A program made the position numbers and the translations under genes. Shown here one piece after another: positions 1 to 36,702 of a stretch of DNA of 36,702 nucleotides. Origin of the DNA: Oceanicola sp. S124 (GTDB lineage Bacteria; Pseudomonadota; Alphaproteobacteria; Rhodobacterales; Rhodobacteraceae); contig NZ_AFPM01000149.1 in the NCBI RefSeq assembly GCF_000220565.1, positions 1 to 36,702 on the forward strand. The letters run 5' to 3'. The notes under the pieces were generated by a model, which did no database searches, was not told the DNA's origin, and worked only from the letters and a program-made list of their open reading frames with translations. How positions within the stretch are numbered: the stretch's first letter is position 1; every line of letters starts with the position of its first letter.

Positions 1-2
1 GA

Positions 3-104
3 GGCCATGCTGGCGGCGTCACGGGCGGGATCAACGACATGAACGACCCGACCAACCAGATCTTTGATGCGCAGATCGGCGGCACCTTCTACGCCTCGCA
101 GTAA
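3..104 (+). CDS. C-terminal end of an unrecognised protein (5' truncated by the window)
   Basis: Only the last 33 codons lie in the window, read in the third frame up to TAA at 102-104. The other two plus-strand frames are closed by stops within this stretch. The visible tail is rich in Gly, Asp and Asn and ends in IGGTFYASQ. The Gly/aromatic pattern would suit the closing strand of a beta-barrel or a beta-rich domain, but this is too short to assign a family and no function is proposed. A GC-rich inverted repeat follows the stop. Confidence 0.5.
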   Translation, partial: GHAGGVTGGINDMNDPTNQIFDAQIGGTFYASQ

Positions 105-122
105 TCGCGACGGCATGCAATG

Positions 123-156
123 GCCCTCCCTCGCCTGTCCGGTGTCGGGGGAGGGC
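123..156 (+). terminator. Candidate stem-loop between convergent genes
   Basis: GCCCTCCC at 123-130 is exactly complementary to GGGAGGGC at 149-156, with an 18-base loop. It lies between the stop of the truncated plus-strand gene (104) and the stop of the minus-strand abrB-like gene (173). There is no U-tract on either side, so a terminator role is inferred from position only. Confidence 0.35.
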
Positions 157-172
157 TGCGCACCGGCGCGGG

Positions 173-1246
173 TCAGCCCGCGTCGGTGTCCCTGTCCCGC
201 GCGGCCCAGCCGGCCGCGAAGGGCAGCAGGGCGACGATCAGGAAGACCCTCAGCACGTGATGCGCGGCCACCATGGCCGGGTCGATGCCAAGTGCCAGGG
301 CGACAACGCCCAGCTCGGGCGCTCCGCCGGGCAGGTAGGCCAGGAACAGCGGTGCCACCGGCGCGTCGATCATCGGCGCCAGGGCCATCGCCCCGGCAAG
401 AGAGCCGAGGGCCAGCGCGATGCCGACCCCGGCCGCGATGCCGCCGTCCCGGGCGATCTGGCGCAGGGTGTAGCTGGCGAAACGCGCGCCCACGGATCCT
501 CCGATGATGATCTGCGCCGCGGCCGAGAGCAGCGGCGGCACATGCACCGTCAGCACGCCGGTCATGTGCAGCGCGGCAGAGGCAAAGAGCGGCAGCAGCA
601 GTTGCGCCGAGGGGAAGCGGAAGCGCTGACCCAGCCACCAGCAGGCCAGGGCGACCAGCGCCATGGCGCCATGGCGCAGCGGGTCCAGCGGCTCGGCCTC
701 GGTGAAGCTGGCGCGGTTGGCCTCGGCCAGGTCGATGCCCGAGATCATCTGGATCAGGATCGGTGCGGTGATCAGCAGCACCACGATGCGGGCCGTGTGG
801 CAGAGCACGACGCGGTTGACCTCGGTCTTGTGCTCTTCGGCCAGCATCGAGACCACCGACAGCCCGCCGGGCATGGCGGCGAAGAGGGCGGTCATCCGGT
901 CCATCCGGCCCCAGCGTTTAAACAGCCAGTAGGCGCCGAGGCAGAACACCAGCGACAGCAGCGCCATGACGATCAGGCTGGGGATCCAGCTATGGGCGCG
1001 GACCACCACATCATGGGTGAAGCCGGTGCCCAGCATGGTGCCGATGGCGATCATCGCATAGCCGCGCCAGGCCGGCGGCAGCTTCGGCTGGAAGCTGGTG
1101 GCCTGGGCCAGCAGGGCATTGGCGAACATCGCCCCCAGGACCCAGGGCAGCGGCAGTTTGAGGAAGAAGAACAGGCACCCGCCCCCGGCACCGACGGCCA
1201 GTGTCATCAGGCCGCGCAGCGCCGGGGAAGAGATCGTCATGGGCAT
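173..1246 (-). CDS. AbrB-family integral membrane protein
   Basis: This 357-residue protein is almost entirely hydrophobic. It matches the AbrB/COG3180 membrane family (often mislabelled 'AbrB transcriptional regulator' or 'ammonia monooxygenase'), which has two internally similar halves. Both halves are visible: an N-terminal unit with KLPLPWVLGAM and MPGGLSVVSMLAEE, and a C-terminal unit with FPSAQLLLPL and LPGGAPELGVVALAL. The paired PGG motifs are typical. About ten membrane segments are expected in the inner membrane. It starts 4 bp after the tctA stop, so it is the last gene of the tctC-tctB-tctA operon. The molecular function of the family is not established. Its place here suggests an accessory role in transport or export of the same organic acids. 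A second in-frame ATG lies two codons downstream. Confidence 0.88.
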   Translation of the reverse strand: MPMTISSPALRGLMTLAVGAGGGCLFFFLKLPLPWVLGAMFANALLAQATSFQPKLPPAWRGYAMIAIGTMLGTGFTHDVVVRAHSWIPSLIVMALLSLVFCLGAYWLFKRWGRMDRMTALFAAMPGGLSVVSMLAEEHKTEVNRVVLCHTARIVVLLITAPILIQMISGIDLAEANRASFTEAEPLDPLRHGAMALVALACWWLGQRFRFPSAQLLLPLFASAALHMTGVLTVHVPPLLSAAAQIIIGGSVGARFASYTLRQIARDGGIAAGVGIALALGSLAGAMALAPMIDAPVAPLFLAYLPGGAPELGVVALALGIDPAMVAAHHVLRVFLIVALLPFAAGWAARDRDTDAG

Positions 1247-1250
1247 CGGG

Positions 1251-2759
1251 TCAGGCCTCTGTGGTGCGGCGGCGGCGCATGGCCTTCAGCAGGGGTGCGC
1301 CGACCAGGACCAGCAGCATCACCGCGAAGAGGACCAGGGCGATCGGACGCTCGAGCATGTAGCGCAGCGGGTTGCCGCCCGAGATCTGCATGGTGCGCAC
1401 CAGTTCGCCTTCCATCATGCGGCCCAGCAGGAGGCCGATCACGGTGGCCGCCACAGGGTAATTGTTGCGGCGCATCAGCCAGCCGAGCGCGGCGAAGCCC
1501 GCCACGGTCAGCGGTCCGGCGATGGTGCCGGTGATGCCGTAGCCTCCCCAGGCGCACATCGCAAGGACCGAGGGCACCAGGTAGGACAGCGGCACCCTCA
1601 CGACCAGCCCGAGCAGGCGCAGCGACAGCAGGCCCAGCACCGCCAGCAGCACCACCTGGCCGAGGTTGCCCAGGATGATCGAGTAGACGATGTCGGTCTG
1701 GTTGCGGATGAAGCTGGGCCCGCCGATGATGTTGTGGAACGAGAAGGCGGCCAGCAGCACCGCCGTCGCCGCGCCACCCGGAATGCCGAGTGCCAGCAAC
1801 GCCGTCATCGAGCCGCCCTCGGAGGAGGAGTTGGCGCTTTCCGCCGCCACCACGCCCTCGGGCGCGCCCTTGCCGAAGCGTTCGGGGGTCTTCGAGGTCC
1901 GCTTGGCCTCGCCGTATGACACCAGGTTCGCAACCGAGGAGCCGACGCCCGGGATCGCCCCGATCACCGCCCCGAGAAGCGAACCGCGCACCAACACGCC
2001 GGGGTACTTGAAGGTCTCGCCGGCGCCCTTCAGGATCCGCCCGAAGGAGATGTCGCGCTGGTCCTCGTTGCGCACCAGGTAGGTGCCCCCGCGCAGGCGC
2101 AGCAGTTCGGAGGCGGCGAAGATACCGATCATCGCCGGCACCACCGGCAGGCCGTCGATCAGGTAGGGCATCCCCACCGAGGTCCGCATGACGCCGGTCG
2201 TCGACATGCCGATCTGGCTCAGCATCAGGCCGAAGAAGCCGGCCAGCAGGCCCTTGGACAGGGCGCTGTCGTTCAGCGTAGCAATCAGCGTCAGGCCCCA
2301 GAGCACGACGACGACCATCTCGAGCGGGCCGATCTTCAGCACGAAGGCGGCCAGCGGCTGGATCAGCAGCATCAGCAGCATGTAGCCGACGAAGGCGCCG
2401 ACGACCGAAGCCGCCAGCCCGAGGCCGAGCGCCTCGTTGTGCTTGCCCTGGCGCGCCATCGGGTAGCCGTCGAAGGCCGTGGCGATGGAGGAGGACGAGC
2501 CGGGGATGTTCATCAGGATCGCCGTCACCCCGCCGCCATAGGCGCCGCCGGTGAAGATCGAGGTCAGGAACAGCATGGCTTGCAGGAAGTCCATGCCGAA
2601 GGTCACCGGCAGGAAGACCGCCATGGCCATCGAGATCTGAAGACCCGGGATCGAGCCGAAGACCAGCCCGATCATCAGCCCGGGAATGACCCAGAGCCAG
2701 GGGGTGAAGCTGGAGAACAGCAGGTCCAGCGCCTGCGAGAGGGCGAATTGGTCGATCAT
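1251..2759 (-). CDS. tctA: Tripartite tricarboxylate transporter, large permease subunit TctA
   Basis: At 502 residues this is the usual length for TctA, the 12-helix subunit of the TTT secondary transporter family. It works with TctB and the periplasmic binding protein TctC to take up citrate-like tri- or dicarboxylates. Diagnostic segments include FGSIPGLQISMAMAVFLP near the N-terminus, MNIPGSSSSIATAFDGYP around residue 85, and IPGVGSSVANLVSYGEAKR around residue 270, all rich in Gly/Pro helix breaks as in the family. ATG at 2759 begins one base after the tctB stop, indicating translational coupling. The gene is transcribed leftward from the tctC promoter. The substrate cannot be read from the sequence. 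The divergent PrpF and lyase genes suggest a branched carboxylate. Confidence 0.95.
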   Translation of the reverse strand: MIDQFALSQALDLLFSSFTPWLWVIPGLMIGLVFGSIPGLQISMAMAVFLPVTFGMDFLQAMLFLTSIFTGGAYGGGVTAILMNIPGSSSSIATAFDGYPMARQGKHNEALGLGLAASVVGAFVGYMLLMLLIQPLAAFVLKIGPLEMVVVVLWGLTLIATLNDSALSKGLLAGFFGLMLSQIGMSTTGVMRTSVGMPYLIDGLPVVPAMIGIFAASELLRLRGGTYLVRNEDQRDISFGRILKGAGETFKYPGVLVRGSLLGAVIGAIPGVGSSVANLVSYGEAKRTSKTPERFGKGAPEGVVAAESANSSSEGGSMTALLALGIPGGAATAVLLAAFSFHNIIGGPSFIRNQTDIVYSIILGNLGQVVLLAVLGLLSLRLLGLVVRVPLSYLVPSVLAMCAWGGYGITGTIAGPLTVAGFAALGWLMRRNNYPVAATVIGLLLGRMMEGELVRTMQISGGNPLRYMLERPIALVLFAVMLLVLVGAPLLKAMRRRRTTEA

Positions 2760-2760
2760 C

Positions 2761-3219
2761 TCAGAGCACCAGCGTCAGCATGGGGTAGGGGAAGAGGCTG
2801 CCGAAGCCGTAGACCAGCAGCGCGGTGAAGGCCGCGGCGAAGAGGGGTGGTTGCCACCAGCCCTTGCCGCCGCTCATCACCACCCCGGCCCAGACGAAGA
2901 GGAAGGTGGCGAGGTCGAAGCCGATGTGGGTCAGCGCGTAGCAGAAGACACCGAAACCGGCGAGCAGCAGCATGTCGCCCCAGATGCCGGGATCGCGGGT
3001 TTCTTCCTCGGCATCCTCGGCGGCTTCGGGGGCGGGTTTCAGCAGGGTCGAGGCGATCAGCAGCACCGACAACAGCGCGATGACAGCCGCGACGGGGGCC
3101 GTGACGATCAGGTTCTCCATGCTGGCCCGCGCGTCGACCGCGCTCCAGGTGATGAAGCCGGACACGGCCAGGATGATGCCGATCAGCGCGGCGTGGGTGG
3201 CGTGGAATTTGCCTGTCAC
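2761..3219 (-). CDS. tctB: Tripartite tricarboxylate transporter, small permease subunit TctB
   Basis: This is a 152-residue membrane protein with about four hydrophobic segments, matching the small, poorly conserved TctB subunit of TTT transporters. I place the start at GTG 3219, because GGGGGAGG sits about 8 bases upstream of it. An ATG farther out at 3273 is in frame but has no ribosome binding site and would add a hydrophilic 18-residue extension unlike the family. The acidic segment AAEDAEEETRD near the middle lies in the loop between helices. The gene follows tctC after a 132 bp gap containing two stem-loops and is coupled to tctA by a 1-base spacing. Confidence 0.88.
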   Translation of the reverse strand: MTGKFHATHAALIGIILAVSGFITWSAVDARASMENLIVTAPVAAVIALLSVLLIASTLLKPAPEAAEDAEEETRDPGIWGDMLLLAGFGVFCYALTHIGFDLATFLFVWAGVVMSGGKGWWQPPLFAAAFTALLVYGFGSLFPYPMLTLVL

Positions 3220-3255
3220 CTCGTGACCTCCCCCAGAATTGGTTGCAAATGAAAG

Positions 3256-3334
3256 GGGCCGCCTCTCCGTCACCCCGCGAAGGGCGGGACAGGCGGCCCG
3301 AATTCCGGACGAGGGCGCATGGACGCCCCCGTCG
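3256..3334 (-). terminator. Two stem-loops in the tctC-tctB gap (likely attenuator)
   Basis: Going with transcription, the first stem-loop lies just after the tctC stop: GGGCG (3313-3317) pairs with CGCCC (3324-3328), extended by GACG/CGTC. The second pairs GGGCCGCCT (3256-3264) with AGGCGGCCC (3291-3299) and is followed on the minus strand by CTTTCATTT. In this family the binding protein is needed in excess, and stem-loops between the binding-protein and permease genes commonly lower downstream expression. That role is inferred here. Confidence 0.55.
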
Positions 3335-3351
3335 TCGCGTCTAGCGCAATC

Positions 3352-4344
3352 CTACTCAGCCGAAAACCGCTTCAGGATCTCGAAGTTGGACAGGATGATC
3401 TCGGTGGTCTTCTCCGGCCCGAGCCATTCGGCGCCCATGTCCTGGGCTTCCAGGGAGGCGGTGAATTCCTCGTCCATCATCACCTTGTGGTAGGCGTCGA
3501 CCAGTTCCTGGAAGGCCTCGGGGTGCTTTTCCTTGAAGGTCGCATGGGCGGCCAGGCCGCGCATCGAGCCCGCAAGGGTCACCACCGGCTCGTGGCCCGC
3601 GGCGACCAGCGCCTCGTCCAGGGTCGGAGCATCCCAGTCAGCCGAGCGCTCGTCCGCGGCATAGGCCAGCGGGCGGATGTACTCGGCGATCGACAGGGTG
3701 CCGTCGGCGGCGAGGACGGTCATGTCGACCTGGCCACCGGCCACGGCGGTACGGGCCGCGCCGCCAGATTCGTAGGTCACCACGTTGACCGCGTCATCGG
3801 TCAGGCCGAAGGCTTCCAGCGCCAGGCTGAGGTTGATCGCGCCCGACGAGTTCGGCACCACCGAGACGCTCAGCTGGCCGGGGTTTTCCTTGGCCGCGGC
3901 CATGAAGTCGGCCAGCGACTCGTAGGGGGTCTCGGCGTTGACGGCGAAGATGTCGAAGTCGTTCCACTGGCCGTTGATGAAGGCGAAGTCCTCGAGCGTG
4001 TAGTCCGCATCGTAGTTCAGGATCGCGTTCGACACGTAGGGGTGGATCGAGGTCGCCAGGAAGTAGCTGCCGTCATCGGGCATGTTCATGAAGTAGGTGT
4101 GGCCGACGTGGCCGCCGCCGCCCTGCTGGTTGATCACGGTGATCGGGGTGTCCAGCTCTTGCTGGAGGCGCTGCGCCAGGGCACGCGCAGTGCGGTCCGC
4201 CGAGCCGCCCGGCCCGAGGGCCACGACGAAGGTGATCTGGCGCGGGGGCCAGTTCTCGGCAGCCGAAACGGCCAGCGGCGAAACGGCGGCGGTCAGCACA
4301 GCGGCCAGGGTGGCGGCGGAAAAGGCGCGTTTGGTGAGATTCAT
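3352..4344 (-). CDS. tctC: Tripartite tricarboxylate transporter, periplasmic substrate-binding protein TctC
   Basis: This 330-residue protein starts with a clear Sec signal peptide (basic MNLTKR, hydrophobic core, cleavage after VSAAE or nearby). It continues with the hallmark Bug/TctC opening WPPRQITFVVALGPGGSADRT, whose GGSADRTAR loop contacts substrate carboxylates in the family. It captures an organic acid in the periplasm and delivers it to TctAB. ATG 4344 has a strong GGGAGGA four bases upstream. It is the first gene of the leftward operon and diverges from the GntR regulator across a 206 bp region holding operator-like repeats. Bug proteins vary widely in ligand, so the substrate is unknown. 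Confidence 0.94.
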   Translation of the reverse strand: MNLTKRAFSAATLAAVLTAAVSPLAVSAAENWPPRQITFVVALGPGGSADRTARALAQRLQQELDTPITVINQQGGGGHVGHTYFMNMPDDGSYFLATSIHPYVSNAILNYDADYTLEDFAFINGQWNDFDIFAVNAETPYESLADFMAAAKENPGQLSVSVVPNSSGAINLSLALEAFGLTDDAVNVVTYESGGAARTAVAGGQVDMTVLAADGTLSIAEYIRPLAYAADERSADWDAPTLDEALVAAGHEPVVTLAGSMRGLAAHATFKEKHPEAFQELVDAYHKVMMDEEFTASLEAQDMGAEWLGPEKTTEIILSNFEILKRFSAE

Positions 4345-4384
4345 TGAGTCCTCCCCTCATGTCTCGGGTCTTGTCGCGGATGAA

Positions 4385-4397
4385 ATTGTAGCACAAT
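4385..4397. promoter_or_regulatory. Candidate GntR/FCD operator ATTGTAGCACAAT
   Basis: A perfect 13-bp inverted repeat, ATTGT-AGC-ACAAT, lies 40 bp upstream of tctC in the divergent region. GntR regulators of the FCD class commonly bind short palindromes of the TNGT-N3-ACNA type, which this fits exactly. On the minus strand it contains TACAAT, a good -10 hexamer for tctC, so a repressor bound here would block the transporter promoter. A related TTGT-CA-ACAA sits at 4551-4560, at the regulator's own start. Confidence 0.55.
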
Positions 4398-4436
4398 CCG
4401 CTTGACGGTTGAGACTTACGCCCGGCGGAGGATTTC

Positions 4437-4462
4437 TGTCAAGTCGCCAAATCTCGTTGACA
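4437..4462. promoter_or_regulatory. Back-to-back TTGACA boxes in the tctC/GntR divergent region
   Basis: TGTCAA (4437-4442) and TTGACA (4457-4462) form an inverted repeat with a 14-base spacer, giving a perfect -35 hexamer facing each direction. The minus-strand box has GTAAGT 17 bases downstream as a modest -10. The plus-strand box has no good -10 at standard spacing (an AT-rich ATATAAATTT lies closer). The pair could be divergent promoters or a second palindromic operator. Confidence 0.4.
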
Positions 4463-4550
4463 ATTACCATATAAATTTGGTTCTTCTGCCGAAAGTGCTG
4501 GTAAGGTGTGCGCGAATGACGTCGCGTTTCGCAGGGCGGAGGTCGGAATA

Positions 4551-5240
4551 TTGTCAACAAAAACCGATGAATCGCGTGGGGTTGCGGCGGAACGCGTCGC
4601 CCTGGCCCTGCAAGAGGAGATCCTGTCGGGCAAGCTTGCTCCGGGGTCTCGCCTGGGCGAGGTGGCGCTGGCTGATCGGTATGATGTCAGCCGCGGGCCT
4701 GTGCGCTCGGCGCTGAACCAGCTGGCCGAGTCGGGATTAGTGTCGATCGTGCCGAACAGCGGCGCCCGGGTGCGCGAGCTGGGCCGCGACGATGCCCGCG
4801 CGCTCTACGAGGTCCGCGCCGCGCTGGAGGCCGAGGCCGCCCGGCTGGCCGCCGGCCATGCCGATGCGGCGACCGGCGACGTGCTGGGGCAGTTGCTGGG
4901 GCAGCATGCGGACGAGGTCTCGGCCCATCCCCAGGGGGCCTACCTTCAGGGGCCGGGGGATCGCGACTTCCACATGGTCATCGCGCGGATGTCGGGCAAT
5001 CCGATCATCCTGCGGTATCTCACCCGCGAGCTTTATCCGCAGCTGTCGCTGCTGCGGGTGAAGCATCGCAATGTCACCGGGCGCGGCCAGGCCGCCCTGC
5101 TGGAACACCGCCGCATTGCCGAGGCCATCGCCTGCGGTGACGGCGAGGTCGCGGCGCTGCTGATGCGCCGTCATATCCGGGCAAGCTGGGACGCGCTGGA
5201 AGCGCAGCTTGCCGCCACCCCCGAGGAGCAAAAGTTGTGA
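4551..5240 (+). CDS. GntR-family transcriptional regulator, FCD (FadR-type) subgroup
   Basis: An N-terminal winged helix (ALQEEILSGKLAPGSRLGEV, then LADRYDVSRGPVRSALNQL) is followed by an FCD ligand-binding domain. That domain carries the Asp/His metal-site pattern: DFH near the middle, then EHRRIAEAI and MRRHI. FCD regulators sense carboxylates and usually repress the transport and catabolic genes beside them. I favour a TTG start at 4551, with GGAGG eight bases upstream. A GTG at 4506 is in frame but lacks a ribosome binding site. The stop overlaps the start of the PrpF gene in GTGA, so the regulator is co-translated with the enzymes it probably controls. The perfect palindrome at 4385-4397 is the likely operator. 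Confidence 0.9.
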   Translation: MSTKTDESRGVAAERVALALQEEILSGKLAPGSRLGEVALADRYDVSRGPVRSALNQLAESGLVSIVPNSGARVRELGRDDARALYEVRAALEAEAARLAAGHADAATGDVLGQLLGQHADEVSAHPQGAYLQGPGDRDFHMVIARMSGNPIILRYLTRELYPQLSLLRVKHRNVTGRGQAALLEHRRIAEAIACGDGEVAALLMRRHIRASWDALEAQLAATPEEQKL

Positions 5241-6403
5241 GTCAGATCGCCGTTCCCGCCGCCTTCATGCGTGGCGGCACCTCCAAGGCCCTTGTGCTGC
5301 ATCGCCGTGACCTGCCCGGGGACGAGACCCTCTGGCCAGCGCTCTTTGCCGCGATGCTCGGCTCTCCCGATCCGAACCAGCGGCAGCTGAACGGCATGGG
5401 CGGGGGCATCTCCTCGCTGTCGAAGATCTGCATCATCGGCCCGTCGACGCGGCCTGACGCGGATATCGACTACACCTTCGCGCAGGTCGGGGTGATCGAC
5501 GACAGTGTCGATTTCTCGGGCAACTGCGGCAACATGAGCTCGGCCATGGGGCCTTTCGCCTATGACGAGGGGCTGGTCGCGGGCCCGCGCGACGGTGAGG
5601 CGGTGGTGCGCATCCACAATACCAATTCCGGCAAGGTGATCGCCGCGAGCTTCCCCGTTTCGGGGGGCGTGGCCGAGGTCGAGGGCGACCTGCAGATCCC
5701 CGGGGTCGAGGGCACCGGCGCGCCGGTGGTGCTGGATTTCCTCGATCCGACCGACACCAACGGCAACGGCGCCCTGCCGGCGGGACCGGTGGTCAGCCGC
5801 CTGACCCTGTCGACCGGCGAGGAGGTCGAGGTGACGATGATCGATGCCGCCGTGCCGGCGGTCTTCGTCGAGGCGTCCCAGGTCGGCGGGGATACCCGCA
5901 GCCACCCGGCCGACATCGACGCCGATCGCGCCTTGATGGCGCGGCTGGAAGATATCCGTTGCCAGGCCTCGGTGGCCATGGGGCTGACCCCGGATCTCGG
6001 GGCGGCGGCGGCGCGGATCGCCACGCCGAAGGTCGCCATGGTGGGCCGTCCGCAGTCCTACCAGGACCTGTCCTCGGCACCCCATGCCCCGGAAAGCCAC
6101 GACCTGCAGATCCGCATGATCTCGGCCGGGCAGGCGCATCGCGCGGTGCCGGTGACCGGGGCGCTGGCGCTGGCCTGCGCCGCCGCCATCGAGGGATCCG
6201 TGGTGCAGCGCCAGATCGCCGAAGGCGGCGATCCGCAGACCCTGCGCATCGGCACCCCCTCGGGCATCGTCTCGGTCGGCGCCTCCCGCGACCTGGCCAC
6301 CGGAGACATCACCGCCGCGCGGATCCTGCGCACGCAGCGCCGCCTTATGGACGGCCGCGTCCATGTCCCACGCAGCACCCTTTCCAAGACCACAGAAGAA
6401 TGA
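5237..6403 (+). CDS. PrpF-family isomerase (methylitaconate / 4-oxalomesaconate / aconitate isomerase type)
   Basis: The 388-residue protein has the two signatures of the PrpF family (diaminopimelate-epimerase fold): AFMRGGTSKALVL at the N-terminus and DFSGNCGNMSSAMGPFA around residue 95, which carries an active-site Cys. Characterised members shift a double bond or proton in branched unsaturated acids: PrpF (2-methylaconitate), methylitaconate delta-isomerase of nicotinate fermenters, and 4-oxalomesaconate tautomerase GalD. It starts with GTG overlapping the regulator's stop and is followed 13 bp later by a lyase. No aconitase/AcnD, PrpC or galA-C gene is present, so the classical methylcitrate or gallate roles are not supported by context. 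A role in a TctABC-imported branched acid pathway is inferred. Confidence 0.9.
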   Translation: MSQIAVPAAFMRGGTSKALVLHRRDLPGDETLWPALFAAMLGSPDPNQRQLNGMGGGISSLSKICIIGPSTRPDADIDYTFAQVGVIDDSVDFSGNCGNMSSAMGPFAYDEGLVAGPRDGEAVVRIHNTNSGKVIAASFPVSGGVAEVEGDLQIPGVEGTGAPVVLDFLDPTDTNGNGALPAGPVVSRLTLSTGEEVEVTMIDAAVPAVFVEASQVGGDTRSHPADIDADRALMARLEDIRCQASVAMGLTPDLGAAAARIATPKVAMVGRPQSYQDLSSAPHAPESHDLQIRMISAGQAHRAVPVTGALALACAAAIEGSVVQRQIAEGGDPQTLRIGTPSGIVSVGASRDLATGDITAARILRTQRRLMDGRVHVPRSTLSKTTEE

Positions 6404-6416
6404 GCGAGGCACCCCA

Positions 6417-7289
6417 ATGCTGAATCACGAAGTCAACAAACGGTTCAAGGATCGCATCGCAAGCGGTGGCGCCCTGCTGCTGCCCGGCGCCGCCAATGCC
6501 CTGGCCGCACGGGTGATCGAGGACCTGGGCTTCGAGGCGGTCTACCTGTCGGGAGCGGGGCTGACCAATACCTACCTCGGGATGCCCGACCTGGCCTTCA
6601 TCTCGCTGCCCGAGATCGCCCAGCATACGGCGACGATCCGCGATGCCACCGACCTGCCGATCGTGGTCGACGCCGACAACGGTTTCGGCAACGGGCTGAA
6701 CGTGCGTCACACCATCCGCACGCTGGAGCGCGCCGGTGCCTCGGCGATCCAGCTCGAGGACCAGAAGACGCCCAAGCGCTGCGGCCACTTCTCGGGCAAG
6801 GAGGTCGTCTCGCTCGAGGAGGCGCGCTCGCGGATCAAGGCTGCCGTGGATGCCCGCCAGGACGAGAACACGATGATCGTCGCCCGCACCGATGCCGCGG
6901 CCACCGACGGCCTGTCCGAGGCCCTGGATCGTGCCGCGGCCTTCATCGAGGACGGTGCCGACATCACCTTCGTCGAGGCACCGCAGACTGTCGAGGACCT
7001 GCGCGCCATCCCCGCCGCACTGCAGGGGACGCCGCAGCTGGTCAACCTGGTGGTGGGCGGCAAGACCCCGATCCTCTCGGTCGACGAGTTTACCCGGATG
7101 GGCTTCTCGCTGGTGCTCTATGCCAATGTCGCGCTGCAATCGGCGCTGTTCGGCATGCAGACCGCGCTGACCCAGCTGAAGGAGCAGGGCCAGATGGACG
7201 AGGACGGCCCGCTGGCCGGCTTCATGGAGCGCCAGCGGGTGGTCCGCAAGGACCTGTTCGACGAGTTGGACAAGCGCTACGCCTACTGA
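6417..7289 (+). CDS. Isocitrate lyase / PEP mutase superfamily lyase (methylisocitrate or 2,3-dimethylmalate lyase type)
   Basis: This is a 290-residue TIM-barrel enzyme of the ICL/PEPM superfamily. Visible motifs are the metal-binding VVDADNGFGN, the EDQ of AIQLEDQKTPKRCGH, and the catalytic-loop Cys in KRCGH, which marks C-C lyases rather than phosphonomutases. Methylisocitrate lyase (PrpB) and 2,3-dimethylmalate lyase share this loop. Both split a branched malate-like acid into pyruvate and succinate or propionate. ATG 6417 is chosen because GAGGC precedes it. An upstream in-frame ATG at 6363 would lie inside the prpF-like gene. It is the last gene of the regulator-isomerase-lyase operon, followed by a terminator. 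The exact substrate cannot be decided from the sequence. Confidence 0.88.
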   Translation: MLNHEVNKRFKDRIASGGALLLPGAANALAARVIEDLGFEAVYLSGAGLTNTYLGMPDLAFISLPEIAQHTATIRDATDLPIVVDADNGFGNGLNVRHTIRTLERAGASAIQLEDQKTPKRCGHFSGKEVVSLEEARSRIKAAVDARQDENTMIVARTDAAATDGLSEALDRAAAFIEDGADITFVEAPQTVEDLRAIPAALQGTPQLVNLVVGGKTPILSVDEFTRMGFSLVLYANVALQSALFGMQTALTQLKEQGQMDEDGPLAGFMERQRVVRKDLFDELDKRYAY

Positions 7290-7314
7290 GGCGGATTACT
7301 GCGGCAGAATTTAG

Positions 7315-7344
7315 GGGCGGTCCTTGCGGGGGCCGCCCTTTCTC
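7315..7344 (+). terminator. Rho-independent-like terminator after the lyase gene
   Basis: GGGCGG (7315-7320) pairs with CCGCCC (7333-7338), and the run TTTCT follows. It lies 26 bp after the lyase stop and directly abuts the stop of the convergent Lrp gene. Confidence 0.7.
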
Positions 7345-7813
7345 AGTCCAGCGCGCGCAGGTCCAGCGGGCGATCTTCAATCAGGGCTTCCATGGCGAAG
7401 AAGCCGGTCACCGCCGCGAGATCGAAATTGGTGATCAGGCGCTGGTAGAAATTGTCATAGTGGGCGATGCCCCGCGTCACCACGCGGGCAAGGTAATCCC
7501 AGTCGCCGCCGATACGGTAGAAGTCGCGCACCTCGGGCAGGGCCTCGACATGCTTGCGGAAGCTGTCGGCCCAGTCCTTGGAGTGGTGCCGGGTGCGCAT
7601 CATCACGAAGACGGTCAGGTCGTAGCCCAGGTCGGCCAGGTTGATCTCGGTCCGGGTGCCCAGGATCAGCCCGTCGGCGGTCAGCCGTTTCAGCCGACGC
7701 CAGCAGGCGTTCTGCGACAGGCCCGCGCGTTCGGCCAGATCACGCTGCGAGAGCGAGCCATCCTTTTGCAGGATGCTGAGAATTCTGAGGTCAATCCTGT
7801 CGACTTTTGCCAT
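7343..7813 (-). CDS. Lrp/AsnC-family transcriptional regulator
   Basis: The 156-residue protein has the standard Lrp layout. The N-terminal helix-turn-helix begins VDRIDLRILSILQKDGSLSQRDLAERAGLSQNACWRRLKRL in segments typical of the family. It is followed by a RAM/ligand-sensing domain with VFVMMRTRHH and FYRIGGDWDYLARVV. The start is placed at ATG 7813, where Lrp homology begins and GAGG/GAAG lies upstream. The longer in-frame start at 7879 would add residues unlike the family. It is divergent from the class V aminotransferase across 112 bp, so it probably controls that gene and the ABC transporter behind it in response to an amino acid or related amine. An ATGCG-N8-CGCAT repeat lies between them. 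Confidence 0.9.
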   Translation of the reverse strand: MAKVDRIDLRILSILQKDGSLSQRDLAERAGLSQNACWRRLKRLTADGLILGTRTEINLADLGYDLTVFVMMRTRHHSKDWADSFRKHVEALPEVRDFYRIGGDWDYLARVVTRGIAHYDNFYQRLITNFDLAAVTGFFAMEALIEDRPLDLRALD

Positions 7814-7835
7814 TTCTTCGATCCTCTGACCCAAT

Positions 7836-7853
7836 ATGCGCCGAAAATCGCAT
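7836..7853. promoter_or_regulatory. Candidate Lrp-type operator (ATGCG-N8-CGCAT)
   Basis: A perfect inverted repeat, ATGCG (7836-7840) and CGCAT (7849-7853), lies 23 bp upstream of the Lrp-family start in the divergent spacer. Spacing and position suit an autoregulatory operator, but the arms are only 5 bp. Confidence 0.35.
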
Positions 7854-7925
7854 GAACGAGGTGAGGTATCAACGGGCAAGTGGGGCTAGGCTGCGCGATG
7901 TTCCTTTCCTTTCACAGGTGCCCAG

Positions 7926-9362
7926 ATGACAGCCCTCGCTCCCTCCGTGTTTTCCGATTTCCTGGCCGGGCTGAAGGCCGGGGGCCCCGGGGCGCTGCGG
8001 GCCGGGCTGATCGGCAAGCAGGCGATGGTCGAGGGCCCCTTCGGCGCGCATCCCATGGTCTATGCCGACTACGTCGCCTCGGGCCGCGCCCTGCGCCAGG
8101 TCGAGGACTTCGTGATGGAGAAGGTGCTGCCCTACTACGCCAACTCCCATACCGAGGCCTCGTTCTGCGGTGCCACCATGACCCGGATGCGGCGCGAGGC
8201 GCGGCAGGTCATCGCGCGGGCCTGCGGGGCGGGGCCCGACCATGCGGTGATCTTTGCCGGATCGGGCGCCACGGCAGGGCTGAACCGGCTGGTGTCGCTG
8301 TTCGGCGCCGACACGGGCCGGGTGCGCGTGCTGATCGGCCCCTATGAGCATCACTCCAACATCCTGCCCTGGCGCGAGAGCGGCGCCGAGGTGGTCGAGC
8401 TGCCCGAGGCGCCCTGCGGCGGCATCGACACCGAGGCCCTGCAACAGGCGCTGGCAGAGAGCGCCGGGTTCGACCGGGTGATCTGTTCCTTCTCGGCCAT
8501 GTCCAATGTCACCGGCATCATCGCCGATGTCGCCGGGGTGACGCGGATCGCCAAGCAGGCCGGCGCGCGGGTGATCTGGGATTACGCGGGCGGGGCGCCC
8601 TACCTGCCGGTCGACATGCAGCCCGCTCCGGGCGTCGAGATCGACGCCATCTGCGTCTCTCCGCACAAGTTCATCGGCGGCCCGGGGGCCTCGGGCCTGC
8701 TGCTGCTGCGCCGCGACTCGGTGGTGCGGCAGGCGCCGACCTGGCCCGGTGGCGGCACCGTCCGCTTCGTCTCACCCGAAGGGCAGGACTACAGCGGCAG
8801 CCTTGAAGCGCGCGAGGAGGCGGGCACGCCCAATGTCGTCGGAGATATCCGCGCGGCGCTGGTCTTCCTGGTGAAAGAGGCCATCGGGCTGGACCACCTG
8901 CAGGCCCGCAATGCCGAGCTGACCGCCCGGGCCTTCCAGGCCTGGGGCGATTGCCCGCAGATTGACCTGCTGGGGCAGGGCGAGGCGCCGCGGGTGCCGG
9001 TCTTCTCGTTCCGCATCCGCGACGGGCAGGGCGGCTTCGTGCATCAGCAGCTGGTCACCCGGATGCTCAGCGACTTGCATGGCATCCAGGCGCGCGGCGG
9101 CTGCGCCTGCGCCGGGCCCTACGTGCACCGCCTGCTGGGCATCGACGCCGCGACCTCCGAGCGGCTGCGCGCCGCGATCCTCGCCGGTGACGAGGTGCAG
9201 AAGCCCGGGTTCACCCGGCTCAACCTGTCGGTGCTGATGGAGGACGAGACGGTCGATTTCATTCTCGACGCGGTTCGTGCGCTGGCGCAGGAGGCCCCTG
9301 CGCTGGCGCCGCGCTACGAAGTCGACACGGCCCATGCCATTTTCGCTCCGCGTGTGGCATAA
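7926..9362 (+). CDS. Class V aminotransferase-fold PLP enzyme (cysteine-desulfurase-like)
   Basis: This 478-residue, fold-type I PLP enzyme resembles the NifS/SufS branch. YADYVASGR opens the domain. NSHTEASFCG and GSGATAGLNRL mark the phosphate-binding region, YEHHSNILPWRE carries the His that stacks on PLP, and ICVSPHKFIGGPGASG holds the Schiff-base Lys. A Cys-rich loop (RGGCACAGPY) sits where cysteine desulfurases keep the catalytic Cys, so a Cys is available near the active site. At 478 residues it is longer than IscS/SufS (about 400). No SUF or ISC scaffold genes are nearby, so bulk Fe-S assembly is unlikely. Its place between an Lrp regulator and a dipeptide-type ABC importer suggests it acts on the imported amino compound (lyase, desulfurase or transaminase). 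The specific reaction is not known. Confidence 0.85.
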   Translation: MTALAPSVFSDFLAGLKAGGPGALRAGLIGKQAMVEGPFGAHPMVYADYVASGRALRQVEDFVMEKVLPYYANSHTEASFCGATMTRMRREARQVIARACGAGPDHAVIFAGSGATAGLNRLVSLFGADTGRVRVLIGPYEHHSNILPWRESGAEVVELPEAPCGGIDTEALQQALAESAGFDRVICSFSAMSNVTGIIADVAGVTRIAKQAGARVIWDYAGGAPYLPVDMQPAPGVEIDAICVSPHKFIGGPGASGLLLLRRDSVVRQAPTWPGGGTVRFVSPEGQDYSGSLEAREEAGTPNVVGDIRAALVFLVKEAIGLDHLQARNAELTARAFQAWGDCPQIDLLGQGEAPRVPVFSFRIRDGQGGFVHQQLVTRMLSDLHGIQARGGCACAGPYVHRLLGIDAATSERLRAAILAGDEVQKPGFTRLNLSVLMEDETVDFILDAVRALAQEAPALAPRYEVDTAHAIFAPRVA

Positions 9363-9640
9363 TGGGGGCAGGTATCTTGCACAGGGCCCGAGGACATGAG
9401 ACATACCGAGCCCGCAACCGGAACTATAGTTCGGAAGCACCGCCTGGCTGGCGATCATCTGCGCGCGTTCAGGGCACAAACCGGGTCAGCTGATCTGATT
9501 TGTGCGGCGCGCCCATGTCCTGCCGACGTTGTTTCCGCGCGTGGTCCGTGCTTCGATGCTCTGGTCAATGCCGGGCGGGCCCAAGGGACCGCCGCAGCCT
9601 GGCCAATCACCAAGACCGAACAACCCACAGGGAACCTCCC
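9363..9640 (+). promoter_or_regulatory. 278-bp spacer with two palindromes before the ABC operon
   Basis: The gap before the binding-protein gene holds two clear symmetric elements. GAACTATAGTTC at 9421-9432 is a perfect 12-bp palindrome flanked by near-matching CCG/GG. GCACAAA (9474-9480) and TTTGTGC (9499-9505) form a 7-bp inverted repeat around an 18-base loop that itself contains the palindrome TCAGCTGA (9486-9493). The first could be a regulator site. The second could be a hairpin ending the aminotransferase mRNA or an operator. A short open frame at 9396-9644 has no family resemblance and is not called as a gene. Confidence 0.45.
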
Positions 9641-11164
9641 ATGATTTCCAAGACCGAAATTTCCCGCCGCAGCGCGCGCGGGCGCGCCGTCCTCGCGGCC
9701 CTGACGGCTTCCTCCGTGCTGGCCCTCTCCTCTGCCGCCGCCCTGGCGCAGGACTTCGACCCGCAGGCGGTCATCAATATCGGTTCGCTCTACGAGCCGC
9801 AGAACCTGGACAACACCCAGGGCGCGGGCCAGGGCATCAACGAAGCCTTCAACGGCAATGTCTACGAAGGTCTCTTCGTGCTGACCGACGCGGGCGAGGT
9901 CGAGCCCAAGCTGGTCGACAGCTACGAGATCAGCGAAGACGGGCTGACCTACACCTTCACCCTGAAAGAGGGCGTGACCTTCCACTCGGGCGACCCGCTG
10001 ACCGCTGCCGACGTCAAGAGCTCGATCGAGCGCGTGACCGCCGAGAATTCCGCCAGTTCGCGCAAGCGCACCCTGGCCGTGATCACGGGTATCGAGACCC
10101 CGGACGATCAGACCGTCGTGGTGACCCTCTCGGCGCCGTCGATCTCGCTGCCCTACAACCTGTCCTACGTCTGGATCGTCAATGACGCGGCAGGCGACAT
10201 CAGCTCGGGCGAAGACGGCACCGGCCCCTACGTGCTGCAGGAATGGCGTCGCGGTTCGGCCCTGGCCATGGTGCCCTTCGACGGCTACTGGGGCGAAGAG
10301 CCCACCAACGGCGGCGTGATGTTCCAGTACTTCACCGATGCCACGGCGCAGAACAACGCGCTACTGACCGGCGCCGTCGACATCATCACCTCGGTGCAGA
10401 GCCCCGATGCCCTGTCGCTGTTCACCGACAACCCGGACTTCACGGTCTCGGAAGGTGCCTCGACCACGAAGGAGCTGATGGCCTACAACGACCGCGTCGC
10501 GCCCTTCGACAATGCCACCGTGCGTGCGGCCCTGGCCCGCGCCGTGGACAACGAGAAGCTGCTGCAGGCGATCTGGGGCGACTACGGCACCCTCATCGGG
10601 TCCTTCGTGCCGCCGACCGATCCCTGGTACGAGGACCTGACCGGCGTCAATGCCTACGATCCCGAAAGCGCCCAGCAGATGCTGGCCGAAGCGGGCTATG
10701 CGGACGGGTTCTCGTTCACCTTGGACACGCCGGACTATGATCCGCACCCCGTGGTGGCGCAGTTCCTGCAGAACGAGCTGGCCAAGGTCGGTGTCGAGGT
10801 GAAGATCAACATCATCACCGCCAACGAATGGTACACCAAGATCTACAAGGCGCATGACTTCGATGCGACCCTGCAGGAGCACGTGAACCACCGCGACATC
10901 GTCTTCTACGGCAACCCGGACTTCTACTGGGGCTATGACAACCCCGAGGTCACCCGCCTGATCACCGAGTCCGAAAGCGTCTCTTCGATGGACGAGCAGA
11001 CCGAGATGCTGGCCGAGGCCAACCGGATCATCGCCGAGGATGCCGCCAGCATGTGGCTCTACCTGTACCCGCAGATCGTCGTCTCGACCTCGAATGTCTC
11101 GGGCTATCCGCTGAACGGGCTGAACTCGCAGTTCTTCGTCTCGGACATCAAGAAGGCCGACTGA
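9641..11164 (+). CDS. ABC transporter substrate-binding protein, peptide/nickel (SBP family 5) type
   Basis: The 507-residue protein has a long signal peptide (basic TEISRRSARGRA, then LAALTASSVLALSSAAALAQ, cleaved near AQD). The mature protein is of the DppA/OppA class: ALYEPQNLDNTQG-like entry, YTFTLKEGVTFHSGDPLTAADV (the family's most conserved block, residues about 105-125), and a late DWYxKIYKAHDFDAT-like segment. It binds a peptide or other bulky organic solute in the periplasm. ATG 9641 is chosen at the signal peptide, and an upstream in-frame start at 9500 is not supported. It is followed by a stem-loop and then two permeases and two ATPases in the same direction. Cluster-C proteins bind varied ligands, so the substrate is open. 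Confidence 0.93.
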   Translation: MISKTEISRRSARGRAVLAALTASSVLALSSAAALAQDFDPQAVINIGSLYEPQNLDNTQGAGQGINEAFNGNVYEGLFVLTDAGEVEPKLVDSYEISEDGLTYTFTLKEGVTFHSGDPLTAADVKSSIERVTAENSASSRKRTLAVITGIETPDDQTVVVTLSAPSISLPYNLSYVWIVNDAAGDISSGEDGTGPYVLQEWRRGSALAMVPFDGYWGEEPTNGGVMFQYFTDATAQNNALLTGAVDIITSVQSPDALSLFTDNPDFTVSEGASTTKELMAYNDRVAPFDNATVRAALARAVDNEKLLQAIWGDYGTLIGSFVPPTDPWYEDLTGVNAYDPESAQQMLAEAGYADGFSFTLDTPDYDPHPVVAQFLQNELAKVGVEVKINIITANEWYTKIYKAHDFDATLQEHVNHRDIVFYGNPDFYWGYDNPEVTRLITESESVSSMDEQTEMLAEANRIIAEDAASMWLYLYPQIVVSTSNVSGYPLNGLNSQFFVSDIKKAD

Positions 11165-11176
11165 GGCCACTGACCG

Positions 11177-11208
11177 GGGGCCGGGCGGAGACGTCCGGCC
11201 CCTCTCTT
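11177..11208 (+). terminator. Stem-loop between binding-protein and permease genes
   Basis: GGGGCCGG (11177-11184) is exactly complementary to CCGGCCCC (11195-11202), followed by TCTCTT. Placed 12 bp after the binding-protein stop, it probably acts as a partial terminator or mRNA stabiliser that keeps the binding protein in excess over the membrane subunits. Confidence 0.6.
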
Positions 11209-11227
11209 CGCGCATACGGGAACCCCA

Positions 11228-12184
11228 ATGCTGAGATACATGGCACGGCGGCTGCTCATCCTGCTGCTGTCTCTCTTCGTCGCGGCCATCGTGCTCTTCG
11301 TGCTGCTGCGCCTCCTGCCGGGGGATCCGGCCAATGCCCTCGTGGGGGTCGGTGCCACGCCGGAGCAGATCGCGGCCGCGCAGGCGCAGATCGGCTCCGA
11401 CCAGCCGCTGGCGGTGCAGTTCGTCACCTACCTCGGCGACCTGGCGCGCTTCGATCTCGGCAAATCCTTCGTCTCGCGTGCGCCGGTGATCGAGGAAATC
11501 TCGCGCCGTCTTTCCGTTACCCTGCCGCTGACCCTGGCGGCTTTCCTGCTGTCGATGCTGATCGCCATTCCGCTGGGCATCCTGGCGGCGGTCAAGTCCG
11601 AGCGCTGGTACGGGCTGCTGCTGTCCGTCGTCTCGCAGGTCGGCATCGCCGTGCCGGTGTTCTGGCTGGGGGTGCTGCTGGTCTATGTCTTCGCGCTGAA
11701 CCTGCGCCTGCTGCCCTCGGGGGGCTTCCCGCTGCGCGGCTACGGGGATCCGGCCCGCGCCGTGACCTCGATGGTGCTGCCGGTGCTGACCATCGCCCTG
11801 ATCATGTCGGCCTCGCTTATGCGCTACGTGCGCGCCGCGACGCTTGAAGTGCTGGGCTCGGACTTCCTGCGCACCGCCCGGGCGCTCGGCGAAAGCCGCA
11901 CCGGCGCGCTTATGCGCCACGGGCTGCGCAATGCCGCGGTGCCGGTGATCTCGGTCCTGGGAATCGAGCTGTCGACCACCTTCCTCGGCGCCGTGGTGGT
12001 CGAGCAGGTCTTCTCGCTGCCCGGCATGGGCTCGATGCTGCTGCTGGGGATCCAGCAGCGTGACTACCCGAATATCCAGGGCGTGCTGATCATCTCGACC
12101 CTGCTGGTGCTGCTGACCGGCTTCCTTGCCGACCTGCTGCAACGGGTCCTCGACCCGCGCCTGCGCAAGGAGGCCCGCCGATGA
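11228..12184 (+). CDS. ABC transporter permease, DppB/OppB type
   Basis: This 318-residue membrane subunit of a dipeptide/oligopeptide/nickel-class importer carries the family's N-terminal helix (MLRYMARRLLILLLSLF) and the LRLLPGDPANALVG block that marks DppB-type permeases. The cytoplasmic EAA loop (FLRTARALGESRTGALMRHGLRNA) couples to the ATPases. Six membrane helices are expected. The stop overlaps the next permease start in ATGA. The gene order SBP-permease-permease-ATPase-ATPase matches the dpp arrangement. Confidence 0.94.
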   Translation: MLRYMARRLLILLLSLFVAAIVLFVLLRLLPGDPANALVGVGATPEQIAAAQAQIGSDQPLAVQFVTYLGDLARFDLGKSFVSRAPVIEEISRRLSVTLPLTLAAFLLSMLIAIPLGILAAVKSERWYGLLLSVVSQVGIAVPVFWLGVLLVYVFALNLRLLPSGGFPLRGYGDPARAVTSMVLPVLTIALIMSASLMRYVRAATLEVLGSDFLRTARALGESRTGALMRHGLRNAAVPVISVLGIELSTTFLGAVVVEQVFSLPGMGSMLLLGIQQRDYPNIQGVLIISTLLVLLTGFLADLLQRVLDPRLRKEARR

Positions 12185-13044
12185 GCGCCGAGCAGACCGA
12201 TAACTTGACCGAAACGTCGGGCCGCCGCCGGAGCCGCGGCAATGCCACCTACTGGCTTGGCCTCCTGCTGGTCGGGGTGATCGTGCTGGCCGGGCTGATC
12301 TCCTTCGTCTGGACGCCCTATGCGCTGTCGGACATGGTCGGCGGGCGGCTTGAGGCGCCGAGCCTGCAGCACTGGGCCGGCACTGACCGGCTGGGGCGGG
12401 ACCTGTTCACCCAGCTTATGATCGGGGCGCGGATCGCGCTGATCGTCGGCTGCGGCGCCGTGGTGATCGGCGCGGCGATCGGCGTGACCACCGGCCTGCT
12501 GGCCGCCTTCGCGACCCGCTTCCTCGACGATGCGCTGGCGGCGGTCTTCGACATCCTCATCGCCTTCCCGACCCTGCTGATCGCCATGCTGGTGGTCGCG
12601 GCGCGGGAAGAGGCCAGCCTGGGCACCGCGATCCTCGCGCTCGGCATCGGCCTGTCGCCCATCGTCGGGCGGATCACCCGGATCCTGACCAAGCAGGTGC
12701 TGGGACAGGACTACATCACCGCCGCGCGGGTCTCGGGCACCTCCTGGGGGGCCATCGTCTTCTGGCACATCCTGCCCAATATCGCCCCCTTCCTCGGGGT
12801 GAACCTGGCGCTGCAATTCGGGCTGGCGGTCATGGCCGAGGCCTCGCTGTCCTACCTCGGCCTCGGCGCGCCGCCGCCCAATGCCTCCTGGGGACGGATG
12901 CTGCAAGAGGCGCAGGGCACCGTCTACACCGCCCCCTGGGGCGCCATCCTGCCGGGCCTGGCGCTGTTCGCGCTGGTGATCGGGATCAACCTGCTGGCGG
13001 ACGGTCTGCGCGACCGCTTCGACCCGACGAAGGGGGCCGCGTGA
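12181..13044 (+). CDS. ABC transporter permease, DppC/OppC type
   Basis: The 287-residue second membrane subunit has a cytoplasmic N-terminus (RRRSRGN), a first helix, then the DppC-specific HWAGTDRLGRDLFTQLMIGAR motif around residues 60-80. An EAA loop (YITAARVSGTSWGAIVFWHILPN) follows, and it ends LLADGLRDRFDPT, a standard DppC C-terminus. It overlaps the preceding permease by four bases and the following ATPase by one base (TGATG), so the three are translationally coupled. Confidence 0.94.
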   Translation: MSAEQTDNLTETSGRRRSRGNATYWLGLLLVGVIVLAGLISFVWTPYALSDMVGGRLEAPSLQHWAGTDRLGRDLFTQLMIGARIALIVGCGAVVIGAAIGVTTGLLAAFATRFLDDALAAVFDILIAFPTLLIAMLVVAAREEASLGTAILALGIGLSPIVGRITRILTKQVLGQDYITAARVSGTSWGAIVFWHILPNIAPFLGVNLALQFGLAVMAEASLSYLGLGAPPPNASWGRMLQEAQGTVYTAPWGAILPGLALFALVIGINLLADGLRDRFDPTKGAA

Positions 13045-13853
13045 TGAGCGATCTGCTGACCGTCCGCGACCTGCGGCTGTCGACGCCGGACAAGGTGCTG
13101 GTGCAGGACCTGTCGTTTTCCATCGCCGCCGGCGAACGCTTCGGCCTGATCGGCGAGAGCGGCTCGGGCAAGTCGCTGACCTCGCTCGCCGTGACCGGGC
13201 TGCTGGCGCCGGGACTGCGCGCCGAGGGCTCGGTCGAGCTGGCCGGCACCCAGGTCATCGGCGCGCCCGAGCGGCGCCTGGTGGGGCTGCGCGGCAACGC
13301 CGTGGCCACCGTCTTCCAGGAGCCGCTGACGGCGCTCGACCCGCTGATGCCCCTTGGCCGCCAGATCGCCGGGCCGGTGCGCCGCCGCCTGAAGCGCGAG
13401 GGCGCAGAAACCTCGGGCGCCGCGGTCCGGGCCGAGGTCATGGCGCTGCTCGAGCAGGTCCGCATGCCGGATCCCGCGCGCCTGATCGGGGCCTATCCGC
13501 ACGAGGTGTCCGGCGGGCAGCGCCAGCGCGTCGCCATCGCCATGGCGCTGGCCTGCCGCCCGCGCCTGCTGATCGCGGACGAGCCGACGACCGCGCTGGA
13601 TGTCACCACCCAGGCCGAGATCGTCCGCCTGATCACCTCCCTGGTCGACGAGCTGGGCATCGCGCTGCTGTTCATCAGCCACGATCTTGCCGTGGTCGGC
13701 CAGGTGGCCGAGCGGGTCATGGTCATGCGCCATGGCCGCGCCGTCGAAAGCGGCCCGGCGCTGCAGGTGCTGACGCAGCCGCAGGACGATTACACCCGCA
13801 ATCTCGTCGCCGCCGCCCGGCGCTTCGACGCCGCGCTGGAGGGGCAGGGATGA
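13044..13853 (+). CDS. ABC transporter ATP-binding protein, DppD type
   Basis: This 269-residue ATPase has Walker [15 protein letters not shown] near residue 35, Q-loop [11 protein letters not shown], signature [16 protein letters not shown] and Walker [13 protein letters not shown], all intact. The H-loop His is in FISHDLAVV. It is shorter than classical DppD (about 325-330 residues) and lacks the C-terminal Cys-rich oligopeptide/4Fe-4S tail. ATG 13044 overlaps the preceding stop. A GTG one codon earlier is an alternative. It pairs with the next ATPase to power the importer. Confidence 0.93.
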
Positions 13854-14602
13854 GCCTGATGACGGTCGAGAATGTCGGTTTCTCCTACGGGACCGGACGC
13901 AAGGTGCTGGAGGATATCTCGTTCAGCGTGCCGAAGGGCGCCAATGTCGGGCTGGTCGGGGAAAGCGGCTCTGGCAAGTCGACGCTGCTGCGTCTGTTGC
14001 TGGGGCTGGACAGTCCGCAATCCGGGCGCATCCTGTTCGACGGCGCGCCGCTTCAGGCCCGCGACCGCGCCTACATGCGCGGCTACCGCAAGCGAGTGCA
14101 GGCGGTGTTCCAGGATCCCTATTCCTCGCTCAACCCCGCGCATCGCATCCGCCGCATCGTGACCGAGCCGCTGCGCTCGCTGAAAGTGCCCGGCGATCAC
14201 CTGGCGATGGCGCGCGAGGCGATCACCAGCGTCGGGCTGACCGAGGACACGCTTGAGCGTTTCCCGCACCAGTTCTCGGGTGGGCAGCGCCAGCGCATCG
14301 CCATCGCCCGCGCCATCGTCGCCCGCCCCGAGCTGGTGCTGGCGGACGAGGCGGTCAGCGCGCTGGACCTGTCGACCCGGGTGCGCGTGGTGGACCTGTT
14401 CCGCGAGATTTCCGAGCGGATGACGATGATCTTCGTCTCGCACGACATGGGCGTCGTCGCGGCGCTCTGTGATCAGCTGATCGTGCTGGACCGCGGCCGC
14501 ATCGTCGAGGCCGGAGAGACCGCCGCCATCCTGCGCGACCCGCAGCATTCCTACACCAAAAGCCTTCTGGCCAGCATCCCGCGGATGCCGGAAGGCGCCT
14601 GA
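13850..14602 (+). CDS. ABC transporter ATP-binding protein, DppF type
   Basis: The second ATPase has 250 residues with Walker [18 protein letters not shown]-loop VFQDPYSSLNP, signature FSGGQRQRIAIARAI, Walker B LVLADEAVSALDLST and H-loop FVSHDMGVV. In the Walker B region DEA replaces the more usual DEP, but the catalytic Glu is kept. The C-terminal oligopeptide extension is short. It overlaps the DppD-type gene by four bases and completes the five-gene importer. Confidence 0.93.
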   Translation: MSLMTVENVGFSYGTGRKVLEDISFSVPKGANVGLVGESGSGKSTLLRLLLGLDSPQSGRILFDGAPLQARDRAYMRGYRKRVQAVFQDPYSSLNPAHRIRRIVTEPLRSLKVPGDHLAMAREAITSVGLTEDTLERFPHQFSGGQRQRIAIARAIVARPELVLADEAVSALDLSTRVRVVDLFREISERMTMIFVSHDMGVVAALCDQLIVLDRGRIVEAGETAAILRDPQHSYTKSLLASIPRMPEGA

Positions 14603-14618
14603 CCGAAGGACAGATCAC

Positions 14619-15401
14619 ATGAGTGTTTCCCCCGAATTCGCCGCCGCGCATGAGGCCTGGTTCCAGACCCGGATGGAGAAGCTGACCGCCGAGAACGGCT
14701 GGCTGAACCTGCTGGGCCGCTGGTGGATCACCCCCGGCACCCGCAGCATCGGCAGCGGCGCCGGCAACGACATTCAGCTGCCCGTCGGTCCCGAGGTGCT
14801 GGGCAGCCTGACGCTGAACGCCGACGACACCGGCAGCTTCACCCCCGAGGGCGGCGAGGCCGTGGCCCTGGATCGCGCCGCCGGCACCTTCGCCTGGCGC
14901 GCCGACCGCTTCCTGCTTGAGATCACCGCGCTGAACGACTGGCGCGCCCTGCGCATCCGCGATGCCCAGTCGGACGCGGCAGAGCACCTCAAGCCCATCG
15001 AGTTCTTCCCGCTGGACCCGGCGCTGCGCATCACCGCCCGCTGGGAAAAGCTGCCCGAACCGATGGAGCTGGTCCTGGACACCATCATCGGCGCGCCGAC
15101 CTACGTGCCCGTCACCCATGTGGCGAAGTTCGAGTTCGCCGGCCGCCAGATGGCCATGCTGCCGACCTATGGCACCGCCGACCGGCCGCAGTTCGTCTTC
15201 CGCGACCTGACCTCGATGGAGGACGCCTACAGGCACATGCGCTTCGTCTTCGGCGAAGAGGTGACAGAGGACAGCGTGGTCATCGACTTCAACCGCGCCA
15301 CCAACCCGCCCTGCGCCTTCACCAGCCACGCGGTCTGCCCGCTGCCCCCGCGTGAAAACCTCTTCGGGGTGCGTATCGAGGCCGGCGAAAAGCGCCTCTG
15401 A
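14619..15401 (+). CDS. DUF1684 domain-containing protein
   Basis: The 260-residue soluble protein matches the DUF1684 family across its length. The N-terminus is HEAWFQTRMEKLTAENGWLNLLG, followed by a Gly-rich GSGAGNDIQLP segment, YGTADRPQFVFRDLTSMEDAY, and a conserved C-terminal block ending DFNRATNPPCAFTSHAVCPLPPRENL. That block's FNRATNPPCAFT, with two Cys/His-rich turns, resembles a metal or active-site region, though no catalytic role is established for the family that I know of. There is no signal peptide, so it is cytoplasmic. It lies 16 bp after the last ATPase and before a strong terminator, so it belongs to the ABC operon. It may process the imported compound, which is inference. 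Confidence 0.85.
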   Translation: MSVSPEFAAAHEAWFQTRMEKLTAENGWLNLLGRWWITPGTRSIGSGAGNDIQLPVGPEVLGSLTLNADDTGSFTPEGGEAVALDRAAGTFAWRADRFLLEITALNDWRALRIRDAQSDAAEHLKPIEFFPLDPALRITARWEKLPEPMELVLDTIIGAPTYVPVTHVAKFEFAGRQMAMLPTYGTADRPQFVFRDLTSMEDAYRHMRFVFGEEVTEDSVVIDFNRATNPPCAFTSHAVCPLPPRENLFGVRIEAGEKRL

Positions 15402-15422
15402 CCGGCGGCGCCGCGCAATGAG

Positions 15423-15458
15423 AAAGGGCCGGAGGTGGATCTCACCTCCGGCCCTTTT
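15423..15458. terminator. Bidirectional rho-independent terminator
   Basis: A perfect 15-bp stem (15423-15437 with 15443-15457) encloses the loop GATCT. It starts with AAA and ends with TTTT, so it works on both strands. It separates the DUF1684 gene (stop 15401) from the convergent Sel1-repeat gene (stop 15477). Confidence 0.93.
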
Positions 15459-15476
15459 CATGTCTTGTGGCGCGGT

Positions 15477-16217
15477 TTATTCGGCCAGCTTGGCCTGGGC
15501 GGCGGCGTTGCCCAGCTCGGCGGCCTCGCCCAGCAGGGCCCTGGCGCGCTCGGGCTCGTCCTCGGCGATCAGCTCGGAGAGCGCGACCATGGCGAAGCTG
15601 TTCTTCTGCACCGCCGATTGCTCCAGCAGGGTCTTGGCGTCGGTCAGGCTTTCGGGCACGCCAAGGCCATCCCGGTACATCTCGCCGAGGCGCAGCAGGG
15701 CCCAGGCATTGTTCAGCTTGGCGGCGCGTTCCAGGTAGAACTTGGCGCGGGTCAGGTCCTGCGGGATGCTCTCGCCCTGCAGGTAGGCGTCACCCAGCTG
15801 GTAGTTGGCCCAGATGTTGCCCTGGCCGCCGGCGGCATCCAGCAGCTCGACCGCGCGGCTCGGCAGCGGGGCCACGCCGTCGCCGGTCAGCAGCATGCCG
15901 CCCAGCTTGTACTGCGCCCAGGCGTTGCCCTGGTCGGCGGCGTCGCCGTAGAGCTCGGCGGCACGGGCGCGGTCCTGCGCGACGCCCTTGCCCTCGTAGA
16001 GCATCTCTGCGGCCTTGTACTGACCCCAGACAGAGCCTGCCTCGGCGGCAGAGAGATAGAGGTCGAGCGCCGCGGAAAGCTGGTCCGCGTCGCCGCTCTC
16101 GACCAGCTTGTCGCCCTGGGCGACGGCGGCCACAGGGTCGGTCTGGGCAAGGGCAGCGCTCAGCGGGGCGGTGGCGAGGGCAAGCGACAGAAGTGCGATC
16201 TTGACGGGATGGGTCAT
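15477..16217 (-). CDS. Periplasmic Sel1-like repeat protein
   Basis: This 246-residue protein has a signal peptide (MTHPVKIALLSLALATAPLS, cleavage near ALAQ). About six Sel1/TPR-like repeats of roughly 36 residues follow, each with the A-x2-LG-xMYxxGxGVxxD-xxKAxxxxxxAA pattern, for example YKAAEMLYEGKGVAQDRARA and LRLGEMYRDGLGVPESLTDA. Such alpha-solenoids scaffold protein complexes. AlgK in alginate export is a Sel1-like example in the periplasm. The start is ATG 16217, with AGGAGGA just upstream, overlapping the glycosyltransferase stop in ATGA. A longer open frame upstream is only the shadow of the glycosyltransferase gene. Co-translation with a GT2 synthase and an autotransporter suggests it links inner- and outer-membrane parts of one system (inference). 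Confidence 0.88.
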   Translation of the reverse strand: MTHPVKIALLSLALATAPLSAALAQTDPVAAVAQGDKLVESGDADQLSAALDLYLSAAEAGSVWGQYKAAEMLYEGKGVAQDRARAAELYGDAADQGNAWAQYKLGGMLLTGDGVAPLPSRAVELLDAAGGQGNIWANYQLGDAYLQGESIPQDLTRAKFYLERAAKLNNAWALLRLGEMYRDGLGVPESLTDAKTLLEQSAVQKNSFAMVALSELIAEDEPERARALLGEAAELGNAAAQAKLAE

Positions 16218-18448
16218 CGGTCCTCCTCGGACGACAGGGGGCGGGGGGAAGCGGGCGCGATCTGCGCCGGGAAATCCCGCGGGTAGAGACGGCCTGCACT
16301 GGTCAGGCCTGCACCGGCATGGCCTGCACTGGACCGCGGAAGCGGGCTTGCAAGGGCCGGTGCCGGGGACGTGGTGGTGATGGGGGCGGATGGCCGGAAG
16401 AGCCAGGGAAGCGCCGCCCGGACGATCTGCGCCATGCGCAGGCCGAGGTCGGCGAAACCGTCGCGCAGCCCGACGAAGCGGATCAGCCCGTAGCTGTAGA
16501 GCACGATGTTGATCAGCGGGATCGCCACGCCCAGGGTCTTCTCGGTATGGAGGCCAATGGCCACGTAGAAGGTCATCAGCGCCAGGATCGCCAGGTTGAA
16601 CAGGAAGGCATAGGGCGGGATGAAGCTGCGCGACGCCAGCTTGGGCGTGCGGGTGAAGCTGTGGCGCTTGCCGCCCGCCATCTGCCAGATCGAGGCGAGG
16701 ATCCCCGCCAGGTTCACCGGCAGCAGCATCAGGTTCAGCGCGCAGACCCCGAACAGATCCCACCACTGATAGCCCATGCGGCGCAGGTCCAGCATGTAGA
16801 GCACGAAGTAGGGCGTCATGAACAGCGGGGCCCAGAACAGCGGGTGCGGCTGGTCCACCGCCATCAGCATCAGCGCCAGGATCCCGACATTGCCGATCAG
16901 CGGCGACAGCAGGTAGTGCGAGCGGACCAGCAGCATCGGCAGGGCGCGCAGCATGCCGCCGCGTTTCCAGGTGCTGCACAGCAGGTCGAAGAACAGGATC
17001 AGCCCGCCGTTCGCCCATCTCTTGCGCTGGATCGCCAGGGCACCGAAATCGGCCGGCGTGGCACTGTAGGCCATGGGCGCGAAGTGGTTGTGGACGTGCC
17101 AGCCCCGGTCCTGAAGGTCGATGGTCGAGCCTGTATCCTCGATCACCGTCTTGTCCTGCACGTAGACCTTCACCTGATGGCCGTTCTCTTGCCGGAGTTG
17201 GCAGATATCCTGAAGCGCCCTGGTGCGGATCACTGCATTGGCCCCGACCCAGTAGGCCGCGTCATAGTGGCTTGAGCCCTGGTGGATCAGATACTGGATA
17301 TCGGTCGTCGCGCCCGCGATCCGTTCGACGGGCGAGGGGCCGCCGGGGAAGGTCAGGTAGGGCGTCTGGGCGACGGCGGCATCGGGGCGGTCCTCGAGCT
17401 CTCCGACGAGGGTGAGCATGTAATCCGCCATGATCACGCTGTCGGCGTCCAGGGTCAGCACGTAGTCGGTCTGCGGAATGGTCAGCTCGGCGCTGCTGGT
17501 TGTCGCCGGCACCAGGTACTGGCCATCGTCGCGGGTCTCGACATCCCAGTCAGAGCCCATCAGGCCGAGGTAGGCGTTGAGGTTCATCGCCTTGTTGGGC
17601 CCGTGCGAGAGATTGGCGAAGCGCTTGCGCTGGAAGCTCTCGATCCCGCCAGTCAGCAGGCAGGCCATCAGGTCGTTCTCGCGTTGCGGATCGCAGGCCG
17701 AGGTGCGGAGCAGGCGCCGTGCCTCACCCCGGAAGCGGCGCGCCAGGTCCTCGACCACACGCGATACGACGAAGCTGTCGACGTGGGCGAAGGAGGCGTC
17801 TCCCTCGTCGGCCAACTTGCGGGCGATGCCGTCCAGCCAGTCCGCAAGCGCCCCGTAGGCCGGTCCCCAGGGCGCGCTCGTTGCGGGAGCGGCCAGGGCG
17901 GCGTCGCGGATCCGGCGCCCTTCGGCCAGCCAGTCCTGCACTTCGGCGATGGCGCCCATGGTCTCGGCCAGGGCGGTGTCGTTGCCGGGGGAATCGTCGA
18001 CCAGGACCACGATGCGCTTGTTGCGGTAACGGGCGAGGGCGGCGGACAGCACCGTCTCGATCACCACGCGACGGCTTTCCTGGTAGGACGGGATCAGCAC
18101 GGTGACCGAAGGGGCGTCACTGCGCAGCAGCGCCGGATCGCAGTCGGTCAGCGCGGTGGCCCGGGGCCGGCGCGCGGCCCCGAGGCGGATCACCTGGTAG
18201 CAGAGGGCGCAGTAGAACAGGCCTCCGATCAGGCTGACGAAGGGCAGCATGGGCCAGCCATGCCGGTAAAGCGCATCCACGGCAAAGCCCGAGAAGATCA
18301 GGAAGAGCGTGGCGGACAGGCCGACCGACAGGCCGACCAGCCACAGCTCTGCCCGGTCCAGCCCGGCAGACAGGCGCGCCGGGCGGACCCCGCCCGCTGC
18401 CTTCGCAGCAGGCGGGGGGGCCGTTTCGGCTTGGGACCAGGAGACCAT
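16214..18448 (-). CDS. Membrane-embedded GT2 glycosyltransferase, cellulose-synthase-like
   Basis: The 744-residue protein has two N-terminal membrane helices (about 35-88), a cytoplasmic GT-A domain (about 110-480) and five or six C-terminal helices. The processive GT2 motifs are present: VLVDD (D150/D151), LDADS (DxD at 333-335), VIEDTGS (D437, equivalent to TED) and QRKRW (473-477, equivalent to QxxRW). These bind UDP-sugar and the acceptor in BcsA-type synthases. The gap from the first Asp to DxD is about 183 residues, far longer than in BcsA (about 67), because of an inserted region at about 160-285. No PilZ domain follows; the C-terminus is a Pro/Ser-rich tail. ATG 18448 overlaps the autotransporter stop (TGATG) and has no good ribosome binding site, so translation is probably coupled. 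The polymer made is unknown. Confidence 0.88.
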   Translation of the reverse strand: MVSWSQAETAPPPAAKAAGGVRPARLSAGLDRAELWLVGLSVGLSATLFLIFSGFAVDALYRHGWPMLPFVSLIGGLFYCALCYQVIRLGAARRPRATALTDCDPALLRSDAPSVTVLIPSYQESRRVVIETVLSAALARYRNKRIVVLVDDSPGNDTALAETMGAIAEVQDWLAEGRRIRDAALAAPATSAPWGPAYGALADWLDGIARKLADEGDASFAHVDSFVVSRVVEDLARRFRGEARRLLRTSACDPQRENDLMACLLTGGIESFQRKRFANLSHGPNKAMNLNAYLGLMGSDWDVETRDDGQYLVPATTSSAELTIPQTDYVLTLDADSVIMADYMLTLVGELEDRPDAAVAQTPYLTFPGGPSPVERIAGATTDIQYLIHQGSSHYDAAYWVGANAVIRTRALQDICQLRQENGHQVKVYVQDKTVIEDTGSTIDLQDRGWHVHNHFAPMAYSATPADFGALAIQRKRWANGGLILFFDLLCSTWKRGGMLRALPMLLVRSHYLLSPLIGNVGILALMLMAVDQPHPLFWAPLFMTPYFVLYMLDLRRMGYQWWDLFGVCALNLMLLPVNLAGILASIWQMAGGKRHSFTRTPKLASRSFIPPYAFLFNLAILALMTFYVAIGLHTEKTLGVAIPLINIVLYSYGLIRFVGLRDGFADLGLRMAQIVRAALPWLFRPSAPITTTSPAPALASPLPRSSAGHAGAGLTSAGRLYPRDFPAQIAPASPRPLSSEEDR

Positions 18449-20232
18449 CAGAAGGTCTTGCGCATCTTGAGGCTGGCGACATGTTCCTGCGAGGAACTGT
18501 CGAAGTTGAGGTTGTACTGCGCTTCGGCCGACCAGCCGCCGACGTTGAAGGCGGTGAAGCCCGCGGCAAGGTTCCAGACCTGCCCGTCGCCCGCGCCCGT
18601 CGTCGAGAAGCCCGAGACCCCGGTGCCGTCCGAGGCGAGGGTCGCGGTCAGCGGCAGGTCGCTTTCGGAATAGATCGTGGTCCCGATGCGGGCGAAGGCG
18701 CGCAACACGCTGCCGTCCGCGTCGCGGCGGGTGGTGCCCACCTCGAGCGCGGGAGAGAGGCTGAAGACCACCTCCTCGCTGGCATCGACGCTCAGCGCGG
18801 CGCTGCCGCCGGTCTCGGTGAAGGCATCCGAGCGTACCAGGGTGGTGTCCAGGTCGACGCGCGGCTTCAGGAAGAAGCTGTCGTCACCGATCACGTAGGA
18901 GCCGCGCAGCTTCAGGTTCACCGACGAGACGTTGATCGAACCGGTCAGTGTCTGGGTCGCGCCGCCGACGGTGGCGAAGCGCGTGGTCGACAGATCCCCC
19001 CAGCTGCCGGTCAGCGCCGCCGAGAAGGCGAAGGGACCGGGGGCGTATTTCAGCGAGGCGCCGCCGTGGAACTTCATCCCGTGCGATCCGTCCCCATTGG
19101 GGTTGGTGGTGCGCGAGTTGGACAGGCCGATGCCGCCGCCGACACGCCAGTCGCTGCCGTTGAGGGCGCGCTGCATGCCGGTCGAATACATGGTCGAGAC
19201 GGTGGTCGCCTCGCCGCCCGCCGCACTGTCCTGGGTCAGGTGGCTGTAGGTCAGCTTGGTCCAGTCGCAGGCACCTTCGGCGACTTCGGCATAGAGACCG
19301 GAGGGGACCGAGCAGCTCATCATCGTGTCCGAGAAGCTGAGGGCTTCGAGGAAGCCCGAGTCCAGCGCATCGACATAGGGCGTCGGGGCCAGGTCGTCGT
19401 AGGCAGACTGGGCGCCTTCCAGCGAGCCGCTGTTCAGCACCAGGGCTCCGATCTCGCCCAGGCCCTCGCCACCCGCCGCCATGGCGCGTTGCAGGTAGTC
19501 CGCGATCGTCCCGGCGGTGCCGGTCAGGCCCTCGGGGGCGAAGTTCAGCCCGGTGATGGTCACCTGCACGTCGCCGCCGTCGTTGACCGTCTCGATCGAG
19601 GCGGTGACGAAGGGGTTCTCGGTGATCGACAGGTTCTGCAGCGAGACGCCCTCTCCGGTCGAGACGAAGACGTAGCTTTGCGGCGTCGCGCTGGCGGTGA
19701 CGAAGTTCAGCGTCACGGCCCCTTCCAGCGAGGCCATGCCCGAAACCTCGATCAGGTCGTTGGTGTCGACCGCGGCGCCCATGTCCAGATCCAGCAGCAG
19801 CGTGCTGGTCGAGGAGGTCTCGAGGTTGCCGGTCAGCGCGGTGGTCATCACGGTGCCGGTGCCGCCGGGCGACAGGGTGCCGGCGACGGACACCGTGTTG
19901 CCGGTGCCCAAGTCGAGGATCGAGCCGGTTTCCAGCAGCGAGCCCTCGTAGTTGTTGAAGTCATTGGCCCAGGGGCCCAGCACCACGTTGCCGCTGATCG
20001 TGCCGTAGTTCTCGACCAGGATGTCGTTGCCCTCGGCCTGGATGGCGTAGTCGTCCACCCCGCCGGCGTTGTCGATTGTGCCGTAGTTGGTGACGGTGTT
20101 CTGCAGGCCGGTGTCCAGGAAGACCCCCGCGAAGCCGGCGCCGCCGGTCACCGTGGCGCCTTCGGCGATATTGGCCGAGAGGTTGCCGAAGCCGGTCAGG
20201 CTGATGCCGTTGCCGGTGGCGCTGACGCTGCC
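18448..20232 (-). CDS. Autotransporter, C-terminal part with beta-barrel (downstream of a frameshift)
   Basis: These 594 codons continue the passenger of the upstream gene after a one-base shift at 20233. They begin GSVSATGNGISLTGFGN, carry the last passenger rungs and the autochaperone-like region, then an autotransporter beta-domain of about 270-280 residues. That domain ends in alternating hydrophobic strands and the outer-membrane signature Phe (SLKMRKTF). Two Cys lie in the linker before the barrel (MMSCSVPSG and EGACDW). A start inside the upstream frame (ATG near 20259) could only yield protein without a signal peptide, so on its own this part would not reach the outer membrane. The stop overlaps the GT2 start. 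The barrel itself looks intact. Confidence 0.85.
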   Translation of the reverse strand, partial: GSVSATGNGISLTGFGNLSANIAEGATVTGGAGFAGVFLDTGLQNTVTNYGTIDNAGGVDDYAIQAEGNDILVENYGTISGNVVLGPWANDFNNYEGSLLETGSILDLGTGNTVSVAGTLSPGGTGTVMTTALTGNLETSSTSTLLLDLDMGAAVDTNDLIEVSGMASLEGAVTLNFVTASATPQSYVFVSTGEGVSLQNLSITENPFVTASIETVNDGGDVQVTITGLNFAPEGLTGTAGTIADYLQRAMAAGGEGLGEIGALVLNSGSLEGAQSAYDDLAPTPYVDALDSGFLEALSFSDTMMSCSVPSGLYAEVAEGACDWTKLTYSHLTQDSAAGGEATTVSTMYSTGMQRALNGSDWRVGGGIGLSNSRTTNPNGDGSHGMKFHGGASLKYAPGPFAFSAALTGSWGDLSTTRFATVGGATQTLTGSINVSSVNLKLRGSYVIGDDSFFLKPRVDLDTTLVRSDAFTETGGSAALSVDASEEVVFSLSPALEVGTTRRDADGSVLRAFARIGTTIYSESDLPLTATLASDGTGVSGFSTTGAGDGQVWNLAAGFTAFNVGGWSAEAQYNLNFDSSSQEHVASLKMRKTF

Positions 20233-20233
20233 T

Positions 20234-22678
20234 GTCCTCGGTGAGGGTTGCGGTGACATTGCCGGTGGCCGAGGCCGCGACCAGGCCGTTGCCGCCGGCG
20301 GTCATCGTGCCGGTGTAGGTCACGCCAACCTCGCCCGAGCCCTCGTTGATCGCCGAGGCACCATCGCCCCCCGCGTCCACGTCGCCGTCGACGGTCACCC
20401 AGACCTCGCCGTTCGACGAACTGGCCAGGACACCTGCGCCGCCGGCGTCGATGTCGCCGGTCATCTCGACGGTCACGGTGTTGCTGCTCTCGTTGCCGGC
20501 TTCGATGCCGGTGCCGCCGCTGGTGATGCTGCCGTCGGTCATCCGCACCACGACCGCGCCGGTCGAGGACAGGGCCGCGATGCCGCGCGCCTGGGCCCCG
20601 AGGTCGCCGGCCTTGCGGACATAGACGGTGCCCGCGCCCTCGTTCTGGGCCAGGATGCCGTCGCCATAGGCCGCGAGCGTGCCGTCCTGGGTCACGTTCA
20701 CGTCGCCATTGGCGCTGTAGGCGTGGATGCCGGTATTGCCCGCGTCCAGCGTGCCGGTCTGTTCGACCGTGACGGTGGCCGCGCCGAGGCTCTCGGCGAA
20801 GATCCCGTAAGAGCCGCTGTCGACCGCCCCGGCAACCTTCACGGTGACGGCGGCATTGGGGCTGCGTGCCTCGACGCCGACGCCGCCGGCGAGGATGTCG
20901 CCGGTGTGCTGGACCGAGACCGTGTCGTAGCTGCCGGACGAGCCGCTGGCGATGTAGATCCCGCCCTGCGCCGCGTCGATGAGCCCGTTGGTCATGACCG
21001 AGGCCGCACCCTGGGCGGTGGTCAGGTGGACGCCGTTGCCGCCGGTCGAGGTGAGGTCGCCGGTCCAGTTCAGGGCGGCGGTCGCGTTGCCCTCGGTTTC
21101 CAGGTGGAAGGCATCATAGCCGCCGGTCACGGCGCCGCTGCCCGACGCGCTGACCGGGCCGTTGGCCGAATAGAGGTAGACGCCGAAGCCGTCGGTGCCG
21201 GTGATGTCGCCGGACCAGCTCAGCGCCGCGGTCTGCGCGCCGGTATTGGTGATGTTGACGCCGTCGAGGCCCGCCGCGATGGTGCCCGAGCCCTTCAGGT
21301 TGGTCGCCCCGCTGGACGAGAAGACCTTCACGCCGGTCCCCGAGGTCGAGGTGATGTCGCCGGTCCAGTTGACCGTGGCCGTGGTGCCTGCGGTGTTGCT
21401 GGCGGTGATCGCGTCAAGCTCTGCCGTGACCGTGCCGCTGCCGCTGACATTGGCGCCGCCGGTGGTCGACTTGGCCACCAGGCCGTAGCCGGTGGTCGCG
21501 GCGATATCGCCGTTCCACAGCACGTTGGCATCGCCACCGTCGGCATCTGCGGTCAGCGCATCCGTATGCGCCTGCACCGTGCCGCTGCCCTGGATCGTGG
21601 CGCTGCCGCCGATGGTCTCAACCCGCGCGCCGAAGCTCAGCTGCGAGGTGATGTCCCCGGTCCATTTCAGCGAGGCGGGCTGGCTGTCGTTCTCGGTCAG
21701 CACGTAGAAGCCGAAGTCGCCGGCGGTGACGGTGCCGCTGCCCTCGATATCCGCGCCGCCATTGGCGGAATAGACGCGGGCGCCAAAGCCGTTGGTGGCG
21801 GTAATGTCGCCGTCCCAACCCAGCCAGGCATCGGCCTCGTCGCCCCGGGCATCCAGGTCGAAGCCGTTCTGATCGGCGATGACCGTACCGCTGCCGGTGA
21901 CGCTGACCGCGCCGTCATCAGCGCTCAGGACCACAGCGCTGCCGCCGTTCGAGGTGATGTCCCCATCCCAGTTGAAGCTGGTGTCCGCGCCTGCGCCGCG
22001 CGAATCAAGGGTCACCGCATCCAGTTGCGAGACGATGTTGCCCGACCCCTCTGCCGAGGCGGCGCCGTTGTCGGCCTTCAGGAAGATGCCACGGCCCTCG
22101 GTCGAGGTCAGGTCGCCGTCCCAGTTCAGGGCGGCGGCGCCGAGCCGGGGGTTGGTTGAGATCGCGTCGAGCGTCGCGGTCACGCTGCCCGTACCCTCGA
22201 TCACTGCTGCGCCCTGGTCGGCATAGGCATGGATGCCGCGGCCGCCGGTGGCGGTGATGTCGCCCTCGTGGTGGATGTAGACATCGCCGTCGATGGTCCC
22301 GGCCAGGATGCCGTCAGCGCCCTCGACGATGATCGCCTGGCTGCCGGTATTGCTGAGCAGGGTGATATTGGTGGTCTCGGTCTCGTAGGAGATGCCGGCG
22401 ACGCCCGCGGCGGGGGCGATGTCCTGGGTCAGCTCCTTGACCTCGAGGGTCACGAAGGGATCGGTGACAGAGAGGCCGGCCGACTGGTCGCCGGTGCAGG
22501 TGGCGGTCATGCCGTCCACGGTGCAGCCTGCGGCGGGCGGGGCGGGCGGCTCGATCGGAGTGGCCATGGCCGCGGTGGACACCAGCATCGTGGTGCCGAG
22601 CAGCAGCGTCAGGCCGGCAATGCCGCCCGTGGTGGTCGCGCCCAGTGTCCCCTGCGCGCGATGTGTCGTCCCAGCCAT
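20234..22678 (-). CDS. Autotransporter, N-terminal part: signal peptide and repeat passenger (frameshifted)
   Basis: These 815 codons encode the signal sequence (MAGTTHRAQG..., hydrophobic GLTLLLGTTMLVSTAAMA) and a Gly/Ala/Thr/Asp-rich beta-helical passenger of a type V (autotransporter) protein. The start is ATG 22678, with AAGGG seven bases upstream; an ATG at 22699 has poor spacing. As read, the frame runs past 20233 into an Arg/Gln-rich shadow and stops at 19961. Removing one base at 20233 (an A on the coding strand, between GAC and GGC) restores a single protein of about 1409 residues with the repeat pattern unbroken across the joint (TED then GSVSATGNG). This is either a pseudogene or a sequencing error. 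No slippery run is present, so programmed frameshifting is unlikely. It heads an operon with the GT2 and Sel1 genes. Confidence 0.83.
20911..22270 (-). repeat. Tandem ~150-bp coding repeats in the autotransporter passenger
   Basis: Residues about 137-590 are a tandem array of 49-51-residue units. Each opens W(D/T/N/S)GD(I/L)T, is followed by GxG at about 10-12 and (S/T)xxGxAxVxGSGTV at about 16-30, then a xxDAxxxxxxxG half. Eight full units (starting at residues about 137, 186, 237, 288, 339, 388, 438 and 488) and a degenerate ninth are visible. After them come shorter half-units of about 23-27 residues. The DNA copies are diverged, so recent expansion is not evident. A two-rung beta-helix repeat is the likely structure. 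Confidence 0.85.
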
Positions 22679-22744
22679 GATATAACCCTTAAAATCCATG
22701 TCCCCGATGCCGCCCTCAATTCCCCGGCGGCAATATCGCTCCCA

Positions 22745-22773
22745 CTTAGCACCGTCGTCTTCCGTATGGTCAA
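22745..22773 (-). promoter_or_regulatory. Candidate promoter for the autotransporter operon
   Basis: On the minus strand TTGACC (22773-22768) is followed after 17 bases by GCTAAG (22750-22745), a moderate sigma-70 match about 70 bp before the start codon. The leader also holds a GCCGCC/GGCGGC hairpin (22709-22731). The rest of the 196-bp gap shows nothing else convincing. Confidence 0.25.
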
Positions 22774-22874
22774 TTTATTAACGTGGGTATGCGTTCGAAC
22801 CCCGGCCCCTGTTGCAAAGAGGTCGTGGCGAGGCATCTGTTCGGGGTGGCCCGCGGCAGGGGCCGGGCGCCGGG

Positions 22875-23591
22875 CTACATTCGGGCCCTTCTCAGCACCC
22901 GGTCCGTGCCGAGGTTCAGCAGCAGGGTCATCGCCACGATCAGCACCAGGGCGGCGAACATCAGGTCGATCTTCATCCGCGCGTTGGCCATCAGCATCAG
23001 GTAGCCCAACCCCTTCGAGGCGCCGACCCATTCGCCGATCACCGCCCCGGTCGGCGCATAGGTCACGGCGATGCGCAGCGCGGCGCCGAGATGGGGCAGG
23101 GCATGGGGCAGCCGCAGCCAGAGCAGGGTGCGCAGGGGCGAGGCACCGCTGATCTGGGCGAGGTCGAGCACGGCCGGCGGGGTCGCCTCCAGCCCGTCGC
23201 GCAGCCCCGAGGCGACGGGGAAGAACACCAGCAGCACGGTCATCGCCACCTTCGGCCCCGGCCCGTAGCCCATCCACAGGGTCAGCACCGGCGCCAGCAC
23301 GAAGACCGGCAGCGCCTGCGAGGCGACCAGACCCGGCCCGGCCAGCCGCCCAAGGCGCGGCGACAGCGTCATCGCCACCGCCGCCGCGAGGCCCAGCACC
23401 AGCCCAAGCGCCAGCCCGGCCAGGGTCTCCGAGAGCGTCACCAGCAGGTTGGGCCAGAGCACCCCTGCATCGGTGAAAAGCGTCACCGCCACGGCCTGCG
23501 GCGCGGGCAGGATATAGGGCGGCACGAGGCCCGAAAGGCTGACGGCGGCCCAGGCGAAAAGCGGCAGCAGGACAGGCAGAAGGCGGCTCAT
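22875..23591 (-). CDS. thiX: Thiamin-precursor ABC transporter permease ThiX
   Basis: The 238-residue inner-membrane permease is of the SsuC/TauC/ThiX (binding-protein-dependent, BPD) type, with about six helices. The EAA coupling loop is ISGASPLRTLLWLRLPHALP, followed by GAVIGEWVGASKGLGYL, a family hallmark. It forms the channel for a pyrimidine precursor of thiamin delivered by ThiY and powered by ThiZ. The start overlaps the thiZ stop by four bases, and it is the last gene of the riboswitch-controlled thi operon. Family membership alone cannot separate ThiX from nitrate/sulfonate permeases. The operon context decides it. Confidence 0.9.
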   Translation of the reverse strand: MSRLLPVLLPLFAWAAVSLSGLVPPYILPAPQAVAVTLFTDAGVLWPNLLVTLSETLAGLALGLVLGLAAAVAMTLSPRLGRLAGPGLVASQALPVFVLAPVLTLWMGYGPGPKVAMTVLLVFFPVASGLRDGLEATPPAVLDLAQISGASPLRTLLWLRLPHALPHLGAALRIAVTYAPTGAVIGEWVGASKGLGYLMLMANARMKIDLMFAALVLIVAMTLLLNLGTDRVLRRARM

Positions 23592-24283
23592 GCGGCCTCC
23601 GCCAGGTGGGCCAGCAGGCGGGCGGCGGAGAGCGCCAGCTCGGGGTCGTCGGGGGCGCGGGGATGGGGCGGGGGCAGGGGCGGCAGGTCCTGCAGACGCC
23701 GGTCGCGCAGCAGCAGCACCCGATCTCCGAGGCGCAGGGCCTCGGCGGGATCATGGGTGACCATCATCACCCGGCGGCCCTGCAACTGCGCATGGGCAAG
23801 CGCCTGCATGCCCGCCCGGGTGGCCGGGTCCAGCGCCGAGAAGGGCTCGTCCAGCAGCACCAGCGGGGCGGCGTCGAACAGCACCCGCGCCAGCGCCACC
23901 CGCTGCCGCTGCCCACCCGAGAGAACCTCGGGCCGCTCCCTGCCGCGCCCGGCAAGTCCGACCGCCGTCAGCATCGCCTCGGCGCGCGCCGGGTCGGGGC
24001 GCGCACCGCGCAGCCGCGCGGCCAGCTGGACGTTCGCGGCGAGGCTCAGCCGGTCCTGCAACAGGTCCTGCTGTGCCAGCCAGCCGATACGGGACGGCAC
24101 AATGCGCCGCCCCTCCAGCCGGGCGCCCGACGGCAGGCCGGCCAGCAGGCGCAGCAGCGTCGACTTGCCCGCGCCCGAAGGGCCCAGCAGGCAGGTCCAG
24201 CCGGGCGGCAGGGCCAGGTCCAGGTCGCGGACCAGCTCCTGCCCCTCCAGCAGGACGCGACCCTGCAGACGCGCTTCGCTCAT
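23588..24283 (-). CDS. thiZ: Thiamin-precursor ABC transporter ATP-binding protein ThiZ
   Basis: This 231-residue ATPase has Walker A GPSGAGKSTLLRLLAG near residue 35, signature [15 protein letters not shown], Walker B LVLLDEPFSALD and H-loop MVTHDPAEALRLGD. All are intact, and the protein is of the nitrate/sulfonate/thiamin-precursor subclass. It drives ThiX. It overlaps thiY upstream and thiX downstream by four bases each. Confidence 0.91.
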   Translation of the reverse strand: MSEARLQGRVLLEGQELVRDLDLALPPGWTCLLGPSGAGKSTLLRLLAGLPSGARLEGRRIVPSRIGWLAQQDLLQDRLSLAANVQLAARLRGARPDPARAEAMLTAVGLAGRGRERPEVLSGGQRQRVALARVLFDAAPLVLLDEPFSALDPATRAGMQALAHAQLQGRRVMMVTHDPAEALRLGDRVLLLRDRRLQDLPPLPPPHPRAPDDPELALSAARLLAHLAEAA

Positions 24284-25206
24284 TCCGCGGCCACGGCGAT
24301 CTCGGTGACCTCGGGGGCGGTGGCGATCAGGCCCATCTCGACCATGTAGGCACCGAAGTCCGCATAGCGCGCGCTGTCCAGCGCCGCCGGATCGGTGGCA
24401 AAATGGGGATAGCTGTCGGCCCAGGCCAGTTCGTTCAGCGTATCGTCCACCTCGGCCGAGTAGCCGGCGAAGTCCAGCCAGCCGGCCTCGGGGGCTTCGG
24501 CAATCTCGCGCGCCGCGCGGGCGGTGGCCGAGAGGAAGGCGGCGATGCGCGGATCGTCGGTGGCCTCGCTGGCGGCAAGGTAGATCAGCTCGTCATAGGC
24601 GGGCACGCCGTTCTCTTCCGGCAGGAAGCAGCGCCCTTCGCGGCCCACGCCGGTCATCTGGTGCAGCTCGAAGTTGCGGAACGCGCCCGAGACCGCATCG
24701 ACCTGGTCCGAGACCAGCGCCGGGGTGAGCGAGAAGTTGACGTTGATCTGGGTCACCTCCGAGGGCTCGACGCCATTGTGGCGCAGCATGCGGTGCAAAA
24801 GCGCCTCCTCGATCCCGGCCACCGAGAAGCCGACGCGGCGGCCGGCCATGTCGGCAAGGCTCTGCACCGGCCCGTCCGCATCCACCATCACGCAATAGAG
24901 CGGGCTGTCGATCAGCGTGCCGACCCGCTTCACCGGCAGTCCGGCGTCGTGCTGCAGGTAGAGCTGGGGCTGGTAGCTGACGGCCAGGTCGACCTCTCCG
25001 GCGGCGACCATCTTGGGCGGATCGGCGGGATCGGCGGGGGCGATGATCTGCACCTCCAGCCCGGCGTCGGCGAAATAGCCGCGTTGCTCTGCGACGATGA
25101 TCGGGCCGTGGTCGGGGTTCACGAACCAGTCCAGCATGACCGAGAAGGGCTCGGCCATGGCGGGCAGGGGCAGAAGCAGGGCGAGGGCGGTGAGGGGGGT
25201 GCGCAT
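24280..25206 (-). CDS. thiY: Thiamin-precursor binding protein ThiY (NMT1/THI5-like)
   Basis: The 308-residue periplasmic binding protein has a short signal peptide (MRTPLTALALLLPLPAMAE). An NMT1/THI5-like domain follows: MLDWFVNPDHGPIIVAEQRG at the start of the mature part, GYFADAGLEVQI, then PPKMVAAGEVDLAVSYQPQ. ThiY proteins bind N-formyl-4-amino-5-aminomethyl-2-methylpyrimidine (a thiamin breakdown product) or HMP. Most of the nearby genes support this, but the tenA and ylmB-type enzymes needed to convert the formyl compound are absent here, so they must lie elsewhere or the ligand is HMP. It starts 3 bp after thiD. Confidence 0.9.
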   Translation of the reverse strand: MRTPLTALALLLPLPAMAEPFSVMLDWFVNPDHGPIIVAEQRGYFADAGLEVQIIAPADPADPPKMVAAGEVDLAVSYQPQLYLQHDAGLPVKRVGTLIDSPLYCVMVDADGPVQSLADMAGRRVGFSVAGIEEALLHRMLRHNGVEPSEVTQINVNFSLTPALVSDQVDAVSGAFRNFELHQMTGVGREGRCFLPEENGVPAYDELIYLAASEATDDPRIAAFLSATARAAREIAEAPEAGWLDFAGYSAEVDDTLNELAWADSYPHFATDPAALDSARYADFGAYMVEMGLIATAPEVTEIAVAAE

Positions 25207-25209
25207 CTG

Positions 25210-26004
25210 TCAGGTCCTTTGGGCGAAGAAATGGTCGGTGGGGCCGTGCCCCTTGCCGACCGAGAGATGGCGGGCGCCCGCGATGGCGCCCGAGATGTAG
25301 TGCTTGGCCCGGGCGCAGGCCTCGGGCAGGGGCAGGCCCTGGGCCAGCTGGGTGGCCAGCGCCGAGGACAGCGTGCAGCCAGTGCCATGGGCGGCATCCC
25401 CGGCGATCCGCGGCGCCTCGATCCAGCTTTCGCCCGTTTCGGTGACCAGCAGGTCCGGGCTGTCCCCGCCCGGAAGGTGGCCGCCCTTCAGCAGCACGGC
25501 GCGGGCGCCGAGCGCGCGCAGGACGTGGGCCTGGTCCTGCATCCCGGCACGGCTGGTCGCCTCGGGCGCGCCCAGCAGGTCGGCGGCCTCGGGCAGGTTG
25601 GGGGTGATGACACTGGCCAGCGGCAGCAGTTCGGGCAGGGCGGCGACGGCCTCGGCGGCCAGCAGCCGGTCGCCGGATTTCGCCACCATCACCGGGTCGA
25701 GGACCACGGGCAGGTTCCGCCCGGAGAGGACCTCGGCGACACAGCGGATGATCGGCGCGCTGCCCAGCATGCCGATCTTCACCGCCTGCACCTCGATGTC
25801 CTCGAAGATGGCGTCCAGCTGGGCGCGGATGAAATCGGGTTCGATCAGCCGGGCGGCGCGCACCCCTTGGGTGTTCTGCGCCGTCAGCGCCGTCAGCACC
25901 GCCATGGCATAGCCGCCATTGGCCGAGATCGCCTTCAGGTCGGCCTGTATCCCCGCCCCGCCCGAGGGGTCGGACCCGGCAATGGAAAGGACGTTGGGGA
26001 TCAT
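25210..26004 (-). CDS. thiD: Hydroxymethylpyrimidine / phosphomethylpyrimidine kinase ThiD
   Basis: The 264-residue ribokinase-fold enzyme phosphorylates HMP twice to HMP-PP for thiamin synthesis. Family motifs are SIAGSDPSGGAGIQADLKA at the N-terminus, VKIGMLGS, VLDPVMVAKSGDRLL, TPNLPEAADLLG, LLKGGH, and the catalytic AAHGTGCTLSSALAT anion-hole block with its Asp and Cys. Length is normal. The start overlaps the thiE stop by four bases. Confidence 0.96.
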   Translation of the reverse strand: MIPNVLSIAGSDPSGGAGIQADLKAISANGGYAMAVLTALTAQNTQGVRAARLIEPDFIRAQLDAIFEDIEVQAVKIGMLGSAPIIRCVAEVLSGRNLPVVLDPVMVAKSGDRLLAAEAVAALPELLPLASVITPNLPEAADLLGAPEATSRAGMQDQAHVLRALGARAVLLKGGHLPGGDSPDLLVTETGESWIEAPRIAGDAAHGTGCTLSSALATQLAQGLPLPEACARAKHYISGAIAGARHLSVGKGHGPTDHFFAQRT

Positions 26005-26627
26005 TGCTGCCTCCAGCTGTCGGCAAGGGCGCGGGTCGCGGCCTCGGGGTCGGCGGTGGCCGAGATGGCGCTGACCACCGCGATGCCCGAGCAGCCCGCC
26101 ATGCGCACGGGCACCGTGTCGGCGGCGTTCAGCCCGCCGATGGCCACCGCCGGCACCGGCGCGGCGCGGGTGATTTCGGCCAGACCGGCAAAGCCGATGG
26201 GGGCGGCGTGGTCGGGCTTGGTCGCCGTGGCGCGCACCGGGCCGACACCGATGTGATCGACGCCCGGCGGCAGGGCCGGCAGATGCGCCAGCGTCTCGAC
26301 CGAGACGCCCAGCATCTGCCCGGGCGCCAGCGCCGCCAGTGCCTCGGCGGCATCGCCGTCGCCCTGTCCGATGTGCAGCCCGTCAGCCCCGGCCGCCCGC
26401 GCGACCTCCAGCCGGTCGTTGATCACCAGCGGCACGCCCGCCGCGCGCAGGTCCGGTAGGACGCGCCGGGCGAGGGTGGTCAGCTCGGCATCCGTGGCGT
26501 GCTTGTCGCGCAGCTGGATCATCGCCGCCCCGCCGCGCATCGCCGCCAGCACCAGCGCTGCATCGGCGCCATCGGGGGTGACGAGGTAGACGCCGGGGAT
26601 CAGCCTTGATTTCGCGGGTCCGCTCAT
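26001..26627 (-). CDS. thiE: Thiamin phosphate synthase ThiE
   Basis: The 208-residue TIM-barrel enzyme condenses HMP-PP with thiazole phosphate to give thiamin monophosphate. Motifs visible are MIQLRDKHATD (pyrophosphate-binding Arg/Lys), VPLVINDRLEVA, GADGLHIGQGD, GVGPVRATATKPDHA and VPAVAIGGL. The start is ATG 26627, overlapping the thiM stop in ATGA. The longer open frame extending to 27416 is the shadow of thiM. Confidence 0.95.
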   Translation of the reverse strand: MSGPAKSRLIPGVYLVTPDGADAALVLAAMRGGAAMIQLRDKHATDAELTTLARRVLPDLRAAGVPLVINDRLEVARAAGADGLHIGQGDGDAAEALAALAPGQMLGVSVETLAHLPALPPGVDHIGVGPVRATATKPDHAAPIGFAGLAEITRAAPVPAVAIGGLNAADTVPVRMAGCSGIAVVSAISATADPEAATRALADSWRQQ

Positions 26628-27424
26628 GCCGGGCGAACCTGCGCCCGGGCCGAGAGCGTCGCCGCGTCGATCCCGGCCAGCGCATCGACGAAGTGCATGG
26701 CGAAGCTGCCGGGGCCCTTGGCCTGCTCTGCGGCGATCTCTCCGGCCAGCCCGTAGTAGGCCAGCGCCGCCACGGTGCCCTGCAAGCGGTCTCCGCTGGC
26801 CGCGAAGGCGCCGACCACGCCACCGAGGGCGCAGCCAAGGGCCGTGACCTTCGGCATCAGCGCATCGCCATTGGCGACACGGTAGTGGGTTGTGCCATCG
26901 GTGACGAAGTCCTCGGGGCCGGTCACGGCCACCACGGCGCCGCTCTGGCGGGCAAGTTCGATGGCCGGTTCGATGGCGGCCTCGACCCCGTGCACCGCAT
27001 CCGCGCCCTTGCCCTTGGCGGTGATCCCCGCGCCGATGCCCGCCAGCGCGATCACCTCCGAGGCATTGCCCTTGATGATCGGGGGCGAGAGCTGAAGCAG
27101 CGCAGTCGAGGCGCTGTTGCGGAAGGCGGTGGCGCCGACCGCCACCGGGTCCAGCACCCAGGGGATGCCGCGTTCGCCCGCGACCCTGGCCGCGGCCTTC
27201 ATGGCGCGCAGCCAGGGCGGCGACAGGGTGCCGATGTTGATCGCCAGCACGCTGGTGATGCCGGCGAATTCGGCGGCCTCTTCCTCGGCGTGGACCATGG
27301 CGGGCGAGGCGCCGGTCGCCAGCAGCACGTTGGCCATGACGTTCATCGAGACATAGTTCGTCATGCAGTGCACCAGCGGTGCAGCGTCGCGCATGGCGGT
27401 GAGAGGGGTTCCCCAATCGGTCAT
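26624..27424 (-). CDS. thiM: Hydroxyethylthiazole kinase ThiM
   Basis: The 266-residue kinase phosphorylates salvaged 4-methyl-5-(2-hydroxyethyl)thiazole. Signatures are VHCMTNYVSMNVMANVLLA at the N-terminus, ASPAMVHAEEEAAEFA, VLDPVAVGATAFR, IIKGNASEVIALAG, AVTGPEDFVTDG and the ALGCALGGVVGAF anion-hole block. It is first in the thi operon, with AAGGAG seven bases before ATG 27424 and a TPP riboswitch upstream. With ThiD and ThiE it gives a pure salvage route. No thiC, thiG, thiO or thiS is present in the window. Confidence 0.96.
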   Translation of the reverse strand: MTDWGTPLTAMRDAAPLVHCMTNYVSMNVMANVLLATGASPAMVHAEEEAAEFAGITSVLAINIGTLSPPWLRAMKAAARVAGERGIPWVLDPVAVGATAFRNSASTALLQLSPPIIKGNASEVIALAGIGAGITAKGKGADAVHGVEAAIEPAIELARQSGAVVAVTGPEDFVTDGTTHYRVANGDALMPKVTALGCALGGVVGAFAASGDRLQGTVAALAYYGLAGEIAAEQAKGPGSFAMHFVDALAGIDAATLSARAQVRPA

Positions 27425-27506
27425 TCCGGGCTCCTTCGGGCGCGGAATGACGGGGGACCTCCCGTGACAGGCGGGCCCGCGATGAGGGCCCCCGTGACAG
27501 GAGGGG

Positions 27507-27588
27507 TCCGCGACTTCCTACGCCAGCATGATCTGGTTCAGGTTCAAAGGGTGCTTCTCAGCCCGCAACGCGGACGCCCCTGTCGGAT
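27507..27588 (-). ncRNA. TPP riboswitch (THI element)
   Basis: On the minus strand the THI-box core is plain: GGGGCGUCC, GGGCUGAGAAG, CACCCUUUGAACCUGAACC, then AUGCUGGCGUAGGAAG. It is closed by a P1-like helix, CCGAC with GUCGCGG. These match the conserved pyrimidine- and pyrophosphate-sensor loops. The element sits 83 bp upstream of thiM. The platform (27425-27506) holds a GGGCCC-N7-GGGCCC hairpin (27473-27491) and two copies of CCTGTCACGGG (27461-27471 and 27491-27501). It reaches up to the AAGGAG ribosome binding site. High TPP should reduce operon expression, probably by sequestering that site, because no U-tract terminator is visible. Confidence 0.95.
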
Positions 27589-27647
27589 GGCCTAGGGTTA
27601 ACGCCTGCCCGGGGCGGATGTCCAGAGGGCTTGTCGCGCAACGCGAA

Positions 27648-27674
27648 ACCCCCGGCGCCAAAGGCACCGGGGGT
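27648..27674 (-). terminator. Terminator-like hairpin after the omega-aminotransferase
   Basis: On the minus strand a 12-bp stem (ACCCCCGGTGCC with GGCGCCGGGGGT, one G-U pair) encloses UUU and is followed by TTCGCGTT. It lies about 50 bp after the aminotransferase stop and before the thi leader. The G-U pair is an A-C mismatch on the plus strand, so the minus strand is the working orientation. Confidence 0.75.
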
Positions 27675-27724
27675 GGCGTTCCGTGTCTGGTCCTGCCGCA
27701 GTCCGTCTGCGGCCCCGGGCGCTG

Positions 27725-29095
27725 TCAGCCCAGCACGTCCTTCACCGAGTTGGCCAGCTTGCCGGCGATCTCCTCGGCCTCGGCCTCGGTCAGGCAGAAG
27801 GGCGGGGCGAAGCCCAGGATATCGCCCTGCGGCATGGCGCGGCTGATCACGCCCCGGCCCAGCAGGGCGGCGTTGACGGCAGCGCCGACGCCGCGCTTGG
27901 GGTCGAAGAAGCTGCGCCCCTCGCGCTCTTCGACGAACTCGACGGCGCAGAGCAGGCCCTGGCCGCGGATGTCGCCGACATTGGGGTGATCGCCCAGGGC
28001 ATCGCTCAGCGCGGCCTTCAGGTGCGCGCCGACCTTGCCGGCGTTCCCGACCAGCCCCAGCTCGTCGATCAGCTTCAGGTTGGCGACACCCGCCGCCGCC
28101 CCGATGGGGTGGGCCGAGTAGGTCCAGCCGTGTCCGATCGGGCCGTTCTCGTCGGTGCCCTGCTCCAGCACCTTCCACATCTTTTCGCCCACGATCGAGC
28201 CCGAGAGCGGCGCATAGGCCGAGGTCAGACCCTTGGCGATGGTGATCAGGTCTGGCCGCATGCCGTAGTGATCCGAGCCGAACATCGAGCCGAGCCGTCC
28301 GAAGCCGGTCACCACCTCGTCGGCGATCAGCAGGATGTCGTGGCGGTCCAGCACCTCCTGGATCGCGGGCCAGTAGCCTGCGGGCGGGGGCACGAGGCCG
28401 CCGGTGCCAAGCGCCGGTTCGCCGATGAAGGCGGCGATGGTGTCGGCACCCTCACGCGCGATCAGCTCTTCCAGCGAGGCCACGCACTGGGCGACGAAAT
28501 CGGCCTCGGACTGGTTCAGGTCCTTGCGGCGGAAGTAATAGGGCGCATCGGTGTGCAGCACGCGGTCCAGCGGCAGGTCGAACTTCTTCTGGAAGGCCTC
28601 CAGCCCGGTCAGCGAGCCGGTCATCAGGCCCGAGCCGTGGTAGCCACGCCAGCGCGAGATGATCTTCTTCTTCTCGGGCAGGCCACGGATGTTGTTGTAG
28701 TACCAGACCAGCTTGATGTTGGTCTCGTTCGCGTCCGAGCCGCCGAGGCCGAAATAGACCTTGGACATGCCCGCGGGCGCGCGGTCGAGGATCATCTTCG
28801 CAAGCGTGATCGAAGCCTCGGTGCCGTGACCGACATAGGCGTGGTAGTAAGCCAGCTCCTTGGCCTGGGCCGCGATGGCCTCGGCGATCTCGGGGCGGCC
28901 ATAGCCGACGTTCACGCAGTAGAGACCGGCGAAGGCATCCAGCAGGCGGTTGCCCGCGCTGTCCTCGATATGGCAGCCCGAGCCGCCGGTGACGACGCGC
29001 TGCGCCAGGTTGCCCCGGGCGAATTCCGCCAGGTGGGTGGAGGGGTGGAAGAAGTTCTCGCGGTCCCAGTCTTCCAGTTGCGTGTTCTTCAGCAT
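27725..29095 (-). CDS. Class III omega-aminotransferase (amine/GABA:pyruvate type)
   Basis: The 456-residue, fold-type I PLP aminotransferase is of the omega (class III) group. [17 protein letters not shown] and [15 protein letters not shown] form the PLP-phosphate cup. [18 protein letters not shown] follows, then [16 protein letters not shown] with the Asp that contacts the pyridine N, and [16 protein letters not shown] with the Schiff-base Lys. It resembles bacterial putrescine, beta-alanine or GABA:pyruvate aminotransferases of about 450-460 residues. AGAGGACG lies just before ATG 29095. It follows the aldehyde dehydrogenase by 51 bp in the same direction, giving an amine-to-acid pair: transaminate to a semialdehyde, then oxidise. 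Substrate preference cannot be fixed from motifs. Confidence 0.92.
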
Positions 29096-29146
29096 GTCGT
29101 CCTCTTTCTTCTGAATTCTGCTTTTGCCGGCGGGGGAGGCCCGGCC

Positions 29147-30616
29147 TCAGGCCCAGTCGCGGCAGACGTATTTGACCTCGGTGAAGGCTTCGAGGCCCTG
29201 GCGGGCGCCTTCGCGGCCCACCCCGGATTGCTTCATGCCGCCGAAGGGGATCGGCGCGCCGGTGACCTTGGTGCGGTTGACGGCGACCATGCCGAACTCC
29301 AGCCCGCGCGACAGGCGGTAGATGCGGCGCGGGTCCAGCGTGTGGACATAGGCGACAAGTCCGTATTCGGTGGCATTGGCGCGGGAAAGCGCCTCGTCCT
29401 CGGTATCGAAGGGGGCGATGGCGGCGACGGGGCCGAAGGTCTCTTCGCTCATGATCAGCGCCTCGGCAGGGACGTCGGCCAGCACCGTCGGCTGGTAGAA
29501 GAGCGGCCCCAGATCGTCGCGCTTGCCGCCGGTCAGCAGCGTCGCGCCCTTTGCCACCGCATCGGCCACCTGGCTTTCCTGCTTGGCCACGGCGCCCTCG
29601 TTCATCAGCGGGCCGATATCGGGATCTTCCATGCCGGTGCCGAGAGTCAGCGCCTTGGTGGCCTCGGTGAAGCGGCGGCAGAATTCCTCGTAGACCGGAC
29701 GTTCGACCAGGAAGCGGTTGGCGCCCAGGCAGTCCTGCCCGGAGGTGGCGAACTTGGCCTTGATCGCCTCGGAGACGGCGCGGTCCATGTCGGCATCGGC
29801 GAAGACGATGAAGGGGGCGTGGCCGCCCAGCTCAAGCACCAGCCGCTTCACCGTCGCGGCGGACTGGCGGTAGAGCAGCCGCCCGACCTCGGTCGAGCCG
29901 GTGAACGAGAGCGCCCGGATGCGCTTGTCCTCCATCCAGCGCCCGACGATCTCGGGGGCCTTGCCGGTCACCACGTTGAAGACGCCATCGGGCAGCCCGG
30001 CCTGCTGGGCCAGCTCGGCCAGGGCCAGTGCCGAAAGCGGCGTTTCGGCAGAGGGGTGGACGACCACGGTGCAGCCAGCCGCCAGCGCGGCGGCGGCCTT
30101 GCGCGTCACCATGGCCGAGGGGAAGTTCCACGGCGTGACGAGGGCAGCGACACCGAGCGGTTCGCGCCAGATCTCGACCTCGGCATCGGGCAGGTGGCTG
30201 GTGACGCCCTCGATGTTGGGGCGCTTGGTCTCTTCGGCGTAGAACTCGATGAAGCCGGCGCCGTAGTCGATTTCGCCGCGCGCTTCAGAGAGGGGCTTGC
30301 CCTGTTCCAGCACCATGATGCGGGCCAGTTCCTCCTTGTGGGCCAGCACGAGGTCGTGCCAGCGGCGCAGGATGCGGGCGCGGTCCTGCGGCAGGGTGGC
30401 GGCCCAGGCGGGGAAGGCTGCCGAGGCGGCATCGACGGCGGCCTGCGCCTGGTCGGCGCTCAGGCTGGCGACCTGGCAAAGCTCACCGCCATCGGCGGGG
30501 TTGGTGACGGCAAAGCTGGCACCGTCCTCGCCTTCGATCCATTGGCCGCCGATATGGCTGCGGCGGTTGATCAGCAGGCTTTCGGCGATGGTGCAGGAGA
30601 TCTCGGAGATATGCAT
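29147..30616 (-). CDS. gabD: NAD(P)-dependent succinate-semialdehyde-type dehydrogenase GabD
   Basis: The 489-residue aldehyde dehydrogenase is of the GabD class. TPWNFPSAMVTRKAAAALAA gives the cofactor cleft, FTGSTEVGRLL the Rossmann contact, VLELGGHAPFIVF the general-base Glu, and ATSGQDCLGANRF the nucleophilic Cys. EETFGPVAAI is near the C-terminus. It oxidises succinate semialdehyde (or a similar semialdehyde) to the acid. ATG 30616 is chosen, with AAGGGAG upstream. A farther start at 30700 adds a basic, Pro-rich stretch not found in the family. It lies between an Lrp regulator and an omega-aminotransferase in one direction. Confidence 0.92.
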   Translation of the reverse strand: MHISEISCTIAESLLINRRSHIGGQWIEGEDGASFAVTNPADGGELCQVASLSADQAQAAVDAASAAFPAWAATLPQDRARILRRWHDLVLAHKEELARIMVLEQGKPLSEARGEIDYGAGFIEFYAEETKRPNIEGVTSHLPDAEVEIWREPLGVAALVTPWNFPSAMVTRKAAAALAAGCTVVVHPSAETPLSALALAELAQQAGLPDGVFNVVTGKAPEIVGRWMEDKRIRALSFTGSTEVGRLLYRQSAATVKRLVLELGGHAPFIVFADADMDRAVSEAIKAKFATSGQDCLGANRFLVERPVYEEFCRRFTEATKALTLGTGMEDPDIGPLMNEGAVAKQESQVADAVAKGATLLTGGKRDDLGPLFYQPTVLADVPAEALIMSEETFGPVAAIAPFDTEDEALSRANATEYGLVAYVHTLDPRRIYRLSRGLEFGMVAVNRTKVTGAPIPFGGMKQSGVGREGARQGLEAFTEVKYVCRDWA

Positions 30617-30685
30617 GGACGCGGGCTCCCTTCTGTTCGGGGGCAGCATCGCAGGGCCTCGCGGCGGATGGGGCCGAAGTGCAGC

Positions 30686-30717
30686 GCGCCGGCGGGCCAA
30701 ACAGCGGCCCGTGGCGC
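30686..30717 (-). terminator. Stem-loop between the Lrp and gabD genes
   Basis: Two-part stem: GCGCC (30686-30690) with GGCGC (30713-30717), and CGGGCC (30693-30698) with GGCCCG (30706-30711), with a 7-base loop. It lies about 23 bp after the Lrp stop, without a U-tract. It may end the regulator mRNA or act as a spacer hairpin. Confidence 0.5.
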
Positions 30718-30739
30718 GGGGGGCAGCACGTTTGGGCTG

Positions 30740-31234
30740 TCAGCCCCGCGCGAAGGCGTCGCCGAACAGCAGGTCCAGCGGCGGCAGGCCGGGGCCCTTC
30801 ACCGGCTTGGTCACGATATAGGTGAAGTACCGCGCCAGCCCGATGCGGGCTTCCAGCATGTGGTCGATCAACGCCTGATAGCTCTCGATGTCGCGGGTGA
30901 CGATCTGCAGCAGGTAGTCGAAACCGCCGCCAAGGGCCCAGCAGGCCACGACCTCTTTAAGGCCCTGCACCGCCTGTTCGAACCCCTGGAACGAGGCCGC
31001 CTTGTGTTCGCCAAGTTCGGCGGCGACGAAGACGGTGACCGAGGGGCCCAGCCTGCGCAGGTTCAGCCGCGCGCCGTAGCCCTCGATCAGCCCGGCCTTC
31101 TCAAGCCGCTTCAGCCGCGTCCATGTCGGCGAGGGAGACAGGCCGATCTGTTCGGCAAGCTCGACCTTGGTGATCCGGCCATTGGCGGCCACGGCCTTCA
31201 GGATGGCAAGATCGCGCGCGTCCAGTGCAGTCAT
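30740..31234 (-). CDS. Lrp/AsnC-family transcriptional regulator
   Basis: The 164-residue protein has an N-terminal helix-turn-helix (LDARDLAILKAVAANGRITK, then LAEQIGLSPSPTWTRLKRLEKAGLI) and a RAM sensing domain (VTVFVAAELGEHK and the GGGFDYLLQIVTRD block). The start is placed at ATG 31234, where Lrp homology begins. An ATG at 31279 would add a Pro-rich stretch without support. Neither has a strong ribosome binding site. It precedes gabD and the omega-aminotransferase in the same direction, so it probably regulates amine or amino-acid breakdown by them. On the other side it is divergent from the siderophore-interacting protein gene. Confidence 0.9.
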   Translation of the reverse strand: MTALDARDLAILKAVAANGRITKVELAEQIGLSPSPTWTRLKRLEKAGLIEGYGARLNLRRLGPSVTVFVAAELGEHKAASFQGFEQAVQGLKEVVACWALGGGFDYLLQIVTRDIESYQALIDHMLEARIGLARYFTYIVTKPVKGPGLPPLDLLFGDAFARG

Positions 31235-31365
31235 CGCAGTCGGGTCCGGTGGGTTGGGGCAGGGCGGTTCATCCTCCATGGCACAGGGGCGCAGGGGTTT
31301 GAAGGGGAAACCGATATCGTCCGGCGCCCGGGCGGGCAGCCTGCCGCGCCTTGCGTGCGAAATTC

Positions 31366-31394
31366 TTGACGGTTTTGCTAGGTTTTGCTACGCC
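31366..31394 (+). promoter_or_regulatory. Putative promoter of the SIP gene with a 10-bp tandem repeat
   Basis: TTGACG (31366-31371) and the weak hexamer TACGCC (31389-31394) are spaced by 17 bases. The spacer is made of two abutting exact copies of GGTTTTGCTA (31371-31380 and 31381-31390). Head-to-tail 10-bp repeats place two identical contacts on one DNA face, as expected for an AraC-type activator. An AraC gene lies 2.5 kb downstream. A weak GGTTT/AAACC palindrome is at 31296-31312. Confidence 0.45.
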
Positions 31395-31448
31395 GCACCC
31401 GACGGCCCGCCGCGTGCGGGTTCCCGGACCCGGCAGAAAGGCGCGCCC

Positions 31449-32522
31449 ATGAACATGTCCTCCGACCCGCAGAGCTTTTCGATGGACGCGCTGATCACCT
31501 GCATCGACGGCCCGGCGACCTTCGCCGCCCTGCGCGCCCGCAGCCTGGAATACGGCGTGGTGCAGGAAGACCGCCCGGGCCGTTTCGCCTGCACGACCTC
31601 GGTCGGCCTCGTCGACCTGCGCCAGGATGAGCGCGGGCTGGTGCTGGGGGTGCGGGCGCGCGATGCGGGCACCCTGCAGATGATGCGCGACACGGTCTTC
31701 CACCTGACCGAAGAGCTGGAGGGCATCAGCGGCGTCGCCTGGGCCGGAGAGGCGACCCGACCAGCGACGGATAGCCCCTCGCTGCCCGCCAACTTCCGCC
31801 TTGTCACGGTGACCGGCGCCTGGCGGATCAACCGCGATTTCATCCGGCTGCGGGTCAGCGGCGAGACCCTTGCCCCCTTTGCCGAGACCGGCATGCACTT
31901 CCGCCTGGCCATCCCCGCGCCGGGTCGTACCCCGGTCTGGCCCCATGTCACCCCCGAGGGCCGCACGCGCTGGCCCGAGGGTGAGGACAAGCTGCACAAC
32001 CCCGCCTACACCATCGTCGCGGTCTCGCCCGAAGAGGGCTGGATCGAGTTCGACGTCTACACCCATGGCCGTGGCCCGACCTGCGCCTGGGCCGAGGGCC
32101 TGCTGGCCGGCACCGAGCCGCGCATCCAGGTGGGGCTTGCCGGACCCGGCGGGGGCTGGTTCCCCCAGACCGACGACCTGCTGATCGGCGGCGACGAGAC
32201 CGCCCTGCCGGCCATCCTGCGCATCCTCTCGCACCACGAGGGCCGGGCCCGGGCGGTGATCGAACTGGCCGACGAAGCCGCCCAGGAGGCGATCCCCGAG
32301 GATATCCGCCCGCTGGTCGAGGTGCTTTGCCGCGACGCCGGAGGCTCGGCGGCGGACTGGCTGGAAGCGCGGGTGGATCAGCACGGCACGCCCGGCTTCC
32401 TCTGGTTCGCGGGCGAGACCACGGCGGCGCAGCGCCTGCGTGCGCGAATGCGCGAGGACTGGAAGCTGCCGCGCGGCGCGCATTACCTCTCGGCCTACTG
32501 GACTGACACGCCAGCGGCCTAG
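31449..32522 (+). CDS. Siderophore-interacting protein (FAD-dependent ferric reductase) with N-terminal DUF2218
   Basis: The 357-residue protein has two domains. Residues about 10-95 match DUF2218 (RSLEYGVVQEDRPGRFACTT and the following basic/hydrophobic pattern). Residues about 110-350 are the SIP ferredoxin-reductase-like fold, with HNPAYTIV for FAD binding, FDVYTHGRGPTCAWAEGL, GPGGGWF and LLIGGDETALPAILRIL for the NAD(P)H site. It ends with the family's LPRGAHYLSAYWT motif. SIPs reduce and release iron from imported ferric siderophores in the cytoplasm. The start is ATG 31449, with AGAAAGG upstream. The stop shares a CTAG with the stop of the convergent ATPase remnant. Its transporter partner is broken. 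Confidence 0.92.
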   Translation: MNMSSDPQSFSMDALITCIDGPATFAALRARSLEYGVVQEDRPGRFACTTSVGLVDLRQDERGLVLGVRARDAGTLQMMRDTVFHLTEELEGISGVAWAGEATRPATDSPSLPANFRLVTVTGAWRINRDFIRLRVSGETLAPFAETGMHFRLAIPAPGRTPVWPHVTPEGRTRWPEGEDKLHNPAYTIVAVSPEEGWIEFDVYTHGRGPTCAWAEGLLAGTEPRIQVGLAGPGGGWFPQTDDLLIGGDETALPAILRILSHHEGRARAVIELADEAAQEAIPEDIRPLVEVLCRDAGGSAADWLEARVDQHGTPGFLWFAGETTAAQRLRARMREDWKLPRGAHYLSAYWTDTPAA

Positions 32523-33058
32523 GCCCCGGAGGCCGCCTCCATCCGGGCCCCTGGCCCGTTCCCGGCCAGCATCCCGTGCCGCCCGAGCGGCAGCATCATC
32601 GGCCGCCCCGAGACCGGGTCGGCGATGATCCGGTTCTTCAGCCCGAAGACCTCGTCCACGTTGTCTTCGGTCAGCACCTCCTCGGCGCTGCCCTTGGCGT
32701 GGATGCGCCCGTCACGCCGGGCGACCAGCCGGTCGGCGTAGTTCACCGCAAGGTTGAGGTCGTGCAGCACCATCACGACGGTCGTGCCCCGGTCACGGTT
32801 GAGGTCGCAGAGCAGGTCCAGCACCTCGACGTGGTGCGCGATATCAAGATGGGTCGTCGGCTCGTCCAGCAGCAGGATGTCGGTGTCCTGGGCCAGGGCC
32901 ATGGCGCTCCAGACCCGCTGGCGGTGCCCGCCGGACAGCTCGTCAACGGCGCGGTCAGCCAAGGCTTCGTTGCCCGTGGCCTCCAGCGCGCGGGCCAGGG
33001 CGGCCTCGTCCTCGGGGCGTCAGCGGGCGAAGAGGCCCTGGTGCGGATGCCGCGCCGC
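32519..33058 (-). pseudogene. Truncated siderophore ABC ATPase (FecE/FhuC type), remnant
   Basis: The surviving frame runs from ARHPHQGLFAR through SGGHRQRVW (signature, Gln replaced by His), LLLDEPTTHLD (Walker B) and MVLHDLNLAV (H-loop) to the normal C-terminus. This is about 178 codons of the usual 255-270. Walker A and the first third are gone, replaced at about 33050-33071 by the 3' end of an AraC gene. A TGA at 33022-33020 interrupts the frame between FAR and RPEDEA, where Trp is usual. The longest open piece (TTG 32962 to 32519) is only 147 residues and cannot bind ATP without Walker A. No permease or binding-protein gene remains nearby. Confidence 0.85.
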
Positions 33059-33887
33059 GCCCGCCCGTGGCTCCGGTGAACTGGCGCGGCGCCGCGCCCA
33101 GGGTGCGGCGGAAGGCGGCGATGAAGGCCGAGGCCGAGCCGTAACCGAGTACCTCGGCCACGGCGCTGCTGCTCTCGCCCCGTTCCAGCCGTTCCAGCGC
33201 CACCAGCATCCGCTGTCGGTTGCGCCACTGGCGAAAGCTCAGCCCGGTCTCGGCGCGGAACAGCCGCGCCAGGGTGCGCTCGCTGGTGCCGGCCCCGGCG
33301 GCCAGCTCCGGCAGGCCGCGCACCTCGCCGGGCGTGCGGTTGAGATGGGCGGTCACCTGCACCAGTCGCGGATCGCGCCCGCCCGGCAGGCCAAGCGCGC
33401 TGGTCTCGAGGCGGGCGATCTCGTCGATCAGCGATAGGCCGAGGCGGCGCCAGGGAGCTGTCGCACCGCCACGCGCAGGGGTCTGGCCCATGGCCCCGGC
33501 CTCTGAGAGGCGTACCGCCATTTCGCGCGACAGGGCCGAGAGGCGCAGCACCGTGGGCCGGGTCTCGGGGCGGGCGCGGGTAGCGCAGGAGGGATCGACG
33601 AAGACATTGCAGGTGACGATATCGGTCTCGCTGCGGATCGAGTGGCTCTGGCCGCCGGGCACCCAGACCGCATGGCTGGGCGGGACGATCCAGGTGTCAT
33701 GCCCGGCCTCGAGCCGCATCACGCCGGTCAGGGTCAGGGCCAGCTGGGCGCGGGGATGGGCATGGGGCGCCACCTGCTGCCCGGCGCGGATCAGGTGGCC
33801 ATGGGCCGTGGCCGGGCGCCGGGGATCCCGCAGGTCGCCCGCGGTGCCGGGCCTGTGGTTTGGCGGAAACTCTACATCCCGTGTCAT
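32955..33887 (-). CDS. AraC-family transcriptional regulator with an aberrant C-terminal tail
   Basis: The N-terminal half is a cupin-like sensor (GQQVAPHAHPRAQLALTLTG, WIVPPSHAVWVPGG). The C-terminal half is a double helix-turn-helix (LAAGAGTSERTLARLFRAETG, then AVAEVLGYGSASAFIAAFRRTLG, APRQF), as in AraC/HTH_18 regulators of siderophore loci. Normal homology ends near FTGA. About 37 Pro/Arg/Gly-rich residues follow. They are the out-of-frame ATPase remnant, read on until a stop at 32955. The DNA-binding domain is complete, so the protein may still work. ATG 33887 or 33905 are both possible starts, and neither has a good ribosome binding site. Confidence 0.85.
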   Translation of the reverse strand: MTRDVEFPPNHRPGTAGDLRDPRRPATAHGHLIRAGQQVAPHAHPRAQLALTLTGVMRLEAGHDTWIVPPSHAVWVPGGQSHSIRSETDIVTCNVFVDPSCATRARPETRPTVLRLSALSREMAVRLSEAGAMGQTPARGGATAPWRRLGLSLIDEIARLETSALGLPGGRDPRLVQVTAHLNRTPGEVRGLPELAAGAGTSERTLARLFRAETGLSFRQWRNRQRMLVALERLERGESSSAVAEVLGYGSASAFIAAFRRTLGAAPRQFTGATGGRGAASAPGPLRPLTPRGRGRPGPRAGGHGQRSLG

Positions 33888-33964
33888 GATGTATAGATAG
33901 CGCATCGCCGGGCATGGGTCTAGAAAGGCCCTGGCCCGCGAGGGTCATCCGGGAAGGGGCGGGC

Positions 33965-33980
33965 GCCGGGCGCGCCCGGC
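33965..33980. promoter_or_regulatory. 16-bp perfect palindrome before the carrier gene
   Basis: GCCGGGCGCGCCCGGC is self-complementary and lies 4 bases before the GGAGGGGG ribosome binding site of the SLC13-type gene. It could be a leader hairpin that limits ribosome access, or a dyad operator in the short divergent spacer shared with the AraC gene. Confidence 0.35.
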
Positions 33981-33998
33981 AAGCGGAGGGGGCGTCTG

Positions 33999-35378
33999 AT
34001 GCGCTACGTGAAGGAAATCCTTGTCGGGCTGATCGCCCTGCTTGCGGCCCTGCTGGTGGCCTTCGGGCTGCCGGGGCTGGACCCGCTGCAAGCGCGTACG
34101 CTGGCGGTGGTGCTGGTCACCCTCAGCCTCTGGGGCACCGGTATCGTGCCGGGCTACCTCGCCAGCCTGCTGTTCCTGACCGTGGTCGTCATCGGCGGCC
34201 TCGCCACGCCCGAGGAGGCCTTCTCGGGCTTCTCCTCGCAGGCCATGTGGCTGGTGATCTCGGGCTTCATCATCGGCGAGGCGATCCGTGGCAGCGGCCT
34301 TGGCACCCGCCTGGCCGAGGCGATCGGACCGCGGCTGAGCCACAGCTATTCCGGGCTGCTCTTCGGGTTGATGGGCCTGTGCATGGTGCTCAGCTTCCTG
34401 ATGCCCTCGTCGGTGGGGCGTGCGGTGGTCATGGTGCCCGTGGGCATGGCGCTGGCCGACAGGCTGGGCTTCGGCAAGGGCTCGAACGGGCGGATCGGCA
34501 TCGCGCTGACCATCGCCTTCGGGGCGCATATGCCGGGCTTCGGCGTGCTGCCGGGCAATATTCCCAACCTGGTGCTGGCCGGCGCGGCCGAGCGGCTCTA
34601 CGGCGTCAAGCTGTCCTACGCCAGCTACCTGCTGCTGCACTACCCGGTGCTCGGGCTGATCAAGGCGCCGCTGATCGTGCTGTTGATCCGCCGTTTCTTC
34701 CCGGCCGAGATCACGGCGCGCGCCGCGCCCGGGGCCGGCGGAGCCGTCCTGCCCTCGTCTGGGCGCCAGGCCTGGCTGCTGAGCCTGCTGCTGGTCACCC
34801 TGGCGCTGTGGTTTACCGATGCCTGGCACGGGATCAGCCCGGCCTGGATCGGCATGGCGGCCTCGGTGGTGATCCTGATGCCGCGCATCGGCTTCATGGA
34901 GGGGCCGGATTTCAAGAAGGCCATGGACTTCGCCACCCTGCTGTTCATCGCCGGGGCACTGGGACTGGGGGTGGTGGTCACCGAAAGCGGCCTTGGCCCG
35001 GTGATGGCCCATGTGCTGACCGAGGCGCTGCCGCTGGCACCGGGGCATGACTTTGCCAGTTTCGCCTCGCTGGTCGGTCTTGGCGCGGCAACGGGGGTCT
35101 TCACCACGATCCCCGGCGTCCCCGCCGTGCTGACCGTGCTGGCCGGAGAGCTGAGCGAGCTGACTGGCCTGCCGCTGGATGCGGTGATCATGACCCAGGT
35201 GATCGGCTTCTCGACGGTCTTCTTCCCCTACCAGGCGCCGCCGCTGCTGGTCGCCATGGGGCTGTCGGGCGAAAGCGTGAAGCCGCTGCTGCGCATGTGC
35301 CTGGCGCTGGCCGTGATCAGCCTGCTGGTGCTGATGCCGCTGGCCTACCTGTGGTGGCAGCTTCTGGGCTGGATCTGA
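33999..35378 (+). CDS. SLC13/DASS-family anion:sodium symporter-like permease
   Basis: The 459-residue, very hydrophobic protein has 11-12 expected helices. It has the DASS layout: LVISGFIIGEAIRGSGLGTRLA, a re-entrant loop LSFLMPSSVGRAVVMVPVG, GAHMPGFGVLPGNIPNLVLAG, and a second half with MDFATLLFIAGALGLGVV and FTTIPGVPAVLTVL. The SNT substrate/sodium motifs of characterised DASS carriers appear as PSS and TIPG, so ion coupling or substrate may differ. Likely substrates are dicarboxylates or inorganic anions. ATG 33999 follows GGAGGGGG. It diverges from the AraC gene and ends 4 bp before the convergent PhoD-type gene. Confidence 0.86.
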   Translation: MRYVKEILVGLIALLAALLVAFGLPGLDPLQARTLAVVLVTLSLWGTGIVPGYLASLLFLTVVVIGGLATPEEAFSGFSSQAMWLVISGFIIGEAIRGSGLGTRLAEAIGPRLSHSYSGLLFGLMGLCMVLSFLMPSSVGRAVVMVPVGMALADRLGFGKGSNGRIGIALTIAFGAHMPGFGVLPGNIPNLVLAGAAERLYGVKLSYASYLLLHYPVLGLIKAPLIVLLIRRFFPAEITARAAPGAGGAVLPSSGRQAWLLSLLLVTLALWFTDAWHGISPAWIGMAASVVILMPRIGFMEGPDFKKAMDFATLLFIAGALGLGVVVTESGLGPVMAHVLTEALPLAPGHDFASFASLVGLGAATGVFTTIPGVPAVLTVLAGELSELTGLPLDAVIMTQVIGFSTVFFPYQAPPLLVAMGLSGESVKPLLRMCLALAVISLLVLMPLAYLWWQLLGWI

Positions 35379-35382
35379 GCCA

Positions 35383-36702
35383 CTAGAGCCGGTTCACGCC
35401 GGGCTGCCCGTCCAGCACCGCGAAGCTTTGCGCCACCCGGGCCGTGGCGGCGTGGTCCTTGCGGTCGCTGATGGCGATGAAATCCACCTGCGCCCTGCGC
35501 TGGCCCAGCTCGGCCATCGCATAGCCGTGCTGGGCCCCGCTGGCGAACTTCAGATGCGGGTTCTCGGCCTCGGCGGTAGCGACGGCGCGCGCCGAGGGCG
35601 GGTTCGAGGTGATCGAGCCGGTGACGAACTCGCTCGCCAGGGTCGGCGCCGCCTCGGCCCCGAAGTCGCGTTTCACGTCAGCGGCATAGAAGGCATGCAG
35701 GTCGCCGCCGATCACCAGCGGATTGGCCAGTTTCGCCCGCTGGATCGAGTCCAGCAGCCGCCCCCGTGCGGCCCGGTAGCCATCCCAGGTGTCGCCGCTG
35801 TAGCCCGTGCCGGGACCGGGTTCGAGGTCGCGCTCGGAGAGCAGGGTCTGCTGGGCGATGACGCTCCAGCGGGCCTGAGACTGCTGCAGGGTGCGGTCCA
35901 GCCAGGCTTCCTGCTGCGCGCCGAGGTAGCTTTGGCCACCGCCGCCGGGCTGTGGCAGCGTGCGGTACTGGCGGCTGTCCAGCAGTGCCAGGTCCAGCAG
36001 GTTGCCGAAGCGATGCTGGCCATAGATGCGGAACTGCGCGAAGTCGCCGCCGGCGTGGGGCGGCACCGGCATGTGCTCGTACCAAGCCTGGTAGGCGGCG
36101 GCGCGCTGGCGCAGGAATCCGGGGCCACCGGTGACGCCGGGGGCTTCCTCGCCGTGGTAGTTGTTGATCACCTCGTGATCGTCCCAGATCACCAGCCAGG
36201 GCGCGGCGGCATGGGCAGCCTGCAGGTCGGGATCGGATTTGTAGAGCGCGTAGCGGTCGCGATATTCGCGCAGGGTCGAGGGATTGCCGGTGCCGTGACT
36301 GCGCACATGCCCGGCGCCGTAGCTCATTTCATAGATGTAGTCACCGAGGTGGACGACCAGGTCCAGCTCGCGGCGGGACATGTCGCGCAGCGCGGCATAG
36401 TAGCCCTGCTCGTACTGCTGGCAGGCGGCGAAGGCGAAGCGGAAGCGTTCGGGCCGGGCGTCGTAGGCGGGCGCGGTGCGGGTGCGTCCCGTTGGGCTGA
36501 GGGCCTCTCCGGCGCGGAATCGGTAGAAGTACCAGCGGTCGGGGCGCAGTCCGGTGACGGCGACATGGGCCGAATGGGCGAAGTCCTCGACCGCGCGCAG
36601 GACGCCCTGGCGGACGACGCGGGCAAAGCCCTCGTCCTCGGCCACTTCCCAGAGCAGGTCGACCGGCGGGCGGGGCTCGGCCTTGACCAGGGCGAAGGGA
36701 TT
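35383..36702 (-). CDS. phoD: Alkaline phosphatase D (PhoD) family metallophosphatase, N-terminus beyond the window
   Basis: At least 439 codons are open to the window edge. The frame runs in from 36702 (NPFALVKAEP, then VDLLWEVAEDEGFARVVRQG), which is the fibronectin-like N-terminal domain of PhoD. The catalytic domain follows with ACQQYEQGYY, VVHLGDYIYEM, WLVIWDDHEVINNYHGEE, LLDSRQYRTLP and VIGGDLHAFYAADV. These are the metal-binding Asp/Asn/His blocks of the family. It hydrolyses phosphate mono- and diesters outside the cytoplasm and is typically Tat-exported. The Tat signal would lie upstream of the window. The GTG near 36645 is internal, not a start. Confidence 0.92.
   Translation of the reverse strand, partial: NPFALVKAEPRPPVDLLWEVAEDEGFARVVRQGVLRAVEDFAHSAHVAVTGLRPDRWYFYRFRAGEALSPTGRTRTAPAYDARPERFRFAFAACQQYEQGYYAALRDMSRRELDLVVHLGDYIYEMSYGAGHVRSHGTGNPSTLREYRDRYALYKSDPDLQAAHAAAPWLVIWDDHEVINNYHGEEAPGVTGGPGFLRQRAAAYQAWYEHMPVPPHAGGDFAQFRIYGQHRFGNLLDLALLDSRQYRTLPQPGGGGQSYLGAQQEAWLDRTLQQSQARWSVIAQQTLLSERDLEPGPGTGYSGDTWDGYRAARGRLLDSIQRAKLANPLVIGGDLHAFYAADVKRDFGAEAAPTLASEFVTGSITSNPPSARAVATAEAENPHLKFASGAQHGYAMAELGQRRAQVDFIAISDRKDHAATARVAQSFAVLDGQPGVNRL

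Follow-up and report, generated by a model that had tools for sequence, protein, structure and literature searches.

The question raised by positions 173-7289 of the window (the whole stretch of 36,702 nucleotides from Oceanicola sp. S124 analysed here) is which acid is imported and cleaved by the module encoded there. The reading that we favour, to which we give about an even chance of being right, is the CoA-free catabolism of an imported branched 2,3-dialkyl C4-dicarboxylate. Seven open reading frames occupy the interval, and all seven products exceed the Pfam cut-offs for their families in a profile search. On the minus strand lie the genes for TctC, a divergent periplasmic solute-binding protein (3352-4344; PF03401, 45.4 bits, cut-off 27), TctB, the small membrane subunit (2761-3273; PF07331, 42.9 bits, cut-off 29.1), TctA, the large membrane subunit (1251-2759; PF01970, 391.6 bits) and, last in the unit, an AbrB-family membrane protein (173-1246; PF05145, duplicated Gneg_AbrB), so that the tripartite tricarboxylate transporter set of TctA, TctB and TctC is complete. 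The divergent plus-strand unit encodes a GntR-family regulator with an FCD domain (4551-5240; PF00392 and PF07729), a PrpF-family allylic isomerase (5237-6403; PF04303, 372 bits) and a KRCGH C-C lyase of the ICL/PEP mutase superfamily with an NLVVGG/LYANVALQ signature (6417-7289; PEP_mutase/ICL Pfam match). For the regulator the TTG at 4551 is the more likely start, the reading frame being open from 4506, and likewise the ATG at 6417 is more likely for the lyase than the start of its frame at 6363. The arrangement proposed in the sequence-only reading, an AbrB-TctABC transporter diverging from a regulator, a PrpF-type isomerase and a KRCGH lyase, is thus borne out by the reading frames and the Pfam matches, and the hydratase that this reading did not see in the window is indeed not encoded within the module. 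Because the left end of the window is the end of the contig, synteny on that side is unreadable; a hydratase lying past this end, as in the 99% relative L042, was considered and rejected, the first 260 bases having no match to an aconitase C-terminus.

Two ATTGT-N-ACAAT-like sites may serve the GntR protein in controlling the two divergent units. One operator-like palindrome, ATTGTAGCACAAT, is an exact pattern match between tctC and gntR (4385-4397); when two mismatches are allowed its count is not above chance, being reached by 16 of 100 shuffles, and a related site occurs in all 17 type-A intergenic regions, the same sequences from which the pattern was derived. The second, ATTGTCAACAAA (4550-4561; 0.12 chance matches expected), overlaps the probable TTG start of gntR and has a counterpart in 16 of the 17 type-A loci, which again supplied the pattern.

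The KRCGH motif, by which the sequence-only reading had named the lyase, is present, yet PMC11982470 states that PrpB, the methylisocitrate lyase (MICL), carries it too; it is therefore not discriminating, and was discarded as a mark of dimethylmalate lyase. In the same paper the residues setting lyase specificity are treated as an open question, a point against the favoured reading. Against the PrpB model TIGR02317 the window lyase scores 275.6 bits, under the curated cut-off of 354.4, and at the columns where all 14 class-level PrpBs over that cut-off have NxTEFG and a distal Arg (241 column), the alignment gives NLVVGG and Gln in its clade, so that the Thr, Phe and Arg kept in 14/14 PrpBs are missing. 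TEFG and Arg are present in the MICLs 3eoo and 9hra and missing from 3fa3, 3lye, 1zlp and the window clade; we infer that they bind the third carboxylate. In a tree of 58 chosen rows, with a midpoint root used for drawing only, a split supported at 100/100 separates the MICLs from the window lyase together with dimethylmalate lyase, oxaloacetate acetylhydrolase (OAH) and the petal death protein PSR132. PSR132 stands on a long branch, these three and the window clade do not make one group, and dimethylmalate lyase is not the sister of the window clade, both merely lying outside MICL. The catalytic Asp, Asp, Lys, Cys, Gly, His, Arg, Glu and Asn are invariant in 23 chosen rows, a set that is necessary only for an alkylmalate lyase, since MICL has the same one. 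An AlphaFold2 model (pLDDT 93.9) has the fold common to PrpB, OAH, PSR132 and dimethylmalate lyase, and a structure search was set aside as a substrate indicator because it ended in a tie among MICL and the other three (Z 36.2-38.5). The window lyase is predicted to cleave 2,3-dimethylmalate or a homologue as an alkylmalate lyase.

The isomerase has the equivalents of Lys73 and Cys107, both kept in 36/36 aligned rows, but it scores under the cut-offs of the PrpF equivalog TIGR02334 (295.2 bits against 440.55) and of the OMA tautomerase model (280.6 bits against 440). Its best PDB match is 3g7k, named 3-methylitaconate isomerase. The protein shares 39% identity with methylitaconate isomerase and with SoPrpF alike, and 52% with a PrpF adjoining a true PrpB, so that PrpF does not choose the substrate. 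A PrpF tree was likewise dropped for this purpose, its long branches giving no decision. Two separate PrpF lineages, one of types A and B and one of type D, 45% identical to each other, accompany one and the same lyase clade. This hints that they were recruited independently; support for the node at which they join is weak (84/73). A second PrpF in the genome is GalD-type and lies in a separate PIG-L/RraA/dioxygenase (aromatic) cluster.

The sequence-only reading had also proposed a look in the genome for a LeuCD- or AcnD-type hydratase. An aconitase-family search of the window's genome returned one protein of AcnA type (contig C122), one of LeuC type (C338) and a weak third match (C302), with neither a dedicated hydratase nor a second AcnA-type protein. 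No methylcitrate genes were found elsewhere: the genome search gave no citrate synthase II (PrpC) over the cut-off, no MmgE/PrpD match and no second KRCGH lyase, and on these grounds a methylcitrate cycle in this genome was rejected, the absence of PrpC and PrpD being less than certain because the genome is 91.7% complete. The other PEP_mutase matches are a pair of fragments, each at the end of its contig (C207 and C190), and the one spanning the motif region does not have KRCGH. Methylmalonyl-CoA mutase is present.

The clade of the lyase itself comprises 41 loci, in 40 of which the lyase was called, and neighbours were counted within eight genes. TctC of one of two families occurs in 35/40 loci and AbrB in 15/40; the full set of AbrB, TctA, TctC, GntR and PrpF recurs in 14/40 (once with an added aconitase), and the gene arrangement is therefore not due to chance. 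PrpF is found in 28/40 loci and a PrpD-like enzyme instead in 9/40, never both (0/40), while an AcnA-type aconitase, which scores as AcnA and not as AcnD, is encoded in 10/40, including L042. The "missing hydratase" thus exists in some relatives, as AcnA-type or PrpD-like enzymes. Among ten genomes searched (10 of the 41 loci), five, namely that of L042 and four type-D ones, have an extra AcnA-type aconitase besides AcnA and LeuC. Several observations count against a dialkyl dicarboxylate as substrate: 21/40 loci are without any AcnA-like or PrpD-like gene, this genome yielded no dedicated hydratase, and the PrpD-like enzyme of type-C loci shares 58-65% identity with PrpDs adjoining true PrpBs, much as the window PrpF resembles a PrpF of such a locus. 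The module is scattered over Alphaproteobacteria and a few gammaproteobacterial MAGs, and in the latter the neighbours PALP, a urate-oxidase-N domain and a DksA-like protein seem incidental.

Beside the sister lyases stand ring-opening hydrolases. In 14 of 15 such actinobacterial loci a hydantoinase-like ring-opener and an isochorismatase-type amidase (c17) come after the lyase. The former keeps the HxH, Lys, His, His and Asp of the metal set, and the latter keeps Asp, Lys and Cys. In alphaproteobacteria and their kin the lyase lies between a DmdAB-type hydratase and a caprolactamase-like HyuBA in 11 loci, with two more that do not have the hydratase; a LeuCD-type hydratase adjoins the sister lyase only. 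Here a half-amidase role for the isochorismatase (c15) is weakened, since the expected Cys column is Gly/Val in the consensus. The neighbouring ring-openers may point to dialkylmaleimide catabolism, with oxidative chlorophyll or haem debris (methyl ethyl maleimide, hematinic acid) as candidate substrates. Tentatively, and we think it rather improbable, the lyase family might be the terminal enzyme of an undescribed bacterial mineralisation of dialkylmaleimides and dialkylmaleates, of which the window module would be a variant importing the already hydrolysed diacid; if so, the sister clusters with ring-openers would open the fate of tetrapyrrole debris to direct testing. The distal Arg column is retained in these sister clades, which counts against our favoured reading.

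On the dialkyl dicarboxylate reading, TctC would capture the acid and TctAB, accompanied by AbrB, carry it inward; PrpF would shift the double bond between alkylitaconate and 2,3-dialkylmaleate; a hydratase would add water to give 2,3-dialkylmalate; and cleavage by the lyase would give a short-chain acid together with pyruvate, or with a 2-oxoacid slightly larger than it. The hydration would fall to a dedicated AcnA-type enzyme in loci of the Roseibium type and in L042, to a PrpD-like one in Devosia-type loci and, in the window's strain, probably to housekeeping AcnA or LeuCD. The sequences themselves establish the genes, the conservation of their association, a hydratase in some relatives and the signature of the lyase, from which the individual reactions, the class of substrate and the regulation are inferred. 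Of the route first proposed from sequence, the isomerase, a non-MICL lyase, an importer of small carboxylates and a fitting hydratase in some relatives stand; methylitaconate itself is a candidate substrate.

The same genes could serve the salvage of an imported methylcitrate-type tricarboxylate, in which 2-methylcitrate or 2-methylaconitate entering by TctABC, itself of the tricarboxylate family, would be dehydrated and isomerised (by aconitase and PrpF, or by PrpD) and, once rehydrated, split into succinate and pyruvate. The PrpF and PrpD-like enzymes are near methylcitrate ones, and their mutual exclusion resembles that between the two variants of the methylcitrate cycle, where, according to PMC5690661, AcnA and PrpF are exchanged for PrpD; this pattern keeps the tricarboxylate alternative alive. 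Moreover, PMC8471276 lists among the R. rubrum methylcitrate genes a lyase annotated as dimethylmalate lyase, which counts against the dialkyl reading. The lyase itself speaks the other way, being under the cut-off, outside the MICL branch and devoid of the Thr, Phe and Arg of all 14 PrpBs, as does the AcnA rather than AcnD score of the dedicated aconitase, and we allow such salvage a minor though appreciable probability. The use of trans-aconitate, converted by PrpF to cis-aconitate and by aconitase to isocitrate for a small isocitrate lyase, would fit the importer and the aconitate isomerase activity of Shewanella PrpF mentioned in PMC5690661; we consider it very improbable, for the lyase would then either have no task or need to accommodate a third carboxylate although it lacks the PrpB residues, and 9/40 loci have a PrpD-like enzyme in place of PrpF.

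Closer to the favoured chemistry, from which it differs by one methyl, is the CoA-free catabolism of itaconate. Itaconate is a common acid of fungi and macrophages, and dicarboxylate lyases of the ICL/PEPM superfamily take variously substituted malates. Itaconate or citraconate would be imported, interconverted by PrpF and hydrated to citramalate or 3-methylmalate, from which the lyase would release pyruvate and acetate or glyoxylate and propionate. The clade-locus counts and the tree split favour this C5 version as much as the C6/C7 one, and the residue comparison does not separate them; however, in the lyase pocket Phe and Leu are kept and Ala replaces Pro, which suggests that the keto-acid side carries a methyl group or something larger, and we judge the C5 version improbable.

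To our knowledge, dimethylmalate-type chemistry is known only from strict anaerobes fermenting nicotinate, and among the matches listed in a literature search (titles and abstract openings) no paper deals with this module. If the dialkyl reading is right, the chemistry of nicotinate fermenters would form an importer-linked module scattered through Alphaproteobacteria, there would be a natural pool of small branched diacids, rarely assayed, and lyases scoring under the methylisocitrate lyase cut-off would gain a testable function.

Among known systems, GalD, the 4-oxalomesaconate tautomerase of gallate degradation, shares the PrpF family and has a representative in the genome; the window PrpF is 37% identical to it and falls under the GalD-family cut-off. 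The AcnD/PrpF or PrpD methylcitrate cycle is alike in having PrpF and an aconitase exchangeable for PrpD ahead of a KRCGH lyase; it differs from the window system, which has no PrpC over the cut-off in its genome, a non-MICL lyase, an AcnA-like rather than AcnD enzyme in relatives and its own importer. PSR132, the fungal dimethylmalate lyase and OAH (37, 32 and 31% identical to the window lyase in structure alignments) share with it a hydrophobic residue where PrpB has its Thr, the missing distal Arg and the side of the tree split, yet none is sister to its clade, and the window lyase is encoded in a bacterial operon with a transporter. Nicotinate fermentation in Eubacterium barkeri employs methylitaconate isomerase, the dimethylmaleate hydratase DmdAB and 2,3-dimethylmalate lyase. 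A hydratase of that kind is absent from the window, and AcnA-type (10/40 loci) or PrpD-like enzymes may take its place in some relatives. The two systems have isomerases of the same family and, here, a non-MICL KRCGH lyase, the E. barkeri lyase lying outside the comparison; the acid, made from nicotinate in E. barkeri, would in the window module be imported by TctABC.

Seven open reading frames between 173 and 7289 exceed their Pfam cut-offs, namely AbrB, TctA, TctB and TctC on the minus strand and a GntR/FCD regulator, PrpF and a lyase of the PEP_mutase/ICL superfamily on the plus strand, and the layout proposed by the sequence-only reading, with a TctABC-AbrB transporter divergent from a regulator, PrpF and lyase, is thus borne out. 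The PrpF gene overlaps the 3' end of the GntR gene, and the lyase probably starts at the ATG at 6417, 13 bases past the PrpF end. Between the divergent units lie two operator-like sites, ATTGTAGCACAAT (4385-4397), an exact match to its pattern in a search that allowed two mismatches, and ATTGTCAACAAA (4550-4561), which overlaps the likely TTG start of gntR. At that tolerance the count of the ATTGTAGCACAAT pattern in the window is not above chance (16 of 100 shuffles equal or exceed it); ATTGTCAACAAA is rarer, with 0.12 matches expected by chance. Sites related to the former occur in 17/17, and to the latter in 16/17, intergenic regions of the window's arrangement, numbers that are descriptive and no blind test, since both patterns were written post hoc from the alignment of these regions.

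Further along the window, an Lrp/AsnC regulator diverges from a class V aminotransferase (7343-9362), a pair also present in L042, a relative's locus, and at the edge of another (L115); the aminotransferase passes the cut-off of none of the NCBIfam cysteine desulfurase models listed, its best score being 147.8 bits where 475.1 are required. At 9641-15401 come peptide-type ABC transporter genes (SBP_bac_5 and a pair of ABC ATPases, of which one ends in oligo_HPY) and, after them, a gene for a DUF1684 protein; a Sel1-repeat protein, a glycosyltransferase and an autotransporter beta-domain protein occupy the minus strand at 15477-20259.

The KRCGH motif had been taken as a pointer to the lyase of the dimethylmalate route, but an excerpt of PMC11982470 gives it for methylisocitrate lyase (MICL, PrpB) as well, so that it does not decide the substrate. 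Against the PrpB model the window lyase scores 275.6 bits, below the cut-off of 354.4. The 14 proteins exceeding this cut-off in 142 genomes of the class, our PrpB controls, all carry N-M-T-E-F-G and an arginine aligned with E. coli Arg241, a numbering that agrees with the window lyase's own; in the short loci fetched around them, a citrate-synthase-like neighbour occurs in 7 and a PrpD-like one in 5. Two sub-cut-off matches from the same search lack TEFG, as do all 112 lyase rows (29 relatives, 82 from 80 loci, and the window). The window and 41/41 rows of its clade have NLV[VI]GG and LYANVALQ, with glutamine at the arginine column. Like the window clade, the solved dicarboxylate lyases are without both TEFG and the arginine: 3fa3, a named dimethylmalate lyase (DMML), has NMVEHG and glycine, 3lye, an oxaloacetate acetylhydrolase (OAH), NSVENG and alanine, and 1zlp, the petal death protein (PSR132), NMIEGG and tyrosine. 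In a tree of 58 chosen rows, midpoint-rooted for drawing, 17 MICL-type sequences (including 3eoo, 9hra and 4iqd) separate at 100/100 from 41 comprising the window clade and these three, which are not its sisters; the tree is therefore firmer evidence that the window lyase is no MICL than that it is a dimethylmalate lyase. The AlphaFold2 model (23 rows, pLDDT 93.9) has the common fold, and E. coli MICL, OAH, PSR132 and DMML tie in structure comparison (Z 36.2-38.5), so that the fold does not choose the substrate either; lyase selectivity is called an open question in the same excerpt of PMC11982470.

The sequence-only reading had allowed for prp genes elsewhere, and these did not appear: in the assembly (4.65 Mb in 339 contigs, the window being one, 91.7% complete) there is no methylcitrate synthase above cut-off, no MmgE/PrpD match and, among the PEP_mutase matches, no second KRCGH lyase. 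The window lyase thus stands outside any detectable methylcitrate cycle, and since methylmalonyl-CoA mutase is present, we infer that propionyl-CoA would pass via methylmalonyl-CoA. Close lyases are patchy within the family: of 149 genomes two have one, the window's own and a second whose lyase is 90% identical, after which the best identities drop to 52-57%. The one further PrpF of the genome is GalD-type, clustered on contig C127 (L006:8985-14792) with PIG-L (GalB-like), RraA-like, glyoxalase-fold dioxygenase and LysR genes, which look like genes of gallate/protocatechuate 4,5-cleavage.

Relatives come from one scan of genome contigs seeded with the lyase protein, which favours close relatives; the best 80 of 133 loci were taken (L042-L121), of which 41 (L042-L082), at 68-99% identity, make up the clade to which the lyase itself belongs. 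Genes were called by a home-made codon-usage caller and then clustered; L076 has no lyase call, so that counts are out of 40, and they are counts of loci, many near kin, rather than of independent events. Counting up to eight genes from the lyase, TctC is found in 35/40 (the window's family in 16, another in 19, without overlap), PrpF in 28, an AcnA-type aconitase in 10, a PrpD-like gene in 9, never together with PrpF (0/40), and an RraA-like gene in 8. By these home-made calls L066, L068 and L051 (3/40) have neither PrpF nor PrpD-like; tblastn finds in L051 a 70% PrpF match overlooked by the caller. Directly 5' of the lyase stand PrpF (19), PrpD-like (9), IclR (9), GntR (2) or another gene (1), and the nine IclR loci carry AcnA-like and PrpF genes on the divergent side. 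Five main arrangements can be distinguished: the window's AbrB-TctABC/GntR-PrpF-lyase (type A), PrpF-lyase in gammaproteobacterial MAGs (B), TctCBA-PrpD-like-lyase-GntR in Devosia, Chelativorans and Pelagibacterium (C), TctABC-RraA-PrpF-AcnA-like divergent from IclR-lyase of Roseibium/Labrenzia/Tateyamaria-type (D), and TctABC/GntR-lyase in two Stappia (E). A Thermoflexus (Chloroflexota) MAG has a 41% lyase adjoining TctA and TctC matches (L106:8314-12182), which suggests that the lyase-importer pairing extends past Proteobacteria. A record of Enemella evansiae (Actinomycetota; L046) holds TctA, TctB, TctC, GntR, PrpF and lyase 71-96% identical to the window's, its PrpF grouping with that of Salipiger pallidus; it is possibly misnamed or a contaminated assembly.

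For the hydratase missing from the module, the sequence-only reading had advised looking in the genome for a LeuCD- or AcnD-type enzyme. There the search returned only one AcnA-type, one LeuC-type and a weak third match, while 19/40 clade loci do carry an AcnA-like or PrpD-like gene (21/40 neither). In L042, from a MAG with a 99% identical lyase, an 854-aa AcnA-type aconitase ends 46 bases from the AbrB end on the opposite strand; it exceeds the cut-offs of two AcnA subfamily models, but its scores of 825.8 for the AcnA equivalog (cut-off 945) and 666.9 for AcnD (cut-off 1419.85) fall short, the latter by a wide margin. It is about 40% identical to the type-D aconitases. Among ten genomes searched, an AcnA-type enzyme additional to AcnA and LeuC occurs in that of L042 and in four of type D (L065, L074, L076, L079), and was not seen in those of L043, L045, L050, L058 and L060; the L045 genome has a second LeuC-sized match in its place, that of L050 an AcnA-type match broken across two frames, and the window's genome is like L043's, with housekeeping enzymes only. 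Type C has the PrpD-like protein instead (722 bits to the actinobacterial PrpD model, cut-off 950).

The catalytic Lys and Cys are kept in 36/36 PrpF rows. Identity of the window PrpF is 39% with methylitaconate isomerase, 39-41% with Shewanella/Pseudomonas PrpF, 37% with the GalD type and 52% with a PrpF adjoining a true PrpB, and its scores lie below both the PrpF and oxalomesaconate tautomerase cut-offs. Type-A/B and type-D PrpFs form separate lineages (100/100, 100/99), with those of methylcitrate-type loci between them at a weak node (84/73) in a tree whose deep order is unreliable owing to several long branches. This hints at repeated recruitment of PrpF to the lyase clade, which would support a functional link with the lyase, not a particular substrate.

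More distant sister lyases keep other company. In 14/15 actinobacterial loci (L087-L100 and L103; exception L089) the next genes after the lyase encode a D-hydantoinase-like amidohydrolase whose metal ligands are all present and an isochorismatase-family protein that retains Asp, Lys and Cys (e.g. L095:9947-12953). MFS, flavoprotein and MmgE/PrpD genes are frequent companions, and such loci are possible cyclic-imide catabolism clusters. In 13 mostly alphaproteobacterial loci within L104-L121, Hydantoinase_B, Hydantoinase_A (closest to the caprolactamase model, though well short of its cut-off), isochorismatase-family and flavoprotein genes follow, and LeuC/LeuD subunits (HacA, LeuD/DmdB families) lie 5' of the lyase in 11/13 (e.g. 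L104:8206-16701), many clusters standing behind a branched-chain-type ABC transporter, of which the binding protein was scanned and the remaining subunits are presumed. Ring opening, hydration and malate-type cleavage, as read from gene content, would suggest dialkylmaleimide substrates; excerpts of PMC7318184 list methyl ethyl maleimide and hematinic acid among oxidative products of chlorophyll and haem, with hematinic acid found in leaves and maleimides undetected there. However, the alphaproteobacterial isochorismatase lacks the Cys, and lactams or hydantoins suit the ring-openers equally. These sister lyases keep the arginine at the 241 column, which, speculatively, could suit a third-carboxylate substrate such as hematinic acid.

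A tricarboxylate might be the substrate of the window's module. PrpF and PrpD-like genes replace each other across loci, much as AcnD plus PrpF and PrpD interchange in the methylcitrate cycle (PMC5690661), the type-C PrpD-like proteins are 58-65% identical to PrpDs beside PrpB, and a passage of PMC8471276 places a Rhodospirillum rubrum lyase annotated as dimethylmalate lyase next to methylcitrate genes; these three points would count against the dimethylmalate scheme. On the other side, the residues changed in the window lyase would, we infer, have bound a third carboxylate. Given the three points, we consider a tricarboxylate improbable yet worth keeping in view, and grant our best reading an even chance. 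That reading is a CoA-free pathway in which a branched C4-dicarboxylate would be imported, undergo allylic isomerisation and then hydration, and be cleaved to pyruvate and a short acid. The methylitaconate/dimethylmalate route is presumably the nearest known scheme to such a module.
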